Shown: one piece after another, positions 1 through 47,382 of the stretch
How positions within the stretch are numbered: position 1 is the stretch's first letter
Layout of the letters: each line of letters opens with the position of its first letter
Position numbers and translations under genes: made by a program
Notes under the pieces: generated by a model
Told to the model about the DNA's origin: nothing
Database searches by the model: none
What the model saw: only the letters and a program-made list of their open reading frames with translations
NCBI GenBank assembly: GCA_946886075.1
Contig: CAMPHR010000022.1
Location: forward strand, 1 to 47,382
From: an uncultured Novosphingobium sp.
GTDB taxonomy: Bacteria > Pseudomonadota > Alphaproteobacteria > Sphingomonadales > Sphingomonadaceae
Length of the DNA: 47,382 nt
Direction: 5' to 3'

Positions 1-55
1 CAGGCGGGTCACTTCTCGGTGGAAACCCCGGGTCAACTCTCAGCGGCAATCAACA
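1..55. mobile_element. probable IS21-family insertion sequence terminus
   Basis: On the minus strand these bases begin TGTTGATTGCCGCTGAGA and continue with the GACCC-rich short repeats that I recall from the ends of IS21-family (istA/istB) elements. The body of the element would lie left of the window. The likely boundary is near base 55, because the regulator reading frame from the right runs into this sequence and stops at 40-42. Recognition is from memory of the terminal motif; no transposase is visible here. Confidence 0.55.
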
Positions 56-861
56 GATAGTGGTTCTACCGTTAAGATTATAGGTCGTCGACTAATATCC
101 TGATTAATATTCAATACTCCTCCTGCGCCGCCGCAATCAAAAGCCAGAAGGGCTGATTTTATGATGCGTTGTAGCTGGAAATCTTCTTTTGATGATTTTG
201 CGACTAAAAAACGATTCACGATGGCTATCTCAAGCTCAGATGCCAAAAGATATTGCGCAGCTTCGTTCATCTCAATTATTTGGCCATGACTATTCAAGAT
301 GATCGTTGCCTCATTCGCCGTGATTCCGTGTTCATGTCGCAGAGCTGAGTTCAGCGCGTGCTCAATGTGACTGAATAACATCCGGAAAAGCTTGATATCT
401 CGGGAACTATGTAGCTCCCGTGATGTAGAGGGGTGAAGTGAAACTCCAAGCGTTAATGGAGAAAATTCATCACTGTAGCATACGATTGAATTCCCAGCTC
501 CCAAATTTGCCGAGTTCCAGCTCTTAAATTCACGAGCGGTATTATTTTCATTTTCATAATTGATCGAATCTATTAGTGAGGTAAATCCTGCGCTTGGGTG
601 GTTTACTGCAAATATTAGAGTCGGATCGATTTGATGGAAGTGATTTTTATAATCTTGGATTGCTTCCAAAAACAGGGAATCGTCAGCGCCATAGAATTCA
701 GATTTTAAATATTTCTGTCGGGTTAAATCTACGGCCGACACCATGACGAAGCGGCTCTCGGTTAACGTCCGTAACTCATCAAGTGCTTTGACCCATGCAT
801 CATCATCTTCGGCAGCTTGGTAGATTAGTCGAATCAGCTTCGATACTCGCTCATGAAGCAT
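40..861 (-). pseudogene. LuxR-type regulator truncated before its DNA-binding domain
   Basis: The frame encodes 273 residues. The first ~170 resemble the N-terminal part of LuxR-family regulators common in sphingomonads. A PAS-like segment follows at about 180-260 (ANEATIILNSHGQIIEMNE and onward). The usual C-terminal helix-turn-helix of about 60 residues is absent. The last four codons (VDCR) and the stop come from the IS21-like end at 1-55, so the gene was probably cut by that insertion. The base composition is clearly more AT-rich than most of the window, which suggests separate acquisition. Without the HTH it should not bind DNA in the normal way. The LuxR assignment is a judgement from the N-terminal sequence alone. 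Confidence 0.6.
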
Positions 862-996
862 TGGAGCACCTGTTCGCTAGCGGTGTAAGCCAAAATACTG
901 CAAATGGCTTATGCTGTATTCAGCAAAACTGGATAACAGGTCCGCAGGTATAGCGCAGGTCGAATTTCAGCATTGCTTCCTACCAAAGTGCCTTCA

Positions 997-1225
997 CTAG
1001 GAAGCGGCCCAAACCGGATTAGGGATGATGAACGCGAGGATCCCACCGGGCTTGAGCATCTCCGCGCCTCTCATGCAGAACAGAGCATATGTGTCTCGCT
1101 CACTCCCACTTTGCGGAAAGCGAGCTCTGATTTCCTCCTCCGACCAGTCGTCCAGCGCTGCCCCCCCAAGGCGGATTGCCGATCACCAGATCATACGCAT
1201 CGGAATCCGACGTTCGTAGCGTGTG
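997..1225 (-). pseudogene. relic of an N6-adenine DNA methyltransferase (Eco57I/PglX-like)
   Basis: On the minus strand one frame reads DAYDLVIGNPPWGG, the catalytic NPPW motif (motif IV) of N6-adenine methyltransferases. After a run of seven C (plus strand 1161-1167) the reading continues one frame over as LDDWSEEEIRARF, then YALFCMRGAEMLKPGG and ILAFIIPNPVW. That is the order seen after NPPW in Eco57I-type and PglX-type enzymes. It ends at a stop at 997-999. Both ends of the gene are missing. The frame change in the homopolymer could be a real indel or a sequencing error, but the fragment is far too short to work in either case. It points to a lost restriction-modification or BREX-like gene. 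Confidence 0.65.
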
Positions 1226-1460
1226 CCGCTATGCTCCAGATACGATGACCTACGTGCCACAGACGACCGATATCAGCCGTTTGATAGTTGCCGCGCGCAG
1301 ACAATGCACAGGTAACTAGCTGCATGCACAAGGATGCGGAGTCAGCGGATCAGCCACGGAGTAATGGTGATGAGAGAGGCTGAGCAGTCCGATGGGAGGC
1401 AATCAGCGCGGCGGCTTGCTGATGAAAACAAGGATTTTCGCTGCAGCAGCCGGATTGCCG

Positions 1461-2471
1461 TTACCCAGGAGGCAGGCGTGAGGGGCCAGTGCTGTTTCTG
1501 ATCACCAATTCGTGCGGTAGAGTGACGTGGCTTGCCTTGACCGGTTTGCCGCGCAGGATATCGACGAGCAGTTCGACTGTGCGCCGTCCGATCATGGCTT
1601 TTGGCTGGGCAACGGTCGTCAGTCCCGGCTGAAAGAAGCGCGACAATGGAAGGTCATCGAACCCGACTACCGATATGTCAGCCGGGCAGGAGAGGCCCGC
1701 CTCACTGATCGCGCTGAGCGAGCCGAGCGCCATTTCGTCGCTAAAGCAGAAGATGGCCGTGACACCCGCCGCCAAGAGGTCGCGCGTATGATCGAATGCT
1801 GAACTGGCGGAATAGTCGCCGATACGCAATTCCAGAAATTCTTTCAAACCGTGGCATTCCACTGTTTCTACCGCGCCCGCGCAACGGTCGCGGCTGATGG
1901 GACTGAGTGGCGGTCCGGTGATGATGCCTATGCGGCGATGCCCCAAGCCGATCAGATGTTCGACAGCGTCGCTGCTGGCGCCGGCATTGTCGATATGGAC
2001 GCTCGGTACGCCAAGTTCGGGGCTGTATTCGCACCCGTTGACGACAGGGGCGACAGGCCCTCCCCGTGTCAGCAGCGGCTGAAGGCTTTCGGGCAGGCGG
2101 TGGCCAAGGAAAATGAGGCCATCGACTTCGCGACGTGCCACCATTTCGGCATATTGATCTTCGAGGAGCGGATCATGCCGGGTGTCGCCTACTACGACGG
2201 CATAGCCTGCCTCTCGCGCCGCTTCTTCGGCGCCGCGGATCACGCTGGCGAAAAAGGGGTTGGAAATATCCGGCACTGTCAGCAGGATCTTTGCCGCGCG
2301 CAGGGTGCGCAATGTCCGGGCAGCGACGTTGGGCGTGTAGCCGAGTGCCTTGACAGCGTCGAGTACGCGTTCGCGGGTCTGTTCCGTGACACGATCGCGT
2401 TTGCTCAATACGCGGGAAACCGTTGCAGTGGAAACGCCGGCCATCGCGGCCACTTCGAGAATTGTCGGCAT
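1461..2471 (-). CDS. LacI-family transcriptional repressor
   Basis: This 336-residue protein has the LacI layout. An N-terminal helix-turn-helix (TILEVAAMAGVSTATVSRVL, residues 3-22) and hinge helix lead into a periplasmic-binding-protein-like sugar-sensing domain from about residue 60 (AAKILLTVPDISNPFFASVI) to the C-terminus. It is divergent from the sugar permease at 2593. A 16-bp palindrome lies between them at 2520-2535, and an exact copy lies before the TonB receptor at 9836. The protein therefore probably represses both itself and the sugar locus until an inducer derived from the substrate binds. The ligand cannot be read from the sequence. Confidence 0.93.
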   Translation of the reverse strand: MPTILEVAAMAGVSTATVSRVLSKRDRVTEQTRERVLDAVKALGYTPNVAARTLRTLRAAKILLTVPDISNPFFASVIRGAEEAAREAGYAVVVGDTRHDPLLEDQYAEMVARREVDGLIFLGHRLPESLQPLLTRGGPVAPVVNGCEYSPELGVPSVHIDNAGASSDAVEHLIGLGHRRIGIITGPPLSPISRDRCAGAVETVECHGLKEFLELRIGDYSASSAFDHTRDLLAAGVTAIFCFSDEMALGSLSAISEAGLSCPADISVVGFDDLPLSRFFQPGLTTVAQPKAMIGRRTVELLVDILRGKPVKASHVTLPHELVIRNSTGPSRLPPG

Positions 2472-2519
2472 CGATCATCCATGCATCAAATTGGCCGATG
2501 CTGTCGACCGCTTCGCTAC

Positions 2520-2535
2520 ATGTAATCCTTTACAT
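2520..2535. promoter_or_regulatory. candidate LacI-family operator (site 1)
   Basis: ATGTAATCCTTTACAT is an inverted repeat (ATGTAA / TTACAT around TCCT). It sits between the divergent LacI gene and the MFS permease. An identical 16-mer occurs at 9721-9736, before the TonB receptor. Length, symmetry and position fit a LacI-family operator; binding is inferred. Confidence 0.75.
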
Positions 2536-2592
2536 CGTGAATTGACCTGCTAGCATGGCATCCAATACGCGGGCAATCCGCGCAAAGGGAGG

Positions 2593-3849
2593 GTGAGGTT
2601 GCTTATCGCGAACAATGTTCCAGCTGGTCTTGACGCCGCGGCGCCAAAGATTCTGGCCGGACGTCTCAGCGCATTGATGTTCATGCAGTTCTTCGTCTGG
2701 GGAGCGTGGAATGTCACCCTTGGCCTGGCGATGCAGACGGTAGGCATCGGCAACCTGATCGCTGACGCATTTTCTGTCGGTCCTATCGCTTCCATCGTTG
2801 GGTCGTTCCTGCTCGGCATGGCGGCCACGCGATATCTTAGCCCTAAAATGCTGATGGCGAGCCTTCACCTGATCGGCGGCGGTATCCTGTTCTACTTGCC
2901 CTCTCTGGTGACGCCGGAACATGGCGCCACCTTTGTCTGGGCGCTGCTGGGCTATATGATACTGTTTATGCCCACGGTCGGCCTTGCCAATACGATCGCG
3001 CTCAAAAGCTTTGGCGAGCGGATGGACAATTTTCCATTCGTTCGTGCGTTTGGGACGATCGGCTGGATCGCGTCGGGCCTGATGATCGGTTGGGCCGGGC
3101 TTTCCGCCAGCCCGCAGATCTTCACGATCGCTGCGATCGTTTCCATCCTGCTCGGATTTTACAGCCTGACCCTGCCTGACGTAGCGTCTGACACGCCAAG
3201 CGATGAAGCTATGCTGCGGCAGGTTTTCTGCACTGCTGCGTTCGGGTTGATGCGCCAGCGCTCGTTCCTCGTCTTCATCTTGTCCGCCATGCTGATCTCG
3301 ATCCCGCTGGCGATGTATTATGCTTATGCGTCGGCCTATATTGGCACCGCAGGCATAGAGAATGTCGGTGGCACCATGTCGATCGGGCAGATGTCCGAAC
3401 TGGCCTTCATGTTCTCCATGCCATGGTTATATCGCCGTTTCGGGGTCAAGCCGCTGCTGCTGGTTGGCATGGTGGCCTGGGCGGTGCGCTATGCGTTGTT
3501 CGCGATCGGCGACGGGGGTACGGGCCTGTGGGCCATCTATCTGGGCGTCGCGCTGCATGGCGTGTGCTACGACTTTTTCTTCGTCGCCGGGGCGATTTAT
3601 ACCGGAACGATCGCGTCGCCCAAGGGCGTGAACGCGCAGGCTCAGGGCATGCTGACCCTGTTCACTTATGGAGTCGGAATGTTGCTTGGCACACAGATTG
3701 GCGGCCTGCTTTATGCCCAGCTTCCTGCGCAGCCAACGATCGCCGATTGGCATCAGATGTGGTGGTATCCTGCGATCGCTGCGGCAGTGATCGCGGTAAC
3801 GTTCCAACTTACCTTCCGCGATGACAGCAGGGTGGAGACGGCCGCATGA
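2593..3849 (+). CDS. MFS sugar/nucleoside permease (nucleoside:H+ symporter-like)
   Basis: This 418-residue hydrophobic protein has about 12 predicted membrane segments and resembles the nucleoside:H+ symporter branch of the major facilitator superfamily, which also contains sugar permeases. An early segment reads LMFMQFFVWGAWNVTLGLAM. As the first gene after the LacI operator, it probably brings the sugar or its oxidised product across the inner membrane. The start is uncertain: GTG at 2593 lies directly on the purine-rich ribosome site (GGGAGG), so TTG at 2599, five bases after that site, is a good alternative. It overlaps the next gene by four bases (ATGA), which indicates translational coupling. 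Confidence 0.88.
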   Translation: MRLLIANNVPAGLDAAAPKILAGRLSALMFMQFFVWGAWNVTLGLAMQTVGIGNLIADAFSVGPIASIVGSFLLGMAATRYLSPKMLMASLHLIGGGILFYLPSLVTPEHGATFVWALLGYMILFMPTVGLANTIALKSFGERMDNFPFVRAFGTIGWIASGLMIGWAGLSASPQIFTIAAIVSILLGFYSLTLPDVASDTPSDEAMLRQVFCTAAFGLMRQRSFLVFILSAMLISIPLAMYYAYASAYIGTAGIENVGGTMSIGQMSELAFMFSMPWLYRRFGVKPLLLVGMVAWAVRYALFAIGDGGTGLWAIYLGVALHGVCYDFFFVAGAIYTGTIASPKGVNAQAQGMLTLFTYGVGMLLGTQIGGLLYAQLPAQPTIADWHQMWWYPAIAAAVIAVTFQLTFRDDSRVETAA

Positions 3850-4910
3850 CGGCCATGAAGGGACCGGCGGTCTTTCTTGCGCAATTTCTGGGTGATGTGG
3901 AGCCTTTCGATACGCTTGATCATCTCGCGCAATGGGCGGCCGGACTGGGTTATGCAGGCGTCCAGATCCCGTGTGACCCGCGCCTGATTGATGTCAGGCT
4001 TGCTGCCGAAAGCATGGATTATTGCGACGATCTCAAGGGACGCCTCGCCGGGTTCGGGATCGAAGTGACCGAGTTGTCCACGCATCTTCAAGGACAGCTG
4101 GTTGCCGTGCACCCGGCCTATGATACATTGTTCGACGGGTTCGCCCCGCCCGAACTGCGTGGCAAGCCAGTCGAGCGGCAGGCCTGGGCGGTCGATCAGC
4201 TTAAGCTCGCCGCAAGGGCGAGCGCCAACCTTGGCCTTTCGGCACATGCGACCTTTTCGGGGGCGCTGGCCTGGCCCTATGTCTACCCCTGGCCGCAGCG
4301 TCCCGCAGGGCTTGTCGAGGAAGCATTTGCCGAACTCGCCCGCCGCTGGACCCCGATCCTCGACGCGTTTGACGAAGCCGGCGTCGATTGTGCCTATGAA
4401 ATCCATCCGGGTGAAGACCTTCATGACGGCGCGTCATGGGAGCGCTTTCTTGCCGCAGTCGATCATCATCCGCGCGCACGCATTCTGTTCGATCCGTCGC
4501 ATTTCGTGTTGCAGCAACTCAATTATCTGGATTTCCTCGACCGTTATCACGACCGGATTTCCTGCTTCCACGTCAAGGATGCCGAATTCAATCCGACCGG
4601 GCGGACGGGCGTTTATGGGGGATATGAAAATTGGGTGGACCGCGCGGGCCGTTTCCGGTCGCCGGGTGATGGCGAGGTCAATTTTTCCGCGATCTTCAGC
4701 AAGCTAGCGCAATATGGCTATGCCGGATGGGCCGTGCTTGAATGGGAATGCGCTTTGAAGGATGCGTCGGATGGCGCGCGCGAAGGCGGGCCCTTCATCC
4801 GTGATCACATCATTCGCCTGACCGAGCGACCATTTGACGATTTCGCTTCCAGCGGCGTTGATCGGGGGGCGATCCGCTCGATCCTCGGTCTTTCGCCAGG
4901 GCAGGACTGA
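3846..4910 (+). CDS. sugar phosphate isomerase/epimerase-like TIM-barrel protein
   Basis: The protein has 354 residues and the xylose-isomerase-like TIM-barrel fold (AP endonuclease 2 / IolE superfamily). Conserved features are Glu in CAYEIHPGED, the segment ILFDPSHFVLQ, His in ISCFHVKDAEF, and Glu in WAVLEWECALKD near the C-terminus; these are typical metal ligands of the family. No signal peptide is visible, so it should act in the cytoplasm. It overlaps the permease by four bases and lies six bases before the Gfo/Idh/MocA gene, so the three are almost certainly co-transcribed. Members of this family carry out isomerisation, epimerisation or lyase reactions on keto-sugars. The exact reaction here is unknown. 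Confidence 0.85.
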   Translation: MTAMKGPAVFLAQFLGDVEPFDTLDHLAQWAAGLGYAGVQIPCDPRLIDVRLAAESMDYCDDLKGRLAGFGIEVTELSTHLQGQLVAVHPAYDTLFDGFAPPELRGKPVERQAWAVDQLKLAARASANLGLSAHATFSGALAWPYVYPWPQRPAGLVEEAFAELARRWTPILDAFDEAGVDCAYEIHPGEDLHDGASWERFLAAVDHHPRARILFDPSHFVLQQLNYLDFLDRYHDRISCFHVKDAEFNPTGRTGVYGGYENWVDRAGRFRSPGDGEVNFSAIFSKLAQYGYAGWAVLEWECALKDASDGAREGGPFIRDHIIRLTERPFDDFASSGVDRGAIRSILGLSPGQD

Positions 4911-4915
4911 CGCTG

Positions 4916-6052
4916 ATGATCCGCACCCCTCTCAAACTCGGCATGATCGGCGGCGGTGAAGGCGCGTTGATCGGCGCGATCCACCGGATGGCCGCGGCGC
5001 TTGACGGCGACTGGAGGCTGGTGGCAGGCGCATTCAGCACCGATGGGAGACGGAATGTCCGCACCGGCGAGATGCTCGGCCTGGAGCAGCAGCGCGTCCA
5101 TGCGTCGTTCGAAGCGATGTTGGCGCAGGAACAGGCGCTGCCCGCCAACGAACGTATCGACGCCGTCGCGATCGTTACGCCCAACCATCTGCATGCGCCT
5201 GCGGCGATCGCCGCGCTCAAAGCGGGTTTTCATGTCCTGTGCGAAAAGCCGATGGCGATGAGTTCTGCGGAGGCGGAGGAGATCGCTGTCGCCGTTCAAT
5301 CGAGCGGGCGGCGTTTCGCGCTGGCCTTCACCTATAGCGGCTACCCCCTGATCGAGGAGGCGCGGGTTCGGGTGGCGCGCGGCGATCTGGGCGCAATTCG
5401 CTTGGTACAGGTGGAGTATCTGCAAGGCTGGCTCAGCCAGCCGATCGACAGGGATGGTAACAGGCAGGCCGAATGGCGGACCGACCCGGCCCGCGCAGGA
5501 CTGGGCGGATGTCTGGGCGACATTGGAACCCACGCCTTCCAGCTGGCGGAACATGTGTCCGGCCTCAAGGTCCAATCATTGTCCGCCGACCTCATGACGC
5601 ATGTGCCGGGCAGGCGACTGGACGACGATGTGAGTGCATTGCTCCGTTTCGCCGGTGGTGCGCGTGGCGTACTGAAGGCCAGCCAGGTGGCGGCGGGGGA
5701 AGAAAATGGCCTCAGGTTGCGTATTCATGGCGAGTATGGTGGCTTGGAATGGTCGCAGATGGAACCGAACACCCTGATGCTGCGCTGGCACGATCGACCC
5801 TCGGAAGTGGTGCGCGCAGGCGGGCCGGGATTGACCGCTGAGACGTCCAGCCAATTCCGTACACCTGCCGGACATCCGGAAGGCTATATCGAAGCCTTCG
5901 CCAACATCTATCGCGCGTTCGCGGCCGCCGTTCTCGGGAAGGGCAACCTGTGGTGTCCGGGCGTGTCGGACGGTCTGCGGACGATGCGGTTTATTGAAGC
6001 GGCGATATCCAATGCGACTTCGCAGGAGAAATGGACCGAAATACGCACCTAG
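4916..6052 (+). CDS. Gfo/Idh/MocA-family NAD(P)-dependent oxidoreductase
   Basis: The 378-residue protein starts with a Rossmann segment (LGMIGGGEGALIGAIHR). It carries the family's nucleotide/substrate motif VLCEKPMAMS at about residue 110 and the catalytic Asp-His pair in GGCLGDIGTHAFQLAEH near 200. These enzymes oxidise or reduce hydroxyls of sugars and inositols and often act on 3-keto-glycosides. It follows the TIM-barrel gene after six bases. No export signal is visible, so the cytoplasm is expected. It probably handles a keto-sugar made by the GMC dehydrogenase encoded downstream; the direction of the reaction is inference. Confidence 0.9.
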   Translation: MIRTPLKLGMIGGGEGALIGAIHRMAAALDGDWRLVAGAFSTDGRRNVRTGEMLGLEQQRVHASFEAMLAQEQALPANERIDAVAIVTPNHLHAPAAIAALKAGFHVLCEKPMAMSSAEAEEIAVAVQSSGRRFALAFTYSGYPLIEEARVRVARGDLGAIRLVQVEYLQGWLSQPIDRDGNRQAEWRTDPARAGLGGCLGDIGTHAFQLAEHVSGLKVQSLSADLMTHVPGRRLDDDVSALLRFAGGARGVLKASQVAAGEENGLRLRIHGEYGGLEWSQMEPNTLMLRWHDRPSEVVRAGGPGLTAETSSQFRTPAGHPEGYIEAFANIYRAFAAAVLGKGNLWCPGVSDGLRTMRFIEAAISNATSQEKWTEIRT

Positions 6053-6089
6053 CTCGCGGCCCATGGACCTACCGAATACCCAAGTGAAG

Positions 6090-6104
6090 CAGCAATAATT
6101 GCTG
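6090..6104. repeat. perfect 15-base palindrome before the cytochrome c gene
   Basis: CAGCAATAATTGCTG has perfect 7-base arms around a single A. It lies between the stop of the Gfo/Idh/MocA gene and the start of the cytochrome c gene, just before its ribosome site (AGGAGAG). It could be a protein-binding site or a small hairpin on the mRNA. I have no family match for it. Confidence 0.5.
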
Positions 6105-6120
6105 AGCAGGAGAGATATAG

Positions 6121-6507
6121 ATGAAACCATTGATCGGTCTGGGCGCGGCGATACTGTCAGTGGCGGTGTTGATTGTCGCCAATGTACCTGCCCCCAGCGC
6201 GGCACAGAGCGCCCCGACCGCGCCGCCCGCTTTCGCCGCTTGCCGCGCATGTCACACCGTAGTCAAGGGGCAGCGCAGCGGGCTCGGCCCCAATCTGAAC
6301 GGCGTTGTGGGACGGCCCGCCGCGTCCCTTCCGGGCTTCAACTATTCAGCGGCATTGAAGAACTCTCGACTTAGCTGGAATGAAAAGGCGCTGAACGATT
6401 TCCTCGCCGCTCCGGCCAAGAAGGTGCCGGGTACTCGTATGGCGATCGGCATGGCGGACCCTGCGAAGCGCGCCGCGATCATCGATTATCTGAAAACGCA
6501 GAAATAA
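6121..6507 (+). CDS. class I c-type cytochrome, exported
   Basis: The 128-residue protein has an N-terminal signal peptide (MKPLIGLGAAILSVAVLIVA with an AQS-type cleavage region near 30). It has one haem-binding CxxCH (CRACH, residues 41-45) and a likely axial Met at 107 in PGTRMAIG. Size and motifs match small soluble mono-haem cytochromes of the c2/c550 type. A good ribosome site (AGGAG) stands before the ATG. Its place directly before the gluconate-2-dehydrogenase-subunit-3-like gene and close to the GMC gene suggests that it accepts electrons from that dehydrogenase in the periplasm. Confidence 0.92.
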   Translation: MKPLIGLGAAILSVAVLIVANVPAPSAAQSAPTAPPAFAACRACHTVVKGQRSGLGPNLNGVVGRPAASLPGFNYSAALKNSRLSWNEKALNDFLAAPAKKVPGTRMAIGMADPAKRAAIIDYLKTQK

Positions 6508-6563
6508 ACTGGCGAGCGTTGCCTGCTGCGCAAAGCCGCGAAAGCCTTTGGAGGAGAGGGCAA

Positions 6564-7133
6564 GTGATTAACCGAAGAACGGCGCTGGCGGGCATCATCG
6601 GCATGTTCGGCGCGGATCTTTTCGCGCCGATCGCACGGGCTGCGGCGCCGCAGAGGGGTGTCCAGATCCCGGTTATCAGCGAAGGACCCCCGAGCATCTC
6701 GGTGTTCACGCCTGAACAGCGCGCGCTGATGACCGCCCTTAGCGAGCGCGTCATTCCGGCTACCGACACGCCGGGAGCAATTGCGGCAGGCGTACCGGAC
6801 TATATCGAAAAACTGCTGAGCGACTGGGCGTTGCCCGAAGAACGAGCGCCGATCCTGGCGGGCCTGCAAGAGATCGAGGCGCGCAGCCTTGCCGATTATA
6901 AGGTGGCTGCCGCAAAAGCGACGCCGGCCCAGCAGGACGCCCTGTTGACGCTGGCCATGAATGGCGAGCTGCTCGGAGGTGCGGGCTTCTTCAAAGCCTT
7001 CCGCGAGCTTGTGATCACAGGCTATTACACGTCCGAAATCGGCATGACGCAGGAGCGCGAATATGTGCCGGTGCCGGGTGAGTATAACGGCGCTTTCCTC
7101 TATTCCCAGGTCAACAAGGTGTATTCCGCATGA
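6564..7133 (+). CDS. gluconate 2-dehydrogenase subunit 3-like protein (Tat-exported)
   Basis: I chose GTG at 6564 because an excellent ribosome site (GGAGGAGAGG) stands just upstream and because it places a twin-arginine signal at the very N-terminus (INRRTALAGIIGMFGADLF). The open frame extends to a TTG at 6519 but that start has no such support. The 189-residue product resembles the small subunit of FAD-dependent sugar dehydrogenases (gluconate 2-dehydrogenase subunit 3; LacA of the Caulobacter lactose dehydrogenase is of this kind). In that family the small subunit carries the Tat signal and takes the folded GMC flavoprotein across the membrane. It overlaps the next gene by four bases. Confidence 0.88.
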   Translation: MINRRTALAGIIGMFGADLFAPIARAAAPQRGVQIPVISEGPPSISVFTPEQRALMTALSERVIPATDTPGAIAAGVPDYIEKLLSDWALPEERAPILAGLQEIEARSLADYKVAAAKATPAQQDALLTLAMNGELLGGAGFFKAFRELVITGYYTSEIGMTQEREYVPVPGEYNGAFLYSQVNKVYSA

Positions 7134-7978
7134 TGATTACCCGCAGAAATATGTTTGCGGGCGCGGCTGGCGGTGCAGCGGCGCTTGCGATCAACGGTCT
7201 TGCACCAGCGCTGGCATCGGCTGCGCGGCTGAGAAAAATCGGGCTTCAGCTTTATACCGTCCGTACGATCTTTGAGAAAGACCCGGTTGGCACGCTCGAA
7301 CAGATTGCGCGCATCGGCTATCGCGAGGTCGAATATGGCGGGGGCGGCTATGAGGTCATGGATCATGCCCTTTTGCGCAAGACGACCGATAGGCTGGGGC
7401 TGAGGGCACCGTCCCTGCACGTCGGCTATGAAGCGCTGCTCGGCGATTTTGATCGGTCGGTGAAGACGGCGAAGACGCTGGGGGCCGACACGGTCGTCGT
7501 GCCCCACATGCAGCCGGACTTTTACAAGGAAGCAAACTGGCAGGCGGCGATGGTCAATTTCAATCGCTTTGCCGCGGATTTGAAAAAGGCCGGGCTGGGA
7601 TTCGCTTACCATAATCACGGGTTCGAATTCACCGTCAAACCGGGCGGCAAGAGCCTGTATGATCGCTTTCTGGAGCAAACGGACCCCGCGCTGGTGAAGG
7701 CCGAACTCGACCTTTATTGGGTTTCGCATGCCGGTGAGGACGCGGGTGCGGTGATCGACCGGCTGGCAGGGCGGATTTACGCTTTCCATGTAAAGGATAT
7801 GCGCGCCGACCGCAGCATGGTCGCCGTGGGGCAGGGGACGATCGATTTCGCCGGGCTGTTCAAGCGTAAGGGAAGCGCCGGGGTGGGCCATTTCTACGTC
7901 GAGAATGACCAGGCGCCCGCTCCCTATCTTCCCGACATCAGCGCCAGCTTCCAGGCGGTGCGCGCCCTCCGCTTCTGA
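7130..7978 (+). CDS. sugar phosphate isomerase/epimerase-like TIM barrel with a Tat signal
   Basis: The 282-residue protein begins with a twin-arginine signal (ITRRNMFAGAAGGAAAL... ending near ALASA). It continues as a xylose-isomerase-like TIM barrel (KIGLQLYTVRTIF; LGFAYHNHGFEF; ELDLYWVSHAGED; IYAFHVKDMR). The His and Glu/Asp residues in these segments are the usual metal ligands. The Tat signal puts it in the periplasm, unlike the cytoplasmic family member at 3846. It is translationally coupled to the subunit-3-like gene and followed after 24 bases by the GMC gene. A periplasmic isomerase or keto-glycoside lyase acting on the product of the dehydrogenase is plausible but unproven. Confidence 0.88.
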   Translation: MMITRRNMFAGAAGGAAALAINGLAPALASAARLRKIGLQLYTVRTIFEKDPVGTLEQIARIGYREVEYGGGGYEVMDHALLRKTTDRLGLRAPSLHVGYEALLGDFDRSVKTAKTLGADTVVVPHMQPDFYKEANWQAAMVNFNRFAADLKKAGLGFAYHNHGFEFTVKPGGKSLYDRFLEQTDPALVKAELDLYWVSHAGEDAGAVIDRLAGRIYAFHVKDMRADRSMVAVGQGTIDFAGLFKRKGSAGVGHFYVENDQAPAPYLPDISASFQAVRALRF

Positions 7979-8002
7979 CCGGCATCGAAAGGAAACAGGA
8001 TT

Positions 8003-9679
8003 ATGGCCTCGACCAGCAGGTTCGATGCGATCGTTGTAGGATCAGGTGTCAGCGGCGGATTCGCAGCGAAAGAACTCACCGAAAAGGGCCTGCGTGTCCT
8101 GATGCTCGACAGGGGCGTCATGGTCGAGCATGGCCAGGACTACCCGTATGATGGCAAGCCCGCATATGAAATCCCCGCGCGCAACATCATGCCGGAACAA
8201 TTGGCGGACAAAGACTATTTCATCGGAAAGCATGGCTGGGCGACGCCCAGCAACCGTGGCTTTTACAATGACGATCGACTGAACCCCTACGCGTATGACG
8301 AAGGCAGCAAATTCTACTGGATTCGTCCCGGCGCGGTGGGCGGGAAGTCACTGATCTGGGGACGATGGAGCTTTCGATGGGCGCCCGAGGACTTCAGCGC
8401 CAACAAGCGTGACGGGATCGATGGCGAATGGCCGATCGGTTATGACGACATTGCGCCCTGGTACAGCTATATCGAGAAATATATCGGCGTTTCGGGGTCT
8501 AGAGAGAATCTGCCTTATCTACCCGATAGCGAATTCCAGCCGCCGATGCCGATGAATATCGCGGAAAAATGGATGAAGCAGCAGATCGAAACTCAATATC
8601 CGGGTCGCAAGCTGATCAACGCCCGGCTATCCAACCTGACCGAGGACAAGCCGGAGCAAAACCGCACCAAGTGCCAGTTGCGTAATCAATGTAGCAACGG
8701 CTGTTCCTTCGGTGCCTATTTTTCCACGCAGTCGGTGACGTTGCCCGCCGCGCGCGCGACGGGACGACTGACGCTCAAGTCGGATGCGGTGGTGACCAAC
8801 CTCGAATATGATCCGGCGGCAAAGCGCGTGACCGGGGTCCGTTTCATCGATGCCAAGACCGGCCAGGCCGAAGTGGTGAGCGCGAACATTGTCTTTCTTT
8901 GCGCTTCGGCGATGGCATCGACTCAGATCATGATGAATACGCGTGCGCCGGGGAGCGAGCGCAGTCATTTGGATTCCAGCGGCACTCTTGGCCGATATGT
9001 GATGGATCATATCTTCCGAGTTCAAGTCACCGGCGAGATGCCGGGCATGGAAGAGTATATCGAATATGGCAGGCGGCCCGGCGGCGTCTACATTCCGCGT
9101 TTCCGCAATATCGGTGGGGACGAGGGCGTGGGTTTCAAGCGCGGTTACGGCTATCAGGGAAGTGCATGGCGCGAGGCGCGGAAGCCGGTCGGCTTTGGCG
9201 CGTCGATGAAACATGACATGCGTAGCTATGGGCCGTGGATGTTCTCGATTGGCGCGTTTGGCGAATGCCTGCCCTACAAGGACAACCGGGTTTCATTGCA
9301 TTCCGACAAGGTCGATCGCTTCGGGGTTCCGCTGATGCGTTTCGATGTCACTTTTCGGGAGAACGAGCTGCGGATGATGGGCGATGCGCGCGTTCAGGGC
9401 GAAGCGATGCTCAAAAGCGCAGGACTCAGCAACATCTGCACCAAGGTTGACGAGCATGTCCCCGGCGAGGCGATCCACGAAATGGGCGGCGCGCGCATGG
9501 GAGCCGATCCACGCGCGTCGGTGCTGAATAAATGGAGCCAGGCGCATGATGCTTCGAACCTATATGTCACGGACGGTGCCCAGATGGCGTCGGTTTCCTG
9601 TGTGAACCCGTCGCTGACGTTCATGGCACTGACGGCACGGGCGGCGGATCATGCGGTCAGGCAGATGAACCCGGCATGA
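8003..9679 (+). CDS. GMC-family FAD-dependent sugar dehydrogenase, large subunit
   Basis: This 558-residue flavoprotein has the FAD-binding GSGVSGG motif at residues 13-19, a central segment with several Cys (CQLRNQCSNGCSFG), and the GMC C-terminal block. There His492 (IHEMGGARMG) and Asn535 (SCVNPSLTFMA) are the expected catalytic pair. It has no signal peptide of its own. With the Tat-bearing subunit-3-like gene and the cytochrome c gene nearby, it fits the three-part periplasmic sugar dehydrogenases (gluconate/2-ketogluconate type, and the Caulobacter lacABC lactose dehydrogenase, which makes a 3-keto sugar). It is the probable first catabolic enzyme of the locus. The substrate is unknown. 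Confidence 0.92.
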   Translation: MASTSRFDAIVVGSGVSGGFAAKELTEKGLRVLMLDRGVMVEHGQDYPYDGKPAYEIPARNIMPEQLADKDYFIGKHGWATPSNRGFYNDDRLNPYAYDEGSKFYWIRPGAVGGKSLIWGRWSFRWAPEDFSANKRDGIDGEWPIGYDDIAPWYSYIEKYIGVSGSRENLPYLPDSEFQPPMPMNIAEKWMKQQIETQYPGRKLINARLSNLTEDKPEQNRTKCQLRNQCSNGCSFGAYFSTQSVTLPAARATGRLTLKSDAVVTNLEYDPAAKRVTGVRFIDAKTGQAEVVSANIVFLCASAMASTQIMMNTRAPGSERSHLDSSGTLGRYVMDHIFRVQVTGEMPGMEEYIEYGRRPGGVYIPRFRNIGGDEGVGFKRGYGYQGSAWREARKPVGFGASMKHDMRSYGPWMFSIGAFGECLPYKDNRVSLHSDKVDRFGVPLMRFDVTFRENELRMMGDARVQGEAMLKSAGLSNICTKVDEHVPGEAIHEMGGARMGADPRASVLNKWSQAHDASNLYVTDGAQMASVSCVNPSLTFMALTARAADHAVRQMNPA

Positions 9680-9720
9680 CAGCATCTTGAGAATCTTCAC
9701 GTGATCGACGGGATCATTGA

Positions 9721-9736
9721 ATGTAATCCTTTACAT
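9721..9736. promoter_or_regulatory. candidate LacI-family operator (site 2)
   Basis: ATGTAATCCTTTACAT, identical over all 16 bases to the site at 2520-2535, lies about 100 bases before the TonB receptor start. This is the main evidence that the receptor belongs to the same regulon as the divergent LacI/permease pair. Confidence 0.78.
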
Positions 9737-9835
9737 CATCTCTGTTTCTGTTAGTCATGTCCCGCTGCAAAAAATGACGGCTCAGCAGACAAGTTTGAAA
9801 CGGTACCGGGCAAAGTTGCCTGAGGGGAGGAAATA

Positions 9836-12800
9836 ATGAGGGGTTTGAAGCTTTTGAACGCGCTCGCCTGTACCACATCGGTTGGTGCAATGGCGATTTG
9901 CCTGCCATCTCATCTCATGGCGCAAACGGGCGGAGCATCGGCGACTGCCACGCAGGACGGTTCGGTTGACGAGATCGTCGTGACAGGCGTCCGCGCCAGC
10001 CTTGAACGGTCGATCGAGATCAAGCGCAATTCATTCGGTGTCGTAGACGCCATCTCCGCCGAAGATATCGGCAAATTCCCTGACACCAACCTTGCTGAGT
10101 CGCTTCAGCGTATCACGGGCGTAGGTATCGACCGCAGCAACGGCGAAGGATCGCAGGTTACGGTGCGCGGATTCGGGCCGAGCTATAATCTCGTCACGCT
10201 GAACGGGCGTACGCTCGCCACCGCGCTTGTACAAACGGTCGGGACGGATGGAACGGGTGACGACGCGGTTGGCACTAACCGGTCTTTCGACTTCGCAAAC
10301 CTCGCTTCGGAAGGCGTGCGTACGCTGGAAGTGTACAAGACCGGCCGCGCCGCCATTCCGTCCGGTGGGATCGGTGCTGCGATCAATATCGTTACGCGCC
10401 AGCCGCTTGATGCGAAGGACGGCGGCTTCACCGGTAGTATCGGTGCCAAGGCGGTCTATGACGCGAGTGTCGATGGTTGTCTTGATTGTGGATCGAAGGT
10501 CACGCCCGAATTTTCGGGAGTTGTGAACTGGAAAGATCCCAATGAAGTCTTCGGTGTCGCCCTGTTCGGCAGTTATCAGAAGCGCAATTTTACCTCGATC
10601 GCAGCGGGGTCGAATAACTGGAACATCCGACCTTACAGCGAGTTCCTGACCAATGGCAGCATTGAGTCCGGCGGCATTTGTCCGCCGGGCGTAACGACGC
10701 CGCAACAGGGTTGCACCATTGTGCAGAATGCGCCGACTGATCCGAATCAGCTGGTCGCTTACCCTGACGACAGCGCCTATCATTATGCAGAGGGCAGTCG
10801 TGAACGTATCAACGGCCAAGCGGTGGTGCAATTCCGTCCTAGCGATACTGTCACGATCACCGCCGACGCCCTGTTCGCGCAGAACAAGCAGCGCGAAGTT
10901 CGATCGAGCCATCAGTTCTGGTTCAATCGTCCGTACAATGAAGTCCGGTTCGACGATAATACGGAAATCCCGACTGCCTATTATCTGCACGAGTTCAACG
11001 ATGGGACGAAAGACGTTGGCTTTGAGGAGCAGAATCGTGCCCAGAAGAGCAGGCTTCAAGATTATGGCCTGAACATCAAATGGGAGTTCGCCGATAATTT
11101 CACGATGAACCTTGATGGTCATATGAGCTATGCGACGAGCCGCCCGGACAATCCGAACGGATTTACCTCCACCCGCGTTGGCGTCGGCGCAAAGGTAGTG
11201 GCCGAGCATTCTGTCGACTACAGTGGCGATATTCCGGTGCGGCAGGTCACGTTCGGCAACACGCCGCTAGACCTTAACAGCGTGGGCAGCACGGTTGCGC
11301 GCACCACGGCATCCACCCAGACCCAGCGCCTCAAGGAATTGCGTGCCGATTTTGGCTGGGATCTTGGGGAAGGAAGCCGGTTCGACTTTGGCGGGGCTTT
11401 CCGAACCTCCAATACCCGCATGACCGTGCAGAACGGCTATCAGCCGCTGGGCGACTGGGGCCTTTCCAACCCTGGCGATGTGGAACAGGTCGCACCAGGC
11501 CTGCTCACGGCCTTCTGCATGGCCTGCAAATTCGACCATTATAATCCCGGCAACGATCCTGAAACGCTGACCGCATTCCGCGGTGACGCGGCAAAAGTCT
11601 ATGCCGCGCTGTCGCCCTACTATGCGGGCCTGGGTAACGCCGTCAGCACGTCGGGTCGCGCCGACAACCGCGTAAAGGAAGATATCTGGTCCGCCTATGG
11701 GCAGATCACCTGGAACGGCGAAATCGCCGGTCGCAAGGCCAATCTGGTCGCTGGCGCACGGTTCGAACACACCAAATCCCGTTCCACCTCGATCCAATCC
11801 ATTCCGGTGGACATTCCGTGGATTGGCCCCATCGATCTTCCGATCGTCATCGGCACAGGAAATTTCGCGCTTCAGGACGGCGGCAGCTACAGCAATCTGT
11901 TGCCGGCGATGGACTTCCGTATCGAGGTCATGGACAATCTCGTCGCCCGCTTCTCGGCCAGTCGTACGATTGCCCGGCCCAATTATGGAGACCTGTTCAG
12001 TGCCACTTCGATCATCGGCGGGGGCATCACCGCGTTGGGAGGTGCCGCGACTGCAGCCGGCGGCAATCCCAGGCTGAAGCCTTTGACATCGGACAATTTC
12101 GATCTGTCGCTTGAATATTATTACAAGCCCGACAGCTTCGTTTCGATCGGCTTCTTCGACAAACGCGTTCACAATTTTGTCGGAGCGGGGCAGACCCAGT
12201 CGGCCTTGTTCGGCCTGCGCAACTCGACGTCGGGTGCTCCGGGCACCACTTCGGGTGACGCGGTGGCGGCGTTGCAGGCGCAGAATGTAGCTCTGAATGC
12301 TCAAAACCTGTTTGTCATGAGCGCTCTCATCCAGAATCAGGGGTCGGTGGCAGCCGCTACGACCGAATTCATGAACAATTACAACACAGCGACGGGTCAG
12401 CTGGATGCGACCTATGCTACGGACATCGCCAATACGCTCGATGTCGCAACCTTGGCGAACGACCCGTTGTGGAGTTTCCTAGTAACGCAGCCGGTCAACA
12501 ATAAAGACGCACATATATACGGCCTCGAACTTGCCGGACAGCATTTCTTCGGCAATACTGGCTTTGGTATCTCGGCTTCCTACACATTAGTCCGTGGCGA
12601 CATCAGCTTCGACAATGGGGCCAGTCCAAACAAGGATCAGTTCGCACTTCTGGGGCTCAGCGACTCAGCTAACGTTACGCTGATCTACGACAAGAGCGGG
12701 TTATCGGCGCGGCTGGCCTATAACTGGCGCGACAAATTCCTGTCGAGCTACAACCGCGTGCCGTTCCGCAACCCTGTGTATAACGCGGCATTCGGCCAGC

Positions 12801-12967
12801 TGGACCTGAACGTAAGCTACGACATCACGCCGCAGATCGCGGTGTCGTTCGAAGGGCTCAACCTGACCCGGGAAAGCGTCAGGACCTATGGTCGCGATGA
12901 AAAGCAGCTATGGTACGCGCAGGAACTCGACCGCCGCTTCATGCTCGGTGCGCGGTACAAATTCTGA
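9836..12967 (+). CDS. TonB-dependent outer-membrane receptor (sugar-type, large)
   Basis: The 1043-residue protein has a signal peptide, a TonB box-like DEIVVTGVRASLERSIEIK segment after residue ~45, and the plug motifs FPDTNLAESLQRITGVGIDR and VTVRGFGPSYNLVTLNGR. A long beta-barrel follows, ending in aromatic-K-F (ARYKF). This size and plug sequence are typical of the Caulobacter/sphingomonad receptors linked to carbohydrate uptake. It is preceded by a strong ribosome site (GAGGGGAGG) and the second LacI-type operator, and followed by a terminator-like hairpin. It probably imports the glycoside consumed by the GMC dehydrogenase system. Confidence 0.94.
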   Translation: MRGLKLLNALACTTSVGAMAICLPSHLMAQTGGASATATQDGSVDEIVVTGVRASLERSIEIKRNSFGVVDAISAEDIGKFPDTNLAESLQRITGVGIDRSNGEGSQVTVRGFGPSYNLVTLNGRTLATALVQTVGTDGTGDDAVGTNRSFDFANLASEGVRTLEVYKTGRAAIPSGGIGAAINIVTRQPLDAKDGGFTGSIGAKAVYDASVDGCLDCGSKVTPEFSGVVNWKDPNEVFGVALFGSYQKRNFTSIAAGSNNWNIRPYSEFLTNGSIESGGICPPGVTTPQQGCTIVQNAPTDPNQLVAYPDDSAYHYAEGSRERINGQAVVQFRPSDTVTITADALFAQNKQREVRSSHQFWFNRPYNEVRFDDNTEIPTAYYLHEFNDGTKDVGFEEQNRAQKSRLQDYGLNIKWEFADNFTMNLDGHMSYATSRPDNPNGFTSTRVGVGAKVVAEHSVDYSGDIPVRQVTFGNTPLDLNSVGSTVARTTASTQTQRLKELRADFGWDLGEGSRFDFGGAFRTSNTRMTVQNGYQPLGDWGLSNPGDVEQVAPGLLTAFCMACKFDHYNPGNDPETLTAFRGDAAKVYAALSPYYAGLGNAVSTSGRADNRVKEDIWSAYGQITWNGEIAGRKANLVAGARFEHTKSRSTSIQSIPVDIPWIGPIDLPIVIGTGNFALQDGGSYSNLLPAMDFRIEVMDNLVARFSASRTIARPNYGDLFSATSIIGGGITALGGAATAAGGNPRLKPLTSDNFDLSLEYYYKPDSFVSIGFFDKRVHNFVGAGQTQSALFGLRNSTSGAPGTTSGDAVAALQAQNVALNAQNLFVMSALIQNQGSVAAATTEFMNNYNTATGQLDATYATDIANTLDVATLANDPLWSFLVTQPVNNKDAHIYGLELAGQHFFGNTGFGISASYTLVRGDISFDNGASPNKDQFALLGLSDSANVTLIYDKSGLSARLAYNWRDKFLSSYNRVPFRNPVYNAAFGQLDLNVSYDITPQIAVSFEGLNLTRESVRTYGRDEKQLWYAQELDRRFMLGARYKF

Positions 12968-12993
12968 CTGCCACCAACTGAGCCATGTTAGGG

Positions 12994-13020
12994 AAGGGCG
13001 CTGTTCACGCAGCGCCTTTT
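12994..13020 (+). terminator. rho-independent terminator-like hairpin after the TonB receptor
   Basis: The stem GGCGCTG / CAGCGCC (12997-13003 with 13010-13016) encloses the 6-base loop TTCACG and is followed by TTTT. It would limit, but not necessarily stop, read-through into the SapC gene that begins 37 bases later. Confidence 0.7.
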
Positions 13021-13056
13021 CCGTTTTTCGCCGGTCTGTAAAAGCTGGCGGAGCGA

Positions 13057-13809
13057 GTGACCATCAACGCTTCTGTGGGGCAGCCCGATATGGCCGATCC
13101 GGTTCTTCTCAATAATGTCGATCACGCGGATGTGCGGGTTCGCACTGGACATGGTGCCGAGTTTGGCGATGCGATCAACCTCGTCCGCGTCTTCGTGCCA
13201 GAGTTTGAGGAATTGCAACGCGAATATCCCATCCTGCTGCGCCGCACGGCTGGACAATCCCTTCATGCCGTGGTGCTGCTGGGGCTGGATCGGGATGAAA
13301 ATCTGTTCCTGGCCGATGGTGGATGGAGCGGCCGTTATGTTCCTGCACTACTGGAACGCGGCCCATTCTCGATCGGCGTTGCCGGGCAGGGCGCTGGCGT
13401 TTCCGGCAGCGAACCGATGATCCATATCGACCTGGACCATGTCCGGATCAGCAAGGACGAAGGTCATTCGCTGTTCCTGCCGCAAGGGGGCAATTCGCCT
13501 TATCTCGATCATGTGGCCGATGTGCTGCGCGCGATCTTCACGGGCGTCGAGATTGAAAAGACTATTTTCGCGGCGTTTGAGAAACATGGGCTGATCGAGC
13601 CGATCAGCATCGAGGTAAAACTGGACGATGCGCACCAGTATAAGCTGTCCGATTTCTGCACCATCAGCTTGGACCGGCTGATGCAACTGGACGGCGCCGC
13701 GCTGGAAAAGCTGCATCGCGCCGACTATTTTCGCGCTGCGATTTGGATCGCTTCGTCCTTGCGCAACATCAGCCGCCTGATCGATATGAAGAACGCGAAG
13801 GGCGGCTGA
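13057..13809 (+). CDS. SapC-family protein
   Basis: The 250-residue protein matches the SapC family (named after a Campylobacter surface-layer protein but widespread beside TonB receptors in sphingomonads and Caulobacter). Typical segments are RVFVPEFEELQREYPILL, LFLADGGWSGRYVPALL and the C-terminal LCTI/DFCTISLDRLMQL region. The GTG start at 13057 has a short-spaced GGCGGAG; ATG at 13090 is an alternative. It has no signal peptide. In related loci it stands between a TonB receptor, a cupin-like protein and a tryptophan-halogenase-like protein, as here. Its biochemical role is not known. Confidence 0.85.
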   Translation: MTINASVGQPDMADPVLLNNVDHADVRVRTGHGAEFGDAINLVRVFVPEFEELQREYPILLRRTAGQSLHAVVLLGLDRDENLFLADGGWSGRYVPALLERGPFSIGVAGQGAGVSGSEPMIHIDLDHVRISKDEGHSLFLPQGGNSPYLDHVADVLRAIFTGVEIEKTIFAAFEKHGLIEPISIEVKLDDAHQYKLSDFCTISLDRLMQLDGAALEKLHRADYFRAAIWIASSLRNISRLIDMKNAKGG

Positions 13810-13825
13810 ACGCGGGAAGGGTGTC

Positions 13826-14863
13826 GTGGCGATGGCGATCATGGGCATACGGACGAAGGAACTGACCGGCATCTCGCCGGATGCCATTCCGTTCGAGGAC
13901 CTGATCGCGGGTGATCGGCCCGTGATCCTGAAAGGCGTTGCGCGCGACTGGCCCTTGGTTCGCCATGGCCTGGAATCGGCGCAGGCGGCGATGCGCTATC
14001 TTTCCAGTTTTTATCAGGGGGCGCTGGTCACAACCTTCATCGGCGGGCCGGACGTCAATGGCCGGTTCCACTATACTCCCGATGTGACAGCGCTCAATTT
14101 CACCTCCGAACGCATGCGGCTTGATGCGTTTTTCGAACAGGTTCTGGCGCATGGCGACGTTTCTCACCCGCCCAGCTACTATGTCGGTTCGACCGATGTA
14201 GATAAGTATCTGCCCGGCCTGCGCGTCGAAAACGACCTAAAGCTGGATATTTCCCGTCATGCGAGCGCTCCGCCGCTGGTCAGCATCTGGATGGGAAATC
14301 AAACTGTCGCTTCGGCACATTGGGACAGTTTCCATAATCTCGCCTGCTGTATGGTGGGCGGCCGCCGTTTCACCCTGTTTCCGCCGGAGCAGGTGGAAAA
14401 CCTCTATCCCGGCCCGCTGGAACCCACGCCGGGTGGGCAGCCTGTGTCCATGGTGGATTTCGCCAATCCCGATCTTGAGCGCTTTCCACGCTTCGCAGAA
14501 GCCCTGAAAGCAGGCGAGGTGGCCGAACTGGAGCCGGGCGACCTGCTCTTCTACCCGCCGCTCTGGTGGCATCATGTAGAAGGGATCGGCAGTTTCAATG
14601 CGATGATCAACTATTGGTGGAGCGCCGCGCCGTTGTTCATGGACTCGCCGATGAATACGCTGCTCCATGCGATGCTGAGCCTGCGTGACCGGCCGGAGCC
14701 TGAAAAGCAGGCATGGCGCGCGATGTTCGACTATTATATCTTCGGCCCGTCGGATCGTGCGGCAGCACATCTCCCCGATCCCGCACGGGGCATGCTCGCG
14801 CCCCTGGACGATCTGCGCGCGCGGCGGTTGCGCGCGATGCTGCTCAACCGACTCAATCGGTAG
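13826..14863 (+). CDS. cupin-like (JmjC/FIH-type) protein
   Basis: The 345-residue protein resembles the cupin_8 family, relatives of factor-inhibiting-HIF hydroxylases. It has an HxD pair at His165/Asp167 (SAHWDSFHNL) and a distal His at 249 or 250 (FYPPLWWHHVEGIG), the Fe(II) triad expected of a 2-oxoglutarate oxygenase. It starts with GTG after AAGGG and follows SapC closely. The family is regularly found with SapC and the halogenase-like protein beside TonB receptors. A hydroxylase acting on a protein or small molecule is possible; the substrate is unknown. Confidence 0.85.
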   Translation: MAMAIMGIRTKELTGISPDAIPFEDLIAGDRPVILKGVARDWPLVRHGLESAQAAMRYLSSFYQGALVTTFIGGPDVNGRFHYTPDVTALNFTSERMRLDAFFEQVLAHGDVSHPPSYYVGSTDVDKYLPGLRVENDLKLDISRHASAPPLVSIWMGNQTVASAHWDSFHNLACCMVGGRRFTLFPPEQVENLYPGPLEPTPGGQPVSMVDFANPDLERFPRFAEALKAGEVAELEPGDLLFYPPLWWHHVEGIGSFNAMINYWWSAAPLFMDSPMNTLLHAMLSLRDRPEPEKQAWRAMFDYYIFGPSDRAAAHLPDPARGMLAPLDDLRARRLRAMLLNRLNR

Positions 14864-14881
14864 CGATACACTCGCGTCGTT

Positions 14882-16246
14882 TCAGGCAGCGGCCAGCCCG
14901 GAATTAACCGCGTCCAGTTCGCCGCTTTCACGCGCCTTCCTCCCATAGACCGCTTCGAACAGGGGGGTCGCCATCACCGTGGTGGCGATCGCCATCAATA
15001 CCATCATGGAAAAGAGCGTGGGGCCGATAATGCCCTTTTGAAGGCCGATATTGATGATGATGAGTTCCATCAACCCGCGCGAGTTCATAAGCGCGCCAAT
15101 GCCCAGCGCGGTCCGATTGTCCTCACCCGACAGGCGCGCGGCAGCGTAGCAGGCACCGAATTTGGCAAGGATGGAAATCATAAGGACGCCAAGCGCGACC
15201 AGCAGCAGCGGGATGGAATTGACCATGTCCATCCGGGTGTTAAGCCCCGAATAGGTAAAGAACATCGGCAATAGCAGCACGACGGCCAACGGTTCGACCT
15301 TGCGCTTCAGTTCCTGGACGAACAGCCCGCGCGGCATGCACGCGCCCATCAAGAACCCGCCGAAGATCGCGTGGATGCCGATCGCATCCATCAGGAACGC
15401 CGCGAAGCAGAACAGCATCATGGTGATCGCCAACACCTGCGGGCTCATCTCTCCTCTCGCTTCGACGATGCGTCCGAGTAGAGCCATCCAGCGGCGGCCG
15501 CACGTCATCATGAATCCCGCGAACAGGATCGCCCCACCAATCGCGATCACCGCCACGCCAGGGCCACCGCCAAAGGTGGCAAGGACGATCGCGAGCACGC
15601 ACCAGGACGCGGCATCGTCGAACGCGCCGGCTGTCAGGCTAAGCGTTCCGAGCGCACTATTGGCCAGACCTCGCTCATTGATGATGCGTGCCAGCATGGG
15701 AAAGGCGGTGAGGGCGATGCACGCGCCCATGAACAGGGTCGCGTTCGCCTGGCTGATCCCGGCGGTGAACAGCCCGGGTATCGTCAGCAGATAGGGGGTG
15801 ACCAGCGCAGCGAGGATGAATGGCGCGATGATCCCGGCGGCGGAGACGGTGGCCGCGCTCTTTGCCTTCGATCTGAAATGATCGAGCCGCAGTGTCAGCC
15901 CCACGATGAACATGTACAGGCCCACGCCCAGTTGGGCACCGACATAGAGGACGTTACGGGTTTCCTTAGGGAAAATCGCGTCCTGCAGGCCGGGCAGTAA
16001 CAGGCCGAACAAGGATGGGCCAAGGACCACGCCCGCGATCATCTCGCCCACCACCTGCGGCTGTTTCAACAGCTTCTGACCAAGCCAGCCGACCACGCGG
16101 CAGGTCAGGATGATCACCGCAAGTTGCAGGAAGAATCGGATGCTGTAGTCCGATGGCGCGTAGCTTGTAAGTGCATGCACTTCTGGCCCGTGGGGCGCGA
16201 AAATATCGCCTAGTGCATGCCCCGCTTGGCTCAGCCAATCAGCCAT
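14882..16246 (-). CDS. cation:proton antiporter (CPA2/KefB-like)
   Basis: The product is about 454 residues with some 12 hydrophobic segments and the CPA2 signature region QPQVVGEMIAGVVLGPSLFG. A conserved acidic pair appears near GAFDDAASW, as in Na+(K+)/H+ exchangers. I place the start at ATG 16246 (MADWLSQ), which has a strong ribosome site (GGAGGA); an upstream in-frame ATG at 16279 would put that site inside the gene. No C-terminal TrkA domain is present. It is transcribed against its neighbours and sits between the cupin-like and halogenase-like genes, which are usually adjacent. It may have been inserted and may be functionally unrelated. Confidence 0.9.
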   Translation of the reverse strand: MADWLSQAGHALGDIFAPHGPEVHALTSYAPSDYSIRFFLQLAVIILTCRVVGWLGQKLLKQPQVVGEMIAGVVLGPSLFGLLLPGLQDAIFPKETRNVLYVGAQLGVGLYMFIVGLTLRLDHFRSKAKSAATVSAAGIIAPFILAALVTPYLLTIPGLFTAGISQANATLFMGACIALTAFPMLARIINERGLANSALGTLSLTAGAFDDAASWCVLAIVLATFGGGPGVAVIAIGGAILFAGFMMTCGRRWMALLGRIVEARGEMSPQVLAITMMLFCFAAFLMDAIGIHAIFGGFLMGACMPRGLFVQELKRKVEPLAVVLLLPMFFTYSGLNTRMDMVNSIPLLLVALGVLMISILAKFGACYAAARLSGEDNRTALGIGALMNSRGLMELIIINIGLQKGIIGPTLFSMMVLMAIATTVMATPLFEAVYGRKARESGELDAVNSGLAAA

Positions 16247-16337
16247 TCCTGTCCTCCGTCCCTCAAATTTCCCAGGCATCTGCCGCGCCTTGCCGACATC
16301 ATCCCAACGCCGGAGGCAGGGAAATGCAAGCAGAAAC

Positions 16338-16353
16338 GTGAAAACGTTTACAT
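16338..16353. promoter_or_regulatory. candidate LacI-family operator, variant (site 3)
   Basis: GTGAAAACGTTTACAT is a near-palindrome centred on the CG typical of LacI-family sites. On the minus strand it matches the 2520/9721 operator at 12 of 16 positions. It lies between the divergent antiporter and halogenase-like genes. It may bind the same LacI protein more weakly, or a different LacI-family member. Confidence 0.55.
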
Positions 16354-16455
16354 TGTCACTTCGTGATCGGTATTAATGCCCGGTCGAAGGCGTGCTTCAC
16401 ACCATCAGGCGGTGCCGCCGCCAGAATGCGACGCCACGGTGCAGGAGAGGGCATT

Positions 16456-17940
16456 ATGGAAAATCAAGGGGTCAAGCGCGTCGTAATTGCCGGTGGCGGC
16501 ACCGCTGGCTGGATCGCCGCGGCGGCGCTCGTCACGCAACTCGGTCCGCTGCTCGACATCACGCTGATCGAGTCGGAGCAAATCGGGACCGTCGGCGTCG
16601 GCGAATCGACCATTCCCACCGCGCGGACATTCCATCGCATGATCGGGCTGGATGAGCGCGAGTTCATGCGTGAGACTGAGTCCACCTTCAAACTCGGCAT
16701 CCTGTTCGAAGATTGGGCAAGGATCGACGACAGCTATATCCACAGCTTCGGGATGATCGGCAAATCCACCTGGATGGCTGATTTTCACCATATTTGGATG
16801 GCCGCGCACGAGCAGGGGCTGGCGAGCGATCTAGGCGATTATTGTTTCGAACTTCAGGCGGCGAAGGCTGGCCGGTTCGCAACATCCGACGACGCCAACA
16901 TCAATTATGCCTACCATCTCGATGCCGGCCGTTATGCGCGTTACCTTCGCCATTTCGTTGAGGCGCGGGGCGTCACGCGGGTCGAAGGGAAGATCGTCGA
17001 GGTTCAGCAGAATGCGCAGAACGGTTTTATCGAGACGCTGCTGCTCGATTCCGACGCGCGTATCGAAGGCGATCTCTTCATCGATTGCACCGGCTTTCGA
17101 GGGCTTCTGATCGAACAGACGTTGAAGGCGGGTTATGAGGATTGGTCACACTGGCTGCCCGCCAACGCCGCATTGCCCTTGCAGAGCGCCTCGGTCGGCC
17201 CGGCTTTGCCCTATACGCGTGCGATGGCGCATCAGGCCGGATGGCAATGGCGCATTCCGCTACAGCACCGCGTCGGCAATGGCTTGGTCTACAGCAGCGA
17301 ATTCATGTCCGACGATGCTGCGGCCGATCTGCTTCACAGCCGTGTCGAAGGCGACATTCTGGTTCAGCCGCGCCCAGTCCGCTTTCAGGCTGGGCGACGC
17401 CGATCCGTATGGGAGAAAAACTGCGTGGCGCTCGGTCTGTCGAGCGGGTTTGTGGAGCCGCTGGAATCGACCAGCATCCACCTCATCATGATCGGCGTGA
17501 CGCGCCTGATCCAATCCTTCCCCTTCGGCGGGGCGAATGAAGCGGTGGCAACCCACTTCAACAACCAATGCCGACGCGAGCTTGAGAGCATTCGCGATTT
17601 CGTCGTGTTGCATTACAAGCTGACCGAGCGGGACGATAGCGAGTTCTGGCGCTATTGCCGCAACATGGAAGTGCCTGATTCCCTTGCCCAGCGCATTGCC
17701 CTATTCCGTGAGTCCGCCATGGCCTATCAGTCGCCGGACGATCTTTTTCGGGTGGATTCCTGGGTGCAGGTCATGCTGGGACAGCGCCTGAAACCCCGCC
17801 GGTATCACCAAGTTGGTCGCCTCATTCCCCGCGACCAGCTTTGCGACTCGCTCGGCCACCTCAAGACGAACATCGTCAATGCGGTCTCAAGCTTGCCCTC
17901 GCACCACAGCTTCGTGGAACAATACTGTCGGGCCAGTTGA
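16456..17940 (+). CDS. flavin-dependent tryptophan-halogenase-like protein
   Basis: I start at ATG 16456 because AGGAGAGG stands just before it, giving 494 residues; the open frame continues upstream to 16363 without support. The FAD motif is GGGTAGWI at 13-20. Lys79 lies in STFKLGI, at the same position as the catalytic lysine of PrnA/RebH. WQWRIP (263-268) matches the halogenase WxWxIP signature. SGFVEPLEST supplies the conserved acidic region near 334-337. So the main catalytic signatures are present. Relatives in sphingomonads and Caulobacter sit beside SapC, cupin-like and TonB genes in sugar loci; their substrates are mostly unknown. Confidence 0.9.
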   Translation: MENQGVKRVVIAGGGTAGWIAAAALVTQLGPLLDITLIESEQIGTVGVGESTIPTARTFHRMIGLDEREFMRETESTFKLGILFEDWARIDDSYIHSFGMIGKSTWMADFHHIWMAAHEQGLASDLGDYCFELQAAKAGRFATSDDANINYAYHLDAGRYARYLRHFVEARGVTRVEGKIVEVQQNAQNGFIETLLLDSDARIEGDLFIDCTGFRGLLIEQTLKAGYEDWSHWLPANAALPLQSASVGPALPYTRAMAHQAGWQWRIPLQHRVGNGLVYSSEFMSDDAAADLLHSRVEGDILVQPRPVRFQAGRRRSVWEKNCVALGLSSGFVEPLESTSIHLIMIGVTRLIQSFPFGGANEAVATHFNNQCRRELESIRDFVVLHYKLTERDDSEFWRYCRNMEVPDSLAQRIALFRESAMAYQSPDDLFRVDSWVQVMLGQRLKPRRYHQVGRLIPRDQLCDSLGHLKTNIVNAVSSLPSHHSFVEQYCRAS

Positions 17941-18335
17941 CGTAGCCCATTCCTGTATGATGATCAGCGGCTGGTTGACGATCCTCGGATAGACCATGTC
18001 GAGCAGTCAGCAGATCTTGCTGAGCGTAATCTCCGCCATCTTCTCGCGCTCGTTTTTCGCGATCCATTCCTTGGCGACCGCCTTGAAGATGTCGTTCTCC
18101 TCGACACAGGCCTTGGCGCGCGACCTTCTGCCCATAGGATGGATTCAGGCCCGCTGCTATCACGCGGCGGGCTTCTTCCCGCCGGCCGCGCGCATCGGCA
18201 AGGCTGACGTCCGGCCAAGCGCCAAGAGCCAAGGTGCGGTGTTTTCGAGATGACGGTAATCAAGCCGCCACAGCTTGGAGTCATTTGCCCCCCGAGGAGA
18301 TAGAGACCACCATCGTTGGATGGCTTATAGTCGCT
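17941..18335 (-). pseudogene. decayed tyrosine integrase (DUF4102-type) N-terminal fragment
   Basis: Minus-strand pieces in different frames join into a typical genomic-island integrase. They read NDGGLYL, then KLWRLDYRHLE, then LALGAWPDVSLADAR, then REEARRVIAAGLNPS, then ENDIFKAVAKEWIAKNERE with KMAEITLSKIC, an in-frame TGA (normally Trp), then LLDMVYPRI. At least two frameshifts and one stop are present. The C-terminal catalytic domain with its Arg/Tyr residues is missing. The fragment runs up against the transposase remnant near 18335. It marks the site of a lost island. Confidence 0.75.
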
Positions 18336-18663
18336 CTCACGCGGTTTGTTTCTGCCAGATAAAGCGCTGATCGAAGCCATTCCCGAAGGCGCAACCTTGC
18401 TTGGCGACGAAGGATATGACAGCAACGCCATTGCCCGCGATGCCGCTGCGGCCAGGAACGTCTGGGCCAATATCCCCAATCGATCCAACCGCAAGCAACA
18501 CTTCGCCTTCTCGCCATGGCTCTACAAACAGCGAAATCTCGTCGAGCGATTCTTCAATCGCATCAAGCAATTCCGCGGCATCGCAACCCGCTACGACAAA
18601 GACCCCGCCAACTTCCTCGCCGCCATCAAGCTCATCTGCGTTCGCCTCTGGTGCACCGCGTAA
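18336..18663 (+). pseudogene. C-terminal fragment of an IS5-family transposase (IS427-type orfB)
   Basis: The frame reads ALIEAIPEGATLLGDEGYDS, then SNRKQHFAFSPWLYKQRN, then LVERFFNRIKQFRGIATRYD. These match the second half of IS5/IS427-group DDE transposases, including the C-terminal catalytic Glu region (ERFFNRIKQ). The N-terminal orfA part is missing and no start belongs to the fragment. It is fused to integrase remnants on its left. After the stop, 18664-18794 has no recognisable gene. Confidence 0.75.
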
Positions 18664-18794
18664 TGAGTCTACGCGCTAGTATTGACTACCTACCGCTTCC
18701 GGCGCGCCGGTCGCAACACACTGCGACAGCTGCGTGCGATTGCTGCAGAGGCTATTCTGCAGGGCCTAGCTGGTCAGCGCTGGACGTCAATTTT

Positions 18795-19711
18795 TCACCG
18801 CCTGCTTTCTGGTCGGATGTAAACCGATGTGAGCTGGGCTATGGCGCGTGTGAGCGCTTCCTCAATCTCGGCGATCAGAACCTCAGCCTCGCCCATGGAG
18901 AGCTCATCGGCGAAGTCGGCGCTGATCGTTGCGAAGACCGTGTTGGGCGCAGTGTGGATCGTACGCACATGATTGACGCCTGTATGCCCTGGCGGCCCTC
19001 CAGCAAAGCCCTGACCTCGCTGACCAGCGCCCGGTCGGCACTTTCGCCGATCAGCAACCCTTTGGCCTCGCGCGCGAGAACGATGGCGACCCCCGCCAGC
19101 AGCAGCCCGATCAGCACCGAAGCGATGCCGTCTAGCCGGGGGTCGTCGAAATGGACGCTTGCCCACACCCCGACACCCGCGATCAACAGGCCAGCGAGCG
19201 CCGCGCTGTCTTCGAACAGGACGATGAACGTCGCCGGGTCCTTGGACTGGCGAAAGGCCTGCCACCAGCTCATCGACCCACGCTTTTTGTTGAAAGCCCG
19301 CATGGCGATGGTCCAGGAACTTCCCTCAAGCACCAGCACAACCGCCAGCACGACATAGTTGATAAAAGGATTGCGAAGCGGCTCAGGCTCCTGAATGTGG
19401 AGGACGCCTTCATAGATCGACACGCCCGACCCCAGAGCAAAGATCAGGATCGCCACGACGAACGCCCAGAAATACAGCTCGCGACCATAGCCGAACGGGT
19501 GGATGCGGTCGGCTGGCCTCCGGGCGCGACGCTGGCCGTGAAGCAGCAGCAGCTGGTTCCCTGAATCGACCAGCGAATGGACGCCCTCGGTCAGCATCGA
19601 CGATGACCCGCTGATCGCGGCGGCGATGAATTTGGCAATGGCGATACCCAGGTTGGCCGCCAATGCGCCATAAAGAACCAGATTATCTCTAATATGCGCC
19701 TTGCCCGCCAT
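18795..19711 (-). pseudogene. cation diffusion facilitator (CDF) transporter, frameshifted near the C-terminus
   Basis: The first ~260 residues give a standard CDF metal-efflux protein: NLVLYGALAANLGIAIAKF, the metal-site helix with HSLVD (EGVHSLVDSGNQLLLL), a DSAAL segment in the fifth helix, and about six membrane segments. Around 18980 the C-terminal cytoplasmic domain continues in another frame (VNHVRTIHTAPNTVFATISA to RPESRR), ending at 18795. A single base added or lost near GGGCATACAGGCG explains this. The uninterrupted original frame would run to 18875 with an unrelated tail. It may be a true pseudogene, a protein with a changed tail, or a sequencing error. The start MAGKAH at 19711 avoids overlap with the PQQ dehydrogenase gene. 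Confidence 0.8.
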
Positions 19712-19721
19712 CGCCCGGTCT

Positions 19722-22112
19722 TCAGGGAAGTGCGTAAGCGATGGCTGCATCGCCAATCGGCGTTTCCATGAAATGATGACCTCCGGGCACGATCACCAGA
19801 TACTGCTTGCCATTGGCCATATAGGTCATCGGCGTCGTCTGCCCACCGGCGGGCAGTACGTCGGTCCACAATGTCTTCCCGGTCCTAAGGTCTATCGCGC
19901 GGATCAGGTTGTCTGTAGCGGCAGCGATGAAGATCAGGCCGCTCGCCGTGACCACGGCACCGCCATTATTGGGCGTGCCGATGTCCAGCGGCAGCATCGA
20001 CGGGATGCCGAACGGCCCGTTGGTTCGGGCCTGGCCGAAGGGGCGGTCCCATATGGTCTTGCCCGTCGCCATGTCGATCGCTCGGATGCCGCCATAGGGT
20101 GGCCGCTTGCACAGCATCCCCGTCCCCGGCAACCGCCATCCGGCGTTCACGTCGATGGCATAGGGCGTATGCGCCTGCGGGTCGCCTGCACCTTCTGCTC
20201 CACCGATATTGCCGCGCGCTTGATCTCGGGGTGCCCACCCCTTGCGATTGGCTTCCTTGCGGGGGACCAGCCGGACATAGTTGGGCATGTCGTTATAGTT
20301 GGCGACGATGACGCCCCGGCGCGGGTCCACGGCGATCCCGCCCCAGTCCGTCCCACCATTATAGCCGGGATATTCGATCGATCGCCGCTCGCTTTCAGGT
20401 GGCGTGAAGAAGCCCTTGTAGCTCGCCCGCCGGAACTGGATGCGGCAGATCATCTGATCGATGGGCGACATGCCCCACATGTCCCGTTCGACCAGATCGG
20501 GCTTGCGCAACGTATGCCACAGCGAAACCGGCTGCGTCGGGGAACGCTGCTGCGGCTCCACCCCGCCCGCAGGCGCGCGCAGCTCGCCGACAGGCGTCAG
20601 CGGCTTGCCGTTACGCCGGTCGAGCACATAGATGTCGCCCTGTTTGGACGGCAGCACCAGCGCTGGCGTGCCGCGATAATCGACCAGCGTCGCCTGCGCA
20701 CCGAAGTCATAATCCCACACATCCTTGCGCACTGCCTGAAAACGCCAGCGCGGCTTGCCCGTGGTCACGTCCAGCGCGACCAGAGAGGTGGCGAAGGCAT
20801 TTTCCTGTGGCCGACGCAGGCCGGAATAATAATCCGCCGCCGAATTGCCCATGGGCAGATAGACCAGCCCCAATTGCTCGTCGCCCGAAGCGATGGTCCA
20901 CATGTTCGGCGTGCCGCGCGCCCATGTCTCGCCCTTGGGAGGATAGCCCGTCCAGTCCGGATGCATCATGTCCCAAGCCCAGCGCAACCGCCCCGTCACC
21001 GCGTCGAAGCCGCGTATCACGCCGGATGGCGCCCAGCGATCCTGCCCGTCCAGCACCTGATGCCCCGTGACGGCGACGCCGCGCACGATCGTCGGCGGTG
21101 AATTGATGGAAACATAGCCGGGCGGGGTCGCGCCCATGCCGATCTTCGTATCCACCTCGCCATTGCGCCCGAAATCGCGGCAGCGGGCGCCGGTGCGCGC
21201 ATCGATGGCGAACAGGCGGGCGTCGAGCGTGCCGAAGATGATCCGGCTCCCGCAGGCTTGCGCCGGGGTCGCGCCCGGCACGGCATAATAGGACACGCCA
21301 CGGCATGCGGCCGTATAGGGGATCGCCTCGTCCGAAACGCCCGGATTGAACCGCCAACGCTGTTTGCCGGTAGATGGATCAAGCGCGATGACGATATTCT
21401 TGGGCGTGCAGACATACAGCATGTCGCCGATCTTCAGCGGCGTATTCTCACCACCATAAGTGCCGCTCACCTTTGCTGATGAAGGCAGATCGCCCGTGTG
21501 GAATAGCCAGGCACGCTTCAACGATGTCACATTGGCGGGCGTGATCTGCCCCAGCGGCGAAAAGCGCCGCGCGCTGTAGGAACCGCCATATGCTGGCCAG
21601 TCGTTCCCCGCCGTCATCAACGCAGGCTCGCCCATCGCGGCGGCCAGCGGCGGCAGGCCTGATCGGGGCGCGGCTTCGTTCATGCGCGAAAAGGTGATGG
21701 CCAACATCACTGTCAGCGCCAGCACCCCGGCAGTCCCTGCCAAGGCGTATCTCCAGCGATGACGCACATCAGTCAGGGCAGGAAAAACGAGGAAGGTGGC
21801 GACCAACAGTACCAGAGGCGCAATCACGCGCGGCACGAGCGCCCAATTGTCTGTCCCGACCTCAGCAAACGCCCAGATCACCGTGCCGACGAACACTGCG
21901 CCGTAAAGCCAGGCCCCGGCCAGCCGCCTGCGCGCGAGCAGCACGCCCGAAGCGATCAGGCCGATGCCGGCGATGAGATAATAGGCCGACCCACCCAGGA
22001 CGGCGAGCCAGATGCCCCCGATCGAAAGCACCACGCCGATCAGCGCCATGATCAGGCCAAGGATGACGGGCGCAATTGGCAGCCTGCGGGATGGCGGGGT
22101 GGGGTCTGACAA
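19722..22112 (-). CDS. membrane-bound PQQ-dependent dehydrogenase (glucose/quinate/shikimate family)
   Basis: About 796 residues. Roughly 130 N-terminal residues form five membrane segments, as in the glucose dehydrogenase Gcd and quinate dehydrogenase. The PQQ beta-propeller follows, with typical blades (WPAYGGSYSARRFSPLGQI, GHQVLDGQDRWAPSGVIRGF, KDVWDYDFGAQATL, YNGGTDWGG, NNGGAVVTASGLIFIAAA). The start is uncertain: I favour TTG at 22112, six bases after GGAGA, although the frame is open to 22181. The active site faces the periplasm and electrons go to ubiquinone. The substrate may be glucose or a cyclic polyol. It follows the efflux operon after about 115 bases and may be co-transcribed. 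Confidence 0.88.
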   Translation of the reverse strand: MSDPTPPSRRLPIAPVILGLIMALIGVVLSIGGIWLAVLGGSAYYLIAGIGLIASGVLLARRRLAGAWLYGAVFVGTVIWAFAEVGTDNWALVPRVIAPLVLLVATFLVFPALTDVRHRWRYALAGTAGVLALTVMLAITFSRMNEAAPRSGLPPLAAAMGEPALMTAGNDWPAYGGSYSARRFSPLGQITPANVTSLKRAWLFHTGDLPSSAKVSGTYGGENTPLKIGDMLYVCTPKNIVIALDPSTGKQRWRFNPGVSDEAIPYTAACRGVSYYAVPGATPAQACGSRIIFGTLDARLFAIDARTGARCRDFGRNGEVDTKIGMGATPPGYVSINSPPTIVRGVAVTGHQVLDGQDRWAPSGVIRGFDAVTGRLRWAWDMMHPDWTGYPPKGETWARGTPNMWTIASGDEQLGLVYLPMGNSAADYYSGLRRPQENAFATSLVALDVTTGKPRWRFQAVRKDVWDYDFGAQATLVDYRGTPALVLPSKQGDIYVLDRRNGKPLTPVGELRAPAGGVEPQQRSPTQPVSLWHTLRKPDLVERDMWGMSPIDQMICRIQFRRASYKGFFTPPESERRSIEYPGYNGGTDWGGIAVDPRRGVIVANYNDMPNYVRLVPRKEANRKGWAPRDQARGNIGGAEGAGDPQAHTPYAIDVNAGWRLPGTGMLCKRPPYGGIRAIDMATGKTIWDRPFGQARTNGPFGIPSMLPLDIGTPNNGGAVVTASGLIFIAAATDNLIRAIDLRTGKTLWTDVLPAGGQTTPMTYMANGKQYLVIVPGGHHFMETPIGDAAIAYALP

Positions 22113-22227
22113 CCAGTTTCTCCATATGCGGGCGCGCGGGATCACACCAGCAATTGGCGGGCCATTGATACGTTCCAGCAATATGAAAATTAAAGGGCGG
22201 AAATATAATCCCGGCGGTCACGAGCGA

Positions 22228-23601
22228 TTATGGCTGACCGAGATCCCAGCCACCCCCCATGGCCTGGTAGAGGGCGATCCGCGCGTTGACCTGATCGGTG
22301 CGCAACTGGACAAGGCTCAATTCCGAATTCAACAGCGCGCGCTGCGCATCCAGCTGCTCCAGATAGGTGGCATAGCCTGCCCGATATCTGTTCGTGGCAT
22401 GGCGGAGCGCTTCGGCCAGGGCGACCCGCTGGGCTTCCAGCCGGACGCGTTGCGCCGCAAGTCGATCGACTGCCGCCAGCGCGTCCTCCACCTCTCGAAA
22501 CGCCGTCAACGCCGCGCGCTGGTAGGCGAAAGCAGCCTGATCGCGCCGCGCCGCCGCCCCTTCCACATTGGCGCGCAGCCGGCCGCCTTCAAACAGCGGC
22601 GCCAGAATGCTGGCTCCCAGGGACCAGATGCTAACCGGGTCTGCCAACGCGCTCGACAGCGTCAATCCGGCAGACCCGGTCAGCCTGACGCTTGGCAGAT
22701 ATTGTGCGCGCGCGGCGGCCAGCGAACTGTCAGAAGCCGCCAGCGTCCGCTCTGCCTGCGCCAGGTCCGGGCGGCGGCGCAGCAGGTCGGACGGCAGCCC
22801 GGCCGGGATAGGGAGCGGCCCCAACCGGTCCAGGGTAGTGCCGCGCGCAATCGCGCGGGGGGACTGGCCGATTAGCAGGCTCAGGGCATTTTCCTGCCGC
22901 CGCCGAGCCAATTCCACCTGCGGCAACAACTGTGCCGTGGCCTCATATTCCGCCTGTGCCTGACGCAGTTCGAAGTCGGAGGTATAGCCTGCTTCGGACC
23001 GCGATCGTGCCAGCCGCAACGCCTCCGCGCGGGATGCAATGGTCGCCTGCACCACGGCCCGGCGCGCATCCAGCCCCAGCAAAGTGACATAGCCGCTGGC
23101 GGTTGCCGACGCGACCGCCAACGCCGCCGCGTCCCGCGCCGCCTCGAAAGCTTCCGTTGTGCGGCGGGCGGCCTCGACCTGGTTAGCGATCCGGCCGAAC
23201 AGGTCTACCTCATAGGCGGCCTGGAACAGCGGCTGGCCCGCCGTCGTCTCGCTCGACGTACCAAAAGCGCTGATGCTGCGCGACTGGGTGACCCCGGCCC
23301 CCAGGTCCAGCGTCGGGAAAAGCTGCGCGCGGGCGAGCCGTTCACTGGCGCGCGCCTCCTGCACTCGCGCGGCGGCGATCGCGACGTCGGGATTGTTGCC
23401 TAGCGCCGCTTCGACCAGATCGCCAATCACAGGGTCGCCGAGGCCGTTCCACCAGTCCCGGTTGACCGTGCCAGTCGCCGGGAGGGCGGTTCGCCACTCG
23501 GATGCCGCGACTACCCTTGAAGCAACAGGGCGCGGCGGATTAGGCGCGGCGCATCCGGCGAGCAGTACCGCCATCGCCAGCGGTGGGGCGACCGCCTTCA
23601 T
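22228..23601 (-). CDS. outer-membrane factor lipoprotein (NodT/OprM type) of an efflux system
   Basis: The 457-residue protein starts with a lipoprotein signal ending in LLAGC (Cys at about 17). It has the two OEP repeats of TolC-family channels (WWNGLGDPVIGDLVEAAL, NNPDVAIAAARVQEARASE, GYTSDFELRQAQAEYEATA, LPSDLLRRRPDLAQAERTL). Its start overlaps the end of the HlyD-type gene by four bases. It forms the outer-membrane exit of a tripartite pump with the two genes upstream. Confidence 0.93.
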   Translation of the reverse strand: MKAVAPPLAMAVLLAGCAAPNPPRPVASRVVAASEWRTALPATGTVNRDWWNGLGDPVIGDLVEAALGNNPDVAIAAARVQEARASERLARAQLFPTLDLGAGVTQSRSISAFGTSSETTAGQPLFQAAYEVDLFGRIANQVEAARRTTEAFEAARDAAALAVASATASGYVTLLGLDARRAVVQATIASRAEALRLARSRSEAGYTSDFELRQAQAEYEATAQLLPQVELARRRQENALSLLIGQSPRAIARGTTLDRLGPLPIPAGLPSDLLRRRPDLAQAERTLAASDSSLAAARAQYLPSVRLTGSAGLTLSSALADPVSIWSLGASILAPLFEGGRLRANVEGAAARRDQAAFAYQRAALTAFREVEDALAAVDRLAAQRVRLEAQRVALAEALRHATNRYRAGYATYLEQLDAQRALLNSELSLVQLRTDQVNARIALYQAMGGGWDLGQP

Positions 23602-24779
23602 CGCTCTCCCGGAGCAGGTGCGCCCTGCGTGTCAACCCGCGCTTCGACCGACATGCCGGGGCTGAGCCTGCGATACAGTGGGTCGCGCTGATCTACGGCG
23701 ATCCGCACTGTCAGCCGCTGCGGCACCTTTACGAAATTGCCGGTGGCGTTGTCCGGCCTGATCACCGAAAATTCGCTGCCCGCCGCAGGAGACAGCCGTT
23801 CCACCCGACCCCGGATTTCCGCCCCGTCCAGCGCATCGACGCTCAGCCGTGCCGCTTGCCCCGGCCGAATGCGCGCGGTCTGCCGCTCCTTGAAATTCGC
23901 CGACACCCAGACGGTCGGGGGAACGAGAAACATCAGCTGGCTGCCCGCCGTCACATATTGGCCGAGCCGAACCGACACTTCGCCGAGCCGCCCCGATTGC
24001 GGCGCGCGAATGATCGTGTTCGACAGGTCGATCTGAGCCAGCCGCAACGCAGCGCGAGCATTTTCAACAGCCGCCTCCAGCCCGCCGCGACCGACCAGCA
24101 CCGACTGCACCTCCTGCTGGCCGACGGAACGCTGCGCCTGCGCCTGAAGCACCGCAGCCTCCGCCTGCGCCAGGGCCGCGCGAGTCTGGTCGCGCTCCCG
24201 TTCCGACACGGACCCTTCGCCGACCAGTTCATCGACGCGCCGCATATCCGCCTGCGCCCGCAGCAACTGAGCCCGCGCGCTCGCGATGCCGGCCTGTTGT
24301 CCGCCAAGCGCGGCTTCGCGCGACCGTTGGCTTTGCTGGCTGTTGGCGAGGTTGGCGAGCTGGGTCGACAGGTTGGCCTGCGCCTGATCGGCGCGCTGCC
24401 GATAAATGCGATCGTCGATCCGCGCCAGCACCTGGCCGCTCTCCACGGCCTCGAAATCGCGGACCAGCACCTGCGTCACATAGCCGTTGACCTGCGGCGC
24501 GATAATGGTCGTCTGCCCCCGCACATAGGCATTGTCGGTCACTTGCACGGATCGCCGGAAGGGCGGCAGATCCCAGGCGTAGAGGGCAAGCAACGCCCCG
24601 GCGATCAGCAGCAATATGAACAGGATGGTGGCCCTACGGCTCCCTCTCGGCGGCGCCCAGCCGCGCCGTGGCGCACCGGGTTGCGCGGCAGTTTCGTCCG
24701 GCACTTCGACCGGATCGTCCAGCCGCGCCTGTGCGTCCGCGTCTGGCTTGCGGCCGATGTTGGATGACAGGTCATTCAC
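23598..24779 (-). CDS. HlyD/EmrA-family membrane fusion protein
   Basis: The 393-residue protein has a cytoplasmic N-terminus of about 50 residues and one membrane anchor (ATILFILLLIAGALLALYAW). Next come the barrel-sandwich half (VTDNAYVRGQTTIIAPQVNG), a long Gln/Ala-rich alpha-helical hairpin at about 115-235, and the second half (IIRAPQSGRLGEVSVRLGQ). This is the EmrA layout. It overlaps both neighbours by four bases and bridges the MFS pump to the outer-membrane factor. Confidence 0.94.
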   Translation of the reverse strand: MNDLSSNIGRKPDADAQARLDDPVEVPDETAAQPGAPRRGWAPPRGSRRATILFILLLIAGALLALYAWDLPPFRRSVQVTDNAYVRGQTTIIAPQVNGYVTQVLVRDFEAVESGQVLARIDDRIYRQRADQAQANLSTQLANLANSQQSQRSREAALGGQQAGIASARAQLLRAQADMRRVDELVGEGSVSERERDQTRAALAQAEAAVLQAQAQRSVGQQEVQSVLVGRGGLEAAVENARAALRLAQIDLSNTIIRAPQSGRLGEVSVRLGQYVTAGSQLMFLVPPTVWVSANFKERQTARIRPGQAARLSVDALDGAEIRGRVERLSPAAGSEFSVIRPDNATGNFVKVPQRLTVRIAVDQRDPLYRRLSPGMSVEARVDTQGAPAPGER

Positions 24780-26428
24780 TGCGCTGCTCGCTCCCGCATT
24801 TTCTGCATGGCCACCAACTCCTCAGCGAGCGGATTGATGCCCTTCACCCGCAGATAGATCCACCGCCCTCCTAGCCACAGCACCATCAGCACCGCGACCA
24901 CGCCGATCATGAAGAAGACATCGTTATAGGCGAGGATGTTCGCTTCCCGGCTCACTTGCCGCGCCAGAAGCACGCCGCCCTCCGTCCCCCGCAGCAGCGG
25001 ATCGCCAAGAGTGCGGGCATAAGCGCCACTCAGTTGCTGAAGCCGCTGCGCCACGATCGGGTCGGTGGCGCTCAGTGTTTCCACGATCACCTGCGAGTGA
25101 AACCGCTCGCGCATGATCTGGTAACTGCCAAGCAAGGCCCCGCCCGCAAGGCCGCCGATCGACTGCGCCATGCCGAATACCGCCGAAAAGCTGACGATAT
25201 GACTCGGCCCCCGCGACAATGCGCGCAGGACGCCCACCATGGTTGCCGAACCCATCCAGAACAACGCCGCAAAGCCGATCAGCGCCTGGCTGAGGTAAAG
25301 ACTGGATGGCCGGGTCAAGTTGGTGGCGTGGGCGTCCAGAAAAGCGCCGATCGCTATGATCGCGCCGGATGCCACTACCGGCCAGAGCAGATCCTTGGGG
25401 TTGAGCGTCAGCACACCCGCCGCGATGCCAGCGACTGTGGCGATTGTCACAACCGCATTCAGCCCGACCAACTGGTCGTTCGTCATGCCAACGACGGTCA
25501 GGAGGCCCACCGACCCGAAACTCTGTTCGGAAAGAAGGACCCGAATGATGGCCACGATCGCGATGAAGCGCAGTATGTTGCGCGTCCGCATCCAGCGCGT
25601 GTTGAGCAGCGGATTGGCGCGATTATGTTCGATCAGCAGCGCCGTGCCAATCAACAGGATGGCCGCCGCCACGGCATAGCCCAGCCATGGCGTCGTCCAC
25701 CAGACGATCCGTCCCAGCGCCAGCACAGCGCAAAGCAGCGCCATGCCCGGAGCGAAAATCGCGAACGTTAGGAAATCGAGCGGCTCAAACGCCTTAATTC
25801 GCTCGCTGGGCGGCAGGCGCAACAGGGCTACCGCCCCCAGGCACAGCAATGTCAGCCCAAGTTCGAAGACGAACAGATTTTGAATCTCTCCGTTGACGAG
25901 CAGCAGCGGCGAGATCACCCTCGCCAACGGAAGCGCGACCTGCGCCAGGCCAAAGCCGATAATCATGCCTGCCATCCGGGCGCTCGCGGGCATCGCCTGC
26001 ATGATGTAGAAGAAGCAGAGCGTCGTAAGCCCGCTGCCCACTATCCCCGCCGCGCCCCTGACGATCAGTTCCACCTCATAGGTGTGCACCAATACCTGCA
26101 GCACAGTGACGGTCAGGAAACCGATCAAGGATGCGCGAATGAATCGCTGAAGTCCGAACTGCTGCCGAAACTTGATGAGCAGCAGGCTCACGCACACGCT
26201 CGTCATCGTGTAGATAGCGGTGAGCCATGCGCCCTCCACGGACGTGAGGCCCAGCGACCCTTGGATCTGCGCCAAATTGGCGATGAGCAGCCCATTGCTG
26301 AGCCCTCCGGTCAAACCCAGCAGCGTTCCGATAGCGAAATATGCGACGCGGCGAGCAGGCGGATGCTCCGGCGTGGCGGGTGAGCCGGGTAAGAGAGGGC
26401 GTTCCTGGGGAGCGAAACTATATTCCAT
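24776..26428 (-). CDS. MFS drug exporter, EmrB-like (DHA2-type)
   Basis: The product is about 550 residues with around 14 hydrophobic segments, starting near RVAYFAIGTLLGLTGGLSNG. The motif SVEGAWLTAIYTMTSVCVS lies in the early helices and a long C-terminal part is typical of EmrB relatives that work with EmrA and TolC-like partners. I start at ATG 26428 (MEYSFAPQERP); the frame is open to 26689 but that extension is Arg/Pro-rich and not family-like. It is the first gene of the efflux operon. The exported compound is not evident. Confidence 0.88.
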   Translation of the reverse strand: MEYSFAPQERPLLPGSPATPEHPPARRVAYFAIGTLLGLTGGLSNGLLIANLAQIQGSLGLTSVEGAWLTAIYTMTSVCVSLLLIKFRQQFGLQRFIRASLIGFLTVTVLQVLVHTYEVELIVRGAAGIVGSGLTTLCFFYIMQAMPASARMAGMIIGFGLAQVALPLARVISPLLLVNGEIQNLFVFELGLTLLCLGAVALLRLPPSERIKAFEPLDFLTFAIFAPGMALLCAVLALGRIVWWTTPWLGYAVAAAILLIGTALLIEHNRANPLLNTRWMRTRNILRFIAIVAIIRVLLSEQSFGSVGLLTVVGMTNDQLVGLNAVVTIATVAGIAAGVLTLNPKDLLWPVVASGAIIAIGAFLDAHATNLTRPSSLYLSQALIGFAALFWMGSATMVGVLRALSRGPSHIVSFSAVFGMAQSIGGLAGGALLGSYQIMRERFHSQVIVETLSATDPIVAQRLQQLSGAYARTLGDPLLRGTEGGVLLARQVSREANILAYNDVFFMIGVVAVLMVLWLGGRWIYLRVKGINPLAEELVAMQKMRERAAQ

Positions 26429-27073
26429 GAGCTCGCAAAGGCCGGGTGCCTCCATACTGAATGTGTAGAGACGGCGACCCTGCGCTGAACCGCTGTCCCT
26501 TCGAAGGGTTCCAGAACAGGCCGCAGGAGACTGCAGCCTGAGTCCCGGCAATATTGTTCGAAGCTGCGGTGCATGGCCGGTAAGCGAACGTTGGGTCGGA
26601 AATTCGAGCGGAGTGAACTGCTGTCTGCGTAGCGCGACACCGCGCAAACCTGCTGTTGTATGCGTTGATAGACACCGACGGAGTCGCAAGGCACGCGTAG
26701 CTCGGAGCAGGCGGTGATCGGCCCGCGAGCGTTAGTTATGCCCTTCACACCATTGGCCCTGACGGCCTGGTTGGAAGCAGATATCTTCGAACGCTACTTG
26801 GAATGGCCGGTCACGTTGAAACCTGCCGATCCCACCTCGGGGCACTAATCGCTGCACTTGGTCGACAGTGCCGGAAAGCTGCCTGACCGCACCTAGGGAG
26901 CGAAAAATCGCCGCTGAATGGCTTAGGTGCGTCGGCGGCCGACCAGTCGGCTCTCCATCGCCGGAGGTCGTGTCCCGCGGCGTGGTGTAGCTTTTCCTAG
27001 CCATCGCGCATTTCGGCTCGGGATGAGCCGGTCACGCGCCGGGTACAGCCGAGAGCATGACGATGGGATTGCC
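26429..27073. other. non-coding stretch between the efflux operon and marR
   Basis: About 645 bases with no gene I can defend. It must hold the promoter of the minus-strand efflux operon. A short plus-strand frame at 26738-26848 (36 codons, beginning MPFTPLALTAWLEADIFERY) has a protein-like composition but no ribosome site and no recognised family. It may be a gene fragment. Confidence 0.4.
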
Positions 27074-27511
27074 TTACTCCGCTGCTTTCTCCAGCAGCCC
27101 GATCAGCAGTAGCCGCAACCGGCGCAGCTCCTGCTTGTGGGTGGCGGACAGCTCGGCCAGCACCACATGCGCCCGCTCGGAGAGCTCGAGCAGCGCCTGT
27201 CGCCGGTCCCGCTCCGACGCGCGCCGCCGCACGAAGCCCAGCGCCTCCAGCCGGTCGACCAGCCCCGTGGCGCTGTGCGGTTTCAGGATCAGCCGCTCCG
27301 CGACACGCCCGACCGTCGCTTCCCCGACCGGCGCGGCGCGGATGGTGAGCAAGGCCTGATGTTGCTGCGGCGTCAGGCCACATGCCTCTGCATTCCTTTC
27401 CGTGAAGGCCATGAACTGCCGCAGCGTGAAGCGGAAGTCGGCGAGCGCCGCATAATCGGCATCGGTCAGGTCGGCGGCCATGGCGTCCATCCCTAACCGG
27501 ATCGGTGGCAT
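27074..27511 (-). CDS. MarR-family transcriptional regulator
   Basis: The protein has up to 145 residues and the MarR winged-helix layout: LTPQQHQALLTIRAAP, then the recognition region VGRVAERLILKPHSATGLVDR, then the wing LGFVRRRASERDRRQALLEL. Three in-frame ATG codons (27511, 27490, 27481) are possible starts. The ATG at 27481 has AGGG about ten bases upstream and gives the length usual for the family. It is divergent from the ClC gene; a perfect palindrome lies in the shared promoter. It probably represses itself and the ClC gene. Confidence 0.9.
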   Translation of the reverse strand: MPPIRLGMDAMAADLTDADYAALADFRFTLRQFMAFTERNAEACGLTPQQHQALLTIRAAPVGEATVGRVAERLILKPHSATGLVDRLEALGFVRRRASERDRRQALLELSERAHVVLAELSATHKQELRRLRLLLIGLLEKAAE

Positions 27512-27539
27512 TGATAAATATCGTAATACGATATATCTG
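27511..27539 (+). promoter_or_regulatory. ClC promoter with an embedded MarR-type operator
   Basis: TTGATA (27511-27516) and TATCTG (27534-27539) are 17 bases apart and resemble a sigma-70 promoter reading toward the ClC gene. The spacer holds ATATCGTA-A-TACGATAT (27518-27534), perfect 8-base arms around one A, the size and symmetry of a MarR-family operator. A dimer bound there would block the promoter. Confidence 0.7.
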
Positions 27540-27570
27540 CCCGCATCCTTCCCTCCTAAGCCGGACCAAC

Positions 27571-29322
27571 ATGACCTCCATCGGATCGCCCTCGGCCCAC
27601 CGCCCCCTTGCCGATCACAGCGCGAACCATCGCATGCTGATGCTTGCAGCCGCCGCCATCGCTGTCGGCACGGGCGGGGCCGTGGGCGCGTGGGTGCTGC
27701 TCAAGGCGATCGCCATTGCGACCAACCTCTTCTGGTTCGGGCGCCTTTCGGCCGTGGCAGTGCACGTCACCGACACGCGCGTCGGCCTCCTCATGCTGGT
27801 CATCCCGGTGATCGGCAGCCTGATCGTCGGCCTGATGGCGCGCTACGGATCGGAGAAGATCAGGGGCCATGGCATACCGGAGGCCATAGAGGCGATCCTC
27901 TATGGCGAGAGCCGCATGTCGCCCAAGGTCGCGCTGCTGAAGCCCCTGTCCTCCGCCATCTCCATTGGCAGCGGCGGGCCGTTCGGCGCGGAGGGGCCGA
28001 TCATCATGACCGGTGGGGCCATCGGCTCCCTCTTCGCGCAGCTCTTCGATCTCAGCGCGGCGGAGCGCAAGACGCTGCTCGTCGCGGGCGCGGCGGCTGG
28101 CATGACGGCGATCTTCGGCACCCCCATGGCGGCGATCCTCCTCGCCATCGAGGTGCTGCTGTTCGAGTGGAAGCCGCGCAGCTTCGTGCCGGTGGTGGTC
28201 GCGGTGCTCGTCTCGCTCCTGTGGCGGCCGGCGTTGATCGACAGCGGCCCGCTCTTCCCCGTCCACCATACTATCGTTATCGACCCGCCGTTGATCGCGA
28301 TCGCGCTTGGCATGGGCGCGCTGGCGGGCGGGCAGGCGTCGTTGCTGTCGGCCCTTCTCTACCGGGTGGAGGATGGCTTCGGGCGGCTACCGGTCCACTG
28401 GATGTGGTGGCCGGCAATCGGTGGTCTGGCGGTGGGCATGGGCGGCCTTATCGACGCGCATGTGCTGGGCGTCGGCTATGAGAGTATCCGCGCGCTGCTG
28501 GAGGGTTCCATCGCCATTCGCGTGGCGGTCGCCCTTTTGGTGGTGAAGGCGGCGATCTGGCTGATCGCGCTGGGATCCGGCACCTCGGGCGGCGTGCTGG
28601 CGCCGCTCCTCATACTGGGCGGGGCCCTTGGCTTTCTGGTGGGGCATGTCCTACCAGGGGGCAGCGCGCTCTGGGCGCTGGCGGGTATGGCGGGGACGCT
28701 GAGCGGGGCGATGCGCGCGCCGCTGACCGCCGCCCTATTCGCGGTGGAGCTGACCGGCGATTTCGCGATGCTGCCTCTCACCATCGCCGCCTCCGCCAGT
28801 GCCTATGCGGTGAGCGTCCTCCTAATGCGCCGCTCCATCCTGACGGAGAAGATCGCGCGGCGCGGGCGGCATATCCTCCAGGAATATACGGTCGACCCGC
28901 TCGACCTGATGCAGGCGGAGCAGATCATGACCCGCGCGCCGGACATGCTGCCGGGCATCCTCACCGTTCGCGACGCCGCCGCCTTCTTCGCGAAGGGGGC
29001 GCGGCATCGCAGCTATCCGGTGGTGGATGAGGGCAGGCGGCTGATCGGCCTCGTCTCCCGCTCTGACGCGCTGCGCTGGCAGGTGGAGGGCACCGCGCCC
29101 GACGGCACGCTGGCGGAGCTGCTCTCTGACGCCTCTCAGCCGAGCGGCATGCCGCAGGATCCGATCAGCCGCATCGCCGACCTGATGGTCGACACGGGCG
29201 TCGGGCGCATCCCCATCGTCGATCCGGTGATGCAGACGGTCATCGGCATCGTCGCGCGGCAGGATCTCCTCAAGATCCGCGCTGCTCACCGGGGCGCGGA
29301 ACAGGAGCGGCGTAGGGGCTAA
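27571..29322 (+). CDS. ClC-family chloride channel/transporter with C-terminal CBS pair
   Basis: The 583-residue protein has about ten membrane helices with the ClC selectivity motifs: GHGIPEAIEAI, and GSGGPFGAEGP at about 133-143, where the GxEGP glutamate is the gating residue. Two CBS motifs follow at roughly 450-575 (QIMTRAPDMLPGILTVRDAA; DLMVDTGVGRIPIVDPV). I start at ATG 27571; the frame is open upstream into the promoter. ClC proteins carry Cl-, often in exchange for H+, and CBS domains bind nucleotides. It is probably controlled by the divergent MarR protein. Confidence 0.93.
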   Translation: MTSIGSPSAHRPLADHSANHRMLMLAAAAIAVGTGGAVGAWVLLKAIAIATNLFWFGRLSAVAVHVTDTRVGLLMLVIPVIGSLIVGLMARYGSEKIRGHGIPEAIEAILYGESRMSPKVALLKPLSSAISIGSGGPFGAEGPIIMTGGAIGSLFAQLFDLSAAERKTLLVAGAAAGMTAIFGTPMAAILLAIEVLLFEWKPRSFVPVVVAVLVSLLWRPALIDSGPLFPVHHTIVIDPPLIAIALGMGALAGGQASLLSALLYRVEDGFGRLPVHWMWWPAIGGLAVGMGGLIDAHVLGVGYESIRALLEGSIAIRVAVALLVVKAAIWLIALGSGTSGGVLAPLLILGGALGFLVGHVLPGGSALWALAGMAGTLSGAMRAPLTAALFAVELTGDFAMLPLTIAASASAYAVSVLLMRRSILTEKIARRGRHILQEYTVDPLDLMQAEQIMTRAPDMLPGILTVRDAAAFFAKGARHRSYPVVDEGRRLIGLVSRSDALRWQVEGTAPDGTLAELLSDASQPSGMPQDPISRIADLMVDTGVGRIPIVDPVMQTVIGIVARQDLLKIRAAHRGAEQERRRG

Positions 29323-30848
29323 TCAGCCCTGGCGTTCGGCGGCGTAGCGCTCGGCCGCGCGGACCGCCGCCATCAGATCGTAGGCGGCGATTTCCACGGC
29401 GACTGTGCCGACCCAGAGCCGATCGTTCAAGTCAGCCAAATTGAACGTCTGGTTCCGTTCAAAGCCGACCTTCCCGACGCTGGATCGGAACGGCTTAAGC
29501 TGGTCGATAGGCGACGCGCGCGAACCGCAGCTATTACCAAATGCCAAATCCTGAAACCGACAGTCGCCTACCGGCGAGCCAAGGACATTGAGCGCCTGCC
29601 AAGAGGCCCACCCTGGGCAAGGTTTGCAAGAATTAGGGGGCAGTAATTCCTAGCTTTGCGGTGAATTGTGACTCGAACACGCGCCGAAAGCCGCGAAAAA
29701 GGCCTGGGGGTAAGTGCGCGGGTATCGGTCAACTTGAATTTTCAGAAAGACGAATAATAAGCTAAATCAAAGGTGCTATTTGAGTATCGTAAGCGCACCA
29801 CCTTTCAGAAAATCGAAAAAAGGCGGTTCAATAGATCATCTGCTCCCGACTGTGACACAAGACTGCCGCGCAATAGAGGGGCAAGAGCATGTAAATCTTT
29901 CAAATACCTTGCGGAAACGTGGGGCAAATTGTGCGCATAAGTGTCGCACAGACGGCATTGCGGCCTTGGCGACGAGGGGCGGTTTATCAATATTGCGAGC
30001 GGGTACCCCCGATCTCATCGACCGGGTGGTCCGGACCCACATTATCCGATCCCTGAAGACCACTTCGTACAGTCGCGTCACGATTGGTGAGGAAGGTCGC
30101 CTTCGAGATTGAGGCCCATTTCGATCAGGCATCCGTGATCGATGGGGAATTGTCGACGCTCACCGTCGAGCCGCGACCAGAACGGGTCGTTAACCCGATC
30201 GTCCGCGACCGTGCGCCGTGCAGTCCCGCTGCCCTGACGTTTGTGCGCTTCGCTTGAATGAGGAAGTGAGAGCCCTCGTCGCGCATCAGACGATCGGCGG
30301 GGCATTGTAAAGAAGTTCAGCAACTATGTCCTGCCCTGCTCCAGCAGCAGGGGTTACCATCTAGGGCAGAGATCCATGAGCATTGCGCCGAACTGACCAC
30401 CACCGCACGTCAATGTGAACGCCATCCCAAATTATCTCCCCAAGTCCTCGGCGCCGAACTTCCTTCACCATCGGCAGCAACCCTTATTTCGGCCTCGGCA
30501 ACATTTGCATGCGCAGCAAAAAGGCTGTCACAACTCGCGATCCACTGCCTCGCGGTGCGGCTCGTCGATGCCCACCTATGAGGAAAATTTTTCGAGTGGG
30601 GGGTCTTCGCTCTTGAGGCAGCTACGACAGCATCAACGAAATTCAGATTTTTTGAATAACGAAATGCGCATGATATTCCCCGATAAGGCGCGCATTTCTC
30701 CCACGAATAGGGAGATTGTGTCCTAAAAAAGCATGCGAGTGGCGAAAATATTTAAAAAATATGACTGGGCGGATTGCGCGGTGCCTGCGCAATAGATAAC
30801 AGCTGTCAACATTGTGAGTTGGCTTCTGCTGAATAAAGGAAAGCAGTC
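29323..30848. other. 1.5-kb stretch without an intact gene
   Basis: At 29323-29547 a minus-strand frame of 74 codons (LAFGNSCGSRASPIDQLKPF-like) recalls short conserved segments that I have seen near sphingomonad genes, but I cannot assign a function. From about 29600 the sequence becomes AT-richer. The frame at about 30090-30256 on the plus strand (FEIEAHFDQASVIDGELSTL) is protein-like and unassigned, with a stop upstream, so it may be a relic. The last ~100 bases must hold the promoter of the TonB receptor at 30849. Confidence 0.4.
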
Positions 30849-33269
30849 ATGGAAAAGGGAATGGGTCTTTCTGCACTTTTGTGCGGTGCAGCGCTGATCG
30901 TGCCGGCCGCTGCCTGGGCGCAGGATGCGGCCGACGGTGGAAGCGAGATCGTCGTCACGGCGACGCGCGAAGCCCGCTCGCTTCAGTCAGTGCCGATGAG
31001 CGTGAATGTGGCCACTGGTGAGCAGTTGCAGAAGCTGAACATTTTCGACGCCAAGGACGTCCAGCAGCTCGCTCCCGGCCTGGAGATGACCAACACCACG
31101 GGCCGTAACAATTCGACCACGCTGCGCGGCATCTCGTTTGATCCCGACCAAGGCACTGACCCGGCGGTTCAGGTCTATTTCAACGAAATCCCGACCGACG
31201 CGCAGACCGTCTACACGGCGCTCTATGACATCAAGCAGATCGAAGTTTTGCGCGGGCCCCAAGGCTTGTTGCGCGGTATCTCCGCACCGGCCGGTGCGAT
31301 CACCATCTCCACGGCCCGCCCCAGCTTCGATGAAATCGAAGGCTATGCGCAGGCTACCGCGACGACGCGCGCAGGCTTTAACGTGCAGGGTGGCGTTTCG
31401 CTGCCTTTTTCCGACAAGGTGGCGCTGCGGGTTGCGGCGCTGGTCGACGGCAATCGCCTCAACAATGTCCGCAACATCACGAATGGCGAACGTTCGCGCA
31501 GCCGCACCCAGAGCGCGCGCCTGACGTTGGGCCTTCGTCCGACGGATAACATCACCGCCTATCTGAGCTACCAGTATCTGTATGCGGACAATATCCAGCC
31601 GCAGCAGGTCATCGGCACGGGCAATAACTCGACATTCGAAGCAGGGCCGTTCCTTGGCGGCTTCCCCGTGCCCAATACGGCGACGCGTTCGGGTCCGCCG
31701 CTGGAAGCGGATGACTATGCCGCCGTCAGCGAGGGCCGGGTCCGCAACCAGAATGAAGGCCATATCATCAATCTGGCGGTCGATTGGGATTTGGGTCCCG
31801 CGACATTGTCGGCCGTTGGCGCGCATCAATATTCGCGCCTGAAGCTTCAGCGCGATCTCGACGTCGGCAATGCCGTTCCCAACTATATTTCCAATTCGAT
31901 GGGGTTCATTCCGTTCAAATATGACACGGTCGAACTGCGCCTGGCGACGAACAACAAGGAAGGCCTGGGCGGCGGCGTAGGCGTCTTCTACAACAAGATG
32001 GGCGGCACGACCCGGCTCAGCCAGCCGGGCGACAGCTTCTTCTTCCCGTTCGAACAGAATGACAGCCTGAACACCCTTGGCGTGCTGCCATATCTGCCGA
32101 TCGGCACCAACATCACCGTTCCTGTGAACCGGAGCATCTGGTCGTTCAACGCCAATGTCAATTTCCGCAGGGGCGGCCTGGCGATCGAAGGCGGTCTGCG
32201 TTACTCGATCATCAAGTCGGAAAATGTCAGCCGACTGAGCCTGAGCACGCCTGGCAACGCCTTGCTGTGCACGGGCGATCCACAAGTCGATGCGGCGACG
32301 TTTGGCTGTTTGCCCGGGTCCTACCCGGCGACGGATATCATCCCGGCTCGTCTGCGCAACACGTCTGACAAGCCGATCACGGGCGGCCTGACGATCAGCT
32401 ATCAGTTGATGCCGTCGATGAATATCTTTGCATCCTACGGCCATTCCTTCCGCGCTGGCAGTGTCAGCCCCGGCCTGCCGGACGGGCTGAGCGACGACCT
32501 GATCCTCACGCAGCCGGAAAAGACGGACTCGATCGAAGCAGGCGTAAAGGGCAGCTTCGCAGGCCGCCGCCTGCATTATGCGGTGTCGGTCTATTATCAG
32601 GAGCTCGATAACTTCCTGAATCGTTTCAGCGGCATCTATTACGAGTCCGCTGTAGCCGCACCTCCCACAGGCTATTTCGACTTCAATTATAATGGCGATG
32701 CTCGGATCAAGGGGATCGAAGGATCGCTGGACGGCCGCATTACGAAGGACTGGGACTTTGGCATCAGTGCTGCCTATACCCGCGCCCGTTATCGCAATGC
32801 GCTGCTGCCGTGCAACGACTTTGCAGGGACTGGCCGACCAAACCGGGACGGAACGGCGACAGTCACTGGGCCAGGCAATATCAGCTTTTGTAGCAGCAAT
32901 GGCCGCATTGGCGAGACGCCTGACTTCAGCCTGACCGCGAACACGGAAATACGTTTCCCGATGGATAGCGTCACGCCGTTCCTGCGCGGGTTGTTTACGT
33001 ACCGGCCCGGCTTCTATTCCGATCGGATCGACTATGATTATCGTAGCCGTGAAATGCTCAACCTGTTCGTCGGCCTTCGCGCCGAGGATAGCAGATGGGA
33101 ATTCACCTTGTTTGCGAAAAATGTGCTGAACCAGAAGCGGATCGCCAACATCAGCCAGGGCAACGCCGTAATCGGCACGTCCAGCGGCGTTGACTATGAT
33201 TCCGGCTACCGCCTGGTCAACGTCACCAACCCACGAGAGTTTGGCTTAACGGGCAACTTCAAGTTCTAA
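30849..33269 (+). CDS. TonB-dependent outer-membrane receptor
   Basis: The 806-residue protein has a signal peptide ending near AAAWAQ, a TonB box-like GSEIVVTATREARSLQSVPM, and plug motifs (LAPGLEMTNTTGR; TLRGISF; VYFNEIPTDAQT; IKQIEVLRGPQGLLRG). A beta-barrel follows, ending NFKF. This is the short-plug type common in sphingomonads and broader in substrate than the sugar-type receptor at 9836. AAAGGAAAG precedes the ATG. No metabolic partner gene is adjacent, so the substrate is unknown. Confidence 0.92.
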   Translation: MEKGMGLSALLCGAALIVPAAAWAQDAADGGSEIVVTATREARSLQSVPMSVNVATGEQLQKLNIFDAKDVQQLAPGLEMTNTTGRNNSTTLRGISFDPDQGTDPAVQVYFNEIPTDAQTVYTALYDIKQIEVLRGPQGLLRGISAPAGAITISTARPSFDEIEGYAQATATTRAGFNVQGGVSLPFSDKVALRVAALVDGNRLNNVRNITNGERSRSRTQSARLTLGLRPTDNITAYLSYQYLYADNIQPQQVIGTGNNSTFEAGPFLGGFPVPNTATRSGPPLEADDYAAVSEGRVRNQNEGHIINLAVDWDLGPATLSAVGAHQYSRLKLQRDLDVGNAVPNYISNSMGFIPFKYDTVELRLATNNKEGLGGGVGVFYNKMGGTTRLSQPGDSFFFPFEQNDSLNTLGVLPYLPIGTNITVPVNRSIWSFNANVNFRRGGLAIEGGLRYSIIKSENVSRLSLSTPGNALLCTGDPQVDAATFGCLPGSYPATDIIPARLRNTSDKPITGGLTISYQLMPSMNIFASYGHSFRAGSVSPGLPDGLSDDLILTQPEKTDSIEAGVKGSFAGRRLHYAVSVYYQELDNFLNRFSGIYYESAVAAPPTGYFDFNYNGDARIKGIEGSLDGRITKDWDFGISAAYTRARYRNALLPCNDFAGTGRPNRDGTATVTGPGNISFCSSNGRIGETPDFSLTANTEIRFPMDSVTPFLRGLFTYRPGFYSDRIDYDYRSREMLNLFVGLRAEDSRWEFTLFAKNVLNQKRIANISQGNAVIGTSSGVDYDSGYRLVNVTNPREFGLTGNFKF

Positions 33270-33280
33270 AGAGAATGGGA

Positions 33281-33337
33281 GGGCCGGCCTGATCACCAAT
33301 ACATGAAGCAGCTTCCTCATGATCCGAAGCCGGCCCC
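33281..33337 (+). terminator. nested hairpin after the TonB receptor, possible terminator
   Basis: GGGCCGGC (33281-33288) pairs with GCCGGCCC (33329-33336). Inside it, CATGA (33302-33306) pairs with TCATG (33317-33321). No T-run follows, so termination would have to be of another type, or the structure may protect the 3' end. Confidence 0.4.
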
Positions 33338-33517
33338 AGTTCTGACATTGTCAACAAGAAGCGTTTGTAAGGGTGTCAGGCCGTTTGAGCCTATTCAAGA
33401 AGACGTTGGAAAGATAGTTGGACGTCTAGAATAATACTGTTATTAGCTTATGCAGAATAGCTTTTGACTGCCTCGTACTTTTGTGTCTGCGCCTATGGGC
33501 GGATAGGGTTGAACTTA

Positions 33518-34522
33518 TTATCTGTTAATTATTTTGATGTCCAAGGACATTGGAGCATACTCGGCAGGTCCAGTTTTGGTGGCTTGTGACCTCGCGGCGC
33601 TTGAAGCAGGTTTGGAGATCTGCGCCCTGCACGACCTCAGTTCTGGGGTGTACCGCCGCCTCAGCACGGCCATTTCCGCTGGCCCGAGGTCAAGGGCATC
33701 GCGCAAATAGCCGGCCTGTCCACCGGGATGCGTGTCGATGACTTTGAAGACGCCGAGGATGTAGCTGCGGTCTACGCCCATCAGTACCTTGGTTGTCTCC
33801 GGCGACATCGTCTTCCAGGCACCCGGCATCGCGCTGCCTTCGATCCCCGAACTTGCCTTGGCGGGGTCGAAGTAGCAATTGCTCAGCAGATAATCCTGGA
33901 TGACGGTTTCACGTGATACGCCCAGCGCTGTCAGTATCAGGGCAGCAGCGACACCGGTACGGTCCTTGCCAGCGGAACAATTGAAAGCAAGCGCGACGTT
34001 GCCAGCGAGCAATTGTTTGAACATCCGTCGATACTGGCTGTTGAACTCCGTCAATATCTGGGGATGGGTGGCCCCCATGGCAGCGCGCCTAGCCGGCGTT
34101 CCACTTGCCCGCATCTTCGAAAATCCCTGCTCAATTTTTCATGCTGTAATCGTCCGCAAACACCTTTGGCAGAGATGTGTTGGGCCAGCGCGCCGGGGCG
34201 GCGGCGCGTTACTCGTTACTGCGGAAGTCGCAGACGGTTCATATGCCGATCTTGCCCAGATAGGCATAGTCAGCAGCGGTAAGGCCATCCATTGCGCCGG
34301 ACCGGAACAGCATGCCCCAGCGGACCGTGCGTCCACCCCGCGTGCGATAGCCGTCGAGATCTCGAAAATTTTGTCCCCGCTCCAGTGGCAACAGGCGCTG
34401 ATGCCCCGGTTGCTTTACGGGGGCCGCCTGCCTTGCCTTCGCCTCGCCGGGTTGAGGAAATGGGGTCACCTGGGGCAGCAGGGCAAGCGCACCAGCGCGC
34501 GCCCAATAATCATTCGCATCAT
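33518..34522 (-). pseudogene. tyrosine phosphatase (Y_phosphatase3-like), multiply disrupted
   Basis: Read across frames, this is a secreted-type protein tyrosine phosphatase. The pieces are NFRDLDGYRTRGGRTVRWGM with LFRSGAMDGLTAADYAYLG, then TVCDFRSNE, then KVFADDYSM, then TEFNSQYRRMFKQLLAGN, then the P-loop CSAGKDRTG (Cys-x5-Arg) and LILTALGVSRETVIQDYLLS. A TGA follows LGKIGI and a TAA follows FRSNE. Further frame changes occur in the signal peptide and before the MRAS segment. The C-terminus runs on past the usual end. The catalytic loop survives, but no frame joins it to the N-terminal half, so the gene should be dead. Confidence 0.82.
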
Positions 34523-34589
34523 TTCAGTCCTCTTCTTTTGAAGGCGCGGCGTTCTGTCGGCGCTGAACCCGTGGAGTGCTCGACAGGTT

Positions 34590-36215
34590 TTAGAATTTGA
34601 CGGGCGCGTCGATGCCGTAGGTGCGCGGCTCATTGTAAATGCCTGTCGGACCTGTGGACCCGTAGGCAAAGCCGGCGCGGTAGAATACGTGCTGTTCGTT
34701 GAACAGGTTGCGCGACCAGAGTGACAGTTGCAGCTTCGCCTTCGATTGTAGATCGATATCCGCAAGGGCCACCCGGCCGTTTACCACGAAGGACTTGTCT
34801 GTAAGATAGGTTCGGCGCTGGAATGGAAGCCATTGTCGCCGCCGCCGTCCAAATGCGCCCGGATCGTTGTCCACTCCAGCGGAAGCTCGTAGTCGATGGC
34901 TACACTATAGGCATGTTCCGGCGTTGAGGAGAGATAGACCGTCTGCAATTCGTCGAACAGTAACGGATTGGGTGCCGGACGAAGTTTACTGTATGTGTAG
35001 GCATAGCTGCCGGTGAGCGTAAGGCCCGTGACCGGCGCAATCACGATATCGGCCTCTATGCCTTTGAGCTTGCTGATGCCGCGCGCGTTCACCGTCTCGA
35101 TGGAGTAGCGGCCAGTATTGAAGTCGATGTTCAGGAAGTCGATCTGCTGGTTTTTGTAGCGGGTGGAATAAGCAGCCAGGTTCAACCGGACATGGCGGTC
35201 GAACAATTCACTCTTGAGCTCGATTTCGGTGGTCTCGACCTCTTCCGGATCATAAGCCCGGTAGGTGAAAGAGCGGGCGTTGGCGCCCCCCGCACGATAG
35301 GCGGTACCCCACTTGGCGTAGATGTTTACATTATTGGAGATGTCGATGCCGCGATGGCCATCGGATCGACGCGAGAGGCATTTGTACGAAAGCTGTAATC
35401 GGTATCGGCGCCGTCGACAATGAACAGGTCGCCATGCTTTTTCTCGCTGGTGTAGCGCGCACCCGCAGTAAGGTGCAGACGATCGCCCAACAGCGGCGGC
35501 GTATATGTCGCCTGCTCGAATGTCACGAAGCTGTTGGTTTCTGAATTGCTGGCTCGAGATGGGGCGACTTCGGCGAGTGACAGGATCGGCAGGGGCGTGT
35601 AGGCCGTGCCGTCGGCATTGAATTGCAAAGTGTTCGGCACGTGGGCGATTTCTTCGCCCTTTTCGTGGAAATAATATAGCCCTCCGACGAAATCCACGCG
35701 GGGGAAGTGGCCGAGCAGTTGAAGCTCCTGGATGAACTGATCCTGCTTCACATCGGAAAGGCTATAGCGGCCGAACTCACCATTTGGCTCGAAACGGGTT
35801 TCGTTGATACCGCCATTGTCGAACTGGGTCTGGCCGAGCTTGCGATAGGCGGAGATCGAGCGAAGATCGATCTGGTCCGTTGCCTTCCAACCTATATGAA
35901 CAGTGTGGCCATGCGTTTTGCCCAGACTTTCTTGCAGCCTCACGCCGACATTGGCGACGTGGCCCGGCCAAGCTGAACGGTGTAAAGTGGCGGGAGGGTC
36001 ACAGTCGGATTTTGTTCCAGCAATTGATTATAATGGGGCGCGGTGCCGTCACGTGCGACATCGAAGCTGTAGTCGGCACTGAAACGGTCCGAAGGCTGCC
36101 ATAACACCATCGCGTGTAGGCTGCGGCGGTCATATTGGTTGAAATCCGCCTGGCCTGCTCGCGGGTTATCGACCGTACCATCCCGCTTGAGAAGCGCCCG
36201 GATCGATTTGTGTCG
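34590..36215 (-). pseudogene. TonB-dependent receptor, 5'-truncated and frameshifted
   Basis: Several minus-strand frames join into the barrel of a TonB receptor: RDGTVDNPRAGQADFNQYDR, ARDGTAPHYNQLLEQNP, RLQESLGKTHGHTVHIGWK to LTAGARYTSEKKHGDLF, NVNIYAKWGTAYRAGGANA, ELFDRHVRLNLAAYSTRYK, and the end RTYGIDAPVKF. Frame changes lie near 35970, 35360 and 34800. The signal peptide, TonB box and plug are absent because the similarity starts abruptly near 36215. It is next to the dead phosphatase, and the two probably decayed together. Confidence 0.85.
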
Positions 36216-36538
36216 CGCCTTGCCGGGGCGCTTCTATCATCCTTCAGCATGGGCCAAATCAACCTGGTCGTCGGTTTATCCGATGAAGAGGCAATGGCGG
36301 AAAATCACCGCAGGCTGACTAGTCTGCTTACATTGATGGGATGTGACCTGGAAGGCTGGTAGAATATCGCTTCTATTGGCGCGGCGTCATCTTGAGCATG
36401 ATAGGGTTTAGCCTACACCGCCTGAAACATGAAGACCATGTCACGGCTCCACCCGCGCGCTCCAAATGGTTCAGGCTGCTAAAGCCATTGCGTCAAATTG
36501 TTGTTCTGATCCCGCGACAATCTGGATCGGCTTCAACC
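36216..36538. other. stretch without a recognisable gene
   Basis: About 320 bases between the broken TonB receptor and the sulfotransferase. A plus-strand tail at 36250-36362 (MGQINLVVGLSDEEAMAEN and onward) is open and protein-like but has no start signal or known family. It may be the end of a deleted gene. Confidence 0.35.
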
Positions 36539-37810
36539 TTAGTTCTGTCCAGCCATGGCGCGATCAATGTCCGTTCGGCTTAGTCCGAACCGGCCGAGGT
36601 CATAATGGTGGCGCCGAAGCTTTGCATGTCCCTTGCCTTCGATGAAGCGGCTCATGCGTTGTTCGACGGTCTGCGGCAGTGACATGCCGAGAAGCTTGTA
36701 GATCCGCTCCATCTGTCCGCGCCAATCGGCATTCACGGCATCATAATGGATGTCCACTCTGGCCGCTGCTGACCTGGCGAGGGCGGCATTCAGGCGGCGG
36801 TCGCGCAACGCTGTCTTTCGGAGCCATTCTCGGCCGATCCAGCGGGGGTCGGACACATCTGACTGAAGGCTCATCTGATTGTGCACGAGGGAAGCGGATG
36901 AGGCGACGAGCGGCTCCGGGTCGCGATGCAGGCGGATCACGCGGGCTCCGGGGAACGTGGCCAGCACGGCGTCCATGTCCTGCGCGAACTGGGGCAGTTT
37001 GAGCAGCCATGGCTGGGGAGATGAGCGCCGCCGGAACCAGGCGATGGTTTGCAGCAGCCGTTTGAACTCGGCATAGGGCGCGGCTGGGTCGGCATCCTCC
37101 ACCGCGGCAGCAAAGCTTGGGATGCGCCATTGCGCTTCGAAGGCGGATCCGAACAAGGAGATGTTTTGAAGACCCATCTCCTCCTCCGCCTGATGGACGC
37201 CAGTCGGGTGGATGTGGCGGAAGGCGGGGTTGAAGAAGTGGGCGCAGGAAAGAGCCGCCGCGGCGCGAAGCCAACGGTCGGCATGCGCCAAGCCCCGGAA
37301 GCGGGGGAGGGGATTCCAGCTCTCATAGAAGCGCGTGAATGTCAGCCGGGGGTCACAGGCCAGGAGGCGCTGGATGCGGGTGCTGCCCGATCGCATCTGA
37401 CCCGCGATCAGGATCGGCGCTTGCACGCTGATGTCACCGATTTCCGGATAACGATCCCACAAGGCCTGCATTCGCGCCCTGTTGAGGAGCGCGGCAGTAA
37501 TCTGACCATGGGCGATTACGCGACCCAGATTGTTGAGGGATGCTTCACTCGCCAAGGCGGAAACAAGGATGTTGAGCCTGTCGCGCCAGCAGCCATCCTG
37601 CAGCTTGGCGATCTTGCTGGTCTTACAAGCCGCAGCGACCAGTTCATCCGGGTCCAGGGTGGGCCGGGAGAGCCACGCCCTGGACCAAGCTGCCTCCAGC
37701 AAGATGTTCGCGGCACGACGTCTCTGCTCAGGTTCGACACTGGCAGCTGCCGGGAGGTAGGGAGAACCGGCTTGTCGTGGGATCGTGGCCATCGCAGTCG
37801 AACGAACCAC
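36539..37810 (-). CDS. sulfotransferase-family protein (PAPS-dependent fold)
   Basis: The 423-residue protein has the two PAPS-binding motifs of the sulfotransferase superfamily. The 5'-phosphosulfate loop is at about 137-144 (AGQMRSGSTRIQRLL; Met replaces the usual Pro-Arg lead) and the 3'-phosphate region is RVIRLHRDPEPLVASSASL. A helical domain of about 120 residues precedes them. GTG at 37810 is the first start; ATG at 37792 is equally possible. It lies 18 bases after dadA on the same strand, so it is probably transcribed with the D-alanine genes, an unusual partner. The acceptor is unknown. Confidence 0.85.
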   Translation of the reverse strand: MVRSTAMATIPRQAGSPYLPAAASVEPEQRRRAANILLEAAWSRAWLSRPTLDPDELVAAACKTSKIAKLQDGCWRDRLNILVSALASEASLNNLGRVIAHGQITAALLNRARMQALWDRYPEIGDISVQAPILIAGQMRSGSTRIQRLLACDPRLTFTRFYESWNPLPRFRGLAHADRWLRAAAALSCAHFFNPAFRHIHPTGVHQAEEEMGLQNISLFGSAFEAQWRIPSFAAAVEDADPAAPYAEFKRLLQTIAWFRRRSSPQPWLLKLPQFAQDMDAVLATFPGARVIRLHRDPEPLVASSASLVHNQMSLQSDVSDPRWIGREWLRKTALRDRRLNAALARSAAARVDIHYDAVNADWRGQMERIYKLLGMSLPQTVEQRMSRFIEGKGHAKLRRHHYDLGRFGLSRTDIDRAMAGQN

Positions 37811-37828
37811 ATGTCAAATGGTGCCGCC

Positions 37829-39082
37829 CTAGCGATAGCGCGCAATCGAGAGGTCTGCGGTTTCGATAGCAGGCTTCCGGTTGGATATGATGTCGGCGAT
37901 CACATGACCCGAACCGCAAGCCATGGTCCAGCCAAGCGTGCCATGCCCAGTGTTGAGATAGAGGTTGGGAATGTGGGTGGAACCGATGACGGGTGTACTG
38001 TCGGGCGTCATGGGGCGCAGGCCCGACCAGAAGCGCGCTTTGCCAAGGTCTCCTGCCGCTGGGAACAGCGAGCCAACCGAATATTCAAGCGTGTCGCGCC
38101 GCTTGTCAGGAAGGTTGGTCGAGAAGCCCGACAGTTCCGCCATGCCCCCCACCCGGATGCGATCACCAAGGCGCGTGATCGCGACCTTGAAGCTTTCGTC
38201 GAGCAGGGTGGAAACCGGAGCACGCTCTGCGGCGGTGATGGGGACGGTGATCGAATAGCCCTTCACCGGGTAAACCGGCAACCTGATGCCGAGCGGCGCG
38301 ACGAGCAGCGGCGAGTAGCTGCCCAAAGCGACGATGAAGGCGTCGGCCTTGATCGGCCCCTTGTCGGTTTCGACATGATCGATGCTGCCCCGGTCATGGA
38401 CCAGCCGCTTGATTCTGTGGTCATTCAGGAAGGTGACGCCGGCCGCCTTTGCCATTTCGGCAAGTGCATTGGTGAATTTGAAGCAATCCCCGGTTTCGTC
38501 ATTGGGCAGGCGCAGGCCGCCGACGATCGGCGACTGGCTGTTGGCGAGGCCCGGTTCGGCGGCGATGCAGCCAGCCTTGTCCAGCACCTCGAACGGCACG
38601 CCGTCGGCTTGCAGCACGGCAACGTCCTTGCCGATGCCGTCCAGCTGCTTCTGCTCGCGGAAAAGCTGGAGCGTACCCTGGCTCCGTTCATCATAGCTGA
38701 TGCCGGTTTCCTGACGCAGGGCGATGAGTTGGTCGCGGCTGAACTCGGCCAGGCGAACCATGCGGCTCTTGTTCACCGCATAGGCTTTTTCCGTGCAGTT
38801 GCCGAGCATGGCCATGATCCAGCGCCACATGGCGACATCGAAAGTGGGGCGGAGGATGAGCGGCGCATGTTGCATGAAGAGCCAGCGCATCGCCTTCATC
38901 GGAATGCCCGGCGCCGCCCAGGGCGAGGCATAGCCGGGCGAAATCTCCCCAGCATTGGCGTAGCTGGTTTCCAGCGCAGGGCCGGGCTGGCGGTCGATCA
39001 CGGCCACCTCATGCCCCGCTTTGGCCAGATACCAGGCCGAAGTCACGCCAATGACTCCGCTGCCGAGAATGGCGACCTTCAT
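37829..39082 (-). CDS. dadA: D-amino acid dehydrogenase
   Basis: The 417-residue flavoprotein starts with the FAD motif [20 protein letters not shown] and has the DadA segments [40 protein letters not shown] and the C-terminal [14 protein letters not shown]. DadA oxidises D-alanine to pyruvate and ammonia and passes electrons to the respiratory chain at the inner membrane. Its start overlaps the end of the alanine racemase gene by four bases. With that gene and the divergent Lrp protein it forms a standard dad unit. Confidence 0.95.
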
Positions 39083-40209
39083 GCTGTCATACTCCGCTTT
39101 TGCTCGATGGCCTCGGCGCGGCGGTATTCGCGGCGATACCGGCGACCGAGCTGGGTGAGGATCTCGTAGGAAATAGTGCCTGCGTCAGCCGCGACATCGT
39201 CGATCGACTGGTGCGGGCCGAGCAGTTCTACTGGTGCGCCTGGGTAGAGCAGCATGTCGGGAACATGCGTCACGTCGAGCGTGATGCTGTCCATCGATAC
39301 GCGCCCGACCATTGGCACCCGGATGCCGCCGATGAAGGCTGAGCCACGGTTGCTGAGATGCCGGGGCCATCCGTCCGCATAGCCGACCGGGATGGTCGCA
39401 ATGTGGGAGGTTTCCTCCGCCCTGTGGCTGAGGCCATATCCGACGCCGGTGCCGGGCCGGACGGTGCGGAGCTGCGCAATGCGCGCCTCAAGCGAGACCA
39501 CGGGGTGCATGGGGTTGAAGCCGTCCTGCGGCGCGCCTCCGTAGAGGGCGATCCCTGCGCGAACGACTTCATAATGAGCATGGTCAAGAAAGCTGCCGCC
39601 ACTATTGTCGAGTGAGCGCGGCACGCCGGGGAAATGGCGGGTGAAATCATCGAAGGTAGCGACCTGCTTGTCATTGAAGGCGGACGCAGGATCGTCGGCA
39701 CAGGCAAGGTGGCTGAGGATCAGGACCAGTTCGATGCCGTCCAAAAGCGAACGATCGGCAAGGAGCGCCTGCACCTCATTGGGAGACAGGCCGAGCCGGG
39801 ACATGCCGCTGTCGATCTGGAGCGCGGCGGGGAGGGGGCGGCCCGATCCTTGCGCCAGATTGGACCAGCGCCTGATCTGGTCCAGCGAGTTGAGGACCGG
39901 GGTTGCGCCCGCGTCCCTGCATAACCGCTCCGCTCCCGGTTGGAGGCCGTTCAGGACAAAGAGCTGGACCGGCGCGGGGAGCTCCGGCTTCAGGGCAACG
40001 GCTTCCTCCAGCTGAGCTACGAAGAAGCGGCGGCAGCCTGCTTGCAGCAAGGCGGACGCGGCGGCGGAAGCACCGACGCCATATGCATCGGCCTTTACCA
40101 CCCCCGCGACCTCGGCAGGCGCGACCTGGCGGGCAATCAGCCGGTAATTTTCGACCAGCGCGTCCAAATCGATGCTTAACAGCGCGCCTGCGTGATCCCC
40201 CGGTGTCAT
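39079..40209 (-). CDS. alr: alanine racemase (catabolic, dadX-like)
   Basis: The 376-residue PLP enzyme has the lysine motif [13 protein letters not shown] near residue 40, the substrate-binding [25 protein letters not shown] region (read in parts), and the C-terminal-domain Tyr in [13 protein letters not shown]. It converts L-alanine to D-alanine for DadA. Coupling to dadA suggests the catabolic isozyme, but a housekeeping cell-wall role cannot be excluded without knowing whether another alr exists. Confidence 0.95.
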
Positions 40210-40296
40210 GCCGATCCCCCTTCATGTACTTTTCTAGTCGGGGCGCGCTAATATTTTTCTCCAAACTGCCATCGATTGTTCTAATGTCGCGGTAAT

Positions 40297-40314
40297 TTCG
40301 ACAGACTGTTCGAA
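40297..40314. promoter_or_regulatory. candidate Lrp-type operator between alr and lrp
   Basis: TTCGACAGACTGTTCGAA is a near-perfect inverted repeat (TTCGA-CAG / CTGTTCGAA) in the divergent promoter region, 13 bases before the Lrp-family gene. Its place suits autoregulation and control of the alr-dadA operon. The assignment is by position and symmetry only. Confidence 0.5.
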
Positions 40315-40326
40315 GGTTTTGAACGA

Positions 40327-40803
40327 ATGCCTATCGGTTTGGATCAGACGGACCGCTCAATCCTGCGCTTGCTGCGGTTGAATGCCAGGCGGCCGAATTC
40401 TGAAATCGCTGAAGAGGTCGGCCTTTCGCCCTCAAGTTGCCATCGGCGGATCAAATTGCTGGAGGATGCAGGCGTCATTCGTGGTTACACGGTGCTGACC
40501 AGCCCTCTGCGAGTGGGGGAAAGCAGCGTGAACATATTGGTTCAGGTCACGCTGGACAGGCAGACGGAGGATTATCTCGCCCGGTTTGAGCACGCAGTGC
40601 GGCAATGCCCGGAAATTCGCGAATGTTTCCTGATGACTGGCGGCACCGACTATTGGCTGCGCGTCGAAACGGAAAGCGTGGCTGCTTATGAAATCATCCA
40701 CAGCGAAGTCCTGTCGCGCATGCCGGGGGTGGCGCGGATCAATTCAAGCGTTGCAATGCGTGACGCCCTGAGCCCGCGCTCGACCGGGCCTAGAAGTCGC
40801 TGA
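40327..40803 (+). CDS. Lrp/AsnC-family regulator of D-alanine catabolism
   Basis: The 158-residue protein has an N-terminal helix-turn-helix (LDQTDRSILRLLRLNARR; IAEEVGLSPSSCHRRIKLLE) and the RAM ligand-binding domain (ECFLMTGGTDYWLRVETES; LSRMPGVARINSSVAMRD). It is divergent from alr-dadA, the usual place of DadR-type activators that sense L-alanine. Confidence 0.93.
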   Translation: MPIGLDQTDRSILRLLRLNARRPNSEIAEEVGLSPSSCHRRIKLLEDAGVIRGYTVLTSPLRVGESSVNILVQVTLDRQTEDYLARFEHAVRQCPEIRECFLMTGGTDYWLRVETESVAAYEIIHSEVLSRMPGVARINSSVAMRDALSPRSTGPRSR

Positions 40804-41128
40804 AAGCGGCGTGCGAACGCAATCGGCGGGCGTCAGCGGATCGGCGCAGAAGCCCAGCGCATAATTGCTGATGCTGAAGCCGATCAGACGCTCAGCTTTG
40901 GTCAAACCTTCGGATAAGGCGCGGGGCTCCAAGTTGGCTAACGCCAACGTTTGTGGGGAGTTTCGCCCTCTACATACGGCTGAAATTATGCAATATTTGT
41001 AATTCGGCTACAGTTGCCGACTGTCAACTTTTGGTCCAAATTGCGGCCGCATCCCTTCGAATCGCGAGGGGTCGAACCGCCGCGCGCGGGCGATCCGAGC
41101 GAGACATGTCATATCAATGGAGTGCCTG
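40804..41128. other. intergenic region with a TetR-type site
   Basis: No intact gene. A minus-strand frame that overlaps the end of the Lrp gene (about 40800-40947, with LIGFSISNYALGFCADPLTP) looks protein-like but is not recognised and has no ribosome site. The right half becomes AT-rich and holds the 41013-41028 palindrome and the promoter of the gene at 41129. Confidence 0.4.
41013..41028. promoter_or_regulatory. candidate TetR operator (site A)
   Basis: GTTGCCGACTGTCAAC belongs to a three-copy set, GTTG-N6-GTCAAC, with 5 of 6 symmetric arm bases (GTTGAC/GTCAAC ideal). It is about 100 bases before the gene at 41129. Confidence 0.7.
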
Positions 41129-42196
41129 ATGACCACCGATATTTCCGACCAATTCCGCCCGTTTGCGCCGCCCTATGTGATCGAGAACGCCTATACGGAA
41201 GATCAGCGTCAGCGGCTGTTCAAGGTCGTGCGGGAGAATGGTCCCTGGCCGCTCATCCTGGCCGAGAATTTCAAGTCGCCCGAGGAAGTTATCGCTACCG
41301 TCGGTGGCACGGTTCCTGAGGGCGTGACTCTCACATGGGACATGATCCTGCAAGGCAGCGGCACGTTCCGGGGATATATCGCCCGCCAGGGGGTCTGCTT
41401 CTATCCTGAGCTTGATGACTGCTATTATAATTCCAAGTTCCTGGAGATGTCGCGCAACTATTGGGGCGCAAAATATGCCGAACCAGAAACGTTCCTGATC
41501 AACATTCAGGGACCGACCCTCCTTGGCGGACCGCCGCATCTGGATGGCACCGTCTTCCGTGGGATGACCATGGAAAACACGCCGATCTGGCTGCTCCTGA
41601 TCATGGCCAAGTCCCGCCTGTTCGAAAACTGGCGGAGCAAGAAGATGCAGGTCACCGGCTGGTATTATAAAGGCAATATCGGTGGCGGGTTCAACTATTG
41701 GCCCGATGGTCCGCGTGGAGAACCCAAGCAGATCACCGCGCCCATGTGGGGCCGTGCGGTCGTTGCCGAAAACGAGATGATGTTCCATCACGCCCAAGCG
41801 ACCGGGCCGGTCGCGATGCGTCGTTCCGAAGGCCTCGACATCAGCAGCGTGATGGCACCTGATCCGACGGTCGAAGGTGGCTGGCGGATCGAGACCAACG
41901 GCGTGGTCAACCAGCAGCTACCGGCAGATGAAGTTCGCCTGCTGGTTCACTGGGGCGCACGGGTGTTCATGGACATGGCTGACCTGAAGCGCACGTTCGA
42001 CCACACGGACGACATCACGCATGACAAGGCTTTGAACATGCTGATAGACGAAGCCCGCAAGCGTGGCGCTCAGTTCGAAATGCCGACCGATCCGCTGACC
42101 GATCGTCCGTTCATCGCCATGCTCGCCCAAACTTTCGCTGTAAATGGCCCGGCGAACATCCCGGCCGACATGGATGAGGCGCCGCTCGCCGCTTGA
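41129..42196 (+). CDS. unrecognised protein with a 2-oxoglutarate-oxygenase-like HxD...H...R pattern
   Basis: I choose ATG 41129 (355 residues) because GGAG stands six bases before it; an upstream ATG at 41117 overlaps that site. I do not recognise the family with certainty. What can be seen: GGPPHLDGTVFRG with His137 and Asp139, a second His at 220/221 (MMFHHAQATGP), and Arg at 231/232 about 11 residues later. This order and spacing match the facial triad plus 2-oxoglutarate-binding Arg of Fe(II)-dependent oxygenases. Aromatic-rich segments (YYNSKFLEMSRNYWGAKY; GWYYKGNIGGGFNYWPDGP) could line a pocket. There is no signal peptide. It is a single-gene unit with its own terminator and shares a palindrome with the TonB receptor and TetR promoters. 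Confidence 0.65.
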   Translation: MTTDISDQFRPFAPPYVIENAYTEDQRQRLFKVVRENGPWPLILAENFKSPEEVIATVGGTVPEGVTLTWDMILQGSGTFRGYIARQGVCFYPELDDCYYNSKFLEMSRNYWGAKYAEPETFLINIQGPTLLGGPPHLDGTVFRGMTMENTPIWLLLIMAKSRLFENWRSKKMQVTGWYYKGNIGGGFNYWPDGPRGEPKQITAPMWGRAVVAENEMMFHHAQATGPVAMRRSEGLDISSVMAPDPTVEGGWRIETNGVVNQQLPADEVRLLVHWGARVFMDMADLKRTFDHTDDITHDKALNMLIDEARKRGAQFEMPTDPLTDRPFIAMLAQTFAVNGPANIPADMDEAPLAA

Positions 42197-42232
42197 TCAG
42201 CGACAATCGGTTACATGGCAAGATTGAAGTCG

Positions 42233-42266
42233 ATGGCGGGCCCTTGTGGCTCGCCATTTGCTTTTT
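42233..42266 (+). terminator. strong rho-independent terminator
   Basis: ATGGCGGGC (42233-42241) pairs with GCTCGCCAT (42249-42257) over nine pairs including one G-U, with a seven-base loop. It is followed by TTGCTTTTT. It ends the transcript of the gene at 41129. Confidence 0.85.
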
Positions 42267-42367
42267 CCGAGAATGCGTAAATGCGATTCTGGCTGACAAT
42301 ATTGCAGCTTTTCCGGAACATCGGTGGATCATCACACGACGAGGGCAAATAATTCAGCTTGACAATG

Positions 42368-42383
42368 GTTGAAATACGTCAAC
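42368..42383. promoter_or_regulatory. candidate TetR operator (site B) before the TonB receptor
   Basis: GTTGAAATACGTCAAC belongs to the same GTTG-N6-GTCAAC set. A TTGACA at 42359-42364 lies just upstream, so a bound regulator would cover the promoter of the receptor at 42530. From 42390 to 42529 I see only leader sequence. Confidence 0.7.
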
Positions 42384-42529
42384 TATCGAAAGCGGCGATT
42401 GCAACGGTTTGCAGTCGGCGGAAATGCTGACTGCACGAAAAAAAGCCGAGATTGCCGAACGGAGCCGGCAACTGAGCCGGGGGCGGCGATGGCCATATGG
42501 GGCATTGCTACAGAAGGGGATTAGCAGTG

Positions 42530-45070
42530 ATGGGATCGGTTCACATTGGCATGAATCTTTTGCGCGGAGCCGGGATGACGGCATTGTGGGTTGCTGGCGC
42601 CGCGCAGGCGCAGGTACAAGCACCCGCTGATCCGAGCGGGAGTGCGAACGCATACATCGGCGATATCGTGGTGACGGCGCAGCGCCGCGACGAGCGTGCG
42701 CAGGACGTGCCTATCGCGATCACGGCGTTCTCGCCGGAGCGTCTTCAGCAGCAAGGCATCACGCAGCCCCAGAATTTGCAGGCGACTGTGCCGTCGCTGG
42801 TGGTGGGCACTAACGGCACGCCCTCGCGAGAAGCGCAAAGCTTTACGATCCGCGGGCAGGGCGCGACCTTTCAGGCATCGCCTGGCGTCGTTGTCTATCT
42901 AAACGAAGTGCCCTTGCCTGCCCCGATCTCCGTTCCTCAACAGGGCGGCGCCGGTAATTTCGTAGACCTGGAAAATCTTCAGGTTCTGAACGGACCGCAA
43001 GGCACCTTGTTCGGGCGTAACACGACTGGCGGCGCGGTCCTGCTTGTTCCCAAGAAGCCGACTAACGACTTTGAGGGCTATGTTCAGGGTAAGTTCGGCA
43101 ATTACGACAACAAGGAGCTTGAAGGCGCGATCAATGTTCCGATCGTTGACGACAAGGTTCTGCTGCGGGTTGCGGGTGCCTATCAAGATCGTGATGGCTA
43201 CACGCACGACGTGATCTGGAACACCGACCGTGATAATTTGCATTGGTATTCCGGCCGTGTCGGACTGACGCTGAGGCCGACCGAAACTTTTGAAAACTAT
43301 ACCATGGCCTATGGTTCGAATTCACGGACCCATGGCACCGGTACGATCAACACGCATCTCAACGTTGCTGCTCTTGCGCAGGCCGGGCTGCCCATTGACC
43401 AAAACACCTTCCTTCCTTTCTGCGTCGAAGGACCGACCATCCCCGGCTTTAGCGCATCATGCGACGTCTACAGGGCGGCCAGCGCCGAAGCGGCCGCGCG
43501 AGGACCACGCGAGACGGCGCACGGCATCAACTCTTTTCAGAGAACGAAGACTTGGGGGATAAGCAATACTTCAACGCTGAATTTGAACGAAGAACTGACG
43601 CTGCGTAACATCATCAGCTATCAACGCTTCAAGACGACATATAGCATTGACAGTGACGGCACCATTTTCCATTTCGATGATGGCGATCCAAGAAGCTACC
43701 CGGCTCCTGGCGTTGTCACCTTGCCTGGTGATGGCACTCCGATCACCTATCTGAATGCGTCATCCACCCGCCTGCCGCGAGACCATATCAAGGTCTTTAC
43801 CGAGGAACTGCAGCTCCAGGGCGATTTGTTCGACAAGTTGCTTACTTTCACCGCCGGTGCATTCTATTATGATCAGCGTCCGGCCGGGACTCAAGGTGCG
43901 GGTGCGACTGGCTTTTGCCCGGCCTTGTTCACCGGCGACCCCTTGGTTTGCGGCGCATATGACATCAGATATGCCATCACCAGTACGTCGAAAGCGTTAT
44001 ATGCGCAGTCGACATTGGACCTGGGGCTGGTTTCGCCTGCACTGCAGAACCTGAAGATTACAGGTGGTATTCGCTACACTTGGGATCGCGTCCGTGGTTC
44101 TGCCGGTTTGTATCAGGCAGTCGCTCCCGGAACATTCTTCTGCTTCGCCGACAATACGTTAGCCACAGACGCGGCCGGCTGCGGGTTCAGCGCCGATCTG
44201 AAAACCAATGAGCCAACATGGAATATTGGCGTCGATTACAGATTTTCGCCTGAACTTCTGGTATATGGAAAGATCAGCCGGGGCTACAAAGCCGGTGGTA
44301 TAAATGCCAACGCGGTATTCACTACCACGCGCACGTTCCCGCCCGAGTTCGTCACTTCCTATGAAGCGGGCTTCAAGTCGGATGTACGATTGGCCGGGAT
44401 GCCGCTTCGCCTGAACGCCACTTATTATTATCTGACCTACAAGGGCATTCAGCGCGCTGCGGGCGACTTCAATCCCACGACCGGCGCAGCAGGGGCGCGA
44501 GTTCTGTCTGCAGACGCGCGCATTCAGGGCATAGAAGCGGAAGCATCGCTGCGGCCGATCCCAGGCGTCGAGATCGGCGGTACGTTCAGCTACACAGATG
44601 CCAAGTATAAGAAATATGAATTCGTGCCGAGCAGCCCGGAGCAGGATTGCACCGGAAACGTCATCAGCGCCCCGGCGACCCTGAACCTGACCTGCATTCC
44701 CTTCCAATATGTGTCGCCGTACATCTACAGCTTCCATGTGTCCGCGGAGCAGCCCCTTGGCGGCAATCTCGGTACGCTCGCGATGTTCGTGAACTATTCA
44801 CACACTTCGGCGCAGCATACGACTGGGACGAGCCTTCCCGCGAGCGAACCGGGGGAACGGCTTGAGGCGTTCGGAACGCTGAACCTGTCGCTGGATTGGC
44901 GTAATGTCGCGGGCAGCAGTGTTGATGTGGGCTTCTATGCGACCAACCTTACGAACAAGCTGTACCGGGTCAGCAACAGCGGCACCTACGGCAGCCAGTT
45001 CTACACTGCGACATTGTACGGCGAACCGAGAATGTACGGGGTGCGGCTTCGCTACTCGTTCGGGAGATGA
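42530..45070 (+). CDS. TonB-dependent outer-membrane receptor
   Basis: I start at ATG 42530 (846 residues), preceded by AAGGGG and followed by a signal peptide ending near GAAQAQ; the frame is open from 42497. TonB box-like GDIVVTAQRRDERAQDVPIA, plug motifs (LQATVPSLVVGTNG; FTIRGQGATFQASPGVVVYL; LENLQVLNGPQGTLFGRNTT) and a long barrel ending RLRYSFGR are present. This is the sphingomonad type often linked to aromatic, steroid or terpenoid compounds, though substrates vary. The TetR-type palindrome upstream and the VOC gene downstream suggest uptake of the compound used by this group. Confidence 0.93.
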   Translation: MGSVHIGMNLLRGAGMTALWVAGAAQAQVQAPADPSGSANAYIGDIVVTAQRRDERAQDVPIAITAFSPERLQQQGITQPQNLQATVPSLVVGTNGTPSREAQSFTIRGQGATFQASPGVVVYLNEVPLPAPISVPQQGGAGNFVDLENLQVLNGPQGTLFGRNTTGGAVLLVPKKPTNDFEGYVQGKFGNYDNKELEGAINVPIVDDKVLLRVAGAYQDRDGYTHDVIWNTDRDNLHWYSGRVGLTLRPTETFENYTMAYGSNSRTHGTGTINTHLNVAALAQAGLPIDQNTFLPFCVEGPTIPGFSASCDVYRAASAEAAARGPRETAHGINSFQRTKTWGISNTSTLNLNEELTLRNIISYQRFKTTYSIDSDGTIFHFDDGDPRSYPAPGVVTLPGDGTPITYLNASSTRLPRDHIKVFTEELQLQGDLFDKLLTFTAGAFYYDQRPAGTQGAGATGFCPALFTGDPLVCGAYDIRYAITSTSKALYAQSTLDLGLVSPALQNLKITGGIRYTWDRVRGSAGLYQAVAPGTFFCFADNTLATDAAGCGFSADLKTNEPTWNIGVDYRFSPELLVYGKISRGYKAGGINANAVFTTTRTFPPEFVTSYEAGFKSDVRLAGMPLRLNATYYYLTYKGIQRAAGDFNPTTGAAGARVLSADARIQGIEAEASLRPIPGVEIGGTFSYTDAKYKKYEFVPSSPEQDCTGNVISAPATLNLTCIPFQYVSPYIYSFHVSAEQPLGGNLGTLAMFVNYSHTSAQHTTGTSLPASEPGERLEAFGTLNLSLDWRNVAGSSVDVGFYATNLTNKLYRVSNSGTYGSQFYTATLYGEPRMYGVRLRYSFGR

Positions 45071-45108
45071 TGTGAAGTCGCCGCGAGATCAATTCTAACT
45101 AAAGAGCG

Positions 45109-45519
45109 ATGATGATGTCAGATGACGTGAATAAGGCAATTCCACTGGGCTTCATGAAGCTTGTCGTGCAGGATCTCGACAAGGTTGCCGCTTTCTACGG
45201 GGCCGTGTGCGGCCTGATCGAGGAGGCGCAGGCCGATGCGGATATTGCTGGCCGTCCCATCCGGGAACTTTACTTCAAGTCGGATCCGCCGGGCACGGGG
45301 AACTTCACGCTGACGAAATTCCTCGACGTGGAGAAGTCGGCCACAGAGTCGGTTATCCTGGGGTTTATCGCTCATGACATCCACCGTTTCGTGGAAGACG
45401 CCGTCGCTGCAGGTGGGGTCGTAGTGATGGCCGTTCAAGCTGACCCGGACCATGGTGTATATGTTGCCTTCGTCAAAGACGTCGAAGGCAATCTCGTCGA
45501 GGTGGTCCAACTCATGTGA
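45109..45519 (+). CDS. VOC-superfamily (glyoxalase/dioxygenase-like) protein
   Basis: The 136-residue protein has the paired beta-alpha-beta-beta-beta modules of the vicinal-oxygen-chelate fold (GFMKLVVQDLDKVAAFYGAV; GFIAHDIHRFVEDAVAAGG; YVAFVKDVEGNLVEVVQLM). The C-terminal Glu in NLVEVVQ is a usual metal ligand, but the first ligand position (FMKLV) is not His, so metal binding is doubtful. ATG codons at 45109, 45112 and 45115 are all possible starts. It follows the TonB receptor after 38 bases, so it is probably co-transcribed. Confidence 0.88.
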   Translation: MMMSDDVNKAIPLGFMKLVVQDLDKVAAFYGAVCGLIEEAQADADIAGRPIRELYFKSDPPGTGNFTLTKFLDVEKSATESVILGFIAHDIHRFVEDAVAAGGVVVMAVQADPDHGVYVAFVKDVEGNLVEVVQLM

Positions 45520-45595
45520 GGCATGTGGCCGCTATGTGTATATGAGATCGGCTGTCCTGAGACATACGACGCCTGGAGGCTTTTGGGTCAGGTGG

Positions 45596-45626
45596 AAGGG
45601 TGGAGTTGCATTGCAGCTCCACCCTT
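45596..45626. terminator. long perfect hairpin between convergent genes
   Basis: AAGGGTGGAG (45596-45605) pairs with CTCCACCCTT (45617-45626) over ten perfect pairs around an 11-base loop that itself holds TGCA-T-TGCA. It sits between the convergent VOC and nitroreductase genes. It is probably a two-way terminator, although T-runs are weak. Confidence 0.7.
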
Positions 45627-45670
45627 GCTCATGTTGGCTCATCCGATCAAGGTTGGGCGCCGCCGCCTAA

Positions 45671-46252
45671 TCAGCCGCGGAAATTGCCGGAATAGGCAAG
45701 TTCATCAAGCGGCTTGCGATCGCTCGGCTGTTCGCGCTCCTGAAGCTTTTCCGGGAGATTGGCAGGGTCGCCCATCCGACCGATCGCGACGGCTGCTTCG
45801 ATGCGGAAACCATCCGGAATGCCAAGTTCAGTCCTGGTCTTGTCCATGTCGATCCCGACCATTCCGTGGGCGTGATAGCCAAGTAGGTGCGCTTGGAGCG
45901 CTATGGCCGACCAAGCCGCGCCCGCGTCGAAGCTATGCGAATGGCTGGGTTTGTCGGGCGCGCCCATCGTGGTTTCGCTGACGATGAATAGAAGCACTGA
46001 CGCTTCCTTGGCCCAGACCGCATTGAATGGGATCAGCAGGTCGAGGAAACGCTTCCAGTTCGCTGTATCGTCACGCGTAGCATAGAGAAAGCGCCAGGGC
46101 TGGTAATTGAAGGAGGACGGCGCCCAGCGTCCGGCATCCAGGATCGTGCGCAGGTCTTCAATTGGGATGGTGGACCCGTCGAATGCGCGCGGTGACCAGC
46201 GGTGCAGGAACATCGAATCCAATGCCGTGTCGGTCTGCCGGGTGGTCGTCAT
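45671..46252 (-). CDS. nitroreductase-family flavoprotein
   Basis: The 193-residue protein starts like FMN-dependent nitroreductases (HRWSPRAFDG, the RxSxR FMN-phosphate site; GRWAPSSFNYQPWRFLYATR). It has the central GAAWSAIALQAHLLGYHAHGMVG segment and a C-terminal VAIGRMGDP. These enzymes use NAD(P)H to reduce nitro groups, quinones or enones. It is divergent from the TetR gene and shares its palindromic site, so it is likely a member of that regulon. Confidence 0.92.
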   Translation of the reverse strand: MTTTRQTDTALDSMFLHRWSPRAFDGSTIPIEDLRTILDAGRWAPSSFNYQPWRFLYATRDDTANWKRFLDLLIPFNAVWAKEASVLLFIVSETTMGAPDKPSHSHSFDAGAAWSAIALQAHLLGYHAHGMVGIDMDKTRTELGIPDGFRIEAAVAIGRMGDPANLPEKLQEREQPSDRKPLDELAYSGNFRG

Positions 46253-46322
46253 GTCCTTTTCTTCCTTTATCAGAGTTTCACCAGGGCATTTCCGCGCCCC
46301 TCGCCAAGACGCTTGACTAACT

Positions 46323-46338
46323 GTTGGCGTATGTCAAC
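46323..46338. promoter_or_regulatory. candidate TetR operator (site C)
   Basis: GTTGGCGTATGTCAAC, the third copy of GTTG-N6-GTCAAC, lies between the nitroreductase and TetR genes. A TTGACT at 46313-46318 is adjacent. Its place beside the regulator gene is the reason for naming the TetR protein as the likely ligand. Confidence 0.75.
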
Positions 46339-46516
46339 TTGCGAGAGTCCTGATCCGGCATGAGACAGGAAGAGTGTAGGCGAGCTCTGGATAACGGGTT
46401 ATCCGCTTCCTTGCAGCCGATGTTGCCGGAGTGAATTACAGGATGTCAGCATTTCATCATCCAAGGATATGTTGCCTAAACTTTTCATCGATCCAAATCA
46501 GCGCTACGGGGGGAGC

Positions 46517-47194
46517 ATGACCGACCAGAAGGTAAAAAAGGCCCAACTCGTTGCCCCCCCTCGCCCGGGCGTATATTCGCGAGGCTCCGATACTGTTGAC
46601 GCCATCCTGAAAGCAGCGTCGCAGGTTCTGGTTGAGGAAGGCGCATCAGCTTTCACCCTTCGCCGCATCGCAGCGCAATGCGGTATGAAGGTCGGAAACG
46701 TCAGCCGACATTTCCCGCGCAAGGAAATGCTGGTGCAGGTCCTGCTGGAAGAATTGCTCACTCAAACGGTCGGGGAGGCGAGGAGCAGCCTTGCCAGTCT
46801 CGGGATACCCGCCGAAGAAGCGCTGGCGCTCGTCATCGGCGGCACTCTTGACGAAACCAAGACGAAGAAGATGACCCATTTGTTCACGGAATTGTGGGCG
46901 ATGGCGAACCATAACCCGTTTGTCGCGGAACGGCTCGAGATGGTCTATCAGTATATGCACGATCTGATGGCGTCATATATCGCCGAATTGAACCCAGCGC
47001 TGTCGCCTGCCGAGGTGAGCGTCGTGGCCCTGTTCATCAACACATCAATCGAAGGGTCAACGATATTGGCTGGCCATGGCAAGCCTTGGGAATCCATGAT
47101 GCCGCAGCTTAAGGATTTCGCCGTCAAATCCATGGTTCATCTTGCCAAGACGATCACGCCGGAAGACGTGAGAGGCCTCCGGCCCGCAGCATGA
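46517..47194 (+). CDS. TetR-family transcriptional regulator
   Basis: I start at ATG 46517 because GGGGGGAGC lies just before it; the frame is open from 46469. The 225-residue protein has a TetR helix-turn-helix (AILKAASQVLVEEGASAFTL; RRIAAQCGMKVGNVSRHFPR) and an all-helical ligand domain. It probably represses itself, the divergent nitroreductase, the receptor at 42530 and the gene at 41129 through the shared palindrome. The 188 bases after it hold no gene that I can support. Confidence 0.92.
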   Translation: MTDQKVKKAQLVAPPRPGVYSRGSDTVDAILKAASQVLVEEGASAFTLRRIAAQCGMKVGNVSRHFPRKEMLVQVLLEELLTQTVGEARSSLASLGIPAEEALALVIGGTLDETKTKKMTHLFTELWAMANHNPFVAERLEMVYQYMHDLMASYIAELNPALSPAEVSVVALFINTSIEGSTILAGHGKPWESMMPQLKDFAVKSMVHLAKTITPEDVRGLRPAA

Positions 47195-47382
47195 CCGCTG
47201 GACGCCAGGGCAGCGCGCCTGGACGGGAATATGAGGAGTGGGGGCAGTGACGCGGGCGTGCAGCGCTGGAGCGCGACCCCGCACGTCTGAGCTACGCAGG
47301 AAAGCCATGCTGTAAACATGTAAGTCGACGCCCTGAGGCTCAGGCAGATTAACGGTAGAGGTCGATCTTGGGGGGGAGGGAG

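Follow-up and report, generated by a model that had tools for sequence, protein, structure and literature searches.

Genes and palindromes of the window

Towards its 3′ end, the window (the whole stretch of DNA analysed, 47,382 bases) carries a gene for a predicted 2-oxoglutarate (2OG)/Fe(II)-fold oxygenase (41117..42196, plus strand) whose family has no Pfam model, followed on the same strand by genes for a TonB-dependent outer-membrane receptor (42497..45070; PF00593, E = 1.2e-34; PF07715, E = 5.3e-14) and a VOC/glyoxalase-fold protein (45109..45519; PF00903, E = 2.9e-7). A nitroreductase-family gene on the minus strand (45671..46252; PF00881, E = 1.3e-20) faces away from a plus-strand gene for a TetR-family regulator (46469..47194), in which the N-terminal helix-turn-helix matches PF00440 (E = 1.3e-10; 41.3 bits against a cut-off of 24); the protein also matches PF13977 (E = 1.8e-7). 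The recognition helix of this TetR, GNVSRHF, is of an Arg type. The Pfam search thus confirmed the TetR, TonB receptor, nitroreductase and VOC identities given in the preliminary description. Judged from ribosome-binding sites and orthologue lengths, the likely starts are 41129 for the oxygenase, 42530 for the receptor and 46517 for TetR. The VOC gene, which begins 38 bases after the stop codon of the receptor gene and has no palindrome of its own, is probably in one operon with it. Upstream lie an Lrp/AsnC gene (40327-40803; Pfam/NCBIfam family search) and a second TonB-dependent receptor gene (30849..33269, plus strand; Pfam TonB_dep_Rec_b-barrel and Plug), a possible member of the same regulon. 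Both receptors contain the plug (PF07715) and β-barrel (PF00593) domains.

Three intergenic copies of one palindrome had been claimed for this region, too many to be explained by chance, and both statements hold. The exact motif GTTGNNNNNNGTCAAC (GTTG-N6-GTCAAC) has three matches on the two strands of the window, all between genes, against 0.02 expected from 100 dinucleotide shuffles, none of which reached three. Candidate operator 1 (GTTGCCGACTGTCAAC, 41013-41028) is upstream of the oxygenase gene, candidate operator 2 (GTTGAAATACGTCAAC, 42368-42383) is upstream of the receptor gene (open reading frame from 42497), and candidate operator 3 (GTTGGCGTATGTCAAC, 46323-46338) sits between the nitroreductase and TetR genes. 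In the syntenic cluster of strain Chol11 (L001), which retains the sites, operators 1 and 3 align with L001:6896 and L001:12194, and operator 2 has the same letters. Between the window and Chol11, the intergenic regions that hold the three sites share 65-76% identity, with the palindromes and their adjacent bases standing out as conserved.

Two weaker candidates accompany these sites. A decayed operator at 40933-40948 (GTTGGCTAACGCCAAC; matrix score 16.1) keeps its symmetry and aligns with an intact Chol11 site, L001:6812. Beside it, on the minus strand, is what remains of a PhyH dioxygenase gene that has been lost (40833..40887), 55 bases that are 83.6% identical to L001:5958-6012, which falls within the Chol11 PhyH gene (L001:5851-6744). 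The other, GATAACAGCTGTCAAC at 30795-30810, lies 38 bases upstream of the start of the second receptor gene and scores 17.0 with a matrix of 11 sites and 18.8 with one built from seven cluster sites only. The Chol11 orthologue of this receptor (87% identical) has GTTGACAGTTGCTAAC 38 bases before its start, which scores 18.7 with the 11-site matrix and was not among its training sites.

An oxygenase family with a predicted 2OG/Fe(II) fold

The sequence of the window oxygenase matched no entry in Pfam, NCBIfam or the PDB. Across 42 sequences of its family, H141-x-D143, H224 and R235 are invariant, corresponding to an HxD...H metal triad and a later arginine for 2-oxoglutarate. The predicted structure (pLDDT 87.1, pTM 0.86) matches 2OG oxygenases in Foldseek; by their titles, the 25 rows with E ≤ 0.001 are enzymes of the 2OG/Fe(II) superfamily, including AlkB-type entries, which we take to be members as well. 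PHD2, AsqJ and OkaE, 2OG/Fe(II) oxygenases among the matches listed, share 6-15% identity with the window protein. The model supports the double-stranded β-helix fold of this superfamily, in keeping with the earlier suggestion of a possible oxygenase, and the enzyme activity is putative.

The family is large and has no name: 367 proteins were found, the best 120 of which were listed. Thirteen paralogues occur in Chol11; two have a clear site, one has an odd palindrome scoring 16.9, and ten have none above 13. The exact motif is absent from all ten other oxygenase loci (L002-L011). Several of these loci, inspected by eye, carry other TetR-like genes.

The candidate operator in relatives and its match to the TetR recognition helix

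A genome-wide scan was performed in Chol11 as a proxy for the window organism, and it did not refute the regulon by way of copies at unrelated genes. The exact motif has 14 positions there, against four matches of a reversed control pattern; eight of the 14 precede regulon-type genes, and the six elsewhere are near the control count. One of these six, L018, scores 19.7 and sits inside an unrelated open reading frame, at its end. A pattern allowing two mismatches was rejected as too loose, with 637 matches on each strand. Besides the syntenic cluster, exact or near-exact copies precede genes for two luciferase-like monooxygenases and for two further TonB receptors, an FMO/SDR pair, and an MFS gene that accompanies an oxygenase paralogue. 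The 11-site matrix also recovered sites outside its training set before the second Chol11 luciferase-like gene (21.9), in a plasmid of Sphingobium sp. TomTYG64 (L079) and at L139-L144 (three genomes). With the matrix of seven cluster sites, the scores of four distal Chol11 sites (15.9-22.9) overlap those of the six other positions (5.9-18.7). The cluster of two other genomes itself contains luciferase-like and MFS genes, with sites.

The operator reappears beside TetR orthologues in other genomes; this comparison gives good support to the reading as a TetR regulon and enlarges the set of genes. The regulon does not have the compact form that had been proposed: there are more than three sites, and the set is partly scattered. 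Our literature search listed no published account naming this operator or regulon, although one may exist.

The operator tracks the type of TetR recognition helix. When sites inside genes are left out, at least two sites scoring 16 or more are found at eight of nine distinct loci with an Arg-helix TetR, and at six of seven without the training loci (window and L001); at loci with a Tyr or His helix, none of 22 has two sites and two have one. In this count, a spurious short open reading frame put two true sites of L001 'inside a gene', and the 5-kb overlap of L143 and L144 listed three sites twice, although both TetRs have at least two without them. L145, an Arg-type TetR of 49% identity, lacks any site reaching 16, and so do 20 Markov sequences of 20 kb. 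A further 3.6-kb scan of 26 Tyr-type loci, four of which overlap the 22, gave no site at all. A related palindrome, TTGA[CT]-N4-[AG]TCCAG, a pattern picked after being seen in these data, occurs at 12 of 19 Tyr-type loci versus none of eight Arg-type loci.

No convincing motif was found near the TetR homologues at L027-L054 in other genomes, apart from one weak match (L050). This was first counted against the regulon and later explained by helix type. In a tree that left out L028, L034, L037 and L042, the Arg-type TetRs group with support of 85/77, so this type seems to have arisen once, and the agreement of helix with operator amounts to roughly a single case. A more speculative and rather doubtful scenario is that a sphingomonad TetR clade changed its operator from TTGAC-N4-GTCCAG to GTTGAC-N4-GTCAAC through a Tyr-to-Arg change in the helix. 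It would thereby have gained a new regulon that imports steroid-like compounds and attacks them with several oxygenases, the 2OG-fold oxygenase family being central to it.

Proposed regulation and comparison with known systems

We infer, with a probability of about 85%, that TetR (46469-47194) is the repressor of a partly scattered uptake-and-oxidation set that shares the palindrome. A dimeric, ligand-responsive TetR would bind GTTGAC-N4-GTCAAC with AT-rich flanks. Through sites 41013, 42368 and 46323, together with the weaker 40933 and 30795, it would control its own gene and those for the 2OG-fold oxygenase, the nitroreductase, the VOC protein and two TonB receptors; PhyH dioxygenases, luciferase-like monooxygenases and an MFS transporter would join them in relatives, and the FMO/SDR pair in Chol11. 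A TTGAC element resembling a -35 box stands shortly upstream of many sites, so that bound TetR would block RNA polymerase. TTGAC starts 9 bases upstream of site 42368 and 10 bases upstream of site 46323; among 29 collected sites, 13 lack it at a distance of 8-10 bases. Scanning with a generic sigma-70 model gave three promoter-like pairs in the region, against 2.9 expected, and none of them at an operator. Alternatively, TetR may activate rather than repress the set. Under repression, the substrate or an early product would release TetR and turn on uptake and oxidation together.

The relatives offer a possible clue to that substrate. The TetR set recurs in them, and at least one, Chol11, is a steroid degrader, as it degrades bile salts (PMC5754482). 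Of 94 genomes of the genus, the four with the closest TetR (G001, G349, G381 and G383) all have an orthologue, 85-100% identical to that of Chol11, of an HsaC-like dioxygenase found in 15 of 94 overall (hypergeometric 4.5e-4, a value that is too good since the four genomes are related). This marker is a probable steroid-ring dioxygenase, though its matches fall under the family cut-off of 450 bits, and its co-occurrence hints weakly at a steroid-like compound. In addition, L141 of G349 shares 99.995% identity with a TomTYG64 plasmid along 20 kb, but this strain was assigned to PMC10653915 by its name series and is absent from the main text of that article. A steroid-like inducer and substrate (bile salt, sterol, sapogenin or breakdown product) is a tentative refinement, compatible with the TetR regulon.

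The set could instead serve detoxification or stress rather than catabolism. Nitroreductase and VOC families often act in detoxification and an MFS gene shares the site in Chol11, but TonB receptors import, and the three in Chol11, along with its varied oxygenases, suggest that a compound is used, making this alternative unlikely. It is improbable that the palindrome serves a different regulator, either another TetR or a broader factor, with the neighboring TetR a bystander. The case for TetR control is built from sequence, an Lrp/AsnC gene is also near and L018 lies away from the set. Yet sites accompany Arg-type TetRs even where the clusters differ in build, Tyr-type homologues lack them, the exact motif is absent from the ten other oxygenase loci, and one site lies between TetR and nitroreductase in the window, L001 and L139.

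With its regulator named, its operator precisely defined and its target genes listed, the proposed regulon can be tested in Chol11, a laboratory strain that has been deposited, and the oxygenase family is worth assaying whichever substrate applies.

One comparison is with TetR homologues encoded near amine-dehydrogenase-like genes at most of the loci L081-L088 and L146-L154; the amine-dehydrogenase name comes from our reading of the sequences rather than a family search. These homologues belong to the same clade as the window TetR (45-57% identical), and a palindrome whose half sites are TTGAC and GTC is present at many of their loci, but they differ in having Tyr in the helix, TTGAC-N4-GTCCAG as the palindrome and other neighbors.

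KstR and KstR2 have a palindromic operator. As described in PMC8399759, these actinobacterial regulators of sterol genes are also of TetR type and repress catabolic genes. The likeness of KstR to the window TetR, compared as proteins, is remote: with 18.8 bits against the equivalog cut-off of 280 (NCBIfam NF033703), the window TetR was rejected as a KstR.

PheR of Sphingobium sp. SHPJ-2 differs in being of IclR type; a GCAACG core is essential for it, and its effector is phenanthrene. Its report (PMC13273656) describes a similar arrangement, in which a single repressor holds an oxygenase operon down and TonB receptors are up in the PheR mutant.

The putative operator in the window and in Chol11

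The palindrome GTTG-N6-GTCAAC (GTTGNNNNNNGTCAAC), the putative operator of the TetR protein encoded at 46469-47194, has three exact matches in the whole window (41013, 42368 and 46323) versus 0.02 expected. All three are intergenic, bearing out the preliminary description. A symmetric copy at 40933 appears once mismatches are permitted. A position weight matrix built from 11 window and Chol11 sites, with 0.3 background sites above 14 expected per 47 kb, gives a score of 17.0 at 30795; the Chol11 counterpart of this site scores 18.7 and precedes an 87% identical TonB receptor, and neither was used in training. At 16 of 29 collected sites, TTGAC begins 8-10 bases away on one strand, an offset that would put the operator on top of the promoter spacer. 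A generic promoter scan did not recover these TTGAC-adjacent operators as promoters.

The closest relative of the cluster is its syntenic counterpart in Chol11 (L001, contig NZ_OBMU01000001.1), a strain named Novosphingobium sp. and, in later papers, Sphingobium sp. The Chol11 cluster carries four sites, and a PhyH dioxygenase gene is divergent from the oxygenase. Set against it, the window has lost the PhyH gene, of which a 55-base remnant is left (40833-40887), and its copy of the fourth site is decayed. Identity across the three intergenic regions with sites is 65-76%; the palindromes and their flanking bases are conserved.

Exact copies of the motif were found at 14 Chol11 positions, versus 4 matches for a reversed control pattern. 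Eight are at regulon-type genes, four of them in the cluster and four distal. Of the distal four, the L013 site precedes a TonB receptor and the L024 site a luciferase-like monooxygenase; the L014 site separates an oxygenase paralogue from an MFS gene, and the L015 site separates FMO-like and SDR genes. The other six lie within ORFs (L012, L016, L018, L019 and L025) or 54 bases 5' of an unrelated ORF (L017). With the 11-site matrix, the eight, which were part of its training, score 20.4-28.2 and the remaining six 5.4-19.7. When only the seven cluster sites make up the matrix, the ranges overlap: 15.9-22.9 for the four distal sites and 5.9-18.7 for the other six. Outside the training, the 11-site matrix places a site before a second luciferase-like gene (L075:8665, 21.9), and L075:7114, 83 bases away from the site in L014, is a weak match (16.0).

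Recognition helix and putative operator

Among 94 genomes of the genus, TetR orthologues were found in Chol11 (89% identity), G349 (86%), G381 and G383 (both 68%). G349 retains both cluster and sites (L139). The G381 and G383 clusters (L142, L143) contain TetR, luciferase-like, MFS, nitroreductase and TonB receptor genes, with VOC, SDR, oxygenase and PhyH genes additionally in G381, as assigned by likeness to family-tested window and Chol11 genes. Most of their junctions, but not all, have sites; the matrix scan found none upstream of the G381 TonB receptor. A second TetR group (L079, L140, L141 and L144, L141 being the same locus as L079 at 99.995% identity) has clusters with PhyH, TonB, luciferase-like and SDR genes, kinds backed by Pfam for L079, and often paired sites 25-26 bases apart.

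The recognition helix of the window-type TetR reads GNVSRHF or GNVTRHF, with Tyr or His replacing the Arg in other homologues. At least two intergenic sites scoring at least 16 occur at 8 of 9 distinct Arg-type loci (6 of 7 without the two training loci), the exception being one TetR of L145. By the same measure, none of 22 non-Arg loci has two sites and only two have one (L080, L153); their few further matches lie inside genes. Twenty 20-kb Markov sequences contained no site of this score. The genus search yielded 29 short loci: none of the 26 of Tyr type has a site (four of their TetRs recur among the 22), and two of the three of Arg type have one, the longer stretch around the third (L143) having five. 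Conversely, TTGA[CT]-N4-[AG]TCCAG occurs at 12 of 19 Tyr-type versus 0 of 8 Arg-type loci (L145 left out). The Arg type fits a single origin on the TetR tree with modest support (85/77), and the helix/operator match would therefore count as about one event.

Nine loci (L081-L086, L088, L149 and L152) have Tyr-type TetR genes near amine-dehydrogenase-like genes and a TTGAC-N4-GTCCAG-type palindrome, often directly upstream of a gene.

A predicted oxygenase family without a name

Pfam confirmed the TonB receptor, VOC protein, nitroreductase and TetR, and identified an Lrp/AsnC regulator, an alanine racemase and a D-amino acid dehydrogenase left of the cluster. The 359-aa protein (41117-42196) matches no Pfam or NCBIfam model, and none of the 120 listed of its 367 relatives (E <= 1e-3) bears a functional name. 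Its predicted structure (pLDDT 87.1) resembles 2-oxoglutarate/Fe(II) oxygenases, so that the possible oxygenase of the preliminary description is upheld as a predicted oxygenase by fold, in a family without a name. H141-x-D143, H224 and R235 are present in all 42 aligned family sequences. Chol11 (G001, 3.7 Mb) has 13 paralogues: sites are clear at two of them, L104 shows an upstream GTTATC-type palindrome scoring 16.9, and the other ten lack any site above 13 with the 11-site matrix. The related palindrome, GTTATCGATCTATAAC (L104:4404), lies 41 bases 5' of its paralogue.

Mostly by eye, the family was seen near a TetR-like gene, a ~660-aa protein and a VOC-like protein in L002, L007, L009 and L078, and in part in L003-L006, L010 and L011, often enough to suggest a recurring module. 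The ~660-aa neighbour in L078 is annotated as cyclohexanone monooxygenase. L010 is a MAG contig labelled Klebsiella pneumoniae, a label that a binning error may explain. Elsewhere in the window, also by eye, two short minus-strand ORFs (34784-35943) resemble fragments of a broken TonB receptor. In the stretch 9836-17937, SapC, Cupin_8 and tryptophan-halogenase-like genes come after a large ORF that resembles a receptor by eye.

Substrate and nature of the probable regulon

The gene kinds suggest a compound requiring outer-membrane import and repeated oxygenation. A single Chol11 protein, an HsaC-like dioxygenase, matches the HsaC family, at 281 bits and thus short of its cut-off of 450 bits. 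Its orthologues (at least 80% identity) occur in 15 of the 94 genomes, including all four with a window-type TetR, a co-occurrence of 4.5e-4 if kinship of the genomes is ignored. This gives a hint, no more, of a steroid link.

The finding is real and, judged from sequence, the TetR-regulon reading largely right; its compactness did not hold, as the gene list is enlarged and, with Chol11 sites beyond the cluster, partly scattered. That list is new, as are the defined putative operator, the unnamed oxygenase family and the set member lost from the window; the regulon itself would be a TetR regulon of an already known kind.
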